IMG/VR virus record: IMGVR_UViG_3300032053_000040
Coordinates: 1-64,000 of that record
Direction: 5' to 3' (one strand)
DNA length: 64,000 nucleotides
Origin: a virus
The translations under genes and the position numbers were made by a program. Under the pieces are notes generated by a model. That model saw nothing but the letters and a program-made list of their open reading frames with translations. It searched no databases and was not told the DNA's origin. This document shows, piece after piece, positions 1 to 64,000 of the stretch. The first letter of the stretch is position 1, and every line of letters begins with the position of its first letter.

Positions 1-515
1 CAATATTATCTGATTGTGCTCTCTCCAGCGAAGGTTCAATAGATGCAGAAGTCATAGCGTCAATGATGGCCGGAACACGCATTCCAGGTGAGGGGACTAT
101 AGTTGCAGAGGCACTAACAGCAATGTTGGGCGAGTGCACTATGCTGGGTATCTCCTCCATCAAGATCCAAGGAAAATCGTCTATGTTGTCGGGCTCGACA
201 ATTACCGCCACGTCGAGCCTCTGGTTTGGAGTAAAGTTAATCTCCATGCCGAAAAGGATAAAGTTAATCTCCATGCCGAAAAGGATAAAGTTCCCCTACT
301 GTTCAATCCCTCCCAACTCCTTCAGGGAGCCAACGAAGGAACGCTTCTGGAGAGAAGATCTATCTGATTACATAAGGATAGCAAAGGTTCCCTTACGACC
401 CATTCCGCCCAGCTCCTTTGACGAACCACCGAAGGAACCGCTCGGAGGAGAGGGTCTGTCGGAGTATATCGTTTACAAAAATAAAAGAAAGAGGTTGGGA
501 CTATGGCGGTTCTAG
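1..515 (+). CDS. virion-associated protein, C-terminal part (cut by window start)
   Basis: Open from the window edge (frame 3), so only the C-terminal ~170 residues are seen. The first ~80 residues are small, Ser/Thr/Gly/Ala-rich and look like a beta-rich structural domain. A 9-residue block (KLISMPKRI) is tandemly repeated. The tail holds two similar ~36-residue units starting IPPNSF and IPPSSF, each with a [SR]-[ED]-P-x-K-E core and ending in [SD]-Y-I. The end is basic and overlaps the next gene by 13 nt. Position just before the neck gene suggests a head or fibre component, but no family is recognised. Confidence 0.6.
   Translation, partial: ILSDCALSSEGSIDAEVIASMMAGTRIPGEGTIVAEALTAMLGECTMLGISSIKIQGKSSMLSGSTITATSSLWFGVKLISMPKRIKLISMPKRIKFPYCSIPPNSFREPTKERFWREDLSDYIRIAKVPLRPIPPSSFDEPPKEPLGGEGLSEYIVYKNKRKRLGLWRF
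233..286 (+). repeat. 27-bp perfect tandem duplication inside a coding region
   Basis: Two identical 27-bp units (233-259 and 260-286) lie head to tail. The unit length is a multiple of three, so the reading frame is kept and nine residues are duplicated. Confidence 0.9.
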
Positions 516-898
516 ATCCCGGAGCCATCCTGGAGATGGCTGGAGAGGAGCTGGCCGGCGCCATCATAAAGAAGATCCATTCGAACATCCCGCCGCCCAA
601 CAAGCCGGCAACGATCAAACGCAAGGGCTCCAGCAAAACTCTGATAGATTCCGGTGCAATGGTCGGATCTATTGATTGGAGAATGAAGAAAGAGAATCCC
701 TACGAGATCGAATGTGAGGTCGGGATATTTGACGAGGTGATAGCCGAGTATGCAAGAGTACACGAGTTTGGCTATCCGCCTGGAAACATCCCGGAACGAT
801 CCTTCTTGAGGTCAACGTGCGACGAGGAGGGGGACAGAATTCTCGACGCGGCTGAAAAGCTACTTGGAGACGATATATCAAGGTCATGGGAGGAGTAA
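503..898 (+). CDS. head-tail joining / neck protein (HK97 gp10 / Mu gpG-like)
   Basis: 131 residues. The family hallmarks run in order: an N-terminal helix, then T-L-I-D-S-G-A-M (about 45-52) followed by G-S-I, a beta segment ending with Y-A-R-V-H-E-F-G (about 87-94), and I-P-E-R-S-F-L-R (about 100-107). This matches the pattern (TL-DTG-L--SI, YA--H--G, IP-R-FL) of HK97 gp10-like and phage virion morphogenesis proteins that complete tail attachment. The ATG is preceded by an AGAGG-like site. It overlaps its neighbours on both sides, so it belongs to a compact head/neck operon. Confidence 0.7.
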   Translation: MAVLDPGAILEMAGEELAGAIIKKIHSNIPPPNKPATIKRKGSSKTLIDSGAMVGSIDWRMKKENPYEIECEVGIFDEVIAEYARVHEFGYPPGNIPERSFLRSTCDEEGDRILDAAEKLLGDDISRSWEE

Positions 899-1062
899 GC
901 AATAGGCGAACCCTCTTTGGCAAAACTATTAATAAGACAAACAAGCAAAACGATCTAAGAAAGGAACGATCCGCTTTATTTGCCGAGCTCATAAATATAT
1001 GCGGCAAAGATAAAAAGATAATACAACTTGCCAGAAAATATTATCGCGAGGATACAACTTGA
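886..1062 (+). CDS. small basic protein, unknown
   Basis: 58 residues from an ATG inside the end of the neck gene. It is Lys/Arg/Asn-rich with a helical C-terminal half (IQLARKYYRED). Its stop overlaps the TTG start of tnpB. Translational coupling and compact spacing suggest a real viral gene, but the TnpB element begins exactly here, so the C-terminus may have been changed by the insertion. Function unknown. Confidence 0.45.
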   Translation: MGGVSNRRTLFGKTINKTNKQNDLRKERSALFAELINICGKDKKIIQLARKYYREDTT

Positions 1063-2270
1063 GAACTGCCTACAAGTTCAGGATCTACCCTAACAAGCAC
1101 CAGGAGATTATCTTAGGTATAACCTTGGAAACTTGTAGGCATCTTTGGAATATGGCTTTGGCAGACAGAAAGAATATGTGGGAGCAAGAGGGCATCACAC
1201 GATCTTATGAGGACCAGGCATCCATCTTAACCCTAGAGAGACAGAATAATCCATATCTAAAGGGTGTCCTAGCGCAGGCGGAACAAGATGTTCTTCGAAG
1301 ACTCAATAAGGCAATGGATAACTTCTTCAGACGTGTTCGAGAAGGGGCTAGGAAGAAAGGTTATCCGAGATTCAAAGGATATGGCCGATACACTTCATTT
1401 ACATATCCGCAATCTGGTTTCAAGCTTAACGGTACCAGATTAATGTTATCCAAACTACCAGGAACAATCCGAGCTTTTGTTCACAGGCAGATTGAAGGAA
1501 AGATCAAGACTTGTACTCTTAAACGAGATGGTCAGGGAACTTGGTTCATAATATTTGTGACTGAGCAGGAGGATCCCGTCAAACTGGAACCCAAGACAGC
1601 CCTCGGAGTGGATCTTGGAATATCACATGCAATAACCACGTCTGAAGGGCAGACCTTCGATTACCCAAAATATTACATTCAAGCTGAGAAAAAGAACCGG
1701 GCTGCTGAAAAATCTTTGCACCGCAAGAAACTTGGTTCCAAGAATCGCAAGAAGGCCCAGATCAGGCTTAATAGGATTAACAAACGTGTAACCAACTTGC
1801 GAGACGAATTCCAGCACCAAGTCTCTAGGAGGTTGGTTAATTCAGCAGACTTAATTGTATTTGAGGATCTGAATATTTCAGGTATGTTGAAAAATCATCA
1901 CCTAGCGAAACATATCCAAGATGTTTCATGGGGGAAACTAATACGCTTCACGGAAAGCAAGGCTGAAAGAGCTGGCAAAAGCGTGGTATTAGTTGATCCT
2001 AGAAACACAAGTCAAAGATGTTCGGATTGCGGCCAGATTGTACTTAAAGATCTATCTGAAAGGGTACATAGATGTCCCGTTTGTGGTCTGCGATTGGACC
2101 GCGACCATAACGCAGCCCTGAACATCCTAACCCTCGGACTGAGGGGGATTGCCTGTGGAGAACTGACCTCCGGCCTGGGCATGCGTCCAGGTAGGCGTCT
2201 GTTCATTGAAGCAGGAAGCCCTTCCCCTTTAGGGGCAAGGGAGGAAGTCACTAATTGTGCCATCTGGTAA
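1059..2270 (+). CDS. tnpB: TnpB, RNA-guided nuclease of an IS200/IS605-type element
   Basis: 403 residues, apparently intact. The N-terminus AYKFRIYPN is the classical OrfB/TnpB start. RuvC-I is GVDLGI (Asp near 186), RuvC-II is VFEDLN (Glu near 268), a zinc finger has CSDC and CPVC pairs (about 321-342), and RuvC-III is DRDHNAA (Asp near 348). All catalytic residues are present. TTG start. No tnpA (Y1 transposase) lies nearby, so this is an IS1341-like orphan. TnpB enzymes cut DNA guided by an omega/reRNA made from the element's right end. It sits in the structural operon in the same direction as its neighbours, so it is co-transcribed with virion genes. Confidence 0.93.
   Translation: MRTAYKFRIYPNKHQEIILGITLETCRHLWNMALADRKNMWEQEGITRSYEDQASILTLERQNNPYLKGVLAQAEQDVLRRLNKAMDNFFRRVREGARKKGYPRFKGYGRYTSFTYPQSGFKLNGTRLMLSKLPGTIRAFVHRQIEGKIKTCTLKRDGQGTWFIIFVTEQEDPVKLEPKTALGVDLGISHAITTSEGQTFDYPKYYIQAEKKNRAAEKSLHRKKLGSKNRKKAQIRLNRINKRVTNLRDEFQHQVSRRLVNSADLIVFEDLNISGMLKNHHLAKHIQDVSWGKLIRFTESKAERAGKSVVLVDPRNTSQRCSDCGQIVLKDLSERVHRCPVCGLRLDRDHNAALNILTLGLRGIACGELTSGLGMRPGRRLFIEAGSPSPLGAREEVTNCAIW
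2219..2241 (+). mobile_element. right-end hairpin of the tnpB element (likely omega-RNA region)
   Basis: CCCTTCCCC and GGGGCAAGGG pair around a TTTA loop, with one bulged C, inside the last codons of tnpB. In IS200/IS605 elements a subterminal hairpin sits here and marks the 3' part of the guide RNA. The exact element ends cannot be fixed from sequence alone. Confidence 0.6.
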
Positions 2271-2303
2271 ACAAAATCAAAATCAAGAGTGGGGTATTGT
2301 ATT

Positions 2304-2885
2304 ATGACAGCATCAGTAAGTATTGTAGAAGGAAACGGGGCTTCCGTTTCCTGGACAACCGTCACGGTGGGCCGGTATTGTACCACCGACGCGGCGGACC
2401 CAGGCAATTCCTATCCGCTCGTTATCCCGAGCAGTGGCTTCTACTTCAGCTACTGGAAACACCACCGAATGGCGTTCTCGGGAACCTACACGCAGCTATC
2501 GAACTTCCGGTTCTACACTGGCGGCACGATAAAGACTGACTGGAGCCTGGGAACCGGCGGGATGATCATTGTCGGAAGAAGAGATAGCTCACCTCACGGA
2601 TGCCCGGCTGGGAGCTACTCACAGGCGACAGGAACGCAGGGGCAGTTCGGCAATTACCTGAAAGATGCCGACGTGGGCCATCCGTACTACAAAGGACAGA
2701 CGATAGACCCGATAGATGCCGACTCATGCACGTCCGGTTCACCGCTAGTCTTCGACAACAGCGTTTATGGACCCAACGCCACCGGTGCCACATTTTCAGT
2801 AGTCCACCAGGCCAAAGTCGCAGACGATGCCACACAAGGTGCAAAGGGGAACCAGCTCTACACGGTGAAATACGACGAGATTTAG
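2304..2885 (+). CDS. putative virion surface protein, unknown family
   Basis: 193 residues from ATG 2304; a GTG at 2289 is an alternative. Rich in Gly, Ser, Thr, Tyr and Asn, with no membrane segment or signal peptide, as expected of a beta-structured virion or fibre protein. Pieces such as SGFYFSYWKHHRMAFSGTY point to a jelly-roll-like fold, which is inference. It follows the TnpB insertion and precedes fibre genes, so a role in the tail tip or decoration is likely. Confidence 0.6.
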   Translation: MTASVSIVEGNGASVSWTTVTVGRYCTTDAADPGNSYPLVIPSSGFYFSYWKHHRMAFSGTYTQLSNFRFYTGGTIKTDWSLGTGGMIIVGRRDSSPHGCPAGSYSQATGTQGQFGNYLKDADVGHPYYKGQTIDPIDADSCTSGSPLVFDNSVYGPNATGATFSVVHQAKVADDATQGAKGNQLYTVKYDEI

Positions 2886-2913
2886 ATTTAACCGCTTATA
2901 TATTTCAGGTTAA

Positions 2914-3738
2914 ATGGTTGAGATAGCTCCAGGAGTGCATAAGCCGCTTCTGGTTTACTTCTGGGTCAGGACGCTCGAAGATGGCCATACGATAGAGTGC
3001 CAGTTCGATCTGGACACGGGCGAGCCCCGAAGCTGGCTCCCGGTTCCTGACAAGCTAACTCAGGTAATCCTGTATCCGGTTTACCAGGAACTGTCTGACC
3101 TTATGGCCCAGTGGGGCGAATTCGGTGTTCCCAACAGTCGCCCAAAGGTCAAAGTAGATCTAAACAAGGATAAGGTTATAACGAAGGTCGAATTTCAGAG
3201 ACGTTTCTTCTGGGGCCCCACACATCACGCAGAACAGATTATCCAGGTAGGCGAGAAACCAATCTGGAATCTCGTTAACGAGCTCCACTTCACGTATTAC
3301 TATCTTTGCAGCAAATGTAAAAACAAGTTCCAGCTGGAGGGAGGCGCTCCGTTGGTCTGCCCCGCCTGTGGTATAAGAAACGAATGGGAGTGCCATAGGT
3401 GCGGCGAGATCAAGTTCGGTGAATATTATTGTCTCGACTGCGGTATAAAATGGAAACGCGATGGGGAATACAAGTACGGCTCAGAGGTCTTCTGCCCCAA
3501 ATGCGGGCTTATAGCCAAACCCAAAGGCGAGATCAAAACCAAACCTCTTTTCCAGGGCGACGGTAAAGTAGAGTGCCCGGATTGCCTTGAGGATGGCAGA
3601 ATCCAGGGGTTGGTCGAAATTGAGAACCTTGAGCTCAAGTGCTTCTCCTGGCTCGAGACAAAACATGTTATCGGTATTGAAGGTAACTACGAGCAAGAGA
3701 TAGGCGACGACGAGATCCTGCGGAGGGATCTATCTTGA
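2914..3738 (+). CDS. multi-zinc-ribbon protein, unknown
   Basis: 274 residues. After a ~130-residue N-terminal beta-rich region come consecutive Cys pairs: CSKC, CPAC, CHRC, CLDC, CPKC and CPDC (about 135-230), which would bind about three zinc ions as zinc ribbons. A TATA-like TTATATATTT lies 12-20 bp before the ATG, too close to serve as its promoter with a normal leader. It lies between structural genes and overlaps the fibre gene, so a structural or assembly role is more likely than DNA binding. No family recognised. Confidence 0.7.
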   Translation: MVEIAPGVHKPLLVYFWVRTLEDGHTIECQFDLDTGEPRSWLPVPDKLTQVILYPVYQELSDLMAQWGEFGVPNSRPKVKVDLNKDKVITKVEFQRRFFWGPTHHAEQIIQVGEKPIWNLVNELHFTYYYLCSKCKNKFQLEGGAPLVCPACGIRNEWECHRCGEIKFGEYYCLDCGIKWKRDGEYKYGSEVFCPKCGLIAKPKGEIKTKPLFQGDGKVECPDCLEDGRIQGLVEIENLELKCFSWLETKHVIGIEGNYEQEIGDDEILRRDLS

Positions 3739-6041
3739 CCAGCATCTATTTCCTGTACAAAGGATCCACTCCGCCAGCTCCGTACCAGGTTAAAGCAACC
3801 TGGGACGGGAAATACTTGAAGTTTACGAACCAGGTAGCAAGTCATGGGACCACAGGAGGCAATGCTACACATCAACACACAGTAGCCAACAAACAGTGTT
3901 CTAACGCTCCAGTTCTTAATGCCTACAGACGATTTGGGGGAGCGACGGGGCTATATTCAATGAACACGCACAGCCATGGCGTATCTGCGAGTGGCGACGC
4001 CCAGAACAACGATCCCTCTTATTATACGTTATCTCTAATTTATATGGACCTGACCGAATGGGAACTCTCAGAACGTCGCATCCCCCAAAACGCGGTTGTC
4101 CTTTCAGAAGCAAGTTTAGCCGCATGGACAGAAGTTGCAAGGTTGTCCGCACCAGATGGCAAATTGATAAAACTAGGCTCTCCCGGGTCCACCGGTGGTC
4201 GAGAAACCCACCAGCACACGGCTTCCGGATCACTCGCAGCGATGTCAGCCCTCCTTTCGCAGATGTACTATTATGAGGGGGAAGATCCGGTTGAATATGC
4301 AGCAAATGCCTCTCATTCGCATACGTTCAGCTTTTCAAGTGCTGCAAAGACCATAAAACCAGCACGAATTCAAACCCGCCTATATTATGCGATTGCAACG
4401 ACGCTAAAAGCCGAAGCAGGAATCATAGCCTTTGTAGATGCTGCACCTTCAGCAAACTGGTCTTCTGTAAACTGGAACGGTAATCTTGTCGAAAGTGCAA
4501 ATAGCAATCCAACACAAACAGGTAGCAACGACCACGATCATCAGTCTCTGTCTGGTGCAAGTTCAAGTTATACAAACGCCCAGTATACCGAAGGTGTGCT
4601 CAATCTAGCTGCTTATGATGCCCATTTGCATACTGTGACTGTTGATCTTCAATCAACTAGCAACGAGCCACAGTACGTTTACCTCTATCCGGTGAAACTT
4701 CTCAACACGCTAGTTCACGAGGTCACGTACACCAAAACCTGGAACATGAATGCGCTCGTATCGAAATCCAAACCCAAGACGTTCGAGATGCAAGCTACGA
4801 TCAGGCGCGATGACGAGTTTACATATCCAGTAGATGGCCTGGTGCAAACCTCTTTTGAGAAGACGTTCAACGCTTCGGCAGCAGTATGTGACATATTTAA
4901 TTTCACATGGGACGCGGACGCATTGCTAAAACGAGTTCCAACGCGCTCCTTCAGAATGAGAACATCGATGTTCCGGCTGCAAACGGATTGGGCGATGTCA
5001 GCCATTATGACTAAACCCTTCGTCCCGACTTCAATTATAGATTCGTTAGCTCGTGCTTACGTTACTCAGTTCGATTCAGTCCAGCAAGAGATCCAATCGA
5101 TGGAATGGGCCAACAAAATCGAGAACGCCATCGATAACAATCTGGACGACAGGTGGGGTAAAGTCTACAAGCTTCCTAGAAGGCAGGCAGAAACAGATGA
5201 GGCCTATCGAAAACGACTCCAGACGAACATAGGGGTCATCACAGGAAGCGCGACCAAATCAACTTGCGAGAACACCCTTGATACCATAGTCGACGAACCA
5301 GGTGGGTCTCTTGTAGAATCCTATTGGCCTGCCACGGTTCGAGTCGACTTCCTGACTGACAAAGCATTAAGGAACGCCCTGAAGTTCCGATCGCTGATCG
5401 AGAGCACGTTGGACAGGATGCTTGCCGCAGGAGTCAGCTACTTTATTTACCTCTCCTATTTGGATTTCTCGATGTCAGCTCACCTAGCAGGCGTGAACTC
5501 CTTTGGGTTCTATATGGATGCTGCACTGATGAGCTCTTTCGGCTGCACGTTCAACCTGGACGCTAGAATTGTAGATACGGATGAGACTGACTTCGAGATG
5601 GATGCGCTTGTCCAGAAAGAACAGCACCTGGAGTATCTTATCGGATGTACTCTGAAAAGGACTGCGTTGTCTCAATTCAACCTATCGACACGCATTATGA
5701 TGACAAACGACGAGAGTATCTACATGTCGGTTCTCCTCAAGATTTCCAAGTCCACAGGATTGCCTATTGATGCGATCATCCAAAAGATGGGTATACCAAA
5801 ATCGATCACAATGGATACCAGGATGACACGACCCTTCTCACGTGTCTTCTTCATGAGCTCTAAGTTAGTTATCCAGGGCGAGGCTACAGTCAACATGAGT
5901 GCCAGGATCAAGAAGTTTGATGCTCTCAAAAGCTTCCGGGTCTCGGCCAGGCTTCTCAGCCACAGGTCAACTGGTTGGCAGATGTCCACCAGGCTGGTCA
6001 CGGAACAGTACAGGCGATCGGATGGGGTGATGGTAGTTTGA
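3735..6041 (+). CDS. tail fibre / baseplate fusion with HxH motifs and a tail-protein-I-like domain
   Basis: 768 residues; the TTG start overlaps the upstream stop (TTGA). Residues 1-340 hold three ~115-residue repeats, each with two His clusters (such as HQH, HSH, HDH, HLH) and an aromatic strand motif (YYTLSLIYMD and variants). HxH motifs bind iron at the tips of phage short fibres and spikes. Around 435-560 is a region with W-G-K-V-Y-K-L-P-R-R and DEAYRKRLQ, as in baseplate wedge proteins of the P2 gpI / YmfQ type. The remainder is made of ~18-residue units with an F-x-M-x-x-hydrophobic pattern. Likely links the baseplate to host-binding tips. Confidence 0.7.
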   Translation: MTSIYFLYKGSTPPAPYQVKATWDGKYLKFTNQVASHGTTGGNATHQHTVANKQCSNAPVLNAYRRFGGATGLYSMNTHSHGVSASGDAQNNDPSYYTLSLIYMDLTEWELSERRIPQNAVVLSEASLAAWTEVARLSAPDGKLIKLGSPGSTGGRETHQHTASGSLAAMSALLSQMYYYEGEDPVEYAANASHSHTFSFSSAAKTIKPARIQTRLYYAIATTLKAEAGIIAFVDAAPSANWSSVNWNGNLVESANSNPTQTGSNDHDHQSLSGASSSYTNAQYTEGVLNLAAYDAHLHTVTVDLQSTSNEPQYVYLYPVKLLNTLVHEVTYTKTWNMNALVSKSKPKTFEMQATIRRDDEFTYPVDGLVQTSFEKTFNASAAVCDIFNFTWDADALLKRVPTRSFRMRTSMFRLQTDWAMSAIMTKPFVPTSIIDSLARAYVTQFDSVQQEIQSMEWANKIENAIDNNLDDRWGKVYKLPRRQAETDEAYRKRLQTNIGVITGSATKSTCENTLDTIVDEPGGSLVESYWPATVRVDFLTDKALRNALKFRSLIESTLDRMLAAGVSYFIYLSYLDFSMSAHLAGVNSFGFYMDAALMSSFGCTFNLDARIVDTDETDFEMDALVQKEQHLEYLIGCTLKRTALSQFNLSTRIMMTNDESIYMSVLLKISKSTGLPIDAIIQKMGIPKSITMDTRMTRPFSRVFFMSSKLVIQGEATVNMSARIKKFDALKSFRVSARLLSHRSTGWQMSTRLVTEQYRRSDGVMVV

Positions 6042-7633
6042 TACCAGTAGTAATTACGAAGATGCCGAACACCAATTACGTTCTTGTCTCATTCGATCCC
6101 ACGCAAAAAGAATGGTTCAAGTCCGAGCCATTCCCCGGGAATGTAAAAACCGTTCTGTCTACAGTGTGGTCTTATGGCCCCTCCCATCTGGCATTGGTAG
6201 AAATGAACGACGGCAGCCAGCATGTCTACCGCACACCTGATTATGGGCAGCATTGGGTTGACGTCTGGACACCTCCCTCCAAGATCTACGCTATGAAACA
6301 GATGGACTTCGGGATGGTCCTGGCAAGTGCGGAAAACGGCTGGTACAGAACCGTAAGGCAGGGTCTGGAATGGACAAAAATATCGAGCCAGGCGATAAGC
6401 TGTGACGATTGGTGCCAGATAGGAAAAGATATCCTGCTGGCCCACGACGGAAGGTACATCTGGAGATCGTCAAACCGTGCAGTAGATTGGTCAAAAGTTT
6501 ACGACTGTGGTGCAAATGTGTATCCTGCCATAGCTGGATATTACTCAAGAGTATATGTCGGTTGTGGCACTGACCTGATAATGAGCGATGATTTCGGACT
6601 GAACTTCACTGGGGAATACGCCTGGAATATTGCATATCGTCCGTGGCTCCCCAACTGGTCGTCTAATATGATCAAAAAAATCCTTCTTACGCGAGTAGAT
6701 GGAAAAACCATAGAAGAATGTAAATTTTTTCTACAGACCCACGACTTGAGCGATAACACCTTAAAGCACTTTGTAAAATGGTACGAAGAAGGATATGGAT
6801 ACTGGGGGTGGACATCGAAATTCACCCAGCCTTATAACATATCGGATGGACTCGATGCTTATCAGGTCTACGTTCCAGGAACGACAAACCAGACTTTCAT
6901 GCTCATTTCGTCGCAGACAAAGGCCCAAAGCGGAGGAGGCTATACGATCTCTTTTAAAAAAGCGATTGATGGTGGCGATGTCTGGGTAGACGTCGATCTC
7001 TCCACTGCTAAAATTTTCTCTACCGATCTATCGAAATACGAAATCGGTGGTGCATTTTTAGAGGATTCTTACGCTGAGTTGGCTTGGGTTGGTCCCGCAT
7101 GTCACAATTACGGTTATTGGCTACGATCTGACAAGTGGGAGATGAACCTCAGCTTTGATGTGGCCGCCAATATGTTAAAGGCTCGGAAAAAAGAGTTCAA
7201 CGTCAACTGTAACGTAAAAAAAATACGTACCAAAACATTCCAAAACGATGCCCTTTTACAGGCAACAAAACAGGCGAGTTGGCAGTCAAACGGTCTCTTC
7301 AAGAAAACGCTCGAAACTGGGTTGCTCATTGGGGCGCCTGTCATGAAGACAACAGGCAAAGCAATCGACATGGACGCCATCGTGGTCTTCAATAGGACAA
7401 ATGTGTTCGATATGGACGTCCTCGCCCAAAAAGCCATTGAACACAAGTTCATCATGAATATGCCTGTGCAGGATACTTTCGCCAAAGGATTCTCAATGAG
7501 CACAAATATGGTCAAGTCCTATTTCGAGCTGCTGTTCCTGCTGTTCGAGAAGTATATCATGCAGGAGCTGGACATCCGACCGGAGAACTGGTCTACTGAT
7601 GCTTGGGGGAAGGACAGGAGCGAGTTCGAATGA
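6038..7633 (+). CDS. tail-associated beta-propeller (Asp-box/BNR-like) protein
   Basis: 531 residues from TTG 6038, chosen because TTGA overlaps the previous stop; an ATG at 5975 would give a 67-nt overlap. The first ~380 residues carry repeated Asp-box-like motifs (for example TPDYGQHW, SDDFGLNF, DGGDVW) typical of BNR/sortilin-like propellers found in sialidases and phage receptor-binding proteins. The C-terminal ~130 residues repeat the same F-x-M/V-x-x unit as the preceding fibre gene, so both proteins probably share an attachment module. Predicted host-surface binding or virion tip protein; no catalytic residues could be assigned. Confidence 0.65.
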   Translation: MIPVVITKMPNTNYVLVSFDPTQKEWFKSEPFPGNVKTVLSTVWSYGPSHLALVEMNDGSQHVYRTPDYGQHWVDVWTPPSKIYAMKQMDFGMVLASAENGWYRTVRQGLEWTKISSQAISCDDWCQIGKDILLAHDGRYIWRSSNRAVDWSKVYDCGANVYPAIAGYYSRVYVGCGTDLIMSDDFGLNFTGEYAWNIAYRPWLPNWSSNMIKKILLTRVDGKTIEECKFFLQTHDLSDNTLKHFVKWYEEGYGYWGWTSKFTQPYNISDGLDAYQVYVPGTTNQTFMLISSQTKAQSGGGYTISFKKAIDGGDVWVDVDLSTAKIFSTDLSKYEIGGAFLEDSYAELAWVGPACHNYGYWLRSDKWEMNLSFDVAANMLKARKKEFNVNCNVKKIRTKTFQNDALLQATKQASWQSNGLFKKTLETGLLIGAPVMKTTGKAIDMDAIVVFNRTNVFDMDVLAQKAIEHKFIMNMPVQDTFAKGFSMSTNMVKSYFELLFLLFEKYIMQELDIRPENWSTDAWGKDRSEFE

Positions 7634-8025
7634 CACTAACTATTGGAGATGTAAGAAACGTCCTGAATATACCGGACAAAGAAGAGCTATCGGATGCGGT
7701 TATCACCCAGAACATGACCTCTGCCGGGATAATGATAGACGCCATCAATAGAGGAGGCGCATCGGGACCTATAGTAGACGAGGCAAAACTCCGGCTGGCA
7801 TCTTACCTGTCGTATCTCTCCACCGCAGACCACATAGTCCACGACCTTCCTGGCGAGATAGACCAAGACGAACACCGGTGGCAACCTACAGAAGATGTCA
7901 TTGTACGAGAGAGATCGGAAAAGCTGGCCGCCCTTAAGCAAGCTTCAGACGAGGCAATAGCAGCGATGATATCGACCTTCAGACGCGGCCGCAGACCAAT
8001 GATGGGTAGCGCGAGGATATCGTGA
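7630..8025 (+). CDS. head-tail connector / adaptor-like protein
   Basis: 131 residues from ATG 7630 (ATGA overlap). N-terminal MTLTIGDVRNVLNI followed by a helical region and a basic tail resembles small adaptor proteins (HK97 gp6 / SPP1 gp15 type) that sit under the portal. The assignment rests on size, the D-V-R--L start and gene order before the terminator and sheath genes. No decisive motif. Confidence 0.45.
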   Translation: MTLTIGDVRNVLNIPDKEELSDAVITQNMTSAGIMIDAINRGGASGPIVDEAKLRLASYLSYLSTADHIVHDLPGEIDQDEHRWQPTEDVIVRERSEKLAALKQASDEAIAAMISTFRRGRRPMMGSARIS

Positions 8026-8624
8026 TAGGCTCGGAGACAAAAGACAAACTGCTTGCCTGGCTGCCCACGATCCTGGCCGGCCAGGAGCTGGAGCTTATAG
8101 AGACGGCCGACTATATGGGTAGCTATCCGGTTCCGTCGATGAGCATAAGTTACCTCTCTGCTGGCCCCATCCAGAGGTGGGCAGGCGCTGCACCAATGAG
8201 CATTCTCCCCAACGAGAACGGAGACTACGATGAGAAGTACGGCCAGCACCACAAGCTCACGATCTCGATCGGGTTAAGGTCTTACGATTCCAGACAGCTA
8301 GACGACATGTCAAACGATTTCTTGAAAAAGATTTTCAAGAACCGCCAGCTGCTCTCTCTCCGACGAGACGGGTTCTGTTTCGTTGAAGTCCTCTCCAATC
8401 GGATCAGGCTGACGGAACGCGACGAGAAATCATCGAAAAAGATCTATAGGGCCATCTTCGATTTATTATTTGAATACGAAATCTGCTGGCTAGGCGATGA
8501 GCCTGCAATAATGAAGTTTGGAGCTGATGTAACTGTTCCAGGAAGCGATCCGCTTCATCTTTTCCAGGAGGTTCTCGAAAAGACGGTAGGCTTTGCGATG
8601 AGTTGCATATTAGTTAAGGAGTGA
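8022..8624 (+). CDS. probable tail terminator / neck protein
   Basis: 200 residues, GTG start overlapping the upstream stop. Mixed alpha/beta with a central region reading H-K-L-T-I-S-I-G-L-R-S-Y-D followed by a helix. Many tail terminators have this layout: a beta sheet reporting on dimension-type repeats, then a helix. Position directly before the sheath gene fits a tail terminator that caps the tube. Family match not certain. Confidence 0.5.
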   Translation: MIGSETKDKLLAWLPTILAGQELELIETADYMGSYPVPSMSISYLSAGPIQRWAGAAPMSILPNENGDYDEKYGQHHKLTISIGLRSYDSRQLDDMSNDFLKKIFKNRQLLSLRRDGFCFVEVLSNRIRLTERDEKSSKKIYRAIFDLLFEYEICWLGDEPAIMKFGADVTVPGSDPLHLFQEVLEKTVGFAMSCILVKE

Positions 8625-8783
8625 ATGATCGGTATGGCAGAAAAACAGGTTCTGAGGGCTCGGCTAATTGACCACAAGATGCGTGGTAATATAGACGAGG
8701 CAACGTTCCAGAGACTTTATAAGAGGTACGGGGGGGACGAGAGGGCGCTAGATAGGATACTCGAGATCCCAGTAAAAGAATAG
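8625..8783 (+). CDS. small protein before the sheath gene
   Basis: 52 residues, highly charged and helical, including E-A-T-F-Q-R-L-Y-K-R-Y. AAGGAG lies 3 nt before the ATG at 8625 and 12 nt before an alternative ATG at 8634. The short helix ending at a stop before the sheath promoter resembles small tail operon proteins of unknown role. Confidence 0.55.
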   Translation: MIGMAEKQVLRARLIDHKMRGNIDEATFQRLYKRYGGDERALDRILEIPVKE

Positions 8784-8827
8784 ACTTATTATTTTCTTTA
8801 AAATTTTCAAGGAGAGTGGGGGAAAAA

Positions 8828-10453
8828 ATGTTAATTGGAGATCCATTCAAGTACATCCACCACACGGCCGAGATACTAAGCGTAGGCAAAATATCGCTCG
8901 TTATCGGTCGTGGAGTAGGTGTAGTGCTGGATTATGCCGACAGAGGCCCTGCGATGGAGATGTTCGGGATGGCACGAGGCAGGGATGCTCTCTCGTATTA
9001 TGGCGCTGGTCCGCTAGTAGATGCTGCCATGATGATGTTCGATCAGGGTGTCAATGCGGTCTACGGGTTCCGAGTAATGGGCCTCGGGTATGCCACGGCA
9101 GACGTTGACGTTTTCGATAGCAACAACGTCAAAGCAGGAACCTTCGTAGCACCTTCGGCAGGCACACATGGTAACGTTCCGGTAATCAAGGTTGAAGACA
9201 GCCTGGTAACCGCATGGAACAAAGAGAGGTTCAATGGGGATGGAACCGCCGGGCCCTATGCGTTAAAGGTAGACGACATCGACGAGAACAATGCAAACTA
9301 TGTTACAGTCGCAGGCGTGGCCAGGACGATAGTATACGCGGAGCAGAACCTCGGCGAGAACAACGCCTATATCAACAAGGCAACGGGAGGAGTCCTGTTC
9401 CATTCGTCCAACAAGCCAGGCAAGACAAACGAGATCATAGTAGGCGTCAAGCACAAGACCAGACGTGTAGTGATGACTGACGGTCTCAATCCACCCGAAG
9501 TTATCTCGAACGTCCAGAGCGTTCTTCAGCTCGCCGCCAAGACACGATATTCAGCCATAGCCAACTATGTCCCGGCGATCGGATCAACTCACCTACCGAA
9601 ACCCGTGATAACCCAGATGGAAGGTGGAGACGACGGCGCCGAACCTAACGGAGACGACTGGGTGCTGGCCTTCGAGTCCGCTCTGAAACTTCCTGGAGGC
9701 GTAATACCGACCAGCGTAACCACGTCACAGTTCGAGCTAACTCCTGGCGGAGACGAGCTCTTCCCAATGATGGACGGCTACCTGAGCAGGATGGCCGACC
9801 AGTGGACGCCGACGTTGGGCTACATGTCTGCCAACCCATACGCTACCAAAGACGAGATCCTGGAGCTGGCGACGGGCTACAACAGCATGTGGTTCACGAT
9901 CATAGGCAACGGTTGGCACAGAGATGGTCGAAGCCTCGCACCGGCCCGAGCCGGCATGGAGGCGGCTGTAGAGCTTGGCTCAAGCACTTCAGAAGAGATC
10001 AACGTGCTGAAAGGTATCGGGAACAACCTGCTCTACCAGTTCAGCGACACTGACCGCGAGGAACTGACTGCAAACGGCATCGATGTCCTGGAGAAGGAAG
10101 CTGGAATTAAGCCTTACGCAGCGATAACCACGAACCGCGACGAGAACTTCAAGAAATGCGTCGACATGAGGACGATCAACTGGAACCAGATTCTGCTGAA
10201 CAGCATAGTCAAGAGGATGTACCACGCCCGAAGGACAAAAGAGAACATGGGCCGGGTCAAGTCCACGATGGAGTTGCTGCTGGAGGAACAGTGCAAGCAC
10301 AGCATCCTGGACGACTACTCGATCGCCGTCTTGCCCAACCCGCTAGACCGAAACAAGGTTGACATCGACTTCTGGCTCCAGTGCGTGGGTCACATGCAGA
10401 GGTTCCACACCGTACTGAGTGTCGGATACTGGTCAAGCAACGTTGCGGAGTAG
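8828..10453 (+). CDS. contractile tail sheath protein
   Basis: 541 residues from ATG 8828, with AAGGAGAG 11 nt upstream (GTG 8816 is an alternative). It has the sheath layout: an N-terminal region rich in Gly/Ala (for example DYADRGPAMEMFG), a variable middle, and a conserved C-terminal domain ending in VDIDFWLQCVGHMQRFHTVL, typical of sheath proteins that end by describing a beta-strand exchange with the next ring. It is followed directly by the tube gene, as in myoviruses. A TATA-like TTTAAAATTT near 8796 suggests its own promoter. Confidence 0.85.
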   Translation: MLIGDPFKYIHHTAEILSVGKISLVIGRGVGVVLDYADRGPAMEMFGMARGRDALSYYGAGPLVDAAMMMFDQGVNAVYGFRVMGLGYATADVDVFDSNNVKAGTFVAPSAGTHGNVPVIKVEDSLVTAWNKERFNGDGTAGPYALKVDDIDENNANYVTVAGVARTIVYAEQNLGENNAYINKATGGVLFHSSNKPGKTNEIIVGVKHKTRRVVMTDGLNPPEVISNVQSVLQLAAKTRYSAIANYVPAIGSTHLPKPVITQMEGGDDGAEPNGDDWVLAFESALKLPGGVIPTSVTTSQFELTPGGDELFPMMDGYLSRMADQWTPTLGYMSANPYATKDEILELATGYNSMWFTIIGNGWHRDGRSLAPARAGMEAAVELGSSTSEEINVLKGIGNNLLYQFSDTDREELTANGIDVLEKEAGIKPYAAITTNRDENFKKCVDMRTINWNQILLNSIVKRMYHARRTKENMGRVKSTMELLLEEQCKHSILDDYSIAVLPNPLDRNKVDIDFWLQCVGHMQRFHTVLSVGYWSSNVAE

Positions 10454-10471
10454 GGAGGGGGGTGATCAAAA

Positions 10472-11011
10472 ATGGCAACAATAGGAAGCGAAGTTCTTGA
10501 TCCTCGGAGGACAGGTTCCCTGGCCCAGTACGCGGGCCTGGGACCCAAGGTCTCGCCAGGGTACTACCAGGAAGCCACGGCCTTCAACGACATCATCATC
10601 GATATCGCTGGCGTCTACTTCAAGCTGCGTTCGTTCCAGTACACCAAGAACCTCACCGAAGACGAGGAGTACGGAAGCGGCGGGCATCTGCCTTGGGATA
10701 TCGTTGACAAACAGATCGCCATCACAGGCAACTTTGAGTACGCATCGTTCCTGAAGAGCGGCGAGCCTGCAATGTCGGAATGGCAACGGCTGGCACTACA
10801 TGCTCTCCTGGAGAACCAGGGCGACGAAGGCCAGGCGTTGTTTTTCAACATCATCGTGATGAAGAGAGAAGCAAGCGGCTCGGCTGACTACGGAGACTTC
10901 ATCGAGGCCCTGATCTATTGCAAGGTGACGAGCAGCGGCAGAACGTACCCGGAGAACAACACCGTAATAACCCGGCACGAGTTCAAGGCAATGGGAAGAC
11001 TGCCTAAGTAA
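10472..11011 (+). CDS. tail tube protein
   Basis: 179 residues, ATG preceded by GGAGGGGGGTGATC. Beta-rich with V-Y-F-K-L-R-S-F-Q-Y near residue 50, the pattern of myoviral tube proteins whose rings stack inside the sheath. Identified mainly by size and by position between the sheath and the chaperone pair. Confidence 0.75.
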   Translation: MATIGSEVLDPRRTGSLAQYAGLGPKVSPGYYQEATAFNDIIIDIAGVYFKLRSFQYTKNLTEDEEYGSGGHLPWDIVDKQIAITGNFEYASFLKSGEPAMSEWQRLALHALLENQGDEGQALFFNIIVMKREASGSADYGDFIEALIYCKVTSSGRTYPENNTVITRHEFKAMGRLPK

Positions 11012-11050
11012 AGGCATCATTCCTACTATATAATTTAGAGAGGATTAAAA

Positions 11051-11620
11051 ATGGCTAACAAGAAGAAGATTGAAGAGATGCAGGCCAAGGCCAAAATAAG
11101 GCTTACGAAACGGCTCGTCGGAATGGGCACTAAATTCAGGAAGGATATCACGGTGCCCGTTTATGGAGGTGTCGAAGTAACCATACGGCCTCTGAGTGGC
11201 GGCGAGCTCGATACCATTTCGGAACGAACCGGCTACACCATAGACGAGATCACTGGTGGCGGCCTGGATCTGGATAAGCTAACGGAAGATGAAATCCAGG
11301 AGATCAAGGATTCAGGAGACATCCCGCCCGCATTGCTCAAGAAGATGGATCTCAAAGATATCTCGGTGACTCCAAAGATGACTCGGTTTCTGGGCGAGCT
11401 CTGCAAATTCGGGATTGCTCCAAAGACAGACGAGGAAGACGTAAGGGAGATGGTAGACGACATCATCGGTTTCGGCAAAATGATGATCGGAATAGAGATC
11501 ATGAGCCTTCTTGATGTCAAATACCAGGAGCTCGAAGATTTTTTCGCACTCCAGAAGGACAGCTCCTCGGAATCGTCCACTCTACAGGATACCGTTTCGC
11601 CGACAGAATTGATGAGTTAA
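11051..11620 (+). CDS. tail assembly chaperone, short form (gpG-like)
   Basis: 189 residues; GAGAGGAT site, and TATATAATTT 25 bp before the ATG. N-terminal Lys-rich stretch, then an acidic helical domain. It lies between the tube and tape-measure genes where tailed phages encode chaperone G. The sequence T-TTT-TTC at codons 163-165 would move about 1 in many ribosomes to the -1 frame and join the next reading frame (11545-12024). The short form ends in a Ser/Glu/Thr-rich tail. Confidence 0.75.
   Translation: MANKKKIEEMQAKAKIRLTKRLVGMGTKFRKDITVPVYGGVEVTIRPLSGGELDTISERTGYTIDEITGGGLDLDKLTEDEIQEIKDSGDIPPALLKKMDLKDISVTPKMTRFLGELCKFGIAPKTDEEDVREMVDDIIGFGKMMIGIEIMSLLDVKYQELEDFFALQKDSSSESSTLQDTVSPTELMS
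11539..11545 (+). promoter_or_regulatory. -1 ribosomal frameshift slippery heptamer
   Basis: T TTT TTC in the zero frame fits X-XXY-YYZ. The -1 frame is open from well upstream and continues to 12024 with no convincing start (TTG 11632 lacks a ribosome-binding site). The shift would make a ~324-residue G-GT fusion, the arrangement used by lambda-type tail chaperones before the tape measure. Confidence 0.7.
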
Positions 11621-12024
11621 CCACGACACAATTGGCCTTCGTCTCTCTAATCGCCGTGAACAAGATGCACATGGACGCTGGACTTGGTCCAATCGTGGAA
11701 CTAGGCGCCGACTCCGGCCAGACCGTAGGCCACGACATGACACTCATGAATGAGGTCAAGCAAGCGATATACTACGATGAAGGGCCTTATGCCGGGAAAC
11801 TCGAGGAACTCCGAGAATCCCAGGAAGAACGCAGGATGGCGATAGAACAGAAGATCATCGAAAAAATGGATAAGCTTCGTGACAAGGCATGGCGAAAAGA
11901 TTTCGATCAGCTCCGCAAGAACCAGGCCGGTATGAGGCGAGCTATCGATGATCAGTTGGTAGAGATTTTGGATGATGATGATGGCAAGGATGTAGACGAA
12001 GACCAGGGGGTAGAAAAGGAATGA
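11545..12024 (+). CDS. tail assembly chaperone extension (gpT-like), read by -1 frameshift
   Basis: 159 residues in the -1 frame. After the slip the protein continues RTPEGQLLGIVHSTG, then TTQLAFVSLIAVNKM and a charged helical C-terminus rich in Glu/Lys/Arg ending in an Asp-rich run. A TTG at 11632 could start a 130-residue free protein, but no Shine-Dalgarno precedes it. In known systems the T domain binds the tape measure while the G domain recruits tube subunits. Confidence 0.7.
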   Translation, partial: RTPEGQLLGIVHSTGYRFADRIDELTTTQLAFVSLIAVNKMHMDAGLGPIVELGADSGQTVGHDMTLMNEVKQAIYYDEGPYAGKLEELRESQEERRMAIEQKIIEKMDKLRDKAWRKDFDQLRKNQAGMRRAIDDQLVEILDDDDGKDVDEDQGVEKE

Positions 12025-12401
12025 AAGTAATCTGGGATATAAAGATATCCGTAGCAGGCGGGCCAAGTTTCCCGTTGTCCGGCTTCTTCGAAACTGAAGC
12101 TTACGACGTTATCGAGGTCGTGATTCCCAAAGAATCATCGGTTCCTGTCGAGGTCCAGCCGGGCGAGACCGGAGATGTCCTGGGGTTGCTTATAACGAGC
12201 ACAAGATACTCCGATCTCACCTTCAAGGTAGACGACAGCGATCCCCAAATCCTTGACGGGCCACTTCCGCTAATAGGCGCCGGGCTGGTCAAGATCCTCG
12301 GACCAACCCAGAACGTGATCCTGTTCGAGAACGAAAGCGATGCGACAGACGTAAAGGTAACCATACTCGTAGCAAGAACCGCAACGGAAGAAGGAGTCTG
12401 A
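12021..12401 (+). CDS. small beta-rich tail protein, unknown
   Basis: 126 residues; ATGA overlap with the chaperone stop and AAAGGA upstream. Strand-forming, acidic, rich in Val/Ile/Pro/Gly, with no membrane segment. It lies between chaperone and tape measure, where few phages place an extra gene. It may be a virion decoration or assembly factor; function not assigned. Confidence 0.65.
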   Translation: MKVIWDIKISVAGGPSFPLSGFFETEAYDVIEVVIPKESSVPVEVQPGETGDVLGLLITSTRYSDLTFKVDDSDPQILDGPLPLIGAGLVKILGPTQNVILFENESDATDVKVTILVARTATEEGV

Positions 12402-12444
12402 GCCTGCGACCTAATTGAGTTAGATTTAGCGCGGACGTCGTCAG

Positions 12445-15054
12445 ATGGCACTCAGAGATCTCATCATCAGGCTGGCTATCCAGAACGCTGACGTAGCGCA
12501 GCGTGTCGAGGCACTCAAAGAGAACGTCAAGACCGTCAACGGCATGACGGCCCGGGCGTCCATTGACGTCAACACTTCTAAAGCAGTTGCATCACTCAAC
12601 CAGCTAAAACTACAGATCCATGATCTGGATAAGAGTTGCCTCAAGCTCCAGGCTAACTCGACGATTATGAGTTCCGCTTTTAGCTCCCTTTCGTCGATCG
12701 GCCACGCTGCTACGTCAAAACTAGCCGCCGGGTTTGGATTAGTTAATTCGGCTATGGCGTCTGTCGCCGCTCAATCAAGTGCCGTTACGGCGCATATTAA
12801 GAAAAATTGGAATGACATCGAAAGCGACATCAAAAAAGTAGCTGCCGTTAGCACTGGTTTTTCCATAGGCTCGATCTACATGGCCGCAGGCGTCCAGGCC
12901 AACCTAGAAACAATCAAAGGAACACGAGGCGAGGAGGCGGCGGCGGCATACGCTCCATGGATAAAACAAGGAAGAAAATTAAGATATACAGATGAATCCA
13001 CACGAGGCCAGCTTGCTGAAACTGCTGCCAAATACCTCCGAGGCACCTCAACCGAAGACCAGATACAATTTCTCACTCTACTTGAAAAGGAAGGAGCCCG
13101 GGAACGGGCATCGCCCGAAGCACTCGGAAACGTCATGGAATCTTTGGCAACTGGACGTTTATCGACGATCAAGAGGGAATTGCCGGGGATGGGGATAGAC
13201 GTAGATGCCATCCAAGCTCGTGCTGAAAAACAGATGGAGAATCCGTTCTTTATGCGAGCCCATCCCGGGATGACAAAAGAGGACGTAGTATCTCAAGAAT
13301 TCGTCAAAGAGTTTACAAAATGGGGCCAGGAGACAGAGATCCCCGGTGTAGGTAAAACTCTTCAAGACATTAATGTAGATCTCGAGCCCATCGATAAATT
13401 CAAGTCTGAGATAAAAGATATCTCGACCACTCTCGGCGATTCCCTTAAGCCAGCTCTTTTCGCAGTTAACAACGTCCTCGAAGCCTTCAACGAGTTCCTG
13501 CAGAACGTTCCCGGTGCCGGGCCAGTCATAGCCATAAGCATAGGATTTGCAGCCATAGCGTCAACTGGCATCATCATGGCGGCAGCGTTGCTAAGTGCTT
13601 CAACTGCTTTAGGGATAAGTTCAGTCGCTGCCGGCGTAGCTTCCGTCGCTATAGGGGGGCTTAGGCTTGCCATGACTCTTCTAGCAGCCCATCCCATCAT
13701 TGCAGTTCTCCTTATCCTGGCGACCATATTGATCTACGTAGCCACTCGCACAGACCTATTGCAGAAAGCCTGGGAGAAGCTCCAGGGGATCAAGGTAGGC
13801 GAGATCATAGGTGGCGGGATCGCTTTTGCCGTTGCCTTATGGGAGAAGGGGGTCAAACTTGCCATGTCCCTCTGGGATATACTGATGAATCTAGGAAAAA
13901 TGGGCGGGATTAAACTGCCACTTGCATTAGCTCTCGGCCCTCTTGGACTGGTCTTTGGTATCGCCCTTCCTCTCGTCATAAAGCTGCTGACATCGATGGT
14001 CAACTGGGGAGAACTCTCGACCAACGTCCTGAAATTTATTCAGCAAATCCTGGAGGATTTACTGAATGTTTTCGAACCGGTCTCCAATTTCATCAAAAAG
14101 ATTTACGATATGTTTGTATGGCTGTCAGAAACGCTCGGTATCACAAAGCCTCCTGAACCTGGAGTGACGAGGGGGGGAAAAAGTGTCGAGATGCCTTTAG
14201 CCGGGGGGGGCGAATTCAAACCGTCAAATATCCTCGGAGGTGCTGGAAATTATTATATCAAAGACTTACTCGAAGAGCTTGGTTATTTTTCCGACATACC
14301 AGAAGCCTTACTTGCGATGGCTAGAAACGGGATCACTCCAATATACGATAGCGCCGAGCAACCTGGTGGGGTGGTGGCACCCGGCGCGACAGAGCCCGAA
14401 AAGGAGCCCGAAAAGACCAGTAAAAAGTATGATCCTAACCTCTGGTACAAGACCGATGCTGGCGACCTCATCACCGGGACAATAGCAACCGAATTAGCAG
14501 CTCGGTTCGGAGTGGACTACGAAGGACCGTTTACAAAGGAAGGCCATCCAGTAGGCCAAACAAAAGCCGCTCCAATAGGAAATGTGCTGAAGGATATTAA
14601 ATCGGTTATAGAACCCACTCCAAAGGATATCAAACCCATCATAGACGAGAAGCCATTTGTCCCTCCACCAAAACAGGACATTGTAGAGGCGTATGATCCT
14701 AAGTATGATCAAACCCTCTGGACATTCGGCGGGCAGGAAGGAGCCACGATTACCAAAACCGGCAAGATGATGGTCCATGGTCCGATTGAAGAAGTCGTCC
14801 CGATGGCCGAAACTATACGAGGCCCGGGAGCTGTTGCCAGGGCCCTACGTGACCTCGACCTCTTCCAACGTTCACGTCCGTTCCTGGAGGGTGACCAAAA
14901 ACAGCCTGGACAGGTGATTAGCGTCAATTTCAATTCTCCATTGATCGGGGAGGCCACTATTGCAAGCCAATTCGACCTTGAGGATCTGATGTGGCAGCTA
15001 CAAGGCAAAATCGCGGATAAGATCTTGAGAGAACTAGGGTATCTGAGGGGTTGA
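12445..15054 (+). CDS. tape measure protein
   Basis: 869 residues. Ala/Lys/Asn-rich helical N-terminus, then hydrophobic Ala/Gly/Ile segments around residues 355-445 and 460-515 (several membrane-like stretches), then Pro-rich linkers with KEPEKTSKKYDP and a charged C-terminus. This is the usual layout of tape-measure proteins, which set tail length and help DNA cross the membrane. Length implies a tail of roughly 130 nm at about 0.15 nm per residue, a general rule. No lytic domain (SLT, peptidase) was seen. Confidence 0.85.
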   Translation: MALRDLIIRLAIQNADVAQRVEALKENVKTVNGMTARASIDVNTSKAVASLNQLKLQIHDLDKSCLKLQANSTIMSSAFSSLSSIGHAATSKLAAGFGLVNSAMASVAAQSSAVTAHIKKNWNDIESDIKKVAAVSTGFSIGSIYMAAGVQANLETIKGTRGEEAAAAYAPWIKQGRKLRYTDESTRGQLAETAAKYLRGTSTEDQIQFLTLLEKEGARERASPEALGNVMESLATGRLSTIKRELPGMGIDVDAIQARAEKQMENPFFMRAHPGMTKEDVVSQEFVKEFTKWGQETEIPGVGKTLQDINVDLEPIDKFKSEIKDISTTLGDSLKPALFAVNNVLEAFNEFLQNVPGAGPVIAISIGFAAIASTGIIMAAALLSASTALGISSVAAGVASVAIGGLRLAMTLLAAHPIIAVLLILATILIYVATRTDLLQKAWEKLQGIKVGEIIGGGIAFAVALWEKGVKLAMSLWDILMNLGKMGGIKLPLALALGPLGLVFGIALPLVIKLLTSMVNWGELSTNVLKFIQQILEDLLNVFEPVSNFIKKIYDMFVWLSETLGITKPPEPGVTRGGKSVEMPLAGGGEFKPSNILGGAGNYYIKDLLEELGYFSDIPEALLAMARNGITPIYDSAEQPGGVVAPGATEPEKEPEKTSKKYDPNLWYKTDAGDLITGTIATELAARFGVDYEGPFTKEGHPVGQTKAAPIGNVLKDIKSVIEPTPKDIKPIIDEKPFVPPPKQDIVEAYDPKYDQTLWTFGGQEGATITKTGKMMVHGPIEEVVPMAETIRGPGAVARALRDLDLFQRSRPFLEGDQKQPGQVISVNFNSPLIGEATIASQFDLEDLMWQLQGKIADKILRELGYLRG

Positions 15055-15058
15055 TTTC

Positions 15059-15499
15059 ATGCAGCTAAACGACAAAGGCGGGCTGTCGAATCCGTTCGAG
15101 TCGACGATAGATAGCTATGGCGATCCATTCCAGGTAGAGATAGGGTCGATAAAACTCGGGATAAGAAGTATGGTTAATCCCGACCAATCCAGGACGAACC
15201 CTATTGAAATCAAATGGAGCCAGGAGAATAAGGTCGAAGAACAGGATACTCCAGGTGATAGACCCAAGACGGAATGTACCATTTCAAACGGACTGTATTA
15301 CTGCACGATATCGTTTGCCACCAAGCAGAAGGATCTTTTGGAGCAAGTTGAGAAGATGAAAGCAGGACCTCACGTCGTAAAAACCTATTTCAAAACCGCC
15401 TGCATGTACTTGATGAAAAAGGACGTCACGCAACCAAAAGGCATGAAAGATCCTAAGCAAAACGTCGTGCTCAATCTCAAAGAGGCCTACGATGCTTAG
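15059..15499 (+). CDS. baseplate / tail-tube-initiator-like protein
   Basis: 146 residues, starting right after the tape measure. Contains Q-V-E-I-G-S-I-K-L-G-I-R-S and a mixed strand/helix layout similar to small baseplate proteins between tape measure and hub (such as gp53/LysM position proteins). No LysM motif is visible, so only the location supports the call. Overlaps the next gene by 8 nt. Confidence 0.55.
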   Translation: MQLNDKGGLSNPFESTIDSYGDPFQVEIGSIKLGIRSMVNPDQSRTNPIEIKWSQENKVEEQDTPGDRPKTECTISNGLYYCTISFATKQKDLLEQVEKMKAGPHVVKTYFKTACMYLMKKDVTQPKGMKDPKQNVVLNLKEAYDA

Positions 15500-16895
15500 T
15501 TGCACGATGACTATCGGAGGTAACGACGTATCTAAATGGGTCATGAAGATCCATTGCGAGCAAACGATAGATTGCAGGAAAGACCCGGACAAGGTAGACA
15601 TCCAGCTATCGAACACCAAACTTCGATGGCGTGGCAAATTTGCCCCTAACGACACGATCGAGTGCGTTGTGCTTAGAACAGCCTATAGGAACGTTAACGG
15701 TGGATGCAAGGAGACTCGGTATCCTCCAATCCAGCTATTCAAGGGAGACGTCCAGAAAGCATCCACTGATGAGAGGATTGCCAAAATAGAAGGTTCATGC
15801 TATATCGGGGGCATGTCCGGCAACCTTCCCAAAAACGTAACTTACCACAAAGGGACGCCTATCGATTTCATAGTTAACGATCTGCTTGACCAGTTCGAGT
15901 ACAAAGGAGGGCGAGCGCCTGTTGACACTAAGGTATCAGTCCTCCCGCGTAAAGATCTGATCTATAGAGCAGGTACCGATTTTTTGGGCGCATTTCAAAC
16001 CCTTGCCGATCTTACGGGCTCATGGTACTTCGCAGACGAGTACGGTATATTCTATTATGTGGATCCCAAGATCCTAAAATATGCCAAATACCTGAACGGC
16101 TACCTTCTCAATGGAGACGACACTGCTGCACTGATAGGCTATGCAAACGTTGTCCAGGTGATTGGAGGTACGCCTTACAGACCGGATCAGATCGGCGCAG
16201 AGATCCCGACTCACTACCCGACCCATCGAGCCAAGGAAGAGGACGTCCAGGCTTTTGCAGCTAACGGCCGGATTGAAGCTCCGCCCGTCTACGTTCCGGA
16301 AGCCAACAAGGAGACATGCGAGAAGATGGCTAAAAATCTTCTGGCTTACTTTTCACAGTTTGAGGACCATTGCAAACCAATAGTTGTAGGCATATGCCCC
16401 GCACCGGGAGCCTACGTTACATATTCTCCACGGAACGGAGCAGATATTCTCCCAACACGATGCGATGATGGACCAATTCCTGTCGTGGGCAACGTTACTG
16501 GCGTAATCGTGAGACGAGTAGTCGATTACTCCACCAAAGGGCTCATTACAGAACTCGAAGTTTCGACCCAGATCAAGACAGCCGAAAGTCCTTATGGAGA
16601 TCTATCAGGTGCTGGCGATGACCTGGAGGGTGACGCCGACAAACTTGATAATATGCCAAACGAAGTGCTACAAAGGTTACTCGATCTCATAAGCAAACTC
16701 TTCCCTGGATCCGAGGGGAGAGAGACCGCGAAAGAAGCCGAAAAGCAATGGGACGCAGTCGGAATCAAGTTCGATGACGTTGGCGCATACCGGACTGATG
16801 CCAACGGAAACATCGTCCGGCTGAGTGATGAAGAGGCGGCTTCGTATATTACCATAAATGAAGCTGCCGCATTGCTAGGAAAGGATTTAACATGA
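15492..16895 (+). CDS. baseplate hub protein (gp27 / gpD-like)
   Basis: 467 residues. Starts with TMTIGGNDVSKWVMKI, the short strand-rich opening of hub proteins, and contains G-T-P-I-D-F-I-V-N-D-L-L near 120, resembling late control D / hub domains that grip the spike. C-terminal ~100 residues are helical and acidic. It is coupled by ATGA overlap to the spike gene, the usual hub-spike order. Confidence 0.65.
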   Translation: MLSCTMTIGGNDVSKWVMKIHCEQTIDCRKDPDKVDIQLSNTKLRWRGKFAPNDTIECVVLRTAYRNVNGGCKETRYPPIQLFKGDVQKASTDERIAKIEGSCYIGGMSGNLPKNVTYHKGTPIDFIVNDLLDQFEYKGGRAPVDTKVSVLPRKDLIYRAGTDFLGAFQTLADLTGSWYFADEYGIFYYVDPKILKYAKYLNGYLLNGDDTAALIGYANVVQVIGGTPYRPDQIGAEIPTHYPTHRAKEEDVQAFAANGRIEAPPVYVPEANKETCEKMAKNLLAYFSQFEDHCKPIVVGICPAPGAYVTYSPRNGADILPTRCDDGPIPVVGNVTGVIVRRVVDYSTKGLITELEVSTQIKTAESPYGDLSGAGDDLEGDADKLDNMPNEVLQRLLDLISKLFPGSEGRETAKEAEKQWDAVGIKFDDVGAYRTDANGNIVRLSDEEAASYITINEAAALLGKDLT

Positions 16896-18016
16896 ACGCC
16901 CGAGACAGGAACATCAATTCAGCTAACCACGACGACCGGATGATAGGTCGGTTTGAGATCTGCGAAGTCCAGGATGTCGGGCCTCATCGCCAACCGTGGG
17001 AGGGCGACAAGGATTTCAACTGGGTCGAGGTCCTGCTCAAGAACCGGATGATCCCCAAAGAGGGAGAGGGATCTGAAGGAGACAAAGTTTTGCGTCAACG
17101 AGTCCTATGCTTACAGAGGAATCATGGCAAGTTCCAGGGTGAAACCTGGGCCCCAAGGATAGGCGACATGGTACTTCTCGCATGGATCTATGAGAATACT
17201 GCTTACATCCTCGGCACGGTCCCATCGATCGAACAGGAGCCGGTGTGTAGACCGAATAGCACGGCCAAGAACCCGGATATGGTTATAAAGTGGGCTAAAC
17301 ATAAAATGCCTACCAAGCTTGGCGGATTTGAAGACTATGTTGACTTTCCTCTTCCCGAGCACCCGGACTGTCTGAAGATCTGGCACCAATTCCAGGATCA
17401 TGTCCTCTGCCTGGACTGCAAGCAGGGCCACGATACGCCATCTTGCAAGTTCTGCGACCACATAGACAAGATCCTGCACTCAAGCAATCTGAAAGCCTTC
17501 TCCTTTGAGTCGGACACCACTCGAGATAAGCCCTGGAGGAACAGGTACACCCATCACTGCGGGTCGACGCTCTGGTTCGACGAAGACGGCCTGATCCACT
17601 GGGAGAACCAGGTAGCCGAAGAGGCACGATCTCACGGTAATTATTTCCCAGACGGGACAATCGAGCTCCATTCCGGCCCCGACGACCAGAAAGGAGCTCG
17701 GGTATTGCTATATGGCGATAAGTCTGCTTATCCCGGCCAGGTCGAAATCGATAATCTAGTCAATGCGGCCCATGTCAAGATCTACCAAAACGGCAAGATA
17801 GAGTTGAACCGACGCAATGGTTTTATAATAATCGAAGAGAACGGCGAGATAGTTCTGCGTGGACCAAAGATACGATTCGAAGCCGACGTGATCGAAACGA
17901 TAGGAACAACAGTAGGCGTATCCGGTTCGCAAGTAGTTAACATCAGCGGAGACGAGGTTAACATCACCGCCAACACTGGATCGTGCAGCCTAATCCCACC
18001 GCCCCCGGAGGAATAG
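16892..18016 (+). CDS. baseplate spike (gpV / gp5-like) with a Cys-rich insertion
   Basis: 374 residues. An N-terminal OB-like domain contains G-R-F-E-I-C-E-V and then P-R-I-G-D-M-V-L-L-A-W, the signature of spike OB folds. Between ~150 and 200 is an insertion with CLDC, CKFC and nearby His (HD/H-x-D-K), able to bind zinc. The last ~120 residues form strands with repeated V-x-I / G-x-I pattern (EIVLRGPKIRFEADVIET) like a triple-stranded beta-helix. Predicted membrane-piercing tip. The terminal HxH iron motif is absent. Confidence 0.7.
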   Translation: MNARDRNINSANHDDRMIGRFEICEVQDVGPHRQPWEGDKDFNWVEVLLKNRMIPKEGEGSEGDKVLRQRVLCLQRNHGKFQGETWAPRIGDMVLLAWIYENTAYILGTVPSIEQEPVCRPNSTAKNPDMVIKWAKHKMPTKLGGFEDYVDFPLPEHPDCLKIWHQFQDHVLCLDCKQGHDTPSCKFCDHIDKILHSSNLKAFSFESDTTRDKPWRNRYTHHCGSTLWFDEDGLIHWENQVAEEARSHGNYFPDGTIELHSGPDDQKGARVLLYGDKSAYPGQVEIDNLVNAAHVKIYQNGKIELNRRNGFIIIEENGEIVLRGPKIRFEADVIETIGTTVGVSGSQVVNISGDEVNITANTGSCSLIPPPPEE

Positions 18017-18020
18017 AACG

Positions 18021-18503
18021 ATGCCTTTCGGCGATATGAGATTTAACGGAAAAATATTCGAGACAGGGATATGCAGATGCCACGGCTGGGGAGACCTAGT
18101 CCTAAATTCGCAGGGAGATATAGACGTCGTAACCGATGAAGAAGAGTGCATCACCCAACGGATAATCATCTGGATGGGCACCCATAAAGGAGAACGTCTC
18201 GACCCGACCATAGGCTGTGTGATCCACGATTATATGCACAAGCCCATTACGTCGCAGAACATGAAACACCTCAGATCGGATGCTCTCTACCAACTCCAAT
18301 CGATTTTTCCAGATTATGATGTGAAGATCGACCTGGTGATTAACCAGGACGAGGACCAACGCAACAAGGTAACCATGTATGCCTGGATAGGTAAATTTGA
18401 GGTCTCTCTTAGGGTAGACAAAGAGGGCTTCAAGGAACTCTACGAACAGGTCAGAACTACCTTGAGAGAGATGGGATTCGGCGCAGTCTGGAAGGAGAGA
18501 TAA
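18021..18503 (+). CDS. baseplate wedge protein, GPW/gp25 family
   Basis: 160 residues. Contains S-Q-G-D-I-D-V-V-T-D and E-C-I-T-Q-R-I-I-I-W-M-G-T-H-K-G-E-R near 30-60, the conserved core of gp25/GpW proteins (Q-I--L-L-T--GER), followed by the helix of this family. gp25-like proteins join the sheath initiator to the wedge. It is followed 1 nt later by baseplate J, the standard order. Confidence 0.8.
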   Translation: MPFGDMRFNGKIFETGICRCHGWGDLVLNSQGDIDVVTDEEECITQRIIIWMGTHKGERLDPTIGCVIHDYMHKPITSQNMKHLRSDALYQLQSIFPDYDVKIDLVINQDEDQRNKVTMYAWIGKFEVSLRVDKEGFKELYEQVRTTLREMGFGAVWKER

Positions 18504-18504
18504 G

Positions 18505-19938
18505 ATGAACGAGATTAAAACACCTACGAGAATCGTAGACGAGATCAAATATTATCTTCAGAAGAGACATCCGGGCATCAGGGACTTCTCTGATTATTCG
18601 ATGAACTCCATCCTGACGGAAGCCATTGCCATCCAGGTTTACCTATTGTACAAAGCAATCTACCAGAAGGGGTTAGACCTATCCATAATGACGGCGACAG
18701 GCAAGGCGTTGGATGCGTTGGTGGTAGATCGGCTCCCAGATGGAAGGTATCCTGGAGCCAAGTCAGTCGGTCAGGTAACTTTCAAAAGGGTCGATGGGGC
18801 ACCTACGACGATCAGCATTCCTGCCGGAACAATAGTTGCGAGGGATGCTGATCTTTATGGTCCGGTTTATTTTGTGACGATCGCCTCGTGCCAGCTCTTG
18901 CAGGACGAAACTGAAGTAACAGTGGATGCCCGGGCCCAGGAGGCAGGCGAACGGGGGAACGTCGCCGCCTACACTATTGACCTCATCATGACGCCGATCC
19001 CTGGCCTCCACCAGGTCGAGAACCGACTGCCATTTGACGGCGGAACAGATTTCGAATCTGACGCTGACCTTACGGATCGCTACGTCTACACCGTCTGGCA
19101 GCCCGGCAGGGCTACGGTCGAAACACTCGAGGAGCACATCAAAGCCATAAGCTCGGCAGTCAGGGAAGTCAAGGTGTTCAGTCTGGGGTTCGGAGACGTC
19201 GAGATAGTCGTCGACTCATCAGACGATATAGAGGATCCTCCAGCCGCGATCTGGCAAGCTATCCGGGAGAACCTTGCCGCAGGATGCACCTCCATAGGCG
19301 TAATTGGAGCTCGTCTAGGACCAGATGGAAATCAGTTCGGTCTGGAGGATACAAAAGGCGGGAAGATCTTCATCCGACCTACTGAGACCACAGCGAACAC
19401 CGATGACGTAATACCGATCAGCTACCTTGACATTCTCGGAAGGAACCGTAGCGGGTCGGTTCATGTTCCAGAGAGGACGCCCCGAGGCCTAATCCTGCCT
19501 GTAACTTTGGAAGAGGAGACCGACCTGGCAACTACAATTATAAGCGCCGATTATAGTGATGACAACAAATACGATATCCTGATGGGGCTCGGCGAACCTC
19601 CCTACCTCTACATCATGCCAGAGCTCGTTTATGTGAGCATCTCTTTCAAGGCTAAACTGACGGATACTCCGGAAGAGGACCTCTTGGCGAATGTCGAGCA
19701 ATCGTTGAGGGATTGTCTGAACGCATACGCTATAGGTCTCGATGTGGAGTATTCCGATATAGAGAAGTTCATCCACATCGATTATTCCAGCAGAAGAGAA
19801 TTTGTGGGCCTGGACGAGATCCAGGAGTTCAAGATCACAGTGAAAGGAGCAGAACTTGTCAAGTTCGGCGACAAGTTCGATATAGAGAACGATGAAAAGA
19901 TAGTTGCTGGCGCCATAACACCAGAAGAGGTTGAGTAA
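18505..19938 (+). CDS. baseplate J-like protein
   Basis: 477 residues. The N-terminus has G-L-D-L-S-I-M-T-A-T-G-K-A-L-D-A-L-V-V-D near 55-75, followed by V-T-F-K-R and I-P-A-G-T-I-V-A-R, then G-E-R-G-N-V-A-A, all hallmarks of Baseplate_J (gp6/gpJ) wedge proteins. C-terminal half has a second alpha/beta domain. Forms the wedge ring with the gp25-like protein. Confidence 0.85.
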   Translation: MNEIKTPTRIVDEIKYYLQKRHPGIRDFSDYSMNSILTEAIAIQVYLLYKAIYQKGLDLSIMTATGKALDALVVDRLPDGRYPGAKSVGQVTFKRVDGAPTTISIPAGTIVARDADLYGPVYFVTIASCQLLQDETEVTVDARAQEAGERGNVAAYTIDLIMTPIPGLHQVENRLPFDGGTDFESDADLTDRYVYTVWQPGRATVETLEEHIKAISSAVREVKVFSLGFGDVEIVVDSSDDIEDPPAAIWQAIRENLAAGCTSIGVIGARLGPDGNQFGLEDTKGGKIFIRPTETTANTDDVIPISYLDILGRNRSGSVHVPERTPRGLILPVTLEEETDLATTIISADYSDDNKYDILMGLGEPPYLYIMPELVYVSISFKAKLTDTPEEDLLANVEQSLRDCLNAYAIGLDVEYSDIEKFIHIDYSSRREFVGLDEIQEFKITVKGAELVKFGDKFDIENDEKIVAGAITPEEVE

Positions 19939-19939
19939 C

Positions 19940-20215
19940 ATGGAAGGATTGGACTATCCGACACTTTTAACGGCCGCCCTGGCGGTTGTCGTTGCGTTGG
20001 GGGGCGGAGTTGCCCTTGTCAAGCTCAGGAGCAAGGCAGTAACGTTCATGGAAGAAGCGGCAGAGATCCTACGGGACATGTCGATGCTACTTGTTATGTT
20101 CTCCGCAGCCATGACAGACGACAAGATCACGACGGAGGAATGGAAAGAGATCGGACTAAAGGCGGTCGAAATCAAAGATCATGTAATGACACTCAAAGAA
20201 GATCTCAAAATCTGA
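19940..20215 (+). CDS. small single-span membrane protein (holin-like candidate)
   Basis: 91 residues from ATG 19940 (TTG 19931 alternative). One strong transmembrane segment (TAALAVVVALGGGVALV) near the N-terminus, then an amphipathic helical and acidic/Lys-rich C-terminal domain. Size and topology resemble class III-like holins or LtrA-like small membrane proteins, but archaeal virus lysis systems are poorly known, so the call is tentative. Confidence 0.5.
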   Translation: MEGLDYPTLLTAALAVVVALGGGVALVKLRSKAVTFMEEAAEILRDMSMLLVMFSAAMTDDKITTEEWKEIGLKAVEIKDHVMTLKEDLKI

Positions 20216-20234
20216 CACATGATAGAGAGGGGGT

Positions 20235-20447
20235 ATGCACAGATTCGCACTCATCATAAGTCTGCTGGTCTTTTGCAGTATCATGACCGCAGGAGACGAT
20301 CAGATTGCATTCTGTGATGGAGATGAAACTCACTGGGCACTTCTGGATATCGATGTTGGATTCGGATTTGGATGTTGTAAAATTCCAACTCCAGAAGCTT
20401 TGTTAACCACAAAAATGGTAGAAAATGGTGCTTACGAGTTCAAATGA
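20235..20447 (+). CDS. small secreted protein
   Basis: 70 residues with an N-terminal signal-like segment (MHRFALIISLLVFCSIMTAG), then a short Cys-containing domain (three Cys in the mature part). GAGAGGGGGT precedes the ATG. The Cys residues may form disulfides outside the cell. It overlaps the next gene by ATGA. Role unknown, lysis or envelope effects possible. Confidence 0.55.
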   Translation: MHRFALIISLLVFCSIMTAGDDQIAFCDGDETHWALLDIDVGFGFGCCKIPTPEALLTTKMVENGAYEFK

Positions 20448-20728
20448 ACGACACAATAGGGATATTCATCTCATTCGTAGTCCTGATACTCGGATTCAGC
20501 GTGTTCTACATAATGTGGGATAACTCGTGCAAGAAGTGGCTCGAAACGGCGAAGGCACGGTGGGAGTGCTGGCGACGGCTTCATGGTTGGATGGATAAGA
20601 CCGAAGACCTGCTTGACGAGATGGTTGACGATCCGAAAGAGGTTGCGCTTTTCGAGGAAGTTAGGCGAGCACGATGTGAGTTTGATAAATCCCAAGAACA
20701 CCTTAAAAAACATTTAAAGGAGAAATGA
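20444..20728 (+). CDS. small membrane-anchored helical protein
   Basis: 94 residues: an N-terminal transmembrane segment (IGIFISFVVLILGFSVFYIMW), then a Trp-rich amphipathic and coiled-coil-like domain (to the cytoplasm or outside). The N-in spanin/holin-like layout is notable beside two other small membrane proteins, but no family is recognised. Confidence 0.55.
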   Translation: MNDTIGIFISFVVLILGFSVFYIMWDNSCKKWLETAKARWECWRRLHGWMDKTEDLLDEMVDDPKEVALFEEVRRARCEFDKSQEHLKKHLKEK

Positions 20729-20732
20729 TTTT

Positions 20733-21470
20733 ATGGACGGCAATGGCGGAAGTGATTATAGGACGATTAGATTGTTTGTAGTCGCCCTCGTAGTTTTTGC
20801 CATACTACTTGGAGGGGGACTTTGGGTAATGGGCTATTTAGGTTATGCAAACGTTCTCAAAGAATCCTTTTCTGGATATGGTACAGTCGATATAGAGCAT
20901 TATACGGGAAACACGATGGACAGAGCATCTATTGAGAATGCAAATTTGACTTACGAGGCACATAGGGTCTGGGGGGTAGACGATGATAAAGAAGAATTCG
21001 TAGGTTATGTCGAGATAAGTGGCGCACGTGGTGGCAGCAAGTTCAAGAATCGATACGAAGTCAGGTCTCGAGGCGCTGGATATGCTCATTATTACGGTGC
21101 GTTCAATATTAGCGGCGAGTTCTCGGGCAGTGCTGAAATAACGGTGATCACAGGATCCGAAAACAATCCAGCGAGCATAAACAGCCTCTTCTTGATGGAT
21201 AGCAAACGAGGAAACGCAACTTTCACCGGCCGTGTTTATAAGTATCAAAACGGAAAACCAGCGACAGAATCTGAGACAGAACTTGTAGGAAAGTTTGCAC
21301 TTGAAAGCTATCTAAACGTCACAGAATCTCCCAAAACGCCGGACGATTGGCTAGGGTTCTGTGCAGAAGTAAACGCGGGCCTGCCTGATGGCCTCATGAT
21401 ACTGCCTGCTGGCACGACGCTAGAGGAAGGTAAAATAGCACTCGACAAAGCCAAGAAAGGCGCGGGGTGA
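20733..21470 (+). CDS. membrane-anchored beta-domain protein
   Basis: 245 residues. Start follows AAAGGAGAAATG. Transmembrane helix at residues 12-34 (LFVVALVVFAILLGGGLWVM), then a beta-rich domain with I-S-G and G-x-G turns and several Asn-x-Thr/Ser sites, which could be N-glycosylated in archaea outside the cell. The exposed domain and Gly/Asn content suggest an envelope or virion surface role. It closes the membrane-protein cluster after the tail genes. Confidence 0.6.
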   Translation: MDGNGGSDYRTIRLFVVALVVFAILLGGGLWVMGYLGYANVLKESFSGYGTVDIEHYTGNTMDRASIENANLTYEAHRVWGVDDDKEEFVGYVEISGARGGSKFKNRYEVRSRGAGYAHYYGAFNISGEFSGSAEITVITGSENNPASINSLFLMDSKRGNATFTGRVYKYQNGKPATESETELVGKFALESYLNVTESPKTPDDWLGFCAEVNAGLPDGLMILPAGTTLEEGKIALDKAKKGAG

Positions 21471-21475
21471 GGTGA

Positions 21476-21889
21476 TTGAAGTTTGGGAAGATCGATATAG
21501 GCTCGACGGAAGCAATCAGCGACTACTTCCAGAAGAACTATCCCAGGACAAGCCAGATCCTCGGCTCCTTCCGACTGTTCAATTCAAAAGAGATCGCCGC
21601 ACTCCTCAAAATCCTCCAGCCAGGCCTCCAGGTAACTTTGCATGCCTTCCGAGGCCTCCATGCGCCCGGGAACGCTTACTCTTTTCCCAGGTACATTAGG
21701 GTCGAGAGAGACGGCGAGCTCTTTCGCGTAACCAGAGAGAAGGCCGTGAAAGAGAGGACACCTGTATCAATACCGGCTCAAGACGTGGCTGAAATCTATC
21801 TCGACACGGCAGAACTCGGGTTCATGTTTGCAGAGATGGAAATGAACGTCTCTCGCAAGTGGCCTCCACCGGACAGGTTCCAGATTTGA
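21476..21889 (+). CDS. hypothetical protein
   Basis: 137 residues; TTG start with GAGGTGA immediately upstream. Mixed alpha/beta, begins KFGKIDIGSTEAISDYFQK. No membrane segment and no recognised motif. The basic middle (R-V-E-R-D-G-E-L-F-R-V-T-R-E-K) may contact nucleic acid, which is only a guess. Last but one gene of the late-type operon. Confidence 0.65.
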   Translation: MKFGKIDIGSTEAISDYFQKNYPRTSQILGSFRLFNSKEIAALLKILQPGLQVTLHAFRGLHAPGNAYSFPRYIRVERDGELFRVTREKAVKERTPVSIPAQDVAEIYLDTAELGFMFAEMEMNVSRKWPPPDRFQI

Positions 21890-21896
21890 TCTCAAG

Positions 21897-22103
21897 ATGA
21901 GCGTAGCTCAAGACAAGATCCTGGAAGCGCTGTCCACGGATCCGGACGGTGCTCTATCGATCCTGGCAGTAGCTCACATGCTCGCTATAGACGAGAGGAC
22001 GACGGAAAACGCCATCCAATCGTTGAAGAGACACAAACTAATTGATAGACGTGTTGGCAGGGGCCCCCGAGGGGTTCCTGTGTTTCTTTACTGGCGGTGT
22101 TAA
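21897..22103 (+). CDS. small winged-helix DNA-binding protein
   Basis: 68 residues. A helix-turn-helix (LSILAVAHMLAIDERTTENA) is followed by a recognition helix IQSLKRHKLIDRR and a wing (RGPRGVPVFLYW). Typical of small archaeal winged-helix regulators. It ends just before an intrinsic terminator, so it may be the last gene of the tail operon and might regulate it. Confidence 0.7.
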   Translation: MSVAQDKILEALSTDPDGALSILAVAHMLAIDERTTENAIQSLKRHKLIDRRVGRGPRGVPVFLYWRC

Positions 22104-22105
22104 AA

Positions 22106-22141
22106 TTGAACGTATACCCTCAAAACGTTCAACCTTTTTTT
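22106..22141 (+). terminator. hairpin terminator after the tail operon
   Basis: TTGAACG (22106-22112) pairs with CGTTCAA (22126-22132) across a 13-nt loop, followed by seven T (22135-22141). It ends the long rightward operon. Confidence 0.75.
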
Positions 22142-22198
22142 GATCTGAGATATCTTAAAATATCAGATATATCCATGTAAATCCTTGAGGGATTTTGG

Positions 22199-22558
22199 TT
22201 GATAGAGGAAAAGGATCACATCAGAATGTCCAGGCGGAAAAGCATTATGGTAATGTCTCCTCTTCTAGTTCTTATGATATCAGGCGCTTTCGAGACCGAA
22301 TCCGGGGGAGCTGGTCAAGTCACTCCGCTAAACGCTGCCATGCGAAACAGCTCGGTTGATATCACACGGTCATCAACCGTCGATATCAGCGCCGAACTCA
22401 GCAGGACACGTGCTCTGCTCGAAGCGGTTATTGACGTCTTGAAGGTAAAAGGCATATTGAGGACAACCGACATCGTATCCGCCGTCGAGATAGTGAACTC
22501 AATGGGATTATGCGAACCTCTCAAAAGAGAAGCGGCGCTTATCGATTATTTAGAATGA
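22199..22558 (+). CDS. hypothetical protein with N-terminal hydrophobic segment
   Basis: 119 residues from TTG 22199, 8 nt after GAGGG; ATG 22226 is an alternative. A short hydrophobic stretch (SIMVMSPLLVLMISGAF) is followed by a Ser/Thr-rich segment and a helical C-terminal domain with a Cys. The segment could be a membrane anchor. Stands alone between a terminator and the regulator pair. Confidence 0.5.
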   Translation: MIEEKDHIRMSRRKSIMVMSPLLVLMISGAFETESGGAGQVTPLNAAMRNSSVDITRSSTVDISAELSRTRALLEAVIDVLKVKGILRTTDIVSAVEIVNSMGLCEPLKREAALIDYLE

Positions 22559-22569
22559 GCGGGGAAAAA

Positions 22570-22577
22570 TATAAATA
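22570..22577 (+). promoter_or_regulatory. TATA box of the RHH regulator gene
   Basis: TATAAATA preceded by an A-run (GGGGAAAAA). The expected transcript start (~25 bp on) falls within a few bases of ATG 22601, implying a leaderless mRNA. Confidence 0.65.
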
Positions 22578-22600
22578 CCAATCATGCTTAACTTAATAGG

Positions 22601-22747
22601 ATGAAAAAAAGGGATATGGACCAAATAAGCGTAACCGTGAACCGGGGGTTGCTGCGTTATTTGGACGCCGCGATCCTGGAAGGGACATTCGAAAACCGTA
22701 GCCATGCGGTCAGAATGGCGATAAGAAGAATGAAAGAAAATGCCTGA
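22601..22747 (+). CDS. ribbon-helix-helix regulator (CopG/MetJ-like)
   Basis: 48 residues, the minimum size of an RHH dimer subunit. Strand DQISVTVN, then helix RGLLRYLDAAILEG and the F-x-N-R-S-H-A-V-R-M-A-I-R-R-M helix-turn pattern characteristic of RHH repressors. It starts without a Shine-Dalgarno behind a good TATA box and overlaps the next gene. Probable viral transcription regulator. Confidence 0.8.
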   Translation: MKKRDMDQISVTVNRGLLRYLDAAILEGTFENRSHAVRMAIRRMKENA

Positions 22748-23222
22748 CCCCGCAACGGGCCAGGACGGAGACGAAAATATGCAAGAAGACCTTGCACCTA
22801 ATGATATAAATAACTTTGCCGAGCAAAGTATTGACCTGGTAGCCAGATTAAACCAGGCGCTTGATAGGACAGAGGAGCTGGAATTGCATATCGAAGAGCT
22901 GAAGATCCAGCTCGACGACATGCAGAAGCTTCGCGAAAAAGACCAGCGATGCGAAGCCGAAGCGCGACGGGAGATGTGGCATCTTCTCAGGTCATCTTTA
23001 CCTCAAAAATCTGACCAGGATAATACCTATTCTGAAGCTCTTCTTCTCATGCTGGCCGGATCCGGCGGAAAGATATACTATTCACAAGCCAAGAAGCTTC
23101 TAGGAATGAAAGATTCAAACTTCTCGCGTTTAGTCTCCTCACTGAGCAACAAAGTAATCCTACGAAGGATGCCTCATGACAAGCGCCAAAAGATCATCCA
23201 GCTCAGGAGTGAGGAGCAATAA
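22740..23222 (+). CDS. coiled-coil winged-helix protein
   Basis: 160 residues, overlapping the RHH stop by 8 nt. Acidic N-terminus, then a long coiled coil (about 30-85; leucine heptads such as LNQALDRTEELELHIEELK), then a C-terminal winged helix with K-I-Y-Y-S-Q-A-K-K-L-L-G-M-K-D-S-N-F-S-R. The pairing with the RHH gene suggests a two-gene regulatory operon. Confidence 0.7.
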   Translation: MPDPATGQDGDENMQEDLAPNDINNFAEQSIDLVARLNQALDRTEELELHIEELKIQLDDMQKLREKDQRCEAEARREMWHLLRSSLPQKSDQDNTYSEALLLMLAGSGGKIYYSQAKKLLGMKDSNFSRLVSSLSNKVILRRMPHDKRQKIIQLRSEEQ

Positions 23223-23458
23223 CGATTGTTACCAATACTTGCAGAACTATGATAACTAATTTGTAAATAAATAGCGGCAAAACAAAAACCTGGAAATCCC
23301 CAAAAAAAGAGAAAAAACACGTTGAATTTACGTGTTTTATATATATGTATTATTTTGGAATAGGAATAGAAAGTAAATAAGAAAAAAGAAAAGAGACTAA
23401 ACTGGTAACCTTCAAAATACTTATCATACTTGCGAAACTATTTTCTCCCTCCAAAAAG

Positions 23459-23466
23459 TATAAATA
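23459..23466 (+). promoter_or_regulatory. TATA box for the 23.5-kb RNA
   Basis: TATAAATA after CCAAAAAG. A start ~25 bp downstream (about 23485) fits the beginning of the folded segment. Confidence 0.6.
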
Positions 23467-23482
23467 TCCCTAATCCACAAAT

Positions 23483-23686
23483 AGTATCTTCATGATACTA
23501 AAGTCTGGTGTCTGGGAAGATCCTATCAGGGTTGCCACCATAACCAGAAGGATCAGGTTTGACGGCCAGAAAAGGCTATCAGACTTTAGTTTCCGAAGGC
23601 GCTCAACCAGAACCCGATAACTTGGTATCCCGGCTCCCCCAAGGCACGGCCCAAAAACCAGGTGTCCGGGTCAAATGTCTTTTTTC
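23483..23686 (+). ncRNA. structured non-coding RNA candidate
   Basis: A small hairpin (AGTATC 23483-23488 / GATACT 23494-23499) overlaps the start of P1: ACTAAAGTCTG (23497-23507) pairs perfectly with CAGACTTTAGT (23580-23590), extended inward by wobble pairs. Inside are P2 (GATCC 23519-23523 / GGATC 23550-23554, and GGTT 23530-23533 / AACC 23542-23545) and P3 (GCC 23565-23567 / GGC 23574-23576). A second domain has CTTGG (23621) / CCAAG (23639) or CCCGG (23629) / CCGGG (23666), then a T-run near 23680-23685. The three-way-junction layout, TATA box and T-run support an independent RNA. Confidence 0.55.
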
Positions 23687-23772
23687 GGTTCTAATAGAAT
23701 CCTCAGCCACATTTTTACCCCCCCCATTATATATCACAAAACCAGTAACACTCACAATCACGAGCCTCACAC

Positions 23773-23795
23773 GCAGCACCTACCAATACCGATTT
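23773..23795 (+). repeat. direct repeat, copy 1
   Basis: GCAGC(A)CCTACCAATA(C)CGATTT; 21 of 23 positions match copy 2 at 23954-23976. Confidence 0.75.
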
Positions 23796-23953
23796 CAAGC
23801 CATTCCTATATACTATGGCGCGTTTTAAATACTCCCCACCAAAAATAATATGCCAATAATAACACACTCCCAAACAATCATAACACTTAACATTTTGAGA
23901 TTAACACAAGACTATCTACCACATAAAATAAACAAACACTAACCCAAATTTTA

Positions 23954-23976
23954 GCAGCGCCTACCAATAGCGATTT
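23954..23976 (+). repeat. direct repeat, copy 2
   Basis: GCAGC(G)CCTACCAATA(G)CGATTT, the partner of the copy 181 bp upstream. May be a binding site or iteron. Confidence 0.75.
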
Positions 23977-24196
23977 TTGTAAAGACCATTTTTCAAAAAT
24001 TTTTACATAATCACAATAAATAAAGTAAATCCCACCGCTAAAAAATATTATATCAAAACTAATTAAACAAGTTTACAGATGATGAAAAGCCCCCGTCCCC
24101 CGTATCATCTGATTTTAATTTTAAATGTTGCAAGATATCAGTTACTTTTAAATAGCCGTTATGCTCTAGGTTTAGGTTATCCAGAGGTCGAAAATA

Positions 24197-25486
24197 ATGA
24201 AGGTCCCGGTATCTGATGTTTACGTTCCAGCATCTAGGCGAGCTCTTGATCTGGAGAAGGTAAAGGAGATTGCTGATAGCATCCGCGAGATAGGTTTGCT
24301 CTATCCTATTACTATTGTTAAAAACGATATTCCTGATGCCAAAGAACCCTGGAGACTTGTCGCCGGCAGGCACCGCCTGGAAGCAGCCAGGACGGAGCTT
24401 AAACAGGACGAGATCGAGGCCACCGTAATTGATCTCGACATGCTGCATCAGGAGTTGGCTCAGATAGATGAGAACCTCATGCGTGCCAGATTACATTTCA
24501 TCGATGAAGGCGAAGCCCTAGCCCGCCGAAAAATCATTTGGGGGATACTATATCCCGAGACAAAGGTCGGCGGAGACAGACGCAGCCAGGAGTATATATC
24601 AAAATCAAAACGAAATGATTTCAAGCAGAAAGGATTCGCTCAGGATGCGGCTGCCAAACGTCACGTAACCCCCAGGACTATCCATCAGGAAGTCCAGATA
24701 GCGACACGGCTCGCGGGACCTGTTAAAGATCTGGTGAAGAAAGAGGATATGCAAAAGGCGGAAGTTCTTCGACTGACCAGGTCCCCTCCAGACGAGCAGA
24801 TGAAACTTGCCAAGATGATCGAAGCCGGCGAGGCCAAGACCGTCCGAGAGGCTGAGAAGTTACTCTACAAAGAGAAGACGATCCAACGAGGTAGGAAGGC
24901 CAAGGTCCAGCTCGATGCCTTGTTTGAGGTAGGCGACTATGAGGAGCTCATGGGTCTCATGACCGAGGGCAGTATCTCGGCGATAGTGTCCCATATCCCG
25001 CCAGGAATCGATCTGGAGGCCTTCCTCAAGCACTCTATCAGGGTGCTTGGCCCAGAGGGACAGATGGCACTCCAAACCACGCCAGGAGGTCTGAGACAAA
25101 TCCTGGCCCATATCCCAGAGGATCTAAACTATGTCTGGACGATTGCAAACCTACTCAGCCATACCACCGACAAACCCGACGAGATCAGGTCGAGTTGGTT
25201 GCCAGTCGTCCTGCTGGCCAAGAATGGGATACGCCAGGGAGGTTCGGATGTTATCGTGCGGAGCAGCGAGAACCTCAAGTCTACAGAAGATTGCGCGGTT
25301 CAAATAATCAATCGCGTCAGCAAACCGGGTGATATAGTCCTGGACCCCTTCTTAGGAGAGCACATCATGTCTTTGATGGCCGCGCACATAGGTCGAAAGT
25401 TTAGGGCTATATCCAAAGACCAGGAATCAGTCGACCTTGCAAAAGGACGTCTGGAGGCTCTCCAGGGAGTCCTCTTCCAGATCTAA
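24197..25486 (+). CDS. ParB-like nuclease-fold / degenerate DNA methyltransferase-like fusion
   Basis: 429 residues. N-terminal ParB/Srx domain: start V-S-D-V-Y-V-P-A, then L-E-K-V-K-E-I-A-D-S-I and L-V-A-G-R-H-R-L-E-A-A (about 55-65), the phosphate-binding box. A helix-turn-helix-like region follows (about 150-200). C-terminal ~190 residues look like an N4/N6 methyltransferase: G-D-I-V-L-D-P-F-L-G near 380 matches the D-P-F-x-G-S-G-T motif, but GSGT is replaced by GEHIM and the D-P-P-Y motif by S-H-I-P-P. Probably a DNA-binding protein that lost methylation. Confidence 0.75.
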   Translation: MKVPVSDVYVPASRRALDLEKVKEIADSIREIGLLYPITIVKNDIPDAKEPWRLVAGRHRLEAARTELKQDEIEATVIDLDMLHQELAQIDENLMRARLHFIDEGEALARRKIIWGILYPETKVGGDRRSQEYISKSKRNDFKQKGFAQDAAAKRHVTPRTIHQEVQIATRLAGPVKDLVKKEDMQKAEVLRLTRSPPDEQMKLAKMIEAGEAKTVREAEKLLYKEKTIQRGRKAKVQLDALFEVGDYEELMGLMTEGSISAIVSHIPPGIDLEAFLKHSIRVLGPEGQMALQTTPGGLRQILAHIPEDLNYVWTIANLLSHTTDKPDEIRSSWLPVVLLAKNGIRQGGSDVIVRSSENLKSTEDCAVQIINRVSKPGDIVLDPFLGEHIMSLMAAHIGRKFRAISKDQESVDLAKGRLEALQGVLFQI

Positions 25487-25518
25487 TCTCTTTTCTATCG
25501 TTTTTTATAGGGCAAAAG

Positions 25519-25527
25519 TTTATATAA
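25519..25527 (+). promoter_or_regulatory. TATA box for the 25550 operon
   Basis: TTTATATAA centred ~27 bp before ATG 25550, so the transcript is likely leaderless. A T-rich stretch (25487-25507) just upstream may end the previous transcript. Confidence 0.65.
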
Positions 25528-25549
25528 CATTTTATGATATCTATAGTTC

Positions 25550-26155
25550 ATGCGAGAGCTTGAGCTACATGGTGATATCGAAACTATTTTTTCAGAGGTA
25601 AAAGAACAGCTTGCGGCCGAACTAAACCAGCCGGTGGATACCTTGAAGGCCGTGGGCCTGCGTTTCGTACTTTACGACGAAGAACTTGACCAGGTGTACG
25701 AACGACAGGCTTCTTCTGCTGATTTCAATATGCGGAAGTTAATTCCGGCGATAACGGACGAGCTGGGACTGAGCCAGGCCTGGAACGTAGTCGTCAAAAC
25801 GATGGCCGCAGTAACTTCGATCCTCGAACGGGATAACCTCGCCCACCACGATTCTATCTGGTTTGTTGATAACTACCTGGAGGAGGGCCTGGAGGGACTG
25901 AAGCTGGCGCTGGTCTTCGAAATCCTTGACGTCTTTCCAGAAGACGAGCTGGAGGAAATCAAACGGGAGGTCCAGGAGCAGATCAAAACCCTCATCGATG
26001 CCTATCTCACGACTCAGAAGCCGCAACCAATGAGAGACCTGGTTAGGCTGGCGTCCAGGACGATTCAGGTTCACATCTACCAGAAGGGTGATGAGGTGAT
26101 GGAGAAATTGATCGAGGAGATGAAGGTGGGATCAAATGCGACTGAAATTCTCTGA
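25550..26155 (+). CDS. hypothetical acidic helical protein
   Basis: 201 residues, almost all helix, strongly acidic (for example PEDELEEIKREVQEQ). No signal, membrane segment or known motif. First gene of an operon behind a strong TATA box, so probably an early gene. Overlaps the next gene by 20 nt. Confidence 0.7.
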   Translation: MRELELHGDIETIFSEVKEQLAAELNQPVDTLKAVGLRFVLYDEELDQVYERQASSADFNMRKLIPAITDELGLSQAWNVVVKTMAAVTSILERDNLAHHDSIWFVDNYLEEGLEGLKLALVFEILDVFPEDELEEIKREVQEQIKTLIDAYLTTQKPQPMRDLVRLASRTIQVHIYQKGDEVMEKLIEEMKVGSNATEIL

Positions 26156-26507
26156 CCCCCGGGTCCAGGCAGCTCTGGACGAGATGGAGAAATCGCAGGG
26201 CAAATTCAGATCGGAGATGACCCAGATTCTGAAACGACTAGAAGATCTGCGAAAGATCCGTTGTGGAATCGATATCCTGCCGGAAGGCGATTTTTGGGAA
26301 GGCAGGCCGCTCGAACCAGAACCCGAACCAACTCTGGAAGATCCTTATACAGAAGTCTGGGGTATTGTAGGCGTGATAGGCCTAAGTGATGTCGAACTGC
26401 TAGGCTTTCCCGCGTTAACCGAAGCACTACGTAAGTTCGAGGGTAAAGAGGTACGGATAGAGATAACGAGCAAAGAGTTTATTGATGAGATTCTGGAGGA
26501 TTGGTGA
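26136..26507 (+). CDS. hypothetical protein
   Basis: 123 residues, GTGGGATCAA upstream of ATG 26136. Helical Lys/Glu-rich N-terminus, Pro/Glu linker (EPEPEP), then a small alpha/beta domain with WGIVGVIGLSDVEL. Translationally coupled to its neighbour. No family recognised. Confidence 0.65.
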   Translation: MRLKFSDPRVQAALDEMEKSQGKFRSEMTQILKRLEDLRKIRCGIDILPEGDFWEGRPLEPEPEPTLEDPYTEVWGIVGVIGLSDVELLGFPALTEALRKFEGKEVRIEITSKEFIDEILEDW

Positions 26508-26510
26508 AAT

Positions 26511-26636
26511 ATGAAACTAGAACCTGTAGACCCTCTAGCCGGATGTTCGAACGACTGTGATGATCTTGCGAGAGCGAAGAGGATCGCAAGGGCAATGGCT
26601 GCCAGGAAGGAGATTGAGAGAGACATCCATGAGTAA
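26511..26636 (+). CDS. small protein with Cys pair
   Basis: 41 residues: C-S-N-D-C near residue 12-16 and a basic helix (DLARAKRIARAMAARKEIERD). The stop overlaps the next start (ATGAGTAA). Short but in register with the operon; a regulatory or partner peptide is possible. Confidence 0.5.
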   Translation: MKLEPVDPLAGCSNDCDDLARAKRIARAMAARKEIERDIHE

Positions 26637-26877
26637 GACATATTATCTTCGGGATATCAGCACTATCAAGTTTCTTCGTGGCCTTGCCGACAAAATAGAG
26701 TCAGGCGAATTTGAAGCTGGCCATGGATACGTGGTGGAGAGGAAGACCAAAGGCCGCAAGTATATAAAATTCACCGGCCTGATGGAGATCAAGTTCTGGC
26801 TAAAAGATACCTCCATCGAAGGAAAGTCATCGGATGAGGATGTAGGATGGCCGCCTCCCTTCGGCGACGTGTGGTGA
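26629..26877 (+). CDS. amphi-like small protein (archaeal virus family, unknown)
   Basis: 82 residues from ATG 26629, inside the previous gene's end. Y-L-R-D-I-S-T-I-K-F-L-R-G-L-A-D-K-I-E near the start resembles the amphipathic amino-terminus (L-x-x-L-A-D-x-I-E-x-G) of the amphi-Trp/CRISPR-free small domain family, with K-G-R-K-Y-I-K-F-x-G and a hydrophobic strand. The similarity is suggestive only. Confidence 0.55.
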   Translation: MSKTYYLRDISTIKFLRGLADKIESGEFEAGHGYVVERKTKGRKYIKFTGLMEIKFWLKDTSIEGKSSDEDVGWPPPFGDVW

Positions 26878-26883
26878 ACAACT

Positions 26884-27099
26884 ATGGCCGAGCACAGAAA
26901 CGATCCTGACGAAAAACTATCACCTCCCCTTTTGCAACGTTTTGTAGGCAAGAAATGTGAGATCCAGCTCCTCTCGGGCAGGACAGTAATCGCCGTGCTC
27001 ATCGGCTATCGGAAGTATGAGCTTCTGGTGAGCGAAGGAGGTTGGGAGAAGGTTATCAATAAGCACGCAGTAGCGAGCGTATCATTTAGAAGAGACTAA
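26884..27099 (+). CDS. Hfq / Sm-like RNA-binding protein
   Basis: 71 residues, near the length of an Sm fold. After an N-terminal helix (PPLLQRFVGKK) come strands C-E-I-Q-L-L-S-G-R-T-V-I-A-V-L-I-G-Y, E-L-L-V-S, and then V-I-N-K-H-A-V-A-S-V. The last part matches the Hfq Sm2 motif Y-K-H-A-I-S-T-V, and the LSG turn matches the Hfq Sm1 N-G turn. Hfq hexamers bind sRNAs and mRNAs; archaea use Lsm or Hfq versions. In a virus that also has several structured RNA candidates this is notable. Tyr of YKH is replaced by Asn. Confidence 0.7.
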   Translation: MAEHRNDPDEKLSPPLLQRFVGKKCEIQLLSGRTVIAVLIGYRKYELLVSEGGWEKVINKHAVASVSFRRD

Positions 27100-27118
27100 C
27101 TAATTTTGGAGTGATTTC

Positions 27119-28162
27119 ATGGTAAGATGTGACGAATTCTACAACAAGTGGCAACGCTGCGGAAACTTCTGCGAGAAGCATCCCAAGACGGCCGAAAGGA
27201 TAGAGAAGTTTCTCGATAAAATCCTGCCCCTTCTCGAAGAAGAAGTGGCAAAAAGTGAAATACTGAAAGGAGCCCTAAAACCGAAAGGGCCAATCATCTC
27301 AGAAACAGCATCCCGTGAACTTCTTGGCGAAGACGAAAAAACTCGCCGGGAGATGGCAAGGCAAATAGTAAAGAAGGCAGAAGAAAAGGCAATTGACGGA
27401 AAGCCCGTAATGGTGACAGCACCAGAGGTCAAGAACATCTGGGACGTGGTTCAACGGACGGCTGAAAAGAAGTCCAAGTTCAACCTGACCAACGACAACA
27501 TCGAGTGGGCTCGGTACACCTGGAACCCGGTCACTGGTTGCCTGGGTCCGGATGGAAAAGGTGTATGCAGCTACTGTTATGCCCGGGACATCTCCATGCG
27601 TTTCTACCATACCTTCGAGCCTACGTTCATTCCCGAACGCCTTCATGCTCCGCAGAACACAAAGGTTCCGCAGAACGCCATAGAAGAGCCTGGGTATAAG
27701 AACGTCTTCGTTTGCTCTATGGCCGATCTTTTCGGTGATTGGGTCGACAAAACCTGGATCGAACGTGTCATGCTGGCAGTTACTGAGGCACCCCAGTGGA
27801 CGTTCATATTTCTGACCAAGAACCCAAAGAGGCTCCTGGATACAACCTGGCCGGAGAACGCTTGGGTAGGGACTACTGTGGACGTCCAGGCCCGGGTAGA
27901 GAAGGCCTGCGAGGTCTTCAGAGATCTTGAGGCTCCGGTGAAGTTTCTCAGTTGCGAACCTCTCCTCGAACCTCTGGAGTTCAACGACCTGTCGATGTTC
28001 GACTGGATGATCATAGGCGGCCAGAGTGAGGTCAGCTCCTCCCCGGCATTTCAGCCGGATTGGATGTGGGTCGAGTCTCTATTGATCCAGGCCCGCAAGT
28101 TCGGCCTGAAGGTCTACTTCAAACCGAACCTGGAGAGCAGACCGAAGGAGTTCCCGACATGA
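27119..28162 (+). CDS. DUF5131 / phage Gp37-Gp68 family protein (radical-SAM-like)
   Basis: 347 residues. The conserved domain spans ~122-347: W-N-P-V-T-G-C, then C-S-Y-C-Y-A-R-D (Cys 141, 150, 153), F-V-C-S-M-A-D-L-F-G, F-L-T-K-N-P-K-R and P-E-N-A-W-V-G-T-T-V. Three Cys fit a radical-SAM-type Fe-S site although spacing is unusual for CxxxCxxC. The N-terminal ~120 residues are an extra helical part with its own Cys (4, 14, 18). Family members are common in phages and of unknown reaction. The ATG follows GGAGTG. Confidence 0.8.
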   Translation: MVRCDEFYNKWQRCGNFCEKHPKTAERIEKFLDKILPLLEEEVAKSEILKGALKPKGPIISETASRELLGEDEKTRREMARQIVKKAEEKAIDGKPVMVTAPEVKNIWDVVQRTAEKKSKFNLTNDNIEWARYTWNPVTGCLGPDGKGVCSYCYARDISMRFYHTFEPTFIPERLHAPQNTKVPQNAIEEPGYKNVFVCSMADLFGDWVDKTWIERVMLAVTEAPQWTFIFLTKNPKRLLDTTWPENAWVGTTVDVQARVEKACEVFRDLEAPVKFLSCEPLLEPLEFNDLSMFDWMIIGGQSEVSSSPAFQPDWMWVESLLIQARKFGLKVYFKPNLESRPKEFPT

Positions 28163-28350
28163 ATAAACTTTCAAAATGCCCAAAATGCCTGTATAGGTGG
28201 GAACGACGGGTAAAGGCTCCCAAAGCCTGTCCGAGATGTAAGACCAGGCTCGATGTAAAGCGAAAGATGTCCAATCTAATATATACGGACAAACCCAAAG
28301 ATTACAGCAGGTTGGATCTCATCACAGAAAAAGGAGAGATCGAAAGTTAG
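28159..28350 (+). CDS. small zinc-ribbon protein
   Basis: 63 residues starting at the ATGA overlap with the DUF5131 stop. CPKC and CPRC flank a basic stretch (RWERRVKAPKA), a classic zinc ribbon, then a basic region and an acidic tail. Likely nucleic acid or protein binding. Its end overlaps the downstream GTG. Confidence 0.65.
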   Translation: MNKLSKCPKCLYRWERRVKAPKACPRCKTRLDVKRKMSNLIYTDKPKDYSRLDLITEKGEIES

Positions 28351-28424
28351 TGAGGCAAAATGACCATCAAACCGAACCAGGAGAGCAGACCGAGAGAGTA
28401 TCCTCTGAGATAGAGGTGATAAAG

Positions 28425-28748
28425 ATGCCTGTATTTCGATACGATATGATTGACCATGATATAGTAGAGAATGTGCGTGTCTGCGTGAGACACGATCAAA
28501 GTAATTCGTATCCGATCAATATACCTGATATGAGAACGCGGGCCGTTTTTGCTCAGGAAATAGAGGAGGACAGACAGTATTTACGTGATCTTGAGAACAA
28601 AGTATCCATGCTACAAAATGAACTCAACGAGCTGAAAGAAAAGAGCTCTATCAATAAAAGGCTCTTACGTGTCGAAGAAAAAGTAAATGCAATCGACCAC
28701 CGACTAAAACTCGACAAGATTCTCAAGGCAAGCTACCAAAACCCATAA
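28425..28748 (+). CDS. coiled-coil protein
   Basis: 107 residues from ATG 28425, behind GAGGTGA. GTG 28350 would add 25 residues, but that segment contains a copied 30-bp piece of the DUF5131 gene end, so it is probably not coding. An N-terminal ~40 residues (PVFRYDMIDHDI) precede a long coiled coil (DLENKVSMLQNELNELKEK). No known family. Confidence 0.6.
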   Translation: MPVFRYDMIDHDIVENVRVCVRHDQSNSYPINIPDMRTRAVFAQEIEEDRQYLRDLENKVSMLQNELNELKEKSSINKRLLRVEEKVNAIDHRLKLDKILKASYQNP

Positions 28749-28799
28749 ATATCAATACACCATATTAAACTACATGGCAGATTTAGGAGGGCAAACAGG

Positions 28800-30815
28800 T
28801 TGAATATGTGGGAGGAATTCCTCTCGGATAGGTATTATCCGAAAGTCTTGGATCTAGCCGAGCATTTCCCGGACAGACGTAGCCTTTACGTTAACTTCCG
28901 GGACGTCGAGATATTCAACCCGGAGATGGCGGATCGTATCCTCGAATCGCCACCACAGGAACTCAGTGATGCCCAAACAGCTCTGCGCTCGGTCGACCTA
29001 CCGCTTGACGTAACCTTCGATGAAAACACGTTTCTTCGTATCCTCAACCTCCCCTTAACCCAACGATACCGTGCCAGCCAGCTCCGAGCGGAACACGTCG
29101 GCAAACTAATAGCTATCGAGGGCATGGTCCGGACGGCGACGGAGATCCGGCCTAAGATAGTCTCAGCGATGTACAGGTGCCAGAGGTGCGGCCAGGAGTT
29201 CTTCAAATCTCAATCCGGCTTCCAGTTTGACGACAAGAACATTCGTTGCGACAACGATGCCTGCGATAGGGCCGGTCCCTTCAAGTTACTCCTCGACCAG
29301 AGTCGTTTCATCGATGCCCAACGGTTGCGTCTGCAAGAATCCATCGAGGATATAGGAGCCCGATCCATCCCCCAGATCCTGGAGATAGAGGCCGAAGGAG
29401 ACATAGCAGGCACAATAAACCCCGGCGACCGCGTAATAGTCAACGGCATAATCACCTCGTACAGGAAACCAGGCAATATTGCCCTATCGAACTACTTCGA
29501 ACTCTACATGAAAGTTGTCTCAATCGAGATGGAAGAACAAGAATATGAAGAGATAGACATCTCCATGCAGGACCAGGCCGAGATCCTGAAGCTGGCCCAA
29601 AAAGGAGACGTCCTCGCCCAGTTCAGGCAATCAATAGCTCCTTCAATATACGGAAACGATGTCATAAAGGAGGCCCTCTCCCTTCAACTCGTTTCCTCGC
29701 CAGAAGTCAAGAACTTTGACGGAACAGTCAACCGGGGCGACATCCATGTCCTACTCGTAGGAGATCCTGGTGTAGCCAAGAGCCAGATGCTCAGGTACAT
29801 GGCAAAGATATCTCCCCGGGGCCTCTACACCTCCGGCAAAGGCACCACGTCGGCCGGGCTCACTGCGACCGCAGTAAAGGACGAGCATGGCGACGGTCGC
29901 TGGACTATAGAAGCCGGCGCTCTCCCCCTATCCGACCGGGGCATCTGTTGTATAGATGAAATGGATAAGATGAACGAGAAAGATAGAGAGGGGCTACACG
30001 AGGGCATGGAGCAACAAACCGTAAGTGTCTCAAAGGCAGGCATCTCCGCGACTCTACGTTGCCGCTGTTCCGTCCTGGCCGCTGCGAACCCTACTGCCGG
30101 AAGGTTCGATCGAGCCGGCATAATAGCCGACCAGATCAATCTCCTCCCCACGCTCTTGAGTCGTTTCGACCTAATTTTTATCTGCCTGGACGTGCCCGAC
30201 AAAGACCAGGACCGCGAACTCGCTGATCATATCCTGAACGTGCGAACCCATCCGCAATCCAAAGCTCCCGTCATAGAACCGGCGCTCCTTCGCAAATACA
30301 TAGCCTACGCAAGGAGAAACATCTTCCCCGAACTCTCGGAAGAAGCCGGAAAGGAGATCAAAGAGTTCTGGCTGTCTTTGAGGGGCCAGTACGGGGGCAA
30401 ACCCAACCAGCCCATTCCAACGACTGCGAGACAACTCGAAGCTCTCTACAGGCTGGCATCCGCGTCTGCAAGGCTCAGACTCTCTGCGACTATCGATGGC
30501 CAGGATGCCAAGAAGGCAATCGACCTGACGGAATACTGCATGAAACAGGTCGGAGTCGACCCGGAGACCGGCCTGTTCGACGTAGGCGTGATAGACCTGG
30601 GAACTCCCAAGACGGAATCGGACAAAACGTTAGTCGTAGAACGCATAATCCGAGAACTAGGTCGGCAATCCCAGGGCAAAGCAGCCGAAGAGGAGATCCT
30701 GGCAGCAGCCTTCCAGCAGGGTATAGACGAGGACCGAGCCAGGAATATCATCTCCAGGATGAGGAGGGATGGGCGATTGGTTGAGCCACGAAACGGGTTC
30801 TACTCGTTTCCATAA
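28800..30815 (+). CDS. mcm: MCM replicative helicase
   Basis: 671 residues. TTG 28800 is 7 nt from AGGAGGG; ATG 28806 is an alternative. N-terminal zinc binding CQRC (about 126-129) and C-D-N-D-A-C (about 150), the beta-hairpin domain, then the AAA+ module: Walker A GDPGVAKSQ (about 321), Walker B CIDEMDKM (about 383), sensor/arginine finger L-S-R-F-D (about 452). C-terminal winged helix ends in a Tyr-Phe-Pro. Complete, with all catalytic motifs. A viral MCM takes over replication initiation/elongation in archaea. Confidence 0.95.
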   Translation: MNMWEEFLSDRYYPKVLDLAEHFPDRRSLYVNFRDVEIFNPEMADRILESPPQELSDAQTALRSVDLPLDVTFDENTFLRILNLPLTQRYRASQLRAEHVGKLIAIEGMVRTATEIRPKIVSAMYRCQRCGQEFFKSQSGFQFDDKNIRCDNDACDRAGPFKLLLDQSRFIDAQRLRLQESIEDIGARSIPQILEIEAEGDIAGTINPGDRVIVNGIITSYRKPGNIALSNYFELYMKVVSIEMEEQEYEEIDISMQDQAEILKLAQKGDVLAQFRQSIAPSIYGNDVIKEALSLQLVSSPEVKNFDGTVNRGDIHVLLVGDPGVAKSQMLRYMAKISPRGLYTSGKGTTSAGLTATAVKDEHGDGRWTIEAGALPLSDRGICCIDEMDKMNEKDREGLHEGMEQQTVSVSKAGISATLRCRCSVLAAANPTAGRFDRAGIIADQINLLPTLLSRFDLIFICLDVPDKDQDRELADHILNVRTHPQSKAPVIEPALLRKYIAYARRNIFPELSEEAGKEIKEFWLSLRGQYGGKPNQPIPTTARQLEALYRLASASARLRLSATIDGQDAKKAIDLTEYCMKQVGVDPETGLFDVGVIDLGTPKTESDKTLVVERIIRELGRQSQGKAAEEEILAAAFQQGIDEDRARNIISRMRRDGRLVEPRNGFYSFP

Positions 30816-30853
30816 CGCTCTTCCATAGAAAATATTAAATTAAAGGACTGACC

Positions 30854-31180
30854 TTGAATATCATGATGGAACAAAATACAGTCACGCTGGAATCGCTGAA
30901 GAAGATCGGGTTCAACGAGACGGAGGCCCGGATACTTGCAGTTCTCGATGCCTCTCAGTTCAAGACGACCGTCGAGATAGCCGACGAGCTGCTCTACAAA
31001 CAGTCCCAGATCAGTCGGGCCACAACGCGCCTGGTCGATCTAGGTCTGGTTGAGTTCGGCGAGATCAAGGGCTCTCTAGGTCGCCCGATGAAGGCGTACA
31101 GGTTGGTTCCATCTGCCCTCTGGAACTATCGGCATAGGCTCCTGTCAGAGGCCAGAAAAGCAATCGAGGAGATTGTCTGA
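30854..31180 (+). CDS. winged-helix regulator (TrmB-like)
   Basis: 108 residues. Starts TTG/ATG around 30854-30866. The motif L-K-K-I-G-F-N-E-T-E-A-R-I-L-A-V-L is the TrmB/MarR-type opening, then the winged helix with Q-S-Q-I-S-R-A-T-T-R-L-V-D-L and a wing region (GRPMKAYRLV). Forms a tandem pair with the next gene. Confidence 0.75.
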   Translation: MNIMMEQNTVTLESLKKIGFNETEARILAVLDASQFKTTVEIADELLYKQSQISRATTRLVDLGLVEFGEIKGSLGRPMKAYRLVPSALWNYRHRLLSEARKAIEEIV

Positions 31181-31491
31181 TGGCCAAAGATCTCAGTATC
31201 AACGAAAACCTGATCAAAATCTTTGTAGCCACTGGCATGAGACCCGAAGAAGCCAAGGTGCTGCTCTATATGCTTGATGTCGAAGACGATGCGGTCGTCC
31301 AGTCATATGCAATTCGAGCCGCAACAGGCATGAGCCAGCCCCAGATCTCCAGGGCCTTCCAGGGTCACATCAGACGCGGCTGGATAGATGGCATAAAGCA
31401 TCTCGGGTACATCCGAACAAAGAGCGTCCGGGCTATCAAGATGGAGATCCTCAAAAGTTATCGGGATGTCGTAGCAATGGCATCTATATAG
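31180..31491 (+). CDS. winged-helix regulator, partner of the previous gene
   Basis: 103 residues; ATG overlaps the stop of the first. M-R-P-E-E-A-K-V-L-L-Y-M-L matches the same opening as the upstream paralogue, and S-Q-P-Q-I-S-R-A-F-Q-G-H-I-R-R-G-W is the recognition helix. The two proteins are homologous in layout and could heterodimerise or act at different sites. Confidence 0.7.
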   Translation: MAKDLSINENLIKIFVATGMRPEEAKVLLYMLDVEDDAVVQSYAIRAATGMSQPQISRAFQGHIRRGWIDGIKHLGYIRTKSVRAIKMEILKSYRDVVAMASI

Positions 31492-31522
31492 AATTAAAAA
31501 ACGGAAGGAGGGCACGCATAAT

Positions 31523-32086
31523 ATGATAAACAAGATAACCTTCAAGGCGGACGAGCGGCTAGTGATGGCACTCGATCTGCTCCAGAAGGAAGCCAATTTA
31601 GATAAAGACGACGTGATCAACAGGGCGATCTACTTTTACCTGGATCTCGGAGGTCCGGACGGAGAGTTCCGTCTCAAGATGCAACACGCACTCAAAGACA
31701 TCTTCGGTTTCAACGACCTGGTAGGCCTGGATAAGTTCATCGAACGCCAGGTAGCTTATTATCTATCCCAAAAGGAGCCATCGCCGCCTCCAAAAAACAC
31801 ATCGGACCCATCTATCGTTGAGCAGATCCAGACGTACAAGCCAAAGTTGGACGATGCTCTTGGAATTCTGGCTAACGAGCTTGATGGTGGAAATGATATA
31901 AAAGCGGAGGACGTTGCTGCACGATCTGGTCTAAATGTATCCCTCATGTCGCGAATGCTATCCCATTTCGGGATTAATTCCATTCGCAAACGTGCAAAAG
32001 GCAAACGATCAACCGTCTACGAGCCGGACCAGCTAGACAACGTGAAACAGGCCCTGGAGGGATTGGCAGATGCAAAATCATCATAA
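31523..32086 (+). CDS. RHH-like N-terminal domain with C-terminal helix-turn-helix
   Basis: 187 residues. N-terminal K-I-T-F-K-A-D-E-R-L-V-M-A-L-D-L-L and D-D-V-I-N-R-A-I-Y-F-Y-L fit a ribbon-helix-helix, the middle is an acidic/Pro linker and the C-terminus has a helix-turn-helix (AARSGLNVSLMSRMLSHFG) with a basic tail. Possible viral regulator or partitioning factor. Overlaps the next gene. Confidence 0.65.
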   Translation: MINKITFKADERLVMALDLLQKEANLDKDDVINRAIYFYLDLGGPDGEFRLKMQHALKDIFGFNDLVGLDKFIERQVAYYLSQKEPSPPPKNTSDPSIVEQIQTYKPKLDDALGILANELDGGNDIKAEDVAARSGLNVSLMSRMLSHFGINSIRKRAKGKRSTVYEPDQLDNVKQALEGLADAKSS

Positions 32087-32276
32087 AACGGAGATCGCTG
32101 AAGCGGCAAAGAAAGGCGCGCTTAGTTTTCTAACCAAAGATCAAATCACGGACCCCAACGCATGTTCTTACTGTGGTGGACAACTTTGGTATGGGCAATA
32201 TTATGATCGCAAGTTGAAAATGATGAGGTTCACAGAGACACGAAGGTGTGGAAAATGCCATCGTCTAGAGAGGTAA
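32070..32276 (+). CDS. zinc-ribbon protein
   Basis: 68 residues: CSYC and CGKC (about 32 and 60), separated by an aromatic-rich region (GGQLWYGQYYD). Basic and small. The stop is directly followed by the A-rich promoter of the structured RNA downstream. Confidence 0.65.
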   Translation: MQNHHKTEIAEAAKKGALSFLTKDQITDPNACSYCGGQLWYGQYYDRKLKMMRFTETRRCGKCHRLER

Positions 32277-32283
32277 AGCGAAA

Positions 32284-32293
32284 AAAATATAAG
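32284..32293 (+). promoter_or_regulatory. promoter of the 32.3-kb RNA
   Basis: AAAATATAAG lies 27 bp upstream of the first paired base at 32314. GAAAAARATATAAG followed by GGAGGTG is shared with 33746-33771. Confidence 0.6.
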
Positions 32294-32313
32294 CTGCGGA
32301 GGTGAACAAGGAT

Positions 32314-32430
32314 ATCAGGATAGGCTACGACAACTAAAGTGACTTCTGGATAAGATCTTGGGGTTCTAATTGTATCACCACATATACCTTCCCCAGGATC
32401 GCTGTCGAGGCCTATCCTGATTTCTTCTCT
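32314..32430 (+). ncRNA. structured RNA candidate, type shared with 33.8-kb copy
   Basis: Terminal stem: ATCAGGATAGGC (32314-32325) pairs with GCCTATCCTGAT (32410-32421), 12 of 12, and continues with a T-G wobble, an A-A mismatch and CGACA/TGTCG (32328-32332 / 32403-32407), giving ~19 bp. An inner stem is GATCTTGGGG (32354-32363) with CCCCAGGATC (32391-32400), 10 pairs with one wobble. Tail TTTCTTCTCT. It may be an independent RNA or the structured 5' leader of the SWIM gene that begins 3 nt later. No known riboswitch match was recognised. Confidence 0.65.
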
Positions 32431-32432
32431 AA

Positions 32433-32711
32433 ATGCGACTCATTAAGCGGATCGATATAGACGTTTTCATGGTAGAGTCGACTGACGGCGACAAGTGCTA
32501 CCGTGTGGAGTACGTGCGGGGTGTCTGGGTCTGCAATTGTACCGGCTTCCTCATGCACGGCATGTACCAGGACAAAGATTGCATCCATATCGCAGTAGTC
32601 AAGCAAAAGTTCCCAGAGATCAGTCGACGCGCATCCACGATCAAAGTCCGTTGCTCCAATCCTCTAGGATACGAGATAGATATGCTGGCCTGGGCCAGAG
32701 GTGAGGTCTAA
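32433..32711 (+). CDS. SWIM zinc-finger protein
   Basis: 92 residues. The SWIM signature is C-N-C followed after 14 residues by C-I-H (W-V-C-N-C-T-G-F and D-C-I-H-I). SWIM domains bind DNA or protein partners in archaeal and phage repair systems. Preceded by the RNA structure and not by a clear Shine-Dalgarno. A second SWIM gene lies at 48638. Confidence 0.75.
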   Translation: MRLIKRIDIDVFMVESTDGDKCYRVEYVRGVWVCNCTGFLMHGMYQDKDCIHIAVVKQKFPEISRRASTIKVRCSNPLGYEIDMLAWARGEV

Positions 32712-32713
32712 AG

Positions 32714-32833
32714 ATGCAGAAGTTAAGGGATGACGGAATGGAAAAAGACAACGATATCCCCGATCTGGTTGAGGTACTTGCGGTACTGATCTGCTGGATT
32801 GGTATGATTGTTTTTGTGTATCTCTCTCGATGA
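32714..32833 (+). CDS. micro-protein with one membrane helix
   Basis: 39 residues: polar acidic N-terminus then IPDLVEVLAVLICWIGMIVF, a single transmembrane span, and a basic end. One of several tiny membrane proteins. Confidence 0.5.
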   Translation: MQKLRDDGMEKDNDIPDLVEVLAVLICWIGMIVFVYLSR

Positions 32834-32848
32834 AGGTGGTTAGCAAAC

Positions 32849-33106
32849 ATGTGTAACGTTTCAGGTGTAAGCAGGGCGATGATAGCCCACGGGTTGATAG
32901 AAGCAGTAAAGCAACTGCCAAATGGCAGGAGTTTTCTTCTGAAAGATGTCGTCCAGAACATGAATCCTGGAAATGCAGCGACTCTGCTCAAGTTCCGGGG
33001 TCTTATCAGGTTGGCTAATAGGGGGCCCTACGGTAATCCCCATTCTTGGAGAACCACGGAGAAACACCGGAGGCTTCTTGAATACTGGGAGGAGCGGGGG
33101 GTATGA
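32849..33106 (+). CDS. hypothetical small protein, helix-turn-helix-like
   Basis: 85 residues. Helical start (SRAMIAHGLIEAVKQ), then a basic region with R-F-R-G-L-I-R-L and a C-terminal H-R-R-L-L-E-Y-W. The layout (helix, turn, strand) fits a small winged helix similar to those in archaeal viruses, but the match is weak. Confidence 0.55.
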   Translation: MCNVSGVSRAMIAHGLIEAVKQLPNGRSFLLKDVVQNMNPGNAATLLKFRGLIRLANRGPYGNPHSWRTTEKHRRLLEYWEERGV

Positions 33107-33107
33107 C

Positions 33108-33425
33108 ATGAACCCAGTTGAATCGATGGGTCTACTCGTGATAGGTGGAATCCTAATCTGGATGATTTGCACAAAGATTACAGATAGTCGCGATCTCCCC
33201 TATCCGATGGAACATATCTACCTGAAGAGGCTAGACCCGGAGGTGGGCACGAAAAACCTACCTCCATGGACAATTATTAATGATTTCAAGTGGACGTATT
33301 CAGAGTCAGATCGAGCCTACATCGCGTTTCATAAAAACCAAAAATTCAAGTTACTCCAGATCGCAGCTCGCGGAACCTATGCGGTAGCAGTAGAACGCAT
33401 CTTTGGGTTCGATATGACAATTTAA
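33108..33425 (+). CDS. membrane-anchored protein
   Basis: 105 residues from ATG 33108, behind GGGGG. N-terminal transmembrane segment (SMGLLVIGGILIWMICTKI), then a soluble beta-rich domain (WTIINDFKWTYSESDRAYIAF), Tyr/Lys-rich. Fits a membrane-attached accessory protein. No family recognised. Confidence 0.6.
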   Translation: MNPVESMGLLVIGGILIWMICTKITDSRDLPYPMEHIYLKRLDPEVGTKNLPPWTIINDFKWTYSESDRAYIAFHKNQKFKLLQIAARGTYAVAVERIFGFDMTI

Positions 33426-33443
33426 TAGAAAAAGAAATAAAGT

Positions 33444-33776
33444 ATGACCGATGCAACTTCCGTTATGAATCCGGTGAAAAAGTTACTGGAGTTGGACAGG
33501 CAGGCCGGCGAGAAGCTCACGGCCAGGCTGGAAGAGGCGGAGGCTTCTGAAGGCGGTAAGAAAACCAAACGAGGGCTTCAGATTGCGGTCTCCCTTGTTC
33601 TCATCCTGGGAGGGTTCTTTTTTATACTCGTTGGTGTGGGGATGATCGCAACGTTAATAGGAATACCTCTCGGTATAGGATTCCTTCTAGCTGGGGGTGC
33701 TCTAATCGCAGCCGGCGCGAAGTTCTGGAATTTCAAACCAGGGACGGAAAAAGATATAAGTTCAGGAGGTGCATAG
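33444..33776 (+). CDS. two-span membrane protein
   Basis: 110 residues: helical Glu/Lys-rich N-terminus, then two membrane helices (LQIAVSLVLILGGFFFILVG and IGIPLGIGFLLAGGALIAAG) and a short tail. Holin-like topology is possible, but so are many other roles. Its final codons overlap the promoter of the downstream RNA. Confidence 0.6.
   Translation: MTDATSVMNPVKKLLELDRQAGEKLTARLEEAEASEGGKKTKRGLQIAVSLVLILGGFFFILVGVGMIATLIGIPLGIGFLLAGGALIAAGAKFWNFKPGTEKDISSGGA
33751..33760 (+). promoter_or_regulatory. promoter of the 33.8-kb RNA
   Basis: AAGATATAAG, embedded in the end of the membrane-protein gene, 27 bp before 33781. Together with the following GGAGGTG it aligns without gaps to the promoter at 32279-32304. 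Confidence 0.55.
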
Positions 33777-33780
33777 AAGA

Positions 33781-33944
33781 CCTGGGACGAGCAGAACAAG
33801 TCGACTTACCCTATTTGTCGAATCCCTTCGATATCTACACCTCCGCTGGCGAAGCGTCCGGTGGCATCCGGGCCGGCGGAAAACCTGGTCGGCTCTTAGA
33901 TCACTCATCCGTTGAGACTGCTCGTCCCGGTTCTTCTTCTCTTT
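33781..33944 (+). ncRNA. structured RNA candidate, type shared with 32.3-kb copy
   Basis: GGGACGAGCAG (33784-33794) pairs perfectly with CTGCTCGTCCC (33918-33928), extended outward by a T-G wobble and a C-G pair. Inner hairpins include TCGAC (33801-33805) / GTCGA (33817-33821) and a CACC/GGTG plus CGCT/AGCG hairpin around 33838-33872. The tail is TTCTTCTTCTCTTT (33931-33944), matching the TTCTTCTCT tail of the other copy. It lies in a 196-bp gap with no coding potential and no overlap with a gene. Sequence of the stem differs from copy one but the architecture is the same. Confidence 0.65.
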
Positions 33945-33972
33945 AGTCTGCGGCAAACAGAGGTGTTTTTTG

Positions 33973-34317
33973 ATGGATAACGAAGAGTTCATGCGCATAG
34001 TGGGTTGTCGAATGGCTAAATGTCTATCAGTGCTGGAGCCAAAGGGGAAAGAGTATTCTCGTTCACATGACCGCCTATGGAACTTCCGGCGAGCTGGCGA
34101 GATTCTAGGAAACACTCCAGAAGACGCATGTCTAGGAATGATGGTGAAACATTTCGTCAGCATAATGGATATGGTCCGGGACTGCAACGAGGGCAAATCC
34201 ACCCCACAGGTGACCAAAGATGAGAAGTTCAACGATCTCCATAACTATCTCTACCTGCTCGAAGCCCTAATCAGCGAACACAACAATCCGACGCTGGAAG
34301 ATGATACCGAACTATGA
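33973..34317 (+). CDS. MazG-superfamily-like (DUF1599 / Nmad1 type) protein
   Basis: 114 residues from ATG 33973, with AGAGGTG 7 nt upstream. K-G-K-E-Y-S-R-S-H-D-R-L-W-N-F-R-R-A-G-E-I-L-G and later K-F-N-D-L-H-N-Y-L-Y-L-L-E-A match the DUF1599/Nmad1 pattern, a MazG-like fold often linked to nucleotide pool control or DNA modification in phages. E and D residues needed for metal binding are present in the helix (EKFND). Confidence 0.65.
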   Translation: MDNEEFMRIVGCRMAKCLSVLEPKGKEYSRSHDRLWNFRRAGEILGNTPEDACLGMMVKHFVSIMDMVRDCNEGKSTPQVTKDEKFNDLHNYLYLLEALISEHNNPTLEDDTEL

Positions 34318-34433
34318 AATACTTAGATGAACTGGATTTAACACCATTAGAGTTTATCTGGCTTGGGATAATAATTATAATGGCGACAATATGGTTGTTC
34401 CTAATAATCATATTGATTAGGGTATTTATTTAG
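34314..34433 (+). CDS. micro-protein with one membrane helix
   Basis: 39 residues, ATGA overlap. Short acidic start, then WLGIIIIMATIWLFLIIILI, a very hydrophobic single span. Unknown. Confidence 0.5.
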   Translation: MKYLDELDLTPLEFIWLGIIIIMATIWLFLIIILIRVFI

Positions 34434-34447
34434 GATGGAGACTTCTG

Positions 34448-34624
34448 GTGAGTATGACCAGCCAGTGCGACTCCTGTGGCGCCGAAACATGCGAAGGATG
34501 TACTGCCGTCCCTTTTATGAGCATCGAGACAGATGACGGCCTCCATCTCATCATTCCTCCGTGGAACAAGAAGAAGCCACCAGAAGAAGTGAAATCAAAA
34601 TGGGACGTCCCGATCTATATCTAA
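34448..34624 (+). CDS. small Cys-rich protein
   Basis: 58 residues, GTG start (ATG 34454 also possible). C-D-S-C and C-E-G-C near the N-terminus, a zinc-binding pair, then an acidic region and a Lys/Pro-rich tail. Directly before the nuclease gene. Confidence 0.5.
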   Translation: MSMTSQCDSCGAETCEGCTAVPFMSIETDDGLHLIIPPWNKKKPPEEVKSKWDVPIYI

Positions 34625-34628
34625 AACC

Positions 34629-35000
34629 ATGAAACCAAGATCAGCTAAAGCAAAAGGACGCTCGTTACAGAACGAGGTCCGCAACCAGATCTGCGACCAG
34701 ATGTTGATCTCTCCGATAGACGTTCGGTCCACTCCGTCGAGCTCATCAGGCTGCGACATAATCCTATCCGGTGCGGCTAGACAAAAATTTCCCTGGGCCG
34801 TCGAATGTAAAAAGGTAGAACGGCTCAACGTCTGGTCTGCCTGGGACCAGGCCGCCAGGAACGCAGCCAAAGAATCTCTCAATCCTCTCCTAGTGATCAA
34901 AAGGAACCGCAGCGAAACGCTGGTGGTCCTCAAGTGGGACGACTTCATGGAATTAAACAAGCAGAGGTGCAAATGTCCTCCGACAACGCCCTCGTCTTGA
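34629..35000 (+). CDS. PD-(D/E)xK nuclease, Holliday-junction-resolvase-like
   Basis: 123 residues. K-G-R-S-L-Q-N-E-V (about 10-18), S-S-S-S-G-C-D-I-I-L (Asp near 42) and V-E-C-K-K-V-E (Glu-x-Lys near 59-61) form the PD-D/ExK core, followed by W-S-A-W-D-Q-A. Typical of phage/archaeal recombination endonucleases that resolve branched DNA. C-terminus Cys/Pro-rich. Confidence 0.7.
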   Translation: MKPRSAKAKGRSLQNEVRNQICDQMLISPIDVRSTPSSSSGCDIILSGAARQKFPWAVECKKVERLNVWSAWDQAARNAAKESLNPLLVIKRNRSETLVVLKWDDFMELNKQRCKCPPTTPSS

Positions 35001-35212
35001 CCTACGATAGCAATTCAGACATCTACGAACTTGTAGATCGCGCCGTGGGGCAGCCAAACGAAAAAGGAATAACAGTCCTTCGAACTCCAAGTCTCTTCAG
35101 TGCTCTCTCGTGCGCAGAGTCCTATCTGAGGGAGAACCCGGTTGAATACGGTCTGAGGTTGCGTGGCTTCAATTCGCCTCGTGAAGATCCTGAGCCATCC
35201 AGTGGCGATTGA
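34973..35212 (+). CDS. hypothetical small protein
   Basis: 79 residues, ATG with GAGGTG upstream, overlapping the nuclease end by 28 nt. Begins DNALVLTYDSNSDIYELV. No motif recognised. Followed by a short gap with a TATA box. Confidence 0.5.
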   Translation: MSSDNALVLTYDSNSDIYELVDRAVGQPNEKGITVLRTPSLFSALSCAESYLRENPVEYGLRLRGFNSPREDPEPSSGD

Positions 35213-35216
35213 GATC

Positions 35217-35291
35217 ATGGTCTCACCAGTAGCGATGCGGATGACCATATTCCTGATCAAACTATCGATACTGACTATGATCTCCAGGTAA
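35217..35291 (+). CDS. possible 24-residue membrane peptide
   Basis: MVSPVAMRMTIF followed by a hydrophobic helix, ending just before the TATA-like TTTAAATA. No clear ribosome-binding site, so it may be chance. Confidence 0.25.
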   Translation: MVSPVAMRMTIFLIKLSILTMISR

Positions 35292-35336
35292 CTTTAAATA
35301 TCATAAAAACTTATTTAATAAACAGGTGGGTTTAGA

Positions 35337-35627
35337 TTGGACGACAAAATCCAAATCGAAACAATTGCCTGGCGAGATATTGAGCAAGATTTCATAGTCG
35401 AGCTTCATGCAGAAAAGGAGGTGTACCAGGAATTCTTAAAAATACTAGGCGACAACCAGCCTGAAAAGCAATATATCACCGCTCGCCACGATGGCAAAAA
35501 GGTTCTGGTCCGCACAATCCTAAACCGCGATCAGTTGAACAAGCTAATCATGCTTGCGTGCCCGGAAAGATACATGAAGCTCCAGGGTGAGATTGAAAGC
35601 GCAATTATCGAATCAAAATTACGGTAA
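35337..35627 (+). CDS. hypothetical protein
   Basis: 96 residues, TTG start preceded by AGGTGGGTTTAGA and a TATA box (TTTAAATA, ~35291-35299) 38 bp upstream. Alpha/beta with K-K-V-L-V-R-T-I-L-N-R-D and a helical end. No family recognised. Probably opens a new small operon. Confidence 0.6.
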   Translation: MDDKIQIETIAWRDIEQDFIVELHAEKEVYQEFLKILGDNQPEKQYITARHDGKKVLVRTILNRDQLNKLIMLACPERYMKLQGEIESAIIESKLR

Positions 35628-35642
35628 GGAGTGATTGAAAGA

Positions 35643-35993
35643 ATGAGTGAACTAGGCGAAGCGGTAGACGCCATTATGGAAACGGCACAGAAGGCATCGC
35701 ACATCAATTACGACAGTCGTGGAGACATGGAAGCCAAGAACAAAAAGCTGAGGATGATCTCACAGCTTCTTGGCGACATCAAAGGATACCTCAAGGAGGC
35801 CCAGAAAGCCGAAAAGGACGAAGCGGCCATGCTAGGCAGCATCTTCCTCACCGACAGCCGGCACGTCTCTCTGGACGAGTTCGAGGACGTTCTCGTAACG
35901 CCAGGAGAGGATGTACCAGCGGGCGATCTTGCAGAGGATATAGCCAATCCACCCGGCCTACTTTCTGGAGGAGACGACACGGAGGTATCTTGA
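35643..35993 (+). CDS. acidic helical protein
   Basis: 116 residues from ATG 35643 (GTG 35631 would extend by 4). Helical, charged (MEAKNKKLRMISQLLGDIKGYLKE), ending in an acidic Asp/Gly/Pro tail. Overlaps the next start by TTGA. Confidence 0.55.
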   Translation: MSELGEAVDAIMETAQKASHINYDSRGDMEAKNKKLRMISQLLGDIKGYLKEAQKAEKDEAAMLGSIFLTDSRHVSLDEFEDVLVTPGEDVPAGDLAEDIANPPGLLSGGDDTEVS

Positions 35994-36544
35994 GTTCAGG
36001 CCCCCTCCCCCCCTCCGCACCTCCCCCCCCTCCCCCGGGATCAACCGCCCAGCACAATGAATCACAGGACATATCCCTGCGCTCGGCACCGGGTACATGT
36101 TGTCCCGAAATGCAAATCAAGGACGGCATATGCGAAGGCTGCGGGAAAGTCTACATTGCGCAGAGGCTCGACGCACTTTACGCCAGGATCCCGGACTTCA
36201 AGTGTCTCGAAGGCTGCTCTCAGTGCTGCGGCGCGGCAGTCCCGATGCTCGAGATAGAGTCCGAGAGGTTCAAACACAAACGCCGCACCACGAACTTCCA
36301 CCATTGCCCACATCTTAAGAAAGGCAAATGCGACGAGTACGACAAGAGGCCGATGATCTGTCGAATGTTTGGCACCAGCGAGCACCCCCATCTCAGATGC
36401 CCGATAAACAAAAGCCCCAAGAAGCTATTGACACTGGGAGAGACCAACGAGATCATGAAGGAGTACGAGACGTTAGCTCCTCTCGGCCTACCGTTTCTGA
36501 TCAAACGAACTGGATCCATAAGGATCATAGGCAGGCGAGCATGA
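35990..36544 (+). CDS. YkgJ-like Cys-cluster protein
   Basis: 184 residues. A Pro-rich N-terminus is encoded by a C-tract; if TTG 35990 is not used, ATG 36111 gives ~144 residues. C-S-Q-C-C-G (about 80-85), then C-P-H-L-K-K-G-K-C-D-E-Y and R-P-M-I-C-R-M-F match the YkgJ/Fe-S cluster family (C-x-x-C-C and C-x(8)-C-x(8)-C). Likely binds Fe-S or zinc. N-terminal Cys/Gly (CEGCGKV) form an extra finger. Confidence 0.7.
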   Translation: MSSGPLPPSAPPPPPPGSTAQHNESQDISLRSAPGTCCPEMQIKDGICEGCGKVYIAQRLDALYARIPDFKCLEGCSQCCGAAVPMLEIESERFKHKRRTTNFHHCPHLKKGKCDEYDKRPMICRMFGTSEHPHLRCPINKSPKKLLTLGETNEIMKEYETLAPLGLPFLIKRTGSIRIIGRRA

Positions 36545-36651
36545 ACTGGGCTCTATCGTGGGCAGAGATCGTCGCGATTGTGGCATGTTTCCTAGCAGGA
36601 TTCCTGATGATTCCCATTCTTCGCGTCTTGGGGATCCGGGGGCGAACGTGA
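36541..36651 (+). CDS. micro-protein with one membrane helix
   Basis: 36 residues: AEIVAIVACFLAGFLMIPIL is a membrane span with basic end (RIRGRT-like). ATGA overlap upstream and GTGA overlap downstream show tight coupling. Confidence 0.5.
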   Translation: MNWALSWAEIVAIVACFLAGFLMIPILRVLGIRGRT

Positions 36652-36911
36652 GCAAGAAACGTGACATTCTAGCAGTCATCGCATCACTCATCTCCGTATT
36701 ATCCTTCCTGGCCTACCTGATATCAATTCTTAACGGTAGCGTCCCTATTTCGACGACCACGACCGACGACGGCCAGCAGACGATAGTGTACTTCAAGTTC
36801 ATAGACCAGGGCAATTACTACATCCTAGACTACAACGATAGCCTCCACCAGGTCGGCAAGAAAGACTTTGAGGATGCAGAGATCATGAAACCAGTGAGGA
36901 TACGGAAATGA
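36648..36911 (+). CDS. membrane-anchored protein
   Basis: 87 residues; GTG start overlapping the previous stop. N-terminal membrane helix (ILAVIASLISVLSFLAYLIS), then Thr-rich and a beta domain (VYFKFIDQGNYYILDYND). Pairs with the preceding micro-protein. Confidence 0.6.
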   Translation: MSKKRDILAVIASLISVLSFLAYLISILNGSVPISTTTTDDGQQTIVYFKFIDQGNYYILDYNDSLHQVGKKDFEDAEIMKPVRIRK

Positions 36912-37330
36912 CCGACAAGCTAACAACACATATCAAAGGACTAAGATATTATCACTCAGGTCACTCAGCATATGCAGCAAAACCGGATTGCATCATCGAC
37001 GAATCACCGCTGCAATTCGATTACTCCCTTTACCCAATGCCCCCTAGCAAATCGATGCTATCGAGCATATTATTTACTCCCCCCACAAAAAGTGATATCC
37101 GCGAACGCCTGGCAGCATTAGCACACGATCAATGGAGCGGCTGGATGAAGTACCTATTCAAGAAATGCCAGATGAACGATGACGGCACGGTGACGATTCC
37201 GGCCTGGGCAGTCGAAAGATGGTCCCGTCAGATGTTAACGGGATATAAAGACCTGCCAGAGGATGAGAAGGAGAGCGACCGGAAAGAGGCCGACAGATAC
37301 CTGATGATAATCAATGAGAACGGGAGGTGA
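36908..37330 (+). CDS. RyR-like small phage protein
   Basis: 140 residues. C-terminal half: A-H-D-Q-W-S-G-W-M-K-Y-L-F, then W-S-R-Q-M-L-T-G-Y-K-D-L-P-E-D-E-K-E-S-D-R, the pattern of a widespread phage/prophage domain related to RyR repeats (W-x(2)-W, L-P-E-x-E-K-x-S-D). Function unknown. N-terminal ~45 residues are His/Tyr-rich and extra. Confidence 0.65.
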   Translation: MTDKLTTHIKGLRYYHSGHSAYAAKPDCIIDESPLQFDYSLYPMPPSKSMLSSILFTPPTKSDIRERLAALAHDQWSGWMKYLFKKCQMNDDGTVTIPAWAVERWSRQMLTGYKDLPEDEKESDRKEADRYLMIINENGR

Positions 37331-37335
37331 TAGAT

Positions 37336-37617
37336 TTGATAGATAGGACAAAGATAGACGAAGCAATTAAAGAAATCAGTGAAGCCAAGGCACAAAACAG
37401 GGAACCAGAAGTTAGCCTTCTTGGTACCCTACTCGAATCCATTGCGTTGCACGTCGAAAGAAGGATAGACGAGAAGATAGCAGAGGCCCTAAATATTCGA
37501 AATAAGGAGATCAAGGATCTGCGTGGAGATAGAGACGACGCTAGAAAAGAGATCGCATGGCTACGAGCAAAAGAAGACAAAGGAATCTCCTCACCAAATG
37601 GAGGCACTGGAGGATAA
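37336..37617 (+). CDS. coiled-coil protein
   Basis: 93 residues from TTG 37336 (GGAGGTGA 6 nt before). Helical charged repeats (EISEAKAQNREPE and RRIDEKIAEALN), Glu/Lys/Arg-rich. No family. Confidence 0.55.
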   Translation: MIDRTKIDEAIKEISEAKAQNREPEVSLLGTLLESIALHVERRIDEKIAEALNIRNKEIKDLRGDRDDARKEIAWLRAKEDKGISSPNGGTGG

Positions 37618-37620
37618 GCC

Positions 37621-37899
37621 ATGACGCACAAGATCTACTATTCCAAAAAACAGGACGATGTTTATCTATCTTCCTGCTCCAGCCATGATCTCTTCTCATT
37701 TTACGCATACGCCAAGCTCACTGATGGTAGAATCGTCCGATATACTGAGATGTGTGATGGAGAACCAAGTGGAAAGTGGGACGATTATATATTCCTGGGA
37801 GAAGGGGATTGGTACCGCTCCTCAGATAAGCTTTTAGCAGGTCCTGATATCTGTAATTTTCCAGGATCCTCAGCAGCGGAGGCCGGTGACAAGTCATGA
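37621..37899 (+). CDS. hypothetical protein
   Basis: 92 residues. Tyr/Ser-rich N-terminus (KIYYSKKQDDVYLSS), beta-like, with a Gly/Asp C-terminal end. Overlaps the next gene by ATGA. No family. Confidence 0.55.
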   Translation: MTHKIYYSKKQDDVYLSSCSSHDLFSFYAYAKLTDGRIVRYTEMCDGEPSGKWDDYIFLGEGDWYRSSDKLLAGPDICNFPGSSAAEAGDKS

Positions 37900-38015
37900 G
37901 ATCCGAAGAGGAGATTCGAGAAATGCGTGAAAGTAACCACACACGCCGAGCAAATTTGAGTAGATGGATGGCGTTCCTCCGATGGTTCGGCCCGGAGAAG
38001 CAGGAGGAACGATGA
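37896..38015 (+). CDS. micro-protein, basic helical
   Basis: 39 residues, very charged (SEEEIREMRESNHTRR) with a Trp-rich amphipathic end. Coupled at both ends by ATGA overlaps. Confidence 0.5.
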   Translation: MRSEEEIREMRESNHTRRANLSRWMAFLRWFGPEKQEER

Positions 38016-38164
38016 CTGCAATTTTCTGGAGATGTCAGAACTGCGGAAAAGAATTCCCTGGCGGGATATACCCCACACGGCCGTGTGAATTCTGCCAAGG
38101 ATCTGTAGTAGAGTACACATATGCAGACCCTGAATTACAAATCGGAGGACACCATGCCCATTGA
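38012..38164 (+). CDS. small zinc-ribbon protein
   Basis: 50 residues: CQNC (about 8-11) and CEFC (about 25-28) with an acidic/His-rich tail. Zinc ribbon layout. Confidence 0.6.
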   Translation: MTAIFWRCQNCGKEFPGGIYPTRPCEFCQGSVVEYTYADPELQIGGHHAH

Positions 38165-38573
38165 CGACGCTTGGCTTCAGCGGGTGCGAGAACTTTGTGA
38201 TGATGAGTCGGCTAGAATATTCGAAGAAGAAATCCGAGGGATATTAGATACGCCCGATGCCCGAGCAAGACAGAAGGCTATTTATAAGTATCTCCTTGAA
38301 CATCTGAAAGAAGCCCTGGCCGAAATCGAGAAGATTTGGGTCGAGATCGATGAGCATACCTTAAAACGAATCGAAGCGGAAGCCAGATTAGGGGCATCTA
38401 TCCAAGATTTTGAAGAGAAAATTGAAGAGAGTGATACCAAACTCTCCCAGCTCCGCGAGGCGCTGGTGTGCGAGCGGGCAAAACCAATATGGGGCGACAA
38501 GGATGAAGCCCGCCATCTACTTGCCGAGGAATATCCTGATTTAGCCCCCTGGCGCGAAGAGGATGCGAAATGA
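38154..38573 (+). CDS. coiled-coil protein
   Basis: 139 residues from ATG 38154, behind GGAGGACACC. A long helical coiled coil (EHLKEALAEIEKIWVEIDEH, then FEEKIEESDTKLSQLREAL) covers most of it. No family; a structural or scaffold role is possible. Confidence 0.6.
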   Translation: MPIDDAWLQRVRELCDDESARIFEEEIRGILDTPDARARQKAIYKYLLEHLKEALAEIEKIWVEIDEHTLKRIEAEARLGASIQDFEEKIEESDTKLSQLREALVCERAKPIWGDKDEARHLLAEEYPDLAPWREEDAK

Positions 38574-38725
38574 GCGAGATGAAAGTCGATGCAGGAGTTG
38601 TTATTGATTTTGAGAATTCCACGGTAAGACAAGGACCCACTATTGTGGGCATGGTACGAGGTCTTGAAAAAGAGATCGTCGCCATCAAGAAGCGTCTCGA
38701 TGCCCTGGAGGATGCGAAATCTTGA
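38570..38725 (+). CDS. small coiled-coil protein
   Basis: 51 residues, ATGA overlap. Short strand segment (VIDFENSTVRQGPT) then a Lys/Glu coiled coil (EIVAIKKRLDALEDAK). Adjacent to the longer coiled-coil protein. Confidence 0.5.
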   Translation: MSEMKVDAGVVIDFENSTVRQGPTIVGMVRGLEKEIVAIKKRLDALEDAKS

Positions 38726-39165
38726 TAGATAGCGACGATCCGCATAATTGGTTATTGCTTTCTCGGATGCCCGAGTTTTGGGAGATGGCTGGTCATCTAT
38801 CCTCAGAAGAAACAACACAAAGATGGGCAGAGATTCCGGTATATTATAAACCATTGGCATATACTATTATTCGGTTATCAATCTGGATGCCAGGATGTTC
38901 GTGCTTCTTTTTTAGGCAAATGCTTTTCATATGTTATAAGCGCCTTTTAGAACGAGGGCAGATTGATCTTGAGAGAAAGCCCATCAAACCGGTTGATATT
39001 CACCTTCCCTATTATTGGTATGGGGATGGTGTTATGGTTCCACCTGAATATATTGTGAAGATCTCCAACGGGATCGTAGGTTTTAGGTGTGACGAATCGG
39101 TGGAAAAGTGCCTAATGAGCAAGGAAGAATGCAGATTTAGAGATGTCCTGGAGGAGAAGAGATGA
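38722..39165 (+). CDS. hypothetical protein
   Basis: 147 residues, TTG start overlapping the upstream stop. Contains a possible membrane-proximal hydrophobic segment with Cys/Phe (MPGCSCFFFRQMLFICYKRL), then strands with C-T-G/C residues. Cys in pairs (C-S-C). No family. Confidence 0.55.
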   Translation: MIDSDDPHNWLLLSRMPEFWEMAGHLSSEETTQRWAEIPVYYKPLAYTIIRLSIWMPGCSCFFFRQMLFICYKRLLERGQIDLERKPIKPVDIHLPYYWYGDGVMVPPEYIVKISNGIVGFRCDESVEKCLMSKEECRFRDVLEEKR

Positions 39166-39605
39166 AAGTCTACCTGGCAAGCAGTTGGAAGAACATTGTT
39201 ATGGTTCGAAAGGTAGCAGAGGATCTGAGGAAGAAAGACATCGAGGTAGAGGACTTCACCGACCCGTCAAATGGACACCATACCTTTTGCTGGCAGGATA
39301 TCGAACCATCGGTTCGGGCTCACCTAAATACCAAGACCTTTGTCCAGGATCATCGCACAGTAGAAGCCTATTTCGAGGACATAGGCAGGATTGAATGGTG
39401 CGATGCTCTCCTCATGATAATGCCCTGCGCTAAATCCTCGCATATCGAATTTGGATATGCCAAGGCTCTCGGGAAGAAGTGCCTCATATACTATCCAGGC
39501 GGCCTAGTGCAGGGCGAGTTCGAGACTATGTACGTAGGCGCAACCCTCATCACCGACGCCTGGGACGAAATCGTGTCCTACCTGAGGTGGGGGTATAGGA
39601 CATGA
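39162..39605 (+). CDS. nucleoside 2-deoxyribosyltransferase-like protein
   Basis: 147 residues. K-V-Y-L-A-S-S-W-K-N start, D-D-x-C-D-A-L-L-M-I-M-P and S-S-H-I-E-F-G-Y-A-K-A-L-G-K-K are the family signature (S-x-x-H-I/x-E-x-G-x-A). This family exchanges nucleobases on deoxyribose, or cleaves nucleotides as in defence/counter-defence proteins. The catalytic Glu is present (SSHIEFGYA). Confidence 0.75.
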   Translation: MKVYLASSWKNIVMVRKVAEDLRKKDIEVEDFTDPSNGHHTFCWQDIEPSVRAHLNTKTFVQDHRTVEAYFEDIGRIEWCDALLMIMPCAKSSHIEFGYAKALGKKCLIYYPGGLVQGEFETMYVGATLITDAWDEIVSYLRWGYRT

Positions 39606-39787
39606 TCACCGTAACCATTAGTATCAATGGCAAAACGATCTACGCCAGGAGCGCAAGACACACAGGAGATAGTGAAGACGGAGTAGCCATTTACACGCTT
39701 GACACTGGGGACAAGCTCCTCCATGTACGCAAGGATGGCGCCGTGGTCCTGGCGAAGAAGATGTTAGATACGATATTCGATATATGA
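39602..39787 (+). CDS. hypothetical small protein
   Basis: 61 residues, ATGA overlap. Beta-rich, ends in a helix (VVLAKKMLDTIFDI). No family. A 146-bp gap with a promoter follows. Confidence 0.5.
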   Translation: MITVTISINGKTIYARSARHTGDSEDGVAIYTLDTGDKLLHVRKDGAVVLAKKMLDTIFDI

Positions 39788-39843
39788 TCACAGAACAGAG
39801 GATGGATAAGGCAAATTGATATAACCGGCTGTTTTATAGGAAC

Positions 39844-39852
39844 TTTTAAATA
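39844..39852 (+). promoter_or_regulatory. TATA-like element before the signal-peptide gene
   Basis: TTTTAAATA, leaving an ~60-nt leader before ATG 39934. Consistent with an independent promoter. Confidence 0.5.
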
Positions 39853-39933
39853 CTAAAAACGTTCATAAATCCAAATCATCCCATAAGAATAAAGGTGGGC
39901 ACAAAAAAATAGCAACAGAGAGGTTTGATAGAA

Positions 39934-40416
39934 ATGTACGGAAAAGCAATGGTTGGATTGGTGATCATGCTCATATCAGCATGTTCAATGGTGGCAACGG
40001 CTGAAGACATCTCCCTCAAGGCTGGAGGTATCTCTATGAAATTCCCAGTTGAGGGTGTGGTATCAAAGCAAATTATAGGCCCCGAAGTTCAGCTCCTGAC
40101 GACCGGTGGAGCATCAGCTCACGTCTCAATTGAGTGCAGGGGCGAAGGGGTGTTCGCTTCGCTTCCGGCCCCGGAACAGGTGAAGGATGTTCTCACCAGG
40201 ATGCTGCCCACTGGCACAAAGGCAACTTATGAGTACGGCGACAATTGCGCAGTAATAGCCAAAAGCGACGGCAAATTCACAGCTATCGTCCCCATAGATC
40301 CCTGGCACTTTGCCTTGGCAAAATCGGACAACCGCGACCTGATCCAGGCAGTCATCATGGCAAAATTCAGTGGTCAGATGCTGACCAACTCCGGGGACGT
40401 TGACGAAAACCCATGA
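39934..40416 (+). CDS. secreted protein
   Basis: 160 residues from ATG 39934 (GAGAGGTTTGATAGAA before). Signal-like N-terminus (MYGKAMVGLVIMLISACSMV) with Cys in a lipobox-like position, then a beta/alpha domain. Single gene between promoter and terminator. Could be surface-exposed. Family unknown. Confidence 0.6.
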   Translation: MYGKAMVGLVIMLISACSMVATAEDISLKAGGISMKFPVEGVVSKQIIGPEVQLLTTGGASAHVSIECRGEGVFASLPAPEQVKDVLTRMLPTGTKATYEYGDNCAVIAKSDGKFTAIVPIDPWHFALAKSDNRDLIQAVIMAKFSGQMLTNSGDVDENP

Positions 40417-40418
40417 TC

Positions 40419-40449
40419 AGCGGTGACGACCGCTGTTTTTTAATTTTTT
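40419..40449 (+). terminator. hairpin terminator after secreted-protein gene
   Basis: AGCGGT (40419-40424), loop GACG, ACCGCT (40429-40434), then T-runs 40436-40441 and 40444-40450. Confidence 0.8.
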
Positions 40450-40464
40450 TGGGCGGAAAGATAA

Positions 40465-40584
40465 ATGGAAAACGAAACCAAGGATCAACGAGCCTATTCT
40501 AACAACGAAGATCCGAGCGGCAAAAAGACGCTTGAACCTATCGTCATCCACGGATTGGGCAGTGGAGAATATTCTTACTATTAA
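40465..40584 (+). CDS. micro-protein upstream of the tRNA gene
   Basis: 39 residues, polar and acidic, ends G-S-G-E-Y-S-Y-Y. ATG follows GGGCGGAAAGATAA, a weak site. It ends 8 bp before the tRNA. May be real but short. Confidence 0.35.
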   Translation: MENETKDQRAYSNNEDPSGKKTLEPIVIHGLGSGEYSYY

Positions 40585-40592
40585 CATGGGAT

Positions 40593-40679
40593 GCCGCTTT
40601 AGCTCAGGTAGGCCAGAGCGCCCGGCCTGTACTGAATCAGGAAACCGGAAGATCGCCGGTTCGACTCCGGCAAGCGGCT
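40593..40679 (+). tRNA. tRNA-Thr (UGU) with a 12-nt intron
   Basis: Acceptor GCCGCTT (40593) pairs with AAGCGGC and T73 (40679). D-stem GCTC/GAGC, T-arm GCCGG-TTCGACT-CCGGC. The anticodon region is CCCGG-CC-TGT-A, intron 40632-40643 (CTGAATCAGGAA), A-CCGGA. Anticodon TGT is 40628-40630. The intron sits at the canonical 37/38 site: exon CCTG pairs with intron CAGG, with 3-nt bulges TAC and AAA, a bulge-helix-bulge cut after the second bulge base. G1-C72 and T73 fit archaeal tRNA-Thr. C27-A43 is mispaired and C33 replaces U33. Confidence 0.8.
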
Positions 40680-40683
40680 TTGA

Positions 40684-40971
40684 ATGGAGAAAACAATGCA
40701 AACAAATTTCAAGATAGGCGATAAAGTTTTATTCCTGCCAGGAGCAGCTTATGGATCCAGGCCCTTTCCAGAGTGCGAACGAGGAACGATAACAGGCTTC
40801 TCCACAGGATTAAGGCCAAGATTATCCACCATCAAAGCATACGATCACAAAAACTTTGGTGGGCCGATGATCCAATCCCATCCTATAATTGTCAAATGGG
40901 ATAAGAAACAATTTAGATTGGCCATCTCCTCAATAAGTCCTAGCGATCTAATAAAACTGGATGACCTGTGA
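40684..40971 (+). CDS. hypothetical protein with SH3-like beta barrel
   Basis: 95 residues; ATG 40684 starts 5 bp after the tRNA, ATG 40696 (MQTNFKIGDKVLFLPG) is an alternative. F-K-I-G-D-K-V-L-F-L, R-G-T-I-T-G-F and W-D-K-K-Q-F-R suggest a small SH3/KOW-like barrel. Possible RNA/DNA-binding or inhibitor-type protein, inference only. Confidence 0.5.
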   Translation: MEKTMQTNFKIGDKVLFLPGAAYGSRPFPECERGTITGFSTGLRPRLSTIKAYDHKNFGGPMIQSHPIIVKWDKKQFRLAISSISPSDLIKLDDL

Positions 40972-41309
40972 TGTTCAACTGCATATTCGACGTTGACTGC
41001 GACACCTTCATAATAGAGCACATAAACTTGTTTGAACGACAGCAAGGCAACTTCAGTCGTCTAGTACGAAACCTGGGTAACCACGGCTACGAGATCCAGG
41101 TCCTCAAGCCAGCCTACCAAATGAGAGAGATCCTATCCCATCTAGGATTCATTCAGGTAGGAGAAGATTGGATAAAACCAAAGGGAAGTGGTGAGCTGCG
41201 CAAGATCCCACGATTCTCATCCGACCCAACGTTCGAGCCCTTTTTCGAATTTAAATTAAAATTGGCGCCAGATGCTGTTGCAGGAAACAAGACTTCTGAA
41301 ATTATCTAA
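40971..41309 (+). CDS. hypothetical protein
   Basis: 112 residues, GTG 40968 or ATG 40971. D-V-D-C-D-T-F-I-I-E-H-I-N near the start suggests an N-terminal strand with acidic residues, then alpha/beta. Overlaps the prior stop by 1 nt. No family. Confidence 0.5.
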   Translation: MFNCIFDVDCDTFIIEHINLFERQQGNFSRLVRNLGNHGYEIQVLKPAYQMREILSHLGFIQVGEDWIKPKGSGELRKIPRFSSDPTFEPFFEFKLKLAPDAVAGNKTSEII

Positions 41310-41463
41310 TAAGCAGCCATACGAAGGTTCCCACCTCACCGATTCCAAAGACTACCAGAATATGCCCCCTCCCCCGCCCACACCCCTACCTCACGAGCTC
41401 CAAATGCCCCTCAAAAGCATATTCGAGGCTATAGAGGATTATATCTCTCTAGCCAAAACTTAA
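41272..41463 (+). CDS. possible small Pro-rich protein
   Basis: 63 residues overlapping the previous gene, or 34 residues if ATG 41362 is the start. Contains a Pro stretch (PPPPPTPLP) followed by a helix (LKSIFEAIEDYISLAKT). The helix looks real; the start is unclear. Confidence 0.35.
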   Translation: MLLQETRLLKLSNKQPYEGSHLTDSKDYQNMPPPPPTPLPHELQMPLKSIFEAIEDYISLAKT

Positions 41464-41757
41464 CTATCTGCCATGTTTCTTCCCGTCAAAATCGTTCTTA
41501 ATATACTGTTTTAGGAAGTCCCCCCTTCTCTGCCGACCATCACTTCCTAAGTGCGGTACGAAAGTGTTTTGGAAGTCTCTCTCCGGGGCAAAACCCAAAA
41601 AAAGAGACTGTTCCGGCCCTAGAATTGCAGCAAACGACTTATAGGGCCATCGCACAATTTTATAACCGGCGAGCTTTAAAGTTTCCGCGAAAGAACGAAC
41701 AATCCATACCTTTTCAAGGGGGAGACGTTGGATACTGACGCCAAAGGTCGTTTCCAA
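41464..41757 (-). CDS. possible minus-strand gene
   Basis: 97 residues, the only plausible minus-strand gene. Its middle (ETLKLAGYKIVRWPYKSF, then PEQSLFLGFAPERDFQNT) has normal composition. It fills a 264-bp hole between two + strand genes. The first ~30 residues overlap the 5' end of the phosphoesterase gene, so a later start is likely. Confidence 0.4.
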   Translation of the reverse strand: METTFGVSIQRLPLEKVWIVRSFAETLKLAGYKIVRWPYKSFAAILGPEQSLFLGFAPERDFQNTFVPHLGSDGRQRRGDFLKQYIKNDFDGKKHGR

Positions 41758-42681
41758 AATGGAAACAAACAGTTTACCAAGCAGAAACGTGACTCTTTAG
41801 GACATTTTTTGTCGGCGAAAGCGCCGCTTGGTAACGGTTCCGATAGAAAGAAATTCTCTAAAAAAGAAGTTGAGTCGGCGATCAAACTCATCGAGAACTC
41901 CGGCTATTTTGTAACCAAAACCCCCCTCCAGCAGGGGTACACATTCGACCTCGACATCGATCCGGTGAAGGGCAAGACATACAAGATCGGCTGCGTCTCG
42001 GACACTCACCTCGGGTCCAAGTACCAACAGCTCAAGAGCCTCCATCGGTTCTACAAGCACTGCGCAGACGAGGGCATAACCACGATCCTCCATGCCGGCG
42101 ACATATGCGACGGCATGTTTGTCTATAAAGGCCACGAGTTCGAGGTCTTCCGACATGGTGCAGACGAGATCTGCGAGTACGTTTGCCAGAACTATCCAGA
42201 CTATGGGATAACGACCGAGCTTCTCTGCGGCAACCACGATGAGTCTCTATATCGGCGTTCCGGGATGGACATAGGCGAAGCAATAAGCAATAAGAGGAAA
42301 GACATAATCCACAGAGGATTTCATAGCGCAAATTTCCTCGTGGGCGACTTGAAGATAGCACTGCACCACGGAATCGGTGGAACGGCCTACGCCAGATCAT
42401 ATAAGTGTCAGAAGCTTGCAGAGGCACACGTTGAGGACGATCCCGCAGAAGCCGCCAGGATCATAATACTCGGTCATTACCACTGTTCATGTATCCTTCC
42501 CGACTACATGAAATTTTTTATGGTACAAATGGGATGTTTCCAGGCACAAACGAGTCTCGGCCGGCGCCTGGGCCGCATCCCCGATATAGCCGGCATAATC
42601 CTGGAGTTCAAAGGTGGCAGATCATTCAGCGTGCCTAAGTGTACCTATCTCAAGTACGATAGCGTAAAGGAGGACTACTAA
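41728..42681 (+). CDS. metallophosphoesterase
   Basis: 317 residues, TTG start with GGGGGAGACG. Motifs in order: S-D-T-H-L-G (about 90), G-D-I-C-D-G (about 125), G-N-H-D (about 168), a H-x-G region (LHHGIGG, about 213), and G-H-Y-H (about 249), the complete calcineurin-like metal site. N-terminal ~85 residues are basic/Lys-rich and extra. Likely a phosphodiesterase or nuclease used in DNA metabolism. No clear partner gene next to it. Confidence 0.75.
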   Translation: MDTDAKGRFQNGNKQFTKQKRDSLGHFLSAKAPLGNGSDRKKFSKKEVESAIKLIENSGYFVTKTPLQQGYTFDLDIDPVKGKTYKIGCVSDTHLGSKYQQLKSLHRFYKHCADEGITTILHAGDICDGMFVYKGHEFEVFRHGADEICEYVCQNYPDYGITTELLCGNHDESLYRRSGMDIGEAISNKRKDIIHRGFHSANFLVGDLKIALHHGIGGTAYARSYKCQKLAEAHVEDDPAEAARIIILGHYHCSCILPDYMKFFMVQMGCFQAQTSLGRRLGRIPDIAGIILEFKGGRSFSVPKCTYLKYDSVKEDY

Positions 42682-42883
42682 GTTCAGGCCAAGTCTGCTT
42701 TGATTTTCCCCAGTTGGTACACGATACTTAACACGGGAGCAAGGTTGGTGTCTCAACCGGGGGTCTCCATTATAAAAAAATATCTAGCGATCTCGTTTAA
42801 AATCGATTTTAAGACACTTTTTTTCATCCCCCCACCTCCAATTACCTTTTCTGATTTTTCATGGCCTTAAATCAGATTTAAAT
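42682..42883 (+). other. non-coding gap after the phosphoesterase
   Basis: Contains GGTTG-GTGTCT-CAACC (42746-42761), a hairpin probably ending the phosphoesterase transcript, then TTATAAAAAAATAT (near 42771), a possible promoter, and AT-rich DNA. No coding frame is convincing. Confidence 0.55.
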
Positions 42884-43355
42884 GAACCCATAGCGGCGAC
42901 TGTGTTTTAGCACCAAAACGCAACAGTTTCCATCTGATTCTGAGATAGAACGATCATCAGAAAACTGTCAACTACCCCACCCTGAAGGATGTGGCTTGCG
43001 ACTACGCAAAAAGTCGTGTCGCTATCGGCTGGTTGACTCCAGATGGCGAATCCTGGGATTATTCCGGCAGCCTGCTTTGGACGGAGAGCTTGACGCCGTT
43101 AAGTGGTTAAGTCGTTTCTGCTTAACTCGGCCCAGATCCTTGCGGATCTCATGCCTTCCAAAGCGATTGATTTCCGTTCACCGTCTCTCTTCGGTTGTCC
43201 GAAGTGCCCTACCTTCTTGCGAAGGCGGAAATCTGTTTCCTGGCCTGTTACCAGGGAACTATAGAGATATTATGCTTAATGGTATATTAAGGTATTTGCG
43301 GCAACGGTGGGGCCAATTCATCCCCGCCCTGAAGGATGGGGTCTTCTTGGACACG
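42884..43355 (+). mobile_element. tnpB-less IS200/IS605-like element or remnant (PATE/MITE-like)
   Basis: Two similar hairpin motifs, ACCCTGAAGGATGTGG (42979-42994) and GCCCTGAAGGATGGGG (43326-43341), differ at two bases and sit in direct orientation ~350 bp apart. The flanks AACTACCCC...GGCTTGCGAC and AATTCATCCCC...GGTCTTCTTGG resemble subterminal hairpins of IS605/IS1341 elements. Further palindromes: ACAGTTT (42927) / AAACTGT (42962) with CTGAT/ATCAG inside, and CGACT/AGTCG around 42999-43017. A 124-residue frame is a poor coding candidate. Boundaries are approximate. Confidence 0.5.
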
Positions 43356-43358
43356 GAG

Positions 43359-43461
43359 AGAAAACTATAAATACCTACCATGTATATATATCATAACCAA
43401 TCATTTTATCCCCTAATAGGTTGGGGGATAGGTTGGCTAAAAAGGAGGCGAAAAGGCGATG
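43359..43461 (+). repeat. duplicated promoter-leader, copy 1
   Basis: 103 bp, 102 identical to 47874-47976. Contains ACTATAAATACC (TATA 43366-43373), a hairpin TATCCCC (43407-43413) / GGGGATA (43424-43430), AAGGAGGCGAA ribosome site and the ATG of the next gene at 43459. The only difference is in the hairpin loop (T 43422 versus G 47937). Confidence 0.95.
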
Positions 43462-43662
43462 AAATACCAGGTTGAGGTCCAGACTGTAAGGGGTCTCAAA
43501 TTCAGCGGGAAAGTAGAGGTTGACATCCCACCAAGTAGAGGCGTAAAGCTCCCCGGATTCAGAAGCGCGATTCCGGTCAAGACCTTGAGGGCCATAAAGA
43601 GCCAGGCCAAAATACAGCTCGGCGAGGAGATCAGGGCCTTCCGAGTTCTGGACGTGGTCTGA
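43459..43662 (+). CDS. hypothetical small protein driven by the duplicated leader
   Basis: 67 residues, beta-rich (KYQVEVQTVRGLKFSGKVEV), Lys/Val-rich. Stop overlaps the next start closely. Starts at the end of copy 1 of the 103-bp leader with AAGGAGGCG 9-16 nt upstream. No family. Confidence 0.6.
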   Translation: MKYQVEVQTVRGLKFSGKVEVDIPPSRGVKLPGFRSAIPVKTLRAIKSQAKIQLGEEIRAFRVLDVV

Positions 43663-43663
43663 G

Positions 43664-43936
43664 ATGAGCCTGATAGACGGGGAGGAGTTCGATTACCTTG
43701 GAACAAATGAGGATGCCAAGGCAGGAGATCTCGAATTAATTGCAGAGGCTCTTAGCGAACTCATGGACAAGGCTAAGGAGATAGTCGATGGAACCAACGA
43801 GGAAGACTACTTCAAAGGTTACATCCTGGGCAACTTCGATTCCGACAGGTATGGATTCCTCGGAAAAGGAGTCATGGACTCATTCCGAGAGGTGATAACG
43901 AGGCTGGAAAACGACGGCATGGAGCCGGCCGAGTGA
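43664..43936 (+). CDS. hypothetical acidic protein
   Basis: 90 residues, Glu/Asp-rich helical with E-A-L-S-E-L-M-D-K-A-K-E. No family. Part of the operon behind the 103-bp leader. Confidence 0.6.
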   Translation: MSLIDGEEFDYLGTNEDAKAGDLELIAEALSELMDKAKEIVDGTNEEDYFKGYILGNFDSDRYGFLGKGVMDSFREVITRLENDGMEPAE

Positions 43937-43947
43937 GGCGATCCAAG

Positions 43948-44025
43948 ATGCCCATCATTTTCATTTATGGAATGTTCTCTCTCATAATCGGGGGGTACTG
44001 GTATCTTTCCGAGATGAGGGTGTAA
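43948..44025 (+). CDS. micro-protein with one membrane helix
   Basis: 25 residues: MPIIFIYGMFSLIIGGYWYL then a short charged end. Tiny, but conserved style with other micro-membrane proteins here. Confidence 0.35.
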   Translation: MPIIFIYGMFSLIIGGYWYLSEMRV

Positions 44026-44040
44026 AAGGAGGCGAATAAG

Positions 44041-44235
44041 ATGGAGATGGTAAAACCGAAGTGCAAGCTCATAGGCGAGGATGGAAATGTCTTCGCTATA
44101 ATGGGCCAGGTCGGCCGTGCTCTGAGGGCGAGCGGCCAAAGCAACAAGGTGAACGAGTTCATGGAAAAGGTAACCTCGTGCAGAAGCTATGATGAGGCCC
44201 TGCGAGTAGTGATGGAATACGTGGAGGTGGAGTAG
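44041..44235 (+). CDS. hypothetical small protein
   Basis: 64 residues. AAAAGGAGGCGAATAAG precedes the ATG, close to the duplicated leader's ribosome site. P-K-C-K-L-I-G-E-D-G-N-V-F-A-I-M-G-Q suggests a small alpha/beta domain; DEALRVVMEYVEVE ends it. No family. Confidence 0.6.
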   Translation: MEMVKPKCKLIGEDGNVFAIMGQVGRALRASGQSNKVNEFMEKVTSCRSYDEALRVVMEYVEVE

Positions 44236-44583
44236 ATGCCCCTCGACAAAATTTTGGAAGAGATTGAAGCCACCAAAGGATCCGCCCAAAAGTGGTACGA
44301 TATTGTGTACTATGGCGACCAGGATCTCGGGGTTCAAAATTGCCCCCTATGTCTCCTTTATAACGAGTGCATGGATTGTCCCATTGGATGGATAACCGGC
44401 GAATACGTCTGTAAGGACTCCCCATACAGGTCCTGGTCAATCCACCAATTGCAAAAGCACAAGAGATTTGGTGGCAAAATAGAATGCGACGTCTGCCGCG
44501 AAAGTGCTAACTGGGAACTCATGTGGCTTCAGTTTGTCGAGGGAATGGTCAGCTACGGATATGAGAACGAGGAGGCTGGGTAG
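44236..44583 (+). CDS. Cys-rich protein
   Basis: 115 residues. CPLC, C-M-D-C, C-K (about 37-60) and CDVC (about 88) could bind zinc or Fe-S. Trp/Tyr-rich. One of several Cys-rich small proteins. Confidence 0.6.
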   Translation: MPLDKILEEIEATKGSAQKWYDIVYYGDQDLGVQNCPLCLLYNECMDCPIGWITGEYVCKDSPYRSWSIHQLQKHKRFGGKIECDVCRESANWELMWLQFVEGMVSYGYENEEAG

Positions 44584-44823
44584 ATGCGGGTAACCAGGAT
44601 AACAGGAATCTCAAAGGATAGAGCCAAATTCCTCTTGGGACTTTTCGGGCCAGACGATCTCGAAATCCAACAGAAGACCATCGATGAGCTTCGATCATTG
44701 GCCGATCTTCTCGATAGCGGGAATTGTGCTGTAGCTGGTCTTGAACTGAACCGTGGACCAGTAAGAGGCCAATATGCAGGACTACGAAGCATTCGTGTGA
44801 AATATTACGACAACGAGGAGTGA
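44584..44823 (+). CDS. hypothetical protein
   Basis: 79 residues: R-V-T-R-I-T-G-I-S-K-D-R-A-K-F, then a helical middle, then basic strand. No family. Packed directly after the Cys-rich gene. Confidence 0.55.
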   Translation: MRVTRITGISKDRAKFLLGLFGPDDLEIQQKTIDELRSLADLLDSGNCAVAGLELNRGPVRGQYAGLRSIRVKYYDNEE

Positions 44824-44829
44824 ATTAAA

Positions 44830-45432
44830 ATGCACATGGTAATACGGGTCCTGGTCTATGCCGAGGACGCGGAAGAGGCGATGGGCATAGCACGAGGCGT
44901 GGCGGATGAGCTGTGTGAGAACCAAGAGCCATTCGACTACTGGACAGATTTCATGGAGGAGGGCGGGGTTGTAGCCGGCAAAGATAGGCGGGGCGAAATC
45001 CTGGCTGTCCAGCAAGTCTACACCAGGAGGCACAAGTGCGAATCGAGGGCCGGCCTGAAATTTGTGATGGACGGTATGAAAGCCATAAAACGCGAATTCA
45101 ACCAAAACCTGAAAACCGTCCGGGCCTACCTAACGACCTATGGCGACGAAGAGCTTTTCAAAGAGAAAAAGCGCAAATCGACAAACCTCGACCAGGTGGA
45201 AATCGATGCCAACGAACTAAGCATAGTCAACAATGTCTCAATGTTCAGATATTACTGCCATTGTCTCGGGCAGTACAGAGGATCTGAAATCTGGCTATAC
45301 GACCAAGAAGGCTCGGGACTCCGAACTCCATTCGACCTATGGCGCGTGCTTGAGCACAACGAGAGAAGCGGAATAGCCGACCCAAGATCGGATATGCCGC
45401 TCTGGGTAATCCCGTTCGATGTCCATTTCTGA
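44830..45432 (+). CDS. hypothetical protein
   Basis: 200 residues. Starts M-V-I-R-V-L-V-Y-A-E-D-A-E-E-A, a strand-helix opening typical of ferredoxin-like folds, with a helical charged middle and a C-terminal strand-rich region (PLWVIPFDVHF). No family recognised, but length and composition mark it as a real gene. Confidence 0.6.
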   Translation: MHMVIRVLVYAEDAEEAMGIARGVADELCENQEPFDYWTDFMEEGGVVAGKDRRGEILAVQQVYTRRHKCESRAGLKFVMDGMKAIKREFNQNLKTVRAYLTTYGDEELFKEKKRKSTNLDQVEIDANELSIVNNVSMFRYYCHCLGQYRGSEIWLYDQEGSGLRTPFDLWRVLEHNERSGIADPRSDMPLWVIPFDVHF

Positions 45433-45444
45433 GGTGATAAAAGT

Positions 45445-45912
45445 ATGAAAATGCACAAACGCTGTCTGATGTGCAGAACCGCGTGGCCTTCGAATGGCGA
45501 GTGCCGCGACAATCTACTCATCAAGAGGCAGCTAGCGGTCCTTGAGGAACGAGACTTCATCCTGAGCTACTGCAAGACTACGATAAATATCATGAACGCC
45601 TTCGGGTTCAGCCTCCCTCGAATCGAAGATGCGGCCATCCCCTGTCCCGGGTTCGCCCTGGCAGAGACGGATTGCTACGTCTGCGGCGCCGAGATCCCCG
45701 AACCGACAAACGGGATGCGTATTCCGGGGATCTACTCTTTCGAGGAGGGAAGCTGGCATCCAGTCTGTAGCGATCAGTGCGAACGCCAGGGAACCACATA
45801 CGAACGCTACCTGTTCGACCAACAGACCAGCAGCTTGATCGAAAGGCTGCTTGTGGCCGAGACCAAAGGACAAGGACAAGGACAAGACCAGGACCAAGAG
45901 GCAGAAGCATGA
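45445..45912 (+). CDS. Cys-rich protein with hexameric C-terminal repeat
   Basis: 155 residues. N-terminal CLMC and later CYVC, C-S-D-Q-C (about 74, 108) suggest zinc binding. The end is GQGQGQDQDQ, encoded by GGACAA-type repeats near 45868-45898. Overlaps the next gene by ATGA. Confidence 0.6.
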   Translation: MKMHKRCLMCRTAWPSNGECRDNLLIKRQLAVLEERDFILSYCKTTINIMNAFGFSLPRIEDAAIPCPGFALAETDCYVCGAEIPEPTNGMRIPGIYSFEEGSWHPVCSDQCERQGTTYERYLFDQQTSSLIERLLVAETKGQGQGQDQDQEAEA

Positions 45913-46301
45913 GGAAAGACTTCTCTGTGAAAGACATCCGGCTCATCAAGTCCTCTCCTCCAGACAGGGGGCCAAGAGCCGGTGACGCAATTATCCTTGC
46001 ATCCGAAAGCTGGTCGATCGCAAAACGTGGCGCGATCGGATTCTTAGGAGGCTGCGTAGACCAGGACCAAGAAGAGTTCAGTATCTGCTTCAACGCCAGC
46101 AAGTACAGGGACGCCGGCGTAGTCTCCTGCTCCGGAGGTCCGGCGACGATAGTCACTCCGGCCGGCGAGCTGAAGCCCACCAGGTTCAAGGTAGGCTCCT
46201 GGTACTGGAAGTTCAAGAATAACATCTGGAAGGCCCACAATGGCGAGGACTACTGGATGGAAGTTCCTCTCTGGAAGTGGATACCGAAATACAACTGCTG
46301 A
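45909..46301 (+). CDS. hypothetical protein, Trp-rich end
   Basis: 130 residues. G-D-A-I-I-L-A-S-E-S-W-S-I and a Trp/Lys C-terminus (GSWYWKFKNNIWKAHNGEDYW). Beta-rich; no family. ATGA overlap with the Cys-rich gene. Confidence 0.6.
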   Translation: MRKDFSVKDIRLIKSSPPDRGPRAGDAIILASESWSIAKRGAIGFLGGCVDQDQEEFSICFNASKYRDAGVVSCSGGPATIVTPAGELKPTRFKVGSWYWKFKNNIWKAHNGEDYWMEVPLWKWIPKYNC

Positions 46302-46324
46302 AAAAAAGTATAGGTGAGATTGAA

Positions 46325-47470
46325 ATGGACGACGTAGGGGTAAGACCCCCAGAAACTATCGATCTATCTCAGATCGATATGCCCGTAAGGATGGACGACC
46401 GCAGCTTCGACCGCAAGATGCTCCCGGATCTGATAAGGCACCTCCAGGATATCAGGGACCACAGCGTAGACTACGTGGCCCCCGGCGAGAAGATGACCTT
46501 CCAGCCGACCAACGATGCCCACGAGTGGGAGCTGGAGATAGCGACTGAGGAGGGGATCAAAATATTCCATCCGACCAACTGGGCCCAGAAGCAATCGGTA
46601 GACCGCACGCCCATACCACGTAGATATCATGACGATATGTTACGAGCCGGCAAGTCCCCGTTGGCTACAACGAACCTGAACTCCTGGTACAGGGACAAAG
46701 AAGGCATGATGGTCCGCACAGTAGGCGACAGGTTCAGGGCGATGGTGAGCCCGAGCTTCTTTGCCTATGATAGTTTAGACATGCTGAAACAGGTCGCCGT
46801 GAGCATCAAGACCATCAACGACTCGCGCCTGACGACTGAGCAGCCTGTCCAGTTCTATAAGGCCGACTGCTCGGAAACACACATCTACCTGGACCTCATA
46901 GACGAAGGCCAGCAGTACGACATAGGCAAAGGCGACATGTACAGCGCGATGCTTATAGTCCAGAACAACGAGGTCGGCGCCGGATCGATGAGCATCGAGC
47001 CCGGGTTCTTCAGGTGGGCCTGCATCAACAGGGCCATCAAATCCCCGGTACTCAGAAAGATCCATCGAGGCGAAAAGCTGGACGAAGGCATATTCTCCCC
47101 CGAGACTCGTAAGCTGGCCGCCGAGCTCTGGCACCGCCAGGTAAGGGATGTCATGAACTCGACACTGGTCAACCATAACCTCTTTGAGGTCTGGGCCCAG
47201 GAGCTCAGGGAATCCAAAGAGATCAAGGTGGTGCCTACCGTCTCCGTCAAGAAGGTAGCAGAAGAGTTCAAGATAACCGACGATGAGGTCCAGCTCATCC
47301 TGGACTGCATGATGAGCGACAAGACCGTCGAGCCGGACGACAGAGACTCAGCCTACGCTATAATCCAGGGCATGACAGCCGCAGCGAAACAGATGCCGCC
47401 AGACAGGAGCTACGAGTTCGGCAAGATGGCCGGAGAGACCAGACAGATCCTGACGGTGCTGGCAGCCTAG
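46325..47470 (+). CDS. DUF932 family protein
   Basis: 381 residues from ATG 46325, with AGGTGA before. Y-H-D-D-M-L, L-N-S-W-Y, M-M-V-R-T-V-G-D-R-F-R-A-M-V-S-P-S-F are the DUF932/phage-plasmid family core. C-terminal region adds a helix-turn-helix-like domain (TVSVKKVAEEFKITDDEVQL). Widespread in phages and plasmids, function unknown, thought to relate to DNA metabolism or transfer. Confidence 0.8.
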   Translation: MDDVGVRPPETIDLSQIDMPVRMDDRSFDRKMLPDLIRHLQDIRDHSVDYVAPGEKMTFQPTNDAHEWELEIATEEGIKIFHPTNWAQKQSVDRTPIPRRYHDDMLRAGKSPLATTNLNSWYRDKEGMMVRTVGDRFRAMVSPSFFAYDSLDMLKQVAVSIKTINDSRLTTEQPVQFYKADCSETHIYLDLIDEGQQYDIGKGDMYSAMLIVQNNEVGAGSMSIEPGFFRWACINRAIKSPVLRKIHRGEKLDEGIFSPETRKLAAELWHRQVRDVMNSTLVNHNLFEVWAQELRESKEIKVVPTVSVKKVAEEFKITDDEVQLILDCMMSDKTVEPDDRDSAYAIIQGMTAAAKQMPPDRSYEFGKMAGETRQILTVLAA

Positions 47471-47504
47471 ACAGCCAGCAGACATCAAAAACAGGTGTCG
47501 AAAA

Positions 47505-47744
47505 ATGACGGACGATGAAAAGATAAGCGGAACGATGTTCCTTATCGCCCACGGTCTTTTTCTGTACGCCGGGTCAAGGCTTGGCGACAAAGAGATGAGG
47601 GTCGATGACATCTTCCTGGCCCTCTGCATAGAAGGTCTCCAGGCGCTTCGCAACAGAGACGAGAGGGCAACAGAAAACGCAATCGAAAAGCTAGGAGCCT
47701 TTGCAGCAACGGCGGCGACCGTCATGGGCAGAAACGGTAACTAA
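47505..47744 (+). CDS. hypothetical helical protein
   Basis: 79 residues, helical, Ala/Arg/Glu-rich (RATENAIEKLGAFAATAATV). Begins near a clear start after CAGGTGTCG. The stop is just before the structured segment at 47753. Confidence 0.55.
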   Translation: MTDDEKISGTMFLIAHGLFLYAGSRLGDKEMRVDDIFLALCIEGLQALRNRDERATENAIEKLGAFAATAATVMGRNGN

Positions 47745-47752
47745 CCCAACGT

Positions 47753-47830
47753 GGCGACCAGAGGGTCAAACCAAAGTCATCGGTTCAGCCTCCTTAGCTC
47801 CGATGACGATTCTCTTTTCCTCTGGCCGCC
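47753..47830 (+). ncRNA. structured RNA segment / 3' UTR or terminator
   Basis: GGCGACCAGAGG (47753-47764) pairs with CCTCTGGCCGCC (47819-47830) with one A-C mismatch, and inside GTCATCGG (47776-47783) pairs perfectly with CCGATGAC (47800-47807). Followed by T-rich DNA to ~47855. No TATA is at the expected place, so it may belong to the transcript of the upstream gene. Confidence 0.55.
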
Positions 47831-47873
47831 TTTTACCCTTTTCGATTTTGATTTCCGCTAGACGGCGATTCAC

Positions 47874-47976
47874 AGAAAACTATAAATACCTACCATGTAT
47901 ATATATCATAACCAATCATTTTATCCCCTAATAGGTGGGGGGATAGGTTGGCTAAAAAGGAGGCGAAAAGGCGATG
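47874..47976 (+). repeat. duplicated promoter-leader, copy 2
   Basis: 102 of 103 identical to 43359-43461. Same TATA (47881-47888), hairpin TATCCCC (47922-47928) / GGGGATA (47939-47945), ribosome site and start codon (47974). The single change is in the loop. Confidence 0.95.
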
Positions 47977-48312
47977 GCCTATAATCAAAAGGATGACGTT
48001 TACATAATAGATGCCAAGGGCAAAAAGGCGATCAAAGAGCAGCTCAAGGATGCAATTCTCTGTGCTGGAGCGGATCACGTAACCTTCAAGCGCGATGGGA
48101 CGATAGAGGCCAAGTTCAGCTATTTCTACAGGATGGGGAATACCCCAAAAAGCGTATGCTATAAGCTGACAAGAGCAGTTCCGGGCCTGAAGGTTGTGGA
48201 TGCTTGGGACGATTTCGCTAGGTGGCCCAAGACGAGCTATTTCCATATACTGGTGTTCTATGGAGAGCAGGAGAAGTACAACGAGATCATTGCAAAGAGG
48301 TGTGGAAATTGA
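47974..48312 (+). CDS. hypothetical protein driven by leader copy 2
   Basis: 112 residues, starts MAYNQKDDVYIIDAKGKKA. Alpha/beta with Tyr/Lys-rich sequence; K-T-S-Y-F-H-I-L-V-F-Y in the C-terminal strand. Unrelated in sequence to the gene behind copy 1. Confidence 0.6.
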   Translation: MAYNQKDDVYIIDAKGKKAIKEQLKDAILCAGADHVTFKRDGTIEAKFSYFYRMGNTPKSVCYKLTRAVPGLKVVDAWDDFARWPKTSYFHILVFYGEQEKYNEIIAKRCGN

Positions 48313-48482
48313 AGTCCGTCACCTACTGCCACGAGTGCAAAAAAACACTCCTGCGCACAAAAAATAAGAAGACAGCATGTGCGGCTGCCCGGGGTCATAT
48401 GGCAGCAACGTCCCATATCCTGGTGTTCGGCTACACGTTAAACGAGGCCTGCGAGAAGGGGCTGATCGGAAAGGTGGTCTAA
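48309..48482 (+). CDS. small zinc-ribbon-like protein
   Basis: 57 residues, TTG start overlapping the previous stop (TTGA). C-H-E-C near the N-terminus and basic Lys/Arg stretch. Half of a zinc ribbon, with one more Cys (T-A-C-A-A-A-R) and another near the end. Confidence 0.5.
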   Translation: MKSVTYCHECKKTLLRTKNKKTACAAARGHMAATSHILVFGYTLNEACEKGLIGKVV

Positions 48483-48483
48483 G

Positions 48484-48636
48484 ATGGACGAGAAGGCCAT
48501 AGAGAAATGGATAATCCGCAACGAGATGCGGATTGGCGAGCTCAACAAGAAGGGCAAGTATTGGTGGAACAGCGATGAAGTGATGCGCCTGGAGAAAGGG
48601 CAGGATAGGCTCATCAAAACGCTGGAGGGATACTGA
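48484..48636 (+). CDS. small helical protein
   Basis: 50 residues, charged helix (EKAIEKWIIRNEMRIGELNK and SDEVMRLEKGQDRLIK). ATG 1 nt after the previous stop, with GGTCTAAG upstream. Confidence 0.5.
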   Translation: MDEKAIEKWIIRNEMRIGELNKKGKYWWNSDEVMRLEKGQDRLIKTLEGY

Positions 48637-48637
48637 G

Positions 48638-48883
48638 ATGCAAGTCTCCATAATAAACTCGGACGAGGGACTCTTCAAGGTCACCAGCGCCAAGGATGAA
48701 TCAAAGTTCTACGAGGTCCAGCTAGATCCCCGGGTGGCAACCTGTACCTGTCCACATTTCAAGCTCAGGTGTGCCAGGGCTGGCCTGGAATGTAAACATA
48801 TATCCCAAGTTAGAAGCATTTTGGTGGATGTGAATAATGAAAACAATTGTTTTGACACAGGGATATGTAACAATGGTGGATGA
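48638..48883 (+). CDS. SWIM zinc-finger protein
   Basis: 81 residues. C-T-C-P-H-F and after ~8 residues C-K-H-I, the SWIM signature C-x-C-x(n)-C-x-H. Second SWIM gene after 32433. The last ~16 residues (NNENNCFDTGICNNGG) are polar and overlap the HNH gene, hinting the original end was cut. Confidence 0.7.
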   Translation: MQVSIINSDEGLFKVTSAKDESKFYEVQLDPRVATCTCPHFKLRCARAGLECKHISQVRSILVDVNNENNCFDTGICNNGG

Positions 48884-49331
48884 TTGGAATTACGAACGAT
48901 TGAATCGATATAAGTGGCACGTAACTAAAAGGCATGTTTATTTGTATGCAACCCGCAGTTATAGTTGTAAAGGGCACAAGAATAGTATCGGAATGCACAA
49001 TGTAATAATAGGAATAAAAGGCGTTGATCATATTAATGGCAATGGTCTAGATAATCGCGAATGCAATCTAAGACCTGCAAGCAGATCACAAAACGCCGCG
49101 AACAGAGGGCCGCAAAAAAATAACACAAGTGGATATAAAGGTGTATATTGGCACGCAAAAATGAAAAAATGGCGGGCAATGATTATGGTAAAACCAAAAC
49201 TGAAATCCCTTGGTCTTTTTGACGATATCAAAGATGCGGCAAACGCCTATAACGAAGCCGCGAAAAAATATTACGGGAATTATGCAAAATTAAACAATCC
49301 GAAGATAGAGTTCGAGGAGGCAGAAACGTGA
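48837..49331 (+). CDS. HNH-AP2 homing-type endonuclease
   Basis: 164 residues. D-H-I-N-G-N-G-L-D-N-R-E-C-N-L-R-P-A is the HNH core, then S-G-Y-K-G-V-Y-W and W-R-A-M-I with L-G-L-F-D-D-I-K-D-A-A-N-A-Y-N-E-A-A the AP2 DNA-binding domain. Complete. Genes of this kind move between phage genomes. Codon use is A-rich compared with neighbours (many AAA/AAT), fitting recent arrival. Confidence 0.9.
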   Translation: MKTIVLTQGYVTMVDDWNYERLNRYKWHVTKRHVYLYATRSYSCKGHKNSIGMHNVIIGIKGVDHINGNGLDNRECNLRPASRSQNAANRGPQKNNTSGYKGVYWHAKMKKWRAMIMVKPKLKSLGLFDDIKDAANAYNEAAKKYYGNYAKLNNPKIEFEEAET

Positions 49332-49447
49332 ACGATATCGAGATGGATGCAATTAGGGCAGACGAGGCAATGATGGAGGATTCATATTGCATAGAACTCA
49401 GCGACGAGAGCGAGGACGATTACGAATCCTGGGATGGGATAAGATAG
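49328..49447 (+). CDS. small acidic protein
   Basis: 39 residues, GTG start overlapping the HNH stop. Asp/Glu/Ser-rich (SDESEDDYESW), as seen in DNA-mimic or partner proteins, which is only a thought. Confidence 0.45.
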   Translation: MNDIEMDAIRADEAMMEDSYCIELSDESEDDYESWDGIR

Positions 49448-49456
49448 GTGGTGAAG

Positions 49457-49705
49457 ATGGAACCATTTGAAGGCCCATACGATCAGCATTTCGAATATCT
49501 CAAAAACGAACTGATGTTGTGTGCGCTAGAATTAGGGTGCAACGTGGCTTTGCTAGATGCCCTAAAGTTCAGCCGATCTAAAGACGACCTGTGCAAAACC
49601 GTGAACCAGGCGACAGGCGCCGGATCACAGCGGTTCAAGGAGTTCGCTGAGATATTTCTTTGTGGATATGATAGGAGGAGAGAAAAATGCAGCTCAAATC
49701 CATAA
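49457..49705 (+). CDS. hypothetical helical protein
   Basis: 82 residues, helical with a basic Cys-containing end. ATG 49457 behind GGTGGTGA. No family. Confidence 0.5.
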   Translation: MEPFEGPYDQHFEYLKNELMLCALELGCNVALLDALKFSRSKDDLCKTVNQATGAGSQRFKEFAEIFLCGYDRRREKCSSNP

Positions 49706-49848
49706 GCGAGCTGTCGATAATATTCGTTCGGCATATAGCGAAGCAGCCTCTCCAGGGCGAGCCAGGATACGGCAGAGGATATACAGATGAAGATGTTTTG
49801 TCCTGCATAAATATGTGCAGGGACATTATCGAACGTGAGGGATGGTAG
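49687..49848 (+). CDS. hypothetical small protein
   Basis: 53 residues, AGGAGGAGAGAAAA before ATG 49687. Basic/hydrophobic helix then a Gly/Tyr turn and an acidic helical end (Y-T-D-E-D-V-L-S-C-I-N-M-C-R-D). Strong ribosome site supports expression. Confidence 0.55.
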   Translation: MQLKSISELSIIFVRHIAKQPLQGEPGYGRGYTDEDVLSCINMCRDIIEREGW

Positions 49849-50097
49849 ATGGTGAAAGTTGAGTTGTTCAGGCTGGCGGCACTATCCAAGCCAGCAAAGA
49901 AAGCTTGCAAGACAACCGGGCAGAGAAGGTGGTGGATGAAGGGGCCGAACGGGTTCGTTAAACTGCCCTACACGCCAGGCGACCAGGATCTCAAGGCGGA
50001 GCTCGACCTGGAGCCGGGGACGTACACGTTGGGAACAGGCCCCTCAGGGAAGCTCGGGTACAGGGAGACGATCATAGTAGGCGAGGAGGTGGCTTGA
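49849..50097 (+). CDS. hypothetical beta-rich protein
   Basis: 82 residues. Lys-rich N-terminus, W-W-M-K-G-P-N-G-F-V-K and strands G-T-Y-T-L-G-T-G. A small beta barrel is plausible. No family. Confidence 0.55.
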   Translation: MVKVELFRLAALSKPAKKACKTTGQRRWWMKGPNGFVKLPYTPGDQDLKAELDLEPGTYTLGTGPSGKLGYRETIIVGEEVA

Positions 50098-50098
50098 G

Positions 50099-50647
50099 AT
50101 GGGCGTAAACGAGGATCTGGATGCGCGGGATGCGGCATTATGCAAATGTGGTGACCTTCCTCATCCAGAATGCCCCCTGCATGGAGTCGGGTCTGAGTTG
50201 GGCCACCAAGACCAACAAGACGGTGGGGTGATATCTGAATTAGAGGAGCAAATCCAGGTAGTCAGGGAAGCCAGGAACCGCTTCTCCGTCGAGAAGTCTA
50301 GCCTGGATGCTGCTAGATTTGTCTGGGAGGAAGGGAATCGCTCCCAAATCGAGCTAGTCGATAGCATCAAGGTCGCTCTCCAGGCAGAGGAAAACAAGCT
50401 TCGGGAGATGACGATTGGGGTATACTTCTGGACAAAAAACAAGAAGCCAGCTCCCGGCGTAGGGATCAGGCTCGTGAAGATCTTCAATTACGATACAGAG
50501 AAGGCCAAATCCTGGGCAGTTGAGCATAACTTCACGAATTTGCTGGATCTAAACGCGGCCAAGTTCAAAAAGGCGGCAGAAGGCTTATCCCTGGATTTCG
50601 TGGACGTAGAGGAGAAACCGACCGCAACCATAGCCGAGGTCCTATGA
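50099..50647 (+). CDS. coiled-coil / Gam-like phage protein
   Basis: 182 residues. N-terminal Cys/His segment (CKCGDLPHPECPLHGVGS) may bind zinc. A coiled coil (about 45-105) is followed by P-A-P-G-V-G-I-R-L-V-K-I-F-N-Y-D and K-S-W-A-V-E-H. This tail motif recurs in phage proteins of unknown role, some described as Gam/nuclease-inhibitor-like. The relation is uncertain. Confidence 0.5.
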   Translation: MGVNEDLDARDAALCKCGDLPHPECPLHGVGSELGHQDQQDGGVISELEEQIQVVREARNRFSVEKSSLDAARFVWEEGNRSQIELVDSIKVALQAEENKLREMTIGVYFWTKNKKPAPGVGIRLVKIFNYDTEKAKSWAVEHNFTNLLDLNAAKFKKAAEGLSLDFVDVEEKPTATIAEVL

Positions 50648-50808
50648 ACCGCTACGACTCAATCCTGGCCGGCCTGCAATGTCTCACAGACCGGCAGCTA
50701 TCTTCTCTGGTCCTGGAGATCCGGGCGGAGCAGATGAGAAGAGAAGACGAGAAACACGTCCTGGCCGTGGAGCACTATCTGTCAAAACCGAAAGAGGCAA
50801 CGGCATGA
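50644..50808 (+). CDS. small helical protein
   Basis: 54 residues; ATGA overlap at both ends. Helical with Cys, Arg/Glu-rich (LVLEIRAEQMRREDEKH). Likely partner of a neighbour. Confidence 0.5.
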   Translation: MNRYDSILAGLQCLTDRQLSSLVLEIRAEQMRREDEKHVLAVEHYLSKPKEATA

Positions 50809-50936
50809 AATTCGAGGCCAGGATCAAACGCAAAGGCTACACCCGGATCATAACACTCAATGAAGCCAACGAGCACGATGCCATGATGGAGGCTGCACAG
50901 AAGGGACGTGTCCTGTGGATCAAACAAGTACATTAA
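50805..50936 (+). CDS. small basic protein
   Basis: 43 residues, strand-helix-strand (FEARIKRKGYTRIITLNEAN, then a helix). ATGA overlap. Basic; nucleic-acid binding possible. Confidence 0.5.
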   Translation: MKFEARIKRKGYTRIITLNEANEHDAMMEAAQKGRVLWIKQVH

Positions 50937-50964
50937 TATCCGATAAACCAATATTTATTTCCGT

Positions 50965-51031
50965 GGGCAGCGTCCGTCAAGGCGGCGCAAGGCCGGTTCG
51001 AATCCGGCGGCTGTCGTGGCCCAGAAGGGCC
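50965..51031 (+). other. tRNA-like three-hairpin leader element
   Basis: A perfect T-arm-like hairpin, GCCGG-TTCGAAT-CCGGC (50992-51008), is followed by GGCTGTC, whose last six bases pair with GGCAGC (50966-50971), as acceptor and T stems of a tRNA lacking D and anticodon arms (51 nt). A second small hairpin (CCG/CGG, 50974-50985) fills the middle. A third hairpin GGCCC-AGAA-GGGCC (51018-51031) stands just before the ribosome site of the next gene. TATA-like AATATTTATTT is at ~50950. May be a decayed tRNA or a structured 5' leader. Confidence 0.55.
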
Positions 51032-51044
51032 AAGGTGACAAAAA

Positions 51045-51623
51045 ATGGAAGCAATAGAGAGCTTCATAGGCCAGCTAGGCGAGCTGGAAAAGATGGGACG
51101 AGAGGTAGAAGGAATACTGACGGCCACGATAGACCAGGAGACCGTCATCCTCGATAGGATAGTCGAAAATCTCCTCCCGATGATGAGGTTCATGGACTAC
51201 AAAATCCAGGTACACGGACACTCGATAGGCTATCAAACGAAAGAGTGGCTGTACGAATATTCCGAGGAGAAGGGGCTGATCCTGGTTAACAATACCAAAC
51301 AGCGTTCTGATGATAGGGACAACAGAGGGTGGTACGAAGGGGATATCCTCGTGCTGACAAGATCAGGCAAGTTTATTCTTTTCACCCAGGAAGGCGATTG
51401 GTCACGGTGGCAGGGGGAGCATAGCCATTTCAACAATACTGCGACCGACATGGATACCAAAGCTGCCATAAAACGCTATAGCCTTCAGGAAATTGTAAAA
51501 GGCCTGAACGAGTCCTTCAAGGAGGCAGTCGAAAAGGCCAACAAGAAGAAAGCGATGCTGAACAGCCGCATGACCCAGCTCCAGGCAATCGAGAATATCC
51601 TTGCGGGAAAGGAGAGTGCATGA
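51045..51623 (+). CDS. hypothetical protein
   Basis: 192 residues, CAAGGTGAC before the ATG. Helical N-terminus, beta-rich middle with Y-E-G-D-I-L-V-L-T-R-S-G-K-F-I-L-F, and a coiled-coil C-terminus. ATGA overlap with the next gene. No family. Confidence 0.6.
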   Translation: MEAIESFIGQLGELEKMGREVEGILTATIDQETVILDRIVENLLPMMRFMDYKIQVHGHSIGYQTKEWLYEYSEEKGLILVNNTKQRSDDRDNRGWYEGDILVLTRSGKFILFTQEGDWSRWQGEHSHFNNTATDMDTKAAIKRYSLQEIVKGLNESFKEAVEKANKKKAMLNSRMTQLQAIENILAGKESA

Positions 51624-51946
51624 GCATGGCAAAACCATTCCGGCAGCTCACAAGAGCAGAAAAGGAAAAGATAGCACAGGCCAGGGAGTTATACAAGAAC
51701 TTCCTGGACGAGGACGAAGACACGAAGGGAATACTCGACAAGATCTACGGAGCCGGGAAATGGCACGCGCTATTCGATGCTCAAAGAAGGGCCCTGTGGA
51801 GGACCGGACGGGAGATGAAGTGGGAAGGCCTCATAAGCCACTGTCGAGACTGCAACGACTTCTGGAAATTCACAGCAGAAGAGACTCTGGAAGTCACAGA
51901 CAACGACACGTTCTACATGGGGTTGGGGTCAGTAGCTCCCCCTTAA
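51620..51946 (+). CDS. hypothetical protein with Cys pair
   Basis: 108 residues. Helical basic N-terminus (KPFRQLTRAEKEKIAQAREL), later C-R-D-C (about 75) and a Trp-rich middle. Ends before the sugar cassette. No family. Confidence 0.6.
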   Translation: MSMAKPFRQLTRAEKEKIAQARELYKNFLDEDEDTKGILDKIYGAGKWHALFDAQRRALWRTGREMKWEGLISHCRDCNDFWKFTAEETLEVTDNDTFYMGLGSVAPP

Positions 51947-51970
51947 TTCCCCCTCCATTTTTGAGGTCTC

Positions 51971-52768
51971 ATGGAAAAATGTGATCGTTGCGGCGATCCA
52001 GGCGCATCCTTCGTGGAGACGGATCCGGAGTGCCGGCTGGGTATCTTCATGTGCCCAAAGTGCAAACTATGGTGGGATAGTGAAAAGCGTGGTGAAGCTA
52101 TATCGAGATACATTGTAATAGGCAGCTCCCCGTGGTCAACAAAAGTTTATCAAGAGACGATCTGCACGTTTCCTGGTGAGTGGTATTTCCTAGATGCCCC
52201 CGATCTTGACCACCTCAGATCAGTGAAACCGTCTCTGGTTTTCTTCCTCCACTATTCCAAAAAGGTTCCTGACGAAATCGTAAATGGCTTCGAATGTGTC
52301 TTGTTTCATATGACAGATGTTCCGTTTGGTCGTGGAGGCAGTCCTCTCCAAAACCTGATAACCAGAGGTCTTCGGAAGACAAAGCTCACAGCACTGCGGA
52401 TGACAAGCGACTTCGATGCTGGCCCCGTCTACCTTCAAAAAGATCTTTGCCTAGAAGGGAACGCAGAGGAGATATACCTCCGAGCAACACGTCTTGCAGC
52501 AGAAATGATCAGGCAAATTTCTCTCGAAAGGCCTATTCCGAGGCTACAAACCGGAGATGTAACAGTATTCAAAAGACGCAGGCCTGAAGAAAGCCAAATC
52601 TCTACGGCCTCTTCTCTACTGGAACTACACGATCACATTCGTATGCTCGATGCTGAGGGGTATCCTAAAGCCTTCATAGATTTCGATGGGTTTAGGTTTG
52701 AGTTCAGCCGTGCTGCTCTCTATAGCGATCGGATAAAAGCCGACGTGGAGATCAGAAAGTTTATATAG
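51971..52768 (+). CDS. formyltransferase-like protein with N-terminal zinc ribbon
   Basis: 265 residues. Residues 1-40 hold CDRC and CPKC, a zinc ribbon not usual in the family. From ~45 a formyltransferase fold follows: S-L-V-F-F-L-H-Y-S-K, then F-H-M-T-D-V-P-F-G-R-G-G-S-P-L-Q-N-L (about 112-129) and D-A-G-P-V-Y. These match the sugar N-formyltransferase / methionyl-tRNA formyltransferase-like group found in glycan gene clusters. Asp and His residues for catalysis are present. Predicted to formylate an amino sugar, next to the Pse-like genes. Confidence 0.7.
   Translation: MEKCDRCGDPGASFVETDPECRLGIFMCPKCKLWWDSEKRGEAISRYIVIGSSPWSTKVYQETICTFPGEWYFLDAPDLDHLRSVKPSLVFFLHYSKKVPDEIVNGFECVLFHMTDVPFGRGGSPLQNLITRGLRKTKLTALRMTSDFDAGPVYLQKDLCLEGNAEEIYLRATRLAAEMIRQISLERPIPRLQTGDVTVFKRRRPEESQISTASSLLELHDHIRMLDAEGYPKAFIDFDGFRFEFSRAALYSDRIKADVEIRKFI
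52760..52767 (+). promoter_or_regulatory. TATA box for the PIG-L / dehydratase operon
   Basis: TTTATATA, about 28 bp before ATG 52795 and overlapping the end of the previous gene; the transcript would be nearly leaderless. Confidence 0.55.
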
Positions 52769-52794
52769 TCGTATCCTGAACAGATATCAAGACG

Positions 52795-53463
52795 ATGTTC
52801 GAATCTCCGGAGAGAGTACTCGTCGTCGCAGCGCATCCCGATGATGAAGTTCTTCTTTGTGGTGGATCTATCGCTAAACTCTCAGAGCGTGGCTCATCTG
52901 TAAACATCCTTTTTCTCTCAACTGGCGCGGTCTCTCGCACAGGCGATTTTTCAGAGGTAAACATTCTGCAAAACTACGCAATCGAAGCCAGCAAGATTCT
53001 TGGATCAAGTATCTTATCATTCGACTCTTTTCCCGATAACGAGATGGATTCCCTACCACGTTTGGATATCATAAAAAAGGTAGAATCTTTTATAAATCAC
53101 GTAAGACCGCAAGTCATATTCACTCATTATCCTGGTTGTGCAAACATCGATCACAGACGCACATGCGAAGCAGTTATGATCGCCACCAGGCCCTGGAAAG
53201 AACGGATCAACGTCTTTGGAGGATCGGTCTTGAGCAGCACGGCCGTCCTCTATCCGTCTGAGTGGAGTCCGCAATTCTTCGTTCACCTCTCGAAAAGCCA
53301 CGTTAAAAAGAAGCTTAAAGCTCTATCAATGTACATCTCCGAAACCGGGCCTATGCCTCATCCACGATCAAAAGCTGCTGTTTTATCAGATGCCATACTG
53401 ACTGGCTCGAGGTGCTATTCAAAATATGCAGAATCTTTTATGGTCTTAAGGGAGCACTGGTGA
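52795..53463 (+). CDS. PIG-L / LmbE-type N-deacetylase
   Basis: 222 residues. V-V-A-A-H-P-D-D-E-V-L (about 10-20) is the family signature, with I-D-H-R-R-T (about 118) carrying the third zinc ligand. PIG-L enzymes remove acetyl groups from GlcNAc-type sugars. ATG overlaps the dehydratase start region (TGATGG). Predicted to act on UDP-sugar or glycan intermediates of this cassette. Confidence 0.8.
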   Translation: MFESPERVLVVAAHPDDEVLLCGGSIAKLSERGSSVNILFLSTGAVSRTGDFSEVNILQNYAIEASKILGSSILSFDSFPDNEMDSLPRLDIIKKVESFINHVRPQVIFTHYPGCANIDHRRTCEAVMIATRPWKERINVFGGSVLSSTAVLYPSEWSPQFFVHLSKSHVKKKLKALSMYISETGPMPHPRSKAAVLSDAILTGSRCYSKYAESFMVLREHW

Positions 53464-54431
53464 TGGATCTCGACGGAGCAAACGTACTGATAACTGGTGG
53501 AACAGGGACATTCGGTCGAGAAGCCTTAAAACTCCTCCCCCAGTTCAGGCCTCGCCGGCTAATCGTTTTGAGTCGGGACGAGTATAAGCAGCATTATCTT
53601 CAGAAAGAGTTTCCAGAAAACGATAGCTCCATATATCGCTATATTCTTGCAGACGTCCGGGATAAAGATAAACTCTCAGTTGTGACTCGTAACGTTGACG
53701 TCATCTTTCATGCAGCGGCACTTAAGCAAGTTCCCTTCTGCGAGACGAACCCCGACGAAGCCATCCAAACCAACGTATTAGGTACGAAAAACGTTTGCGA
53801 AGCCTCCATGAAGAACGACGTTGACTCTTTGATATTCGTCTCCTCGGACAAAGCAGTAGAGCCAGTAAACCTCTACGGAGCTACCAAGATGGTAGGGGAG
53901 CGGCTAGTGAACCAGTACAACTTCAAGTCCGACCACACGAAATTCTTCACAGTCCGTTACGGGAACGTTTTCAACAGCCGGGGCTCAGTAGTGGAACTTT
54001 TTCACCAGCAAAAAAGCGAAGGGGTTTTGACGTTAACTCATCCAGACATGACGAGGTTCTTTTTCCTCATCCAAGATGCCATCTTGTTTGCGGCTGGCGT
54101 AGGCGGTGCAGGAGGAGAAATTTTCGTTCCGGCGATGAAATCCATGCGAATATGTGACCTAGCAAAAGCGATCGCTCCTGAAGCAGAGATCAAGATCATA
54201 TTAAGGCGTCATGGCGAAAAGGTTCACGAAAAGCTTATCTCTTCCGACGAAGCGGACAGGACAGTATTCAAAAATAATAAATATATAATTCTTCCAAATG
54301 ACAGGAGGTTCAGTTTCTCGAGATATAATAATTCTCCCAAACAAGAAGGTCTTATCTACACGTCCGATCGCTGCTGCATGGATCTCGATGGAGTCAAAGA
54401 ATTCTTAAGAAATCACGACAGAAATATATAA
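53463..54431 (+). CDS. PseB/FlaA1-like UDP-GlcNAc 4,6-dehydratase
   Basis: 322 residues. N-terminal V-L-I-T-G-G-T-G-T-F-G-R-E (Rossmann TGxxGxxG), D-V-R-D and F-H-A-A-A-L-K-Q-V-P, then S-S-D-K-A and Y-G-A-T-K-M (about 137-142, catalytic Tyr/Lys region). This is the extended SDR of the 5-inverting dehydratase group (PseB, FlaA1, CapE). It would convert UDP-GlcNAc to the 4-keto-6-deoxy sugar, the substrate of a PseC-type aminotransferase. Confidence 0.8.
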   Translation: MDLDGANVLITGGTGTFGREALKLLPQFRPRRLIVLSRDEYKQHYLQKEFPENDSSIYRYILADVRDKDKLSVVTRNVDVIFHAAALKQVPFCETNPDEAIQTNVLGTKNVCEASMKNDVDSLIFVSSDKAVEPVNLYGATKMVGERLVNQYNFKSDHTKFFTVRYGNVFNSRGSVVELFHQQKSEGVLTLTHPDMTRFFFLIQDAILFAAGVGGAGGEIFVPAMKSMRICDLAKAIAPEAEIKIILRRHGEKVHEKLISSDEADRTVFKNNKYIILPNDRRFSFSRYNNSPKQEGLIYTSDRCCMDLDGVKEFLRNHDRNI

Positions 54432-54434
54432 ATA
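54425..54434 (+). promoter_or_regulatory. TATA box for the 54485 gene
   Basis: TATATAAATA with ~50 bp to GTG 54485, then AAAGGTGA before the start. It separates the dehydratase from the next gene. Confidence 0.55.
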
Positions 54435-54484
54435 CAAACAATGACATACAAGATACCAACTAAAATTAAAAAAGGTGATGGGCG

Positions 54485-55192
54485 GTGGCTAAAGAAAAGA
54501 GACCTATAAAATATATCGAAGGCTACTCCGAAAGCCTCTGGAAATCGCTAGTCGTCAAATCAATCCGGATGGGGTGGATAAATGGCCTGGTGGAAGCTGA
54601 AAAAAGGCTTCCCAAATCTACTATACAGAGGTTCTTAATCAGCGGTATATTTGAAGATCTATGGCCTCATCCAAGCGAAATATGGGCAGCGATAGATATG
54701 GCGAACCGTGGGGATTACGCAGGTCTCTTGAGCATAGACCCCCACCATGGAAAAGGTCTCTCTGAAACGTACTGCAATTATCACCCAACGTCGGACGAGT
54801 ATTGGTACAACAACCGTGAGTTTATATTCGAGAAGCTGAAAGAAAATCTCCCGGGCCTCTACGTGCCCACAAATTCGTTAGGGAACGCTCTTAACTGGAT
54901 GGTCCATAAACATCTCATCCCCCAAAAATCGCGAACGCTGGACGAAACCCCATTTAGAGGCATCCCTCCAGCATTCGCCGATCAGCACACGCCAGAGGGA
55001 TGGGAAAGAAAAACCCCCTTTACTCTCCTCTGCGGCCATCCCAAAAGCCATCGCATGCTGGGCTCGCAAGTGCAAAAGATTGGATGGGATGGCATCAGGC
55101 GTCAGGTTCATTCGGAAGGGATCCTGCCTAAAAAAGAAACACTCCCCCCAACAACAAGGCAAGGCCAGCAGACTCTCATGGTGTTTTTCTAA
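54485..55192 (+). CDS. RarA/MgsA C-terminal-like phage protein
   Basis: 235 residues, GTG start. S-L-W-K-S-L-V-V-K-S-I-R-M-G-W (about 15-29) followed by F-L-I-S-G-I-F-E-D-L-W-P and repeated helices recall the C-terminal oligomerisation region of MgsA/RarA-like proteins. No Walker motifs, so any ATPase part is absent. Role unclear; it is not an obvious glycan enzyme. Confidence 0.5.
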   Translation: MAKEKRPIKYIEGYSESLWKSLVVKSIRMGWINGLVEAEKRLPKSTIQRFLISGIFEDLWPHPSEIWAAIDMANRGDYAGLLSIDPHHGKGLSETYCNYHPTSDEYWYNNREFIFEKLKENLPGLYVPTNSLGNALNWMVHKHLIPQKSRTLDETPFRGIPPAFADQHTPEGWERKTPFTLLCGHPKSHRMLGSQVQKIGWDGIRRQVHSEGILPKKETLPPTTRQGQQTLMVFF

Positions 55193-55193
55193 A

Positions 55194-56369
55194 ATGCTCA
55201 ACGAAGAACCAAAAGAAGTGCTCTGGCTCGTGGCCGGAAACGAAGAAAATGAAGGTATGATACCGATCATGGAGAAATACAGAAGCCTCTCAAATCTCCT
55301 CAACACCAGGCACGTTCTTGTTACTAATTCGAAAAACTATAATATTTTTCAGGGGTCAACTTATTTTTTCGATCCGGGAACTAAGCAACTCAGCCTTCCA
55401 GAGAAATATAAATTTCTAGTTAATATGGCAGATATGCACGGCCTATTCGATTCGGCTGATATGATGGTTATAGGTGGGTTCTATCCAGTAGTGCTTATTA
55501 TGGCGTATGCTATTGATTGTAAGATGACCTCGAAAACAAGAAAGTTCTGCACCAAACCGATAATAGTAATGAACCCCAAAATCCCCGAAGGAGAACTATC
55601 CGACATTAATCCGATCTACCTCGATCCTTTCTGGTGGATGTTAGGGCATTACGATAACATTACTCTTGCAGTCGGCCAGCTCAAAAACGAGATGTATCTT
55701 GCTAAAAAGTATCTCCTCAAGTTCTATCCTCGTGCTAAAGTGAAGCAAACGCTGCTGCCCTTCGTAGAATATACCTACGATGATAGTCCCTGGTCTGAAA
55801 AGGAAGACAAAGTAATCTGGACAGGAAGGTACAATTCTCTTAAACAACCGGATCTGGCACTGAAGACGCTTGTGCTCTTGGAATCAGTTGGAATCAAGAC
55901 CGAGATGTACGTCCCTACTGCAAAAGCATCAAATACCGGCAAGGTACGAAAGGCACAGAAACTTCTTTCCGAAGTCAATATCAACTTAGATAGAGAGAGC
56001 TTCTGGCAAAAAGCTGGTTCTGCAAAGGTCATCCTTATCACCCCCTTGATAGAGGGGTTTGGAACAGGCATGATGGAAATAATCAGTCGGGGAGTTATAC
56101 CTGTTATATGGGGCGCAAAATGGAACAGAGATTACATCTCCCCGGACGAGGATTGGCCTCTGGTATTCAAGTTGCCTGGAGAGGGTGCTGAGATGTGTAA
56201 ACTTGCCCTCAAAGATTACGATTACTATGCACGCCTTCTGAGAGATAACTTAAAGAAGCGTTACTCAAGGGGGTACGATTGGGAGTTCTTATTAAAAGGC
56301 GTTTGGAAGTCGCATATCAACGGCAGGCATAGCGAAGAGTTCTCATTAGAGTATAAAATTTATGACTAA
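55194..56369 (+). CDS. glycosyltransferase (GT4-like)
   Basis: 391 residues from ATG 55194. N-terminal V-L-W-L-V-A-G-N-E and a C-terminal Rossmann-like half: W-T-G-R-Y-N-S-L-K-Q-P-D-L-A (about 235) and T-P-L-I-E-G-F-G-T-G-M-M-E-I-I-S (about 293-308), the E-x-F-G-x-x-x-x-E motif of GT-B enzymes that binds the nucleotide sugar. Likely adds the modified sugar to a virion or host glycan. Confidence 0.65.
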   Translation: MLNEEPKEVLWLVAGNEENEGMIPIMEKYRSLSNLLNTRHVLVTNSKNYNIFQGSTYFFDPGTKQLSLPEKYKFLVNMADMHGLFDSADMMVIGGFYPVVLIMAYAIDCKMTSKTRKFCTKPIIVMNPKIPEGELSDINPIYLDPFWWMLGHYDNITLAVGQLKNEMYLAKKYLLKFYPRAKVKQTLLPFVEYTYDDSPWSEKEDKVIWTGRYNSLKQPDLALKTLVLLESVGIKTEMYVPTAKASNTGKVRKAQKLLSEVNINLDRESFWQKAGSAKVILITPLIEGFGTGMMEIISRGVIPVIWGAKWNRDYISPDEDWPLVFKLPGEGAEMCKLALKDYDYYARLLRDNLKKRYSRGYDWEFLLKGVWKSHINGRHSEEFSLEYKIYD

Positions 56370-57051
56370 AAATAATAAAGCAGCCCAAGATACGTATCTC
56401 TCGCTGGAAGAGATAGATCTGGATCTTGTAGACGACAACGAATTGTCTGTAAACGAAGAGGATGATCACACGTTCCAGCGTTTGAGAGACGAAATCAAAT
56501 CGCGTGGAATGGTAGACGTCCCGACCGTTCGGCCTATCGAGGGGGGTAGATATAAGGTTCTCGGCGGGCGTCATAGACTAGCGGCTTCAAGGGCAAATGG
56601 TAACAAAAAAGAACACGTAGTTGTCTACCGTAGAGCCATAAAATCCAAGGAAGACGAATTCAACCTCGTCAACAACCTGAACGCCATCAAAGGCACTCTC
56701 CGCAAAGGGAGCATCCTGAAAGTTATCAAGCAGCAGAACCTCGATCCCACGAAGCTCGATATACATAAAATGCCTTATGATCTTCTGATGCCTGTGATAA
56801 CTAGCGAGGATTTCGAATCCATCCAGAATGAAGCCCAACGTAACGCAAAGATCAACGCCATGTCCCTCTCGATAGCGAAAGAGATTGCAGCTACGCTTAT
56901 AGACGAGAGGGACGAGCTCCTCTCTTTCATGGTCGTCAAGGACAAGCCGGTCGCAGTGATCCGCATCCCCTTCCAGAGTTCGAAAGAGGCTCGGGAGAAG
57001 GCGAACTCTTTGAAAAACATAATCCAGAAAGCCCTGGAGGGCATAATTTGA
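56362..57051 (+). CDS. ParB-like N-terminal domain protein
   Basis: 229 residues, overlapping the previous end. V-N-E-E-D-D-H-T-F and V-L-G-G-R-H-R-L-A-A-S-R (about 70-81) are the ParB phosphate box. C-terminal part is helical, with no methyltransferase-like region. It differs from the long ParB fusion at 24197. Possible nucleic acid or NTP-binding protein in the cassette. Confidence 0.75.
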   Translation: MTKNNKAAQDTYLSLEEIDLDLVDDNELSVNEEDDHTFQRLRDEIKSRGMVDVPTVRPIEGGRYKVLGGRHRLAASRANGNKKEHVVVYRRAIKSKEDEFNLVNNLNAIKGTLRKGSILKVIKQQNLDPTKLDIHKMPYDLLMPVITSEDFESIQNEAQRNAKINAMSLSIAKEIAATLIDERDELLSFMVVKDKPVAVIRIPFQSSKEAREKANSLKNIIQKALEGII

Positions 57052-57758
57052 AAGTGTTCATGAACCAGCCCAACTATCTGCCTTGGTATGGCTTCATGGG
57101 CATGATGTCTCAAGCTGACGTCTTTCTTGTGATGGATGAGATCCAGTACGAAAAAGAGGAATGGCAGAATCGCAACAGGATCACAAGCAGCAACCCCAAA
57201 AGGTGGGAATGGATTACCGTTCCTGTCAGCGCCTCATCGAAATCCAAGATCTCAGAAGTGTCTTCGGTTGGAGCGTGGCGCAAGCAGCACATAAGTCAAA
57301 TCCACCACGCCTATAGCAGAGCAGCCTATTATGAGTGCGTCTCAGGGGATATCTATTCTGCTATATGGGGATCTACAAACTCTTTGCTAGATATCGATAT
57401 GAGGTCAACGAAAACTCTAATGGAGGTCTTGGATTTCAAACCGGATATCAAGTACATGTCCGATCTAGGATGCACCTCCAAAAACCAGCAGCTTGTCCAG
57501 GATCTAGCCGGTTCGGTAGGCGCTGATCAGATTATCGTCCCGAAGAACGCATTGAAATATTGGGATCTCTCTAAGAAGACTAGCCAAGATCTGTTGATCC
57601 ACGAATTCCCAGATATCTCTTACAAGCATTTAAATATCTTCGTGCCAAGATTATCAGTAATAGACATGCTATTCAATCTAGGCCCGAAGACCAGCAGGAA
57701 TCTCATCATGGACTACGAGAAGTATGCCATAACAGAGGTAATTCATGGAACCGGCTGA
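57048..57758 (+). CDS. WbqC-like protein
   Basis: 236 residues, TTG start. N-Q-P-N-Y-L-P-W-Y-G-F-M, then D-V-F-L-V-M-D-E-I-Q-Y and W-Q-N-R-N-R-I are the WbqC family signature. These proteins occur in O-antigen and surface-sugar clusters and were described in amino-sugar modification; precise chemistry remains unclear. Supports the reading of the region as a glycan cassette. Confidence 0.85.
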   Translation: MKVFMNQPNYLPWYGFMGMMSQADVFLVMDEIQYEKEEWQNRNRITSSNPKRWEWITVPVSASSKSKISEVSSVGAWRKQHISQIHHAYSRAAYYECVSGDIYSAIWGSTNSLLDIDMRSTKTLMEVLDFKPDIKYMSDLGCTSKNQQLVQDLAGSVGADQIIVPKNALKYWDLSKKTSQDLLIHEFPDISYKHLNIFVPRLSVIDMLFNLGPKTSRNLIMDYEKYAITEVIHGTG

Positions 57759-58374
57759 ATATAGTCAGGCTCTCAGGGAATTTAGTGATGATCCCAGGGC
57801 GGTAGGGTACAACGGTCCTCAGTCCCAGGATCTCATGTTCTCAAGGTTCCTTCAGCTTTTCAAGTTTGAACGAGATCAAATCCGTGTTCATGAAGTGGGA
57901 TGCGGATTATGCCATTTCAAGGAATACCTGAAAAACAGGCGAAGAGTTCTCTACTCTGGCAATGATACTCTCAGGGATATGGTCGTCTTCTCCAGACAGA
58001 AGCACCCGGAAACTGCTATTTATCACGGCCGCTTACGGGACAATCTCCAATTTCTTTATACGGATTACGTGGTTGCCATCACGACCTTCAACGAATCACC
58101 AAAAGAGGAGTTGCTGGATGAGCTGCAAGTTATGTACGCGGCCGCTAAAAAGGGGATTGCCTTTGATTGCTTCTCAAGTTACGTCGATTTCATAGATAAG
58201 AAGATTACTTATATAGACCCTGCGGAGATGCTATCTTTTTGTCTCCAAACCCTCTCCAGGCATGTTTTTTTAGATCACAGCCTCCCCAACTACAGATATG
58301 TGGTCTTTGTCTACAAACCTGCTTTTATTGATTCGATATATCCTAATAAATCACAATATTTTGCAAAAAAATAA
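57745..58374 (+). CDS. SAM-dependent methyltransferase-like protein
   Basis: 209 residues. V-H-E-V-G-C-G-L-C-H-F (about 50-60) is the SAM-binding G-x-G loop of class I methyltransferases, followed by D-T-L-R-D-M and a C-terminal strand region. Overlaps the WbqC-like gene by 14 nt, so co-translation is likely. May methylate a sugar. Confidence 0.65.
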   Translation: MEPAEYSQALREFSDDPRAVGYNGPQSQDLMFSRFLQLFKFERDQIRVHEVGCGLCHFKEYLKNRRRVLYSGNDTLRDMVVFSRQKHPETAIYHGRLRDNLQFLYTDYVVAITTFNESPKEELLDELQVMYAAAKKGIAFDCFSSYVDFIDKKITYIDPAEMLSFCLQTLSRHVFLDHSLPNYRYVVFVYKPAFIDSIYPNKSQYFAKK

Positions 58375-58389
58375 CTGAGCGTGTTATGA

Positions 58390-59043
58390 ATGGAACCAGA
58401 AAAAACACCACCGGGACAAGTTGCTAAGAAGTACACTCTGATAGTTAACGGCGAGGAGATGCTTCTACACGATCCGTCGCCAGAGGTTGTGGAGAGCCTA
58501 CGTGCCTCGGGACATGAAGTCAGGGAAGAGGTAATCGCTAAGAAGCCGAGGTTCTCCAAGATCACCTCGGAGATAAAGGGGAGGCTTCTGGAGTTGCTCG
58601 CTTTGGGGAATACATTTATGCACTCTTGTAACGTGTTGGACGTCTCTCCGTCTTACATAATCGAGTACAGGGCCAAATATCCTGCTTACGATGCCAAAGT
58701 CCGAGCAGCGATGAAGACCCAGCAGGCTGCTATGGCAGATGCTCTGTACACTACTGGAGTCGGCGGTAACGTTACTGCCCAGATATTTTTCCTCGTGAAC
58801 CGCACCAGGTTCTTAAGGAGCAGCGATCCTGACAAGTGGATGAACACCCAGAACATCGAAGTTAGCGGGCCAGGGGAAGGGCCACTTGAGCTAATGTTTC
58901 TCTCGCCTGAAGAACGGGAACGCCGAATATTAGAGCTTTTGGATAAAAAAGCAAAGGATCTGCCCGGGGCTTCTGTGCGACCCAAGTTCCGTGAGCTGGC
59001 AAAAAACAAAAAGAACACGAAAAATGGGGCTAAAAGAGGCTAA
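58390..59043 (+). CDS. probable terminase small subunit
   Basis: 217 residues just before terL. Charged N-terminus, a helix-turn-helix-like segment (LLALGNTFMHSCNVLDVSPSY), and a helical middle with Q-Q-A-A-M-A-D-A-L-Y. Basic Lys/Asn C-terminus. Size, position and composition fit a TerS that recognises DNA and recruits TerL; no diagnostic motif. Confidence 0.6.
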   Translation: MEPEKTPPGQVAKKYTLIVNGEEMLLHDPSPEVVESLRASGHEVREEVIAKKPRFSKITSEIKGRLLELLALGNTFMHSCNVLDVSPSYIIEYRAKYPAYDAKVRAAMKTQQAAMADALYTTGVGGNVTAQIFFLVNRTRFLRSSDPDKWMNTQNIEVSGPGEGPLELMFLSPEERERRILELLDKKAKDLPGASVRPKFRELAKNKKNTKNGAKRG

Positions 59044-59063
59044 AAAGAATCGAAAGATGAAAT

Positions 59064-60620
59064 TTGGTTGCGAGTTTGAAACAACCGACCGCGAGTAAAA
59101 CTTCCATGGCCGCTTCAACGTGTAAACAATCCTCTCTGAATAATCCATACACGTTGAGTTTACTCCAGGAAGACGAGAAGTACCAATCCGAAGAGCACCT
59201 TCTAAATTTCACGACTGTTGCCTGGCCCATAATAAACCCGGCCACAACGTTTCTCCCCAACTGGCATATCGAATTGATCTGCGAATATCTGATGGCCGTG
59301 ACTCTCGGCGAGATCAAACGCCTAATAATAAACATCCCGCCAAGGTACGCGAAAAGTACCCTCGTAAGCCAGATGTGGCCGTGCTGGGAGTGGCTCCATA
59401 TCCCATCCCAAAGGTGGGTGTTCGCAAGCTATGCCTCCGACCTGTCGGTCCTGCAAAGCATAAAGCGCAAAGACATCATCCTCTCTGATTGGTACAGGAT
59501 GAACTGGTCTGAAATAGTAAAGCTCCGGGAAGATCATAATAGGAAGGCCGATTTCGTCAGTACAAAGAAAGGAGCTATGTACTCGACCTCAATCGGCGGC
59601 CAGGTAACGGGTATGGGTGGCAACCGGCTGGTTATCGACGACCCCACGAGCCCTCAAGAGGCCGAGTCAGAAGCAATGAGGGAGATGGCGAACACCTGGT
59701 ACTCAAATACGTTCCAATCTCGTCTCGATGACAAACAAACAGGATCTATAGTCCTAATCCAGCAGAGGCTCCACCAGAACGACATGACTGGATACCTCAC
59801 TGGCTTGGACGTCATGGATCTAAACAGTCATGTGCTCGAGGGAGAAGGCTGGACGTTACTAAGGATCCCGCTCATCTCCGAGCAGGACGAGGACATCTAT
59901 TCGCCTATCGGCAACAAGAGGCTCATAGTATCCCGCAAAGAAGGCGATCTGCTCTGGCCCGAACGAGAAGGCATGGAGCAGATCAAGGAGTACCAAAAGT
60001 TTGAGTACATTTTCGCTTCGCAACAGCAGCAACGCCCCTCCCCCAAGAAAGGCGCGATGTTCGAACGAGATTGGGTGCAGCAATACGATCACCTCCCCCC
60101 CGATATAGAAGCCTATATTATGTCAATAGATGCCACCTTCAAGGGCGGTCCCAAGTCGGCTTTTGTGGCAATCCAGGTTTGGGCTTGGAAGAGACCGAAC
60201 ATGTACTTCGATTACCAGGTTAGGGAGAAGATGAGTTTCACCAAAAGTCTCGACGAAATAATCAACGTGCTCGCTCTTTATCCTGGTCTCACTTCAAAAT
60301 TGATAGAAGAAGCCGCAAACGGCGATGCCATAATCGACGTGCTATCGGAGAAGATCGGGGGGATTGTGCCTGTTCGCCCCGTCGTTTCAAAAGAGTCACG
60401 GGCTTCATCCGTTACCCCCCTTTTCAGGTCAGGCAACGTCTACGTTAAGAAAGCTCCCTGGACACACGCCTTCATAAACGAACTGCTGAACTTCCCAGGC
60501 TCAACGTACAAAGACCAGGTAGATGCCATGAGCCAGGCCATATATTACATCCAAGAAGTGTTCGGAGGTCTCGGGAAAGAGAAACGAGCTCTGTTCGCTT
60601 TCGGGAGAGCCATACGATGA
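59064..60620 (+). CDS. terL: terminase large subunit
   Basis: 518 residues; TTG 59064, with ATG 59106 as a later start. Walker A-like P-P-R-Y-A-K-S-T (about 92-99; compare PPRxGKS), Walker B L-V-I-D-D-P (about 189-194), coupling region, then nuclease domain with M-S-I-D-A-T (about 353-358) and later E-E-A-A-N-G-D. This is the packaging motor and nuclease. The PseC-like gene starts 3 nt before its end. Confidence 0.9.
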   Translation: MVASLKQPTASKTSMAASTCKQSSLNNPYTLSLLQEDEKYQSEEHLLNFTTVAWPIINPATTFLPNWHIELICEYLMAVTLGEIKRLIINIPPRYAKSTLVSQMWPCWEWLHIPSQRWVFASYASDLSVLQSIKRKDIILSDWYRMNWSEIVKLREDHNRKADFVSTKKGAMYSTSIGGQVTGMGGNRLVIDDPTSPQEAESEAMREMANTWYSNTFQSRLDDKQTGSIVLIQQRLHQNDMTGYLTGLDVMDLNSHVLEGEGWTLLRIPLISEQDEDIYSPIGNKRLIVSRKEGDLLWPEREGMEQIKEYQKFEYIFASQQQQRPSPKKGAMFERDWVQQYDHLPPDIEAYIMSIDATFKGGPKSAFVAIQVWAWKRPNMYFDYQVREKMSFTKSLDEIINVLALYPGLTSKLIEEAANGDAIIDVLSEKIGGIVPVRPVVSKESRASSVTPLFRSGNVYVKKAPWTHAFINELLNFPGSTYKDQVDAMSQAIYYIQEVFGGLGKEKRALFAFGRAIR

Positions 60621-61756
60621 CCCGGGAAACTTTTTTGCCTTATGCACGACAGAAGATTGAGGAAGATGACATCCGGGCCGTGAACGAAGTTCTAAGATCG
60701 GATTTCATAACAACTGGCCCGAAAGTAATAGAATTTGAAGAATTTTTCTCAGATGTAGTCGAAGCGGAATATGCAGTCAGTTTCAGTTCCGGGACAGCAG
60801 CACTCCATGGGGCCATCTACGCTGCAAATATCGCAAAGGACGATGAAGTTGTGACCTCTCCGCTAAGTTTTTGCGCCACCTCAAATTGCGTTCTCTACCA
60901 GGGAGGACGCCCACTCTTTGCAGACGTAAGTTATGATACACTCAATCTTAACCCCAACGAGGTTGCCGATTTAGTCTCTACAAGAACCAAGGCCATCTTA
61001 GCAGTGGATTATGGAGGCCATCCCGCAGATCTGGATAGTTTAGCTCAAATCGCGGAAGATTCCAATCTTCTTCTGATAGAAGACGCATGTCATGCCCTCG
61101 GAGCCAAATATAAGGGAAAACCAATTGGCGGAATTAGTGACATGACAATTTTCTCTTTTCATCCGGTAAAACATATAACAACTGGAGAAGGAGGGATGGT
61201 TACAACCAACGACTGTGATCTTGCAAGACGTCTGACTCTTTTTAGGAACCACGGAATAGGACTTGATTTTAGGCAACGAAACCTGATAAGAACGTGGAAA
61301 TACGAAATGACCGATCTCGGATATAATTACAGGTTGACTGATATCGCATCTGCGCTTGGCATCTCCCAACTACGCAAACTCCCCGAAAATTTAAAACGTC
61401 GTCGGGAGATAGCAGCCATCTATAATAACGCATTTCAAAAAATACCGGGTCTGGTGTTGCCGAAGGAGCGATCGAACTCGATCTCGTCCTGGCACCTCTA
61501 TCCTGTTAGGTTCGATTTCAATATTATAAAATCGTCTCAATCAAGAATCTATTCGGACATGCACGCCGAAAACATAGGCGTTAACGTTCATTATATTCCG
61601 ATTTATGAACATCCATATTATAAAAATCTAGGTTATTATAAAAAATGTTCTGTAGCGGATGCCGCTTATAAATCAATCGTCTCTTTACCGATGTTCCACG
61701 GAATGACAGATTTTGATGCGGCAGATGTGATAGAGACATTAAAAAATGTGATTTAA
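60617..61756 (+). CDS. PseC-like DegT/DnrJ/EryC1 aminotransferase
   Basis: 379 residues. P-Y-A-R-Q-K-I-E-E-D-D-I-R-A-V near the start, F-S-S-G-T-A-A-L-H, E-D-A-C-H-A-L-G-A and F-S-F-H-P-V-K-H-I-T-T-G-E-G-G-M (catalytic Lys near 185). The last block is the hallmark of PseC. It would aminate the PseB product to a 4-amino-sugar, the step before a pseudaminic-acid-type or N-formyl sugar. Its place between terL and portal shows the cassette is mixed into the packaging module. Confidence 0.85.
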   Translation: MTRETFLPYARQKIEEDDIRAVNEVLRSDFITTGPKVIEFEEFFSDVVEAEYAVSFSSGTAALHGAIYAANIAKDDEVVTSPLSFCATSNCVLYQGGRPLFADVSYDTLNLNPNEVADLVSTRTKAILAVDYGGHPADLDSLAQIAEDSNLLLIEDACHALGAKYKGKPIGGISDMTIFSFHPVKHITTGEGGMVTTNDCDLARRLTLFRNHGIGLDFRQRNLIRTWKYEMTDLGYNYRLTDIASALGISQLRKLPENLKRRREIAAIYNNAFQKIPGLVLPKERSNSISSWHLYPVRFDFNIIKSSQSRIYSDMHAENIGVNVHYIPIYEHPYYKNLGYYKKCSVADAAYKSIVSLPMFHGMTDFDAADVIETLKNVI

Positions 61757-61774
61757 ATCAGAGAGGTTAAAAAT

Positions 61775-62455
61775 ATGGTAGCAAGAATAGAAATAGAAGA
61801 GATCAAGCCACCAAGGCACGTATCTGATCTCAGGTGCAGTCCCTGCCCAGTCGGAGAAATAATTCGCCCACACGCGCATCACATCAGCGAGCCCTGGCGC
61901 AGTCCATGCCTATCCAAAGAAACGAGGGACCCACACACGCACACGCACCAAGTCAACACGCTTTGGCAGGTTAGTGACGGCAACTTTTATGTTGCTCATC
62001 CCACGCAACCGATAAAGGATCTCCCCGTAAAGCTCGAGGTAGGCGTTAGGCCATCCGGTCTGACTGAGATCCACACGCAGAAGATTATGTTTGCGGCAGG
62101 GATGTTCCCTCACCCCTATCAAGAGAAGCGAAGGATAGTACGATGGTTCAACGTGGCACGACTAAATGAGCTCCCAAGAGACTACCTAAACGGACGCGGG
62201 CCCAGGTATTTCGAAGATGATGGCAATGTAACCCTCAATTGGCCCACTCCAAATAGTTTACTATGGCCAATTAAGACAGTGATTCTTCACGAAGGGATGA
62301 TCCTGTCAGAAGAAACGTACCAAGAAGTTCTCCATTGGATGCGGTGTGCCGGCGCCAGGCTCGGAGCAATACAGAAGAGGGAGAGGCAAAAGCAAGACGA
62401 AAAGCCCAAGGACATCCCAAAACCGCTCGAACCTACCTACGTGGACATAATTTAA
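61775..62455 (+). CDS. His/Cys-rich protein, unknown
   Basis: 226 residues, GAGAGGTTAAAAAT before the ATG. N-terminal ~60 residues have C-S-P-C, H-A-H-H, S-P-C and H-T-H-T-H, likely metal-binding. The rest has R-W-F-N-V-A-R-L-N and a basic end. Between PseC-like and portal genes. No family recognised. Confidence 0.6.
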   Translation: MVARIEIEEIKPPRHVSDLRCSPCPVGEIIRPHAHHISEPWRSPCLSKETRDPHTHTHQVNTLWQVSDGNFYVAHPTQPIKDLPVKLEVGVRPSGLTEIHTQKIMFAAGMFPHPYQEKRRIVRWFNVARLNELPRDYLNGRGPRYFEDDGNVTLNWPTPNSLLWPIKTVILHEGMILSEETYQEVLHWMRCAGARLGAIQKRERQKQDEKPKDIPKPLEPTYVDII

Positions 62456-62515
62456 GTAGTCCCATCTCACAAAATATGGCATCAGACGCTGAAAAACAAA
62501 TCTTAATGAACCGGA

Positions 62516-64000
62516 GTGGGGGCGATAGAAATTGTAGCAAAAGCAGCATCAAACAAACCAGCTAAGTTAAGGTCATCAAAACGAACTGATTTCCCGCTGA
62601 TCAAATCTTTTTTCTCGAGATCCAAAGGCGGATCGGAGATCCTGGCGATCCAGGAGATCATAGGTAAAGGCATCCGAGAGTTCCTGATCACGGAGATCTC
62701 ACCAGAGAACAGGTTTGCCTTCTATCGGTCGATGGAATCGTTAGACCCAGAGCTACTGATCGCCAGGAACTATATCTCTCTGATGATCCACCGAAATTTT
62801 CTCGGCATGGCACTCGACACAGTGGATCCGTCCTATATGCCTTCACCCGATTTCCTTGCCCGCGTGAACTCAATCCTGGCCGAACTCAAGTTCACTTCGA
62901 AACTGTTCCCTCTGATGAAAGATTTCGTCCGGGGCAATGCGTTCGCTAGGATAATCAGAAGCGACGTAGACAACCATATCAAAGATGTCGAGATCCTGCC
63001 GGCCGATTCAATAACGATAGTCTCCGAGGAGTTCACGACCACAAAGAAGAAGAGTATCCTGATCACCGAGGCGGATTATTACATAATTAACGAGCAGAAG
63101 GACGTTAACAGAGAGAAGTATCCTATCGATCCCAACCGCGTGGAGGGGCCAGAGGTCGAGAATGATGAGATCTTGCCTGAAATAATCCTCTCTCCCGCGA
63201 ACATGATTCATTTTGCCTGGGATGCAGAAGCCAACGCTTGCAAGGACAAGTTAGGCCGAGACACGTATAACATCTGGGGCAAATCGCCTTACGACTCGAT
63301 TGTAGTCTACGTAAAAGCCAAACTGATGATCATGACCGACTACCTACGATGGGTCCGTATGGGGATCCCGAGGTGGACGGCAAGCGTAGACATGTCCCTC
63401 TTGAGCGATCTTAATCAGTATACCGGGACAGACGACGAACGAGTAGTTCTGGCGGAAAGGCAAGGCAAGGAGCTCTTTGACAAGATTGAAGAGAGTTTCT
63501 ACTATCTAGACCAGGACGAAGAGAGCCCGACTTTTGACAAGAAACTACCTGTCGAACCGGATGCTATATTCTTCCATACCAGCGATCTCACATTCGAGCA
63601 GAAGGGCGGCGCCAACTCTCCAGACGTCCAGATCCTCGGTATAACGCAGGAGTGCAATAGGGCGATAGCTTCGGCAATGGGCGTGCCGATGTCGTTGCTA
63701 GGTTATGAGGAAGGCTCCACCTATGCGATTGGTCGTGTTACTTCTCGGTTCACAAGTGGCATAGGCGGAGGGCTCCTAAGATCACTCGAGGACACCCTCA
63801 TCACGTTCCTGAAACGGGAGTTCACTCAACGAGGCTGGGCAACGTCTCCCAAAGACTGGGATAACCTCTACACGGACTACGAGCGCGACGATACTGAAGA
63901 ACTCATGGCCGTCCAGGCGGCTGAGACTGCCAAGGCAACGGCGATCAACTCTATAGCGACGGCTGCCAGGACGTGTTACGAGGGTAGCTTGCTGACCAAA
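62516..64000 (+). CDS. portal protein (cut by window end)
   Basis: ~495 residues visible from GTG 62516. Helical/strand mixture with a K-x-L-M-I-M-T-D-Y-L-R-W-V-R-M-G segment and later L-G-I-T-Q-E-C-N-R-A-I-A and G-V-P-M-S-L-L-G, typical of portal proteins (I-A-x-x-x-G-V-P). The 5' end is uncertain: an ATG at 62476 opens another frame for 29 codons up to the G-run at 62518-62522, so a frameshift or sequencing error could have split the start. TerL upstream and neck genes at the other edge support the identity. Confidence 0.8.
   Translation, partial: MGAIEIVAKAASNKPAKLRSSKRTDFPLIKSFFSRSKGGSEILAIQEIIGKGIREFLITEISPENRFAFYRSMESLDPELLIARNYISLMIHRNFLGMALDTVDPSYMPSPDFLARVNSILAELKFTSKLFPLMKDFVRGNAFARIIRSDVDNHIKDVEILPADSITIVSEEFTTTKKKSILITEADYYIINEQKDVNREKYPIDPNRVEGPEVENDEILPEIILSPANMIHFAWDAEANACKDKLGRDTYNIWGKSPYDSIVVYVKAKLMIMTDYLRWVRMGIPRWTASVDMSLLSDLNQYTGTDDERVVLAERQGKELFDKIEESFYYLDQDEESPTFDKKLPVEPDAIFFHTSDLTFEQKGGANSPDVQILGITQECNRAIASAMGVPMSLLGYEEGSTYAIGRVTSRFTSGIGGGLLRSLEDTLITFLKREFTQRGWATSPKDWDNLYTDYERDDTEELMAVQAAETAKATAINSIATAARTCYEGSLLTK

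Follow-up and report, generated by a model that had tools for sequence, protein, structure and literature searches.

The phage genome analysed here carries a partial set of genes for a pseudaminic acid (Pse)-type sugar beside its terminase genes. We consider the chances about even that this cassette stems from bacterial Pse clusters and serves to alter the Pse of the host, host enzymes finishing the sugar. The window, i.e. the whole stretch of DNA analysed, comprises bases 1-64000 of a virus record of 77,291 bases (about 77.3 kb). The terminal 38 bases are identical at both ends (window 1-38 and L002 17254-17291), and the record is therefore probably complete, with a length of about 77.25 kb. 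Genes for tail sheath, tape measure and baseplate are located at 3.7-19.9 kb, and matches to terminase, head-morphogenesis and major-capsid genes start at 58.4 kb and continue onward; the virus is therefore a large contractile-tailed phage.

A split cassette around the terminase genes

Enzyme genes were identified by matches to Pfam and NCBIfam profiles and backbone genes by PHROG. A head-to-tail run on the plus strand (51971-58374) starts with genes for a sugar N-formyltransferase (FT) of the 1ZGH/PF21553 subfamily (51971-52768; PF21553, E 2.2e-24; PDB 1zgh, E 1.6e-58), a PIG-L family N-deacetylase (52795-53463; PF02585, E 2.3e-23) and a PseB-like UDP-GlcNAc 4,6-dehydratase (53463-54431; PF02719, E 8.9e-86). 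These are followed by an ORF of 235 aa (54485-55192) with no match in Pfam, NCBIfam, PHROG or phage records, a GT-B-like glycosyltransferase gene with a proposed ATG start at 55194 (55194-56369), a ParB-like gene (56362-57051; phrog_26387, E 1.4e-10), a gene for a WbqC family protein of unknown function (57048-57758; PF08889, E 2e-48) and a SAM methyltransferase-like gene (57745-58374). Next on the same strand are the backbone genes for the small and large terminase subunits, TerS (58390-59043; phrog_309, E 1.8e-10) and TerL (59064-60620; phrog_38, E 3.6e-95), and finally the gene for the UDP-4-keto-sugar aminotransferase PseC (60617-61756), which overlaps the TerL gene by four bases. All ORFs of the cassette are intact. 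They do not form one block: the run is interrupted by the 235-aa ORF and the ParB-like gene, a non-sugar gene of the phage backbone, and PseC stands apart from the remaining genes, beyond TerS and TerL. GC3 values of the sugar genes range from 0.40 to 0.58, with PseC being lowest (0.397), compared to 0.52-0.77 for most backbone genes. Relative to the phage backbone, which is conserved, the sugar cassette is an insert.

According to the original prediction, the pathway was embedded between tail and packaging genes. The cassette indeed abuts the terminase genes, but the tail genes are about 30 kb away. The intervening 30 kb contain genes for replication and genes of unknown function (among them helicase, 28800, and HNH, 48837), and the immediate upstream neighbours of the cassette are of these types, with no tail genes among them. 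A tRNA-Ala (GGC) gene is also located in this region (40593-40679), and a repeat of about 98-103 bp, common to 43359-43461 and 47874-47971, occurs twice in the near relative L003 as well. L003 matches the window on both sides of the HNH endonuclease gene (48837-49331) without having the gene itself. A transposase-type gene is found at 1059-2270 (phrog_506), and L003 contains a distant homologue (14317-15324) in an extra 1.5 kb after its portal gene. Patterns of promoters and terminators did not exceed their frequency in shuffled sequence.

Every enzyme named in the original prediction corresponds to an existing ORF. Profile matches are significant for FT, PIG-L, the PseB-like protein, WbqC and PseC, but weak for the glycosyltransferase and the methyltransferase (E about 0.01-0.03). 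FT shows both features of the subfamily known from Pse clusters, the C-terminal PF21553 domain and the HMTD..GRGGSPLQNLI core. Compared with 78 homologues, it keeps 46 of 48 conserved columns, including His113 and Asp149. In the alignment the catalytic His and Asp are retained, and Leu is found where the Fmt/ArnA family has Asn; this position is Cys in two aligned relatives of the phage FT. These two relatives do not possess the N-terminal extension of the phage protein (window 51971-52108), about 45 residues with two CxxC motifs resembling a zinc ribbon. A GAGG sequence is found just 5' of the FT start codon.

PseC is likewise well preserved, scoring 455.7 bits with TIGR03588 (cut-off 423.5) and keeping 54 of 55 conserved columns, among them K185. 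The PseB-like protein is more divergent. Its best NCBIfam model is PseB (TIGR03589), yet the score of 309.5 bits is below the cut-off of 407.75; the catalytic residues D129, K130, Y138 and K142 are kept, and 21 of 100 conserved columns are changed (79 kept). In PIG-L, the AHPDDE and NIDH motifs are present, but 7 of 42 conserved columns are altered, e.g. D115C, and several residues invariant in 70 homologues are lost. Given these changes, a shift in substrate or a weaker constraint is possible for both PseB and PIG-L.

Bacterial counterparts and the missing steps

To place the cassette, 72 bacterial loci were drawn from GTDB genomes with a three-member FT alignment, FT being the sole selection criterion. 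In 71 of them FT adjoins PIG-L or PseI. Of the 72 loci, 47 are 18 kb or longer; among these, PIG-L and PseI are present in all 47, PseG in 45, PseC in 43 and PseB in 42, and the set of PseB, PseC, PseG, PseI and PIG-L is complete in 39. As scores for PseC (485 bits), PseG (237 bits) and PseI (479 bits) all exceed the curated NCBIfam cut-offs, they confirm the assignment of these clusters to a predicted pathway for pseudaminic, not legionaminic, acid. FT and PIG-L are thus, as judged from gene context, putative tailoring genes of Pse clusters, accompanying rather than replacing the complete pathway. Clusters such as L036 and L051 (Terriglobia) have PseB, PseC, FT and PIG-L in common with the phage, and L051 also WbqC. 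In L051, genes for PseG, WbqC, FT, PIG-L and PseI are consecutive, and in L036 PseG is fused to a GNAT domain. The phage proteins are 62-64% (FT) and 57-58% (PseC) identical to the best bacterial copies. In contrast to the bacterial clusters, the phage is devoid of PseG, PseI, PseF and PseH, and the terminase genes divide its cassette in two.

The absence of PseH/I/F-type steps, already noted in the original prediction, was borne out and extends to PseG. Profiles built from 63 (PseG), 80 (PseI) and 33 (PseF) bacterial sequences detected none of these enzymes in the whole 77-kb record. For PseH, searches with few seeds, one GNAT sequence and the PseG-GNAT fusion set, yielded no significant GNAT match in the record (best E 0.04). 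By the known route, synthesis of CMP-Pse is therefore predicted to be beyond the virus alone. From missing steps, the original prediction had suggested that the product may be a formylated amino sugar. This suggestion is weakened by the presence of PseI in 47 of 47 long bacterial FT loci; because FT and PIG-L sit in complete bacterial Pse clusters, an N-formylated sugar of the Pse type, completed by host enzymes, is more likely to be made. The proposals that PseB and PseC perform the first steps, that N-formylation takes place and that surface glycans are altered are still reasonable as putative functions.

A stand-alone pathway along the lines of the original prediction, in which PseB, PseC, FT and the phage glycosyltransferase make a 4-formamido-trideoxyhexose and, independently of any nonulosonic acid, transfer it to a glycan of the host or a protein of the virion, appears rather unlikely to us. 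It would account for the GT-B-like gene inside the cassette and for the absence of PseI, PseF and PseG, and it fits FT relatives such as ArnA, which formylate 4-amino sugars of NDP-sugars. However, the FT subfamily is associated with PseI-containing Pse clusters, PIG-L would have no obvious role, and the glycosyltransferase is too divergent to assign: it has a weak PF00534/GT4 match (E 0.01-0.02) and an E-x7-E motif read from the sequence (EGFGTGMME), and neither 199 genomes of Acidobacteriota nor phage records yielded a homologue.

For the preferred reading, alteration of host Pse, gene identities and bacterial context were observed, and from these we infer the remaining steps. Bacterial Pse clusters would have been the source of the cassette, which probably arrived in at least two pieces, with FT, PIG-L, PseB and others upstream of the terminase and PseC downstream. 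PseB and PseC would enlarge the pool of UDP-4-amino-4,6-dideoxy-L-AltNAc. Together, PIG-L and FT might replace N-acetyl by N-formyl, either on a precursor or on the finished sugar, and WbqC and the methyltransferase might add further decoration. N-formylated nonulosonic acids are known, an example being 5-N-formyl-legionaminic acid on the virus HRPV-1 and its host (PMC6137143). The host would supply PseG, PseI and PseF for the steps of hydrolysis, synthase reaction and CMP transfer, respectively. An altered Pse-type sugar could then appear on the flagella, the capsule or the O-antigen of the host and, with lower probability, on virions, and the benefit would plausibly be reduced adsorption by competing phages. 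Several points speak against this reading. A Pse pathway of the host is assumed, and PseB and PseC would be redundant if the host makes Pse; the divergent PseB and the altered PIG-L may each act on another substrate; and the relative L003 is devoid of most of the cassette.

A bacterial homologue of the phage methyltransferase, whose Pfam match is weak, lies in L119 (2299-2916; 97.8 bits) and adjoins WbqC, so that this pair occurs in bacteria too. Within 3.6-kb loci surrounding WbqC genes of Acidobacteriota, PIG-L, DegT aminotransferase, NeuB and homologues of the phage methyltransferase recur. In the acidobacterial WbqC loci L115-L144, a DegT aminotransferase, PIG-L or the methyltransferase of the phage type is often the neighbour of WbqC, which hints at a role of PF08889. 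No WbqC relatives were detected in a scan of viral contigs, structure prediction from three sequences reached a mean pLDDT of 51.8, and literature on WbqC together with FT, PIG-L or Pse offered nothing useful.

Relatives of the phage and the fate of the cassette

L003 matches the window in long pieces with 89-98% DNA identity. By blastn, a stretch of 5.8 kb (approximately 51790-57621) is missing from it and both flanks are joined, window position ~51,789 to ~57,622. The missing stretch covers FT, PIG-L, PseB, the 235-aa ORF, the glycosyltransferase, the ParB-like gene and the larger part of WbqC; the methyltransferase and PseC are retained. Since stumps of genes, ORF 51620 and WbqC, are left on the two sides, the arrangement argues for a putative deletion in L003 rather than an insertion in the window, although the junction was seen in only one IMG/VR contig and may be a misassembly. 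For the original prediction, absence of the cassette from closely related viruses without effect was to count against it; L003, which lacks the 5.8 kb in this one contig, counts against it in part. In the relative L009, TerS comes immediately after the ParB-like gene, and downstream of TerL are an ORF of 207 aa and the portal gene; WbqC, methyltransferase and PseC genes are not present there.

The gap in L003 with its gene remnants, the conserved residues lost in PseB and PIG-L and the absence of the middle steps would also suit a remnant in decay, i.e. a larger Pse cluster once carried, of which the middle was lost and the rest is disappearing, with no present function. This appears improbable, given intact ORFs throughout and the conserved columns kept in FT (46/48) and PseC (54/55). 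In addition, 21 synonymous and 12 non-synonymous differences separate PseC of the window from that of L003 (dN/dS 0.16), and dN/dS of the methyltransferase is 0.215. Such ratios show a pattern of constraint on both genes, some of which may predate the putative deletion. L003 keeps a constrained PseC though PseB is missing.

Decoration of the phage's own virion proteins appears more improbable still. Being adjacent to terminase and head genes, the cassette may be expressed late, and the 5-N-formyl-legionaminic acid of HRPV-1, made by the host, is present on the virus protein VP4 as well as on the S-layer of the host (PMC6137143). Yet no virion-specific feature was detected, position by itself is a weak indication, and the bacterial counterparts belong to clusters for cell-surface and flagellar glycans.

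Origins, other phages and known systems

In trees, the phage PseC is sister to PseC of Acidobacteriota (100/98) on a long branch, and FT groups loosely with sequences from cyanobacteria, Myxococcota and Chloroflexota; a single common donor of the cassette is not supported. TerL was also considered for host assignment. Acidobacteriota gave the best match (43%), but without synteny, and for the phylum of the L030 genome identity was at best 34% over the full length; no host is claimed. Among 50,697 phage records, the FT subfamily is essentially absent (best match 26%) and PseI was found in three. A scan of viral contigs revealed no relatives of the phage PseB. The PseC match in Pseudomonas phage Y5 adjoins an ArnA-like gene, and an arn operon is the likelier explanation there.

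In IMG/VR, 16 contigs encode a PseI-like NeuB, and TerL is located within about 10 kb in 10 of them, a proportion not far from chance for contigs of such sizes, with lineage members not being independent. Close abutment of Pse genes and TerL in three lineages is suggestive only. Pse-type cassettes near the terminase, from at least two lineages, were noticed in L025, L149, L150, L151, L153-L155 and L157-L159, the one in L151 including PIG-L. L025 (IMGVR_UViG_3300037440_000172, cassette 871-8463), L149 and L155 have PseI and a WbuX/HisF amidotransferase pair before TerL, to which L025 adds FT-PIG-L. A PseF-like gene, PseB and PseI are next to TerL in L150, L153 and L157-L159; cut-offs are exceeded by PseB of L153 (409.9 bits) and L158 (420.6 bits) and by PseI of L150 (426 bits). 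A fusion of 678 aa, cytidylyltransferase plus a glutamate-1-semialdehyde-aminotransferase-like part, is encoded in L150 (5266-7302; domains tested) and L153 (3680-5716). Like the window phage, L025, L149, L155, L150, L153 and L157-L159 carry Pse-type genes beside the terminase, but with PseI and the PseF-like gene, lacking in the window phage, their pathway is nearly whole; no publication on these contigs was encountered. The wider view that PIG-L and FT act as a two-enzyme acyl exchanger (N-acetyl to N-formyl) for Pse and that diverse tailed phages repeatedly install whole or partial Pse cassettes by the terminase, thereby recoding the surface nonulosonic acid of the host during infection, is put forward as a tentative and less probable extension.

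Pse is a sialic-acid-like bacterial surface sugar used by phages and animal hosts to recognise bacteria. If the preferred reading is true, rewriting of host surface sugars by phages extends from single tailoring genes to several steps of the Pse pathway. From the association of FT, PIG-L and PseI, a role open to testing also emerges for two gene families that many Pse clusters of bacteria contain, as does a lead on the uncharacterised WbqC family.

Phages converting O-antigens are already known (PMC8787464). In comparison with serotype conversion cassettes of the gtrABC type, the cassette does not contain the GtrA flippase and the GtrB bactoprenol glucosyltransferase, for which no Pfam or NCBIfam match was obtained among its proteins. 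Closer to the function proposed here are EpaA/EpaB of an Acinetobacter prophage, which convert Pse to 8-epiPse (PMC12053666), and the prophage acetyltransferases Atr29/Atr30, linked by correlation to 4-O-acetylation of nonulosonic acids (PMC6586298). As proposed here, both cases concern phage-borne genes acting on host Pse, or Pse/Leg for Atr29/Atr30. EpaA/EpaB are two genes for C8 epimerisation, likened by function to the PseB/PseC and N-acyl tailoring genes, and Atr29/Atr30 are single O-acetyltransferase genes, whereas the window phage harbors a multi-gene partial cassette. A partial PseB/PseC and tailoring set requiring completion by the host was not found in the open-licence literature searched. 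Alteration of host Pse by phages is already known, and the partial, putatively host-dependent cassette of PseB/PseC and tailoring genes would represent a new form of it.
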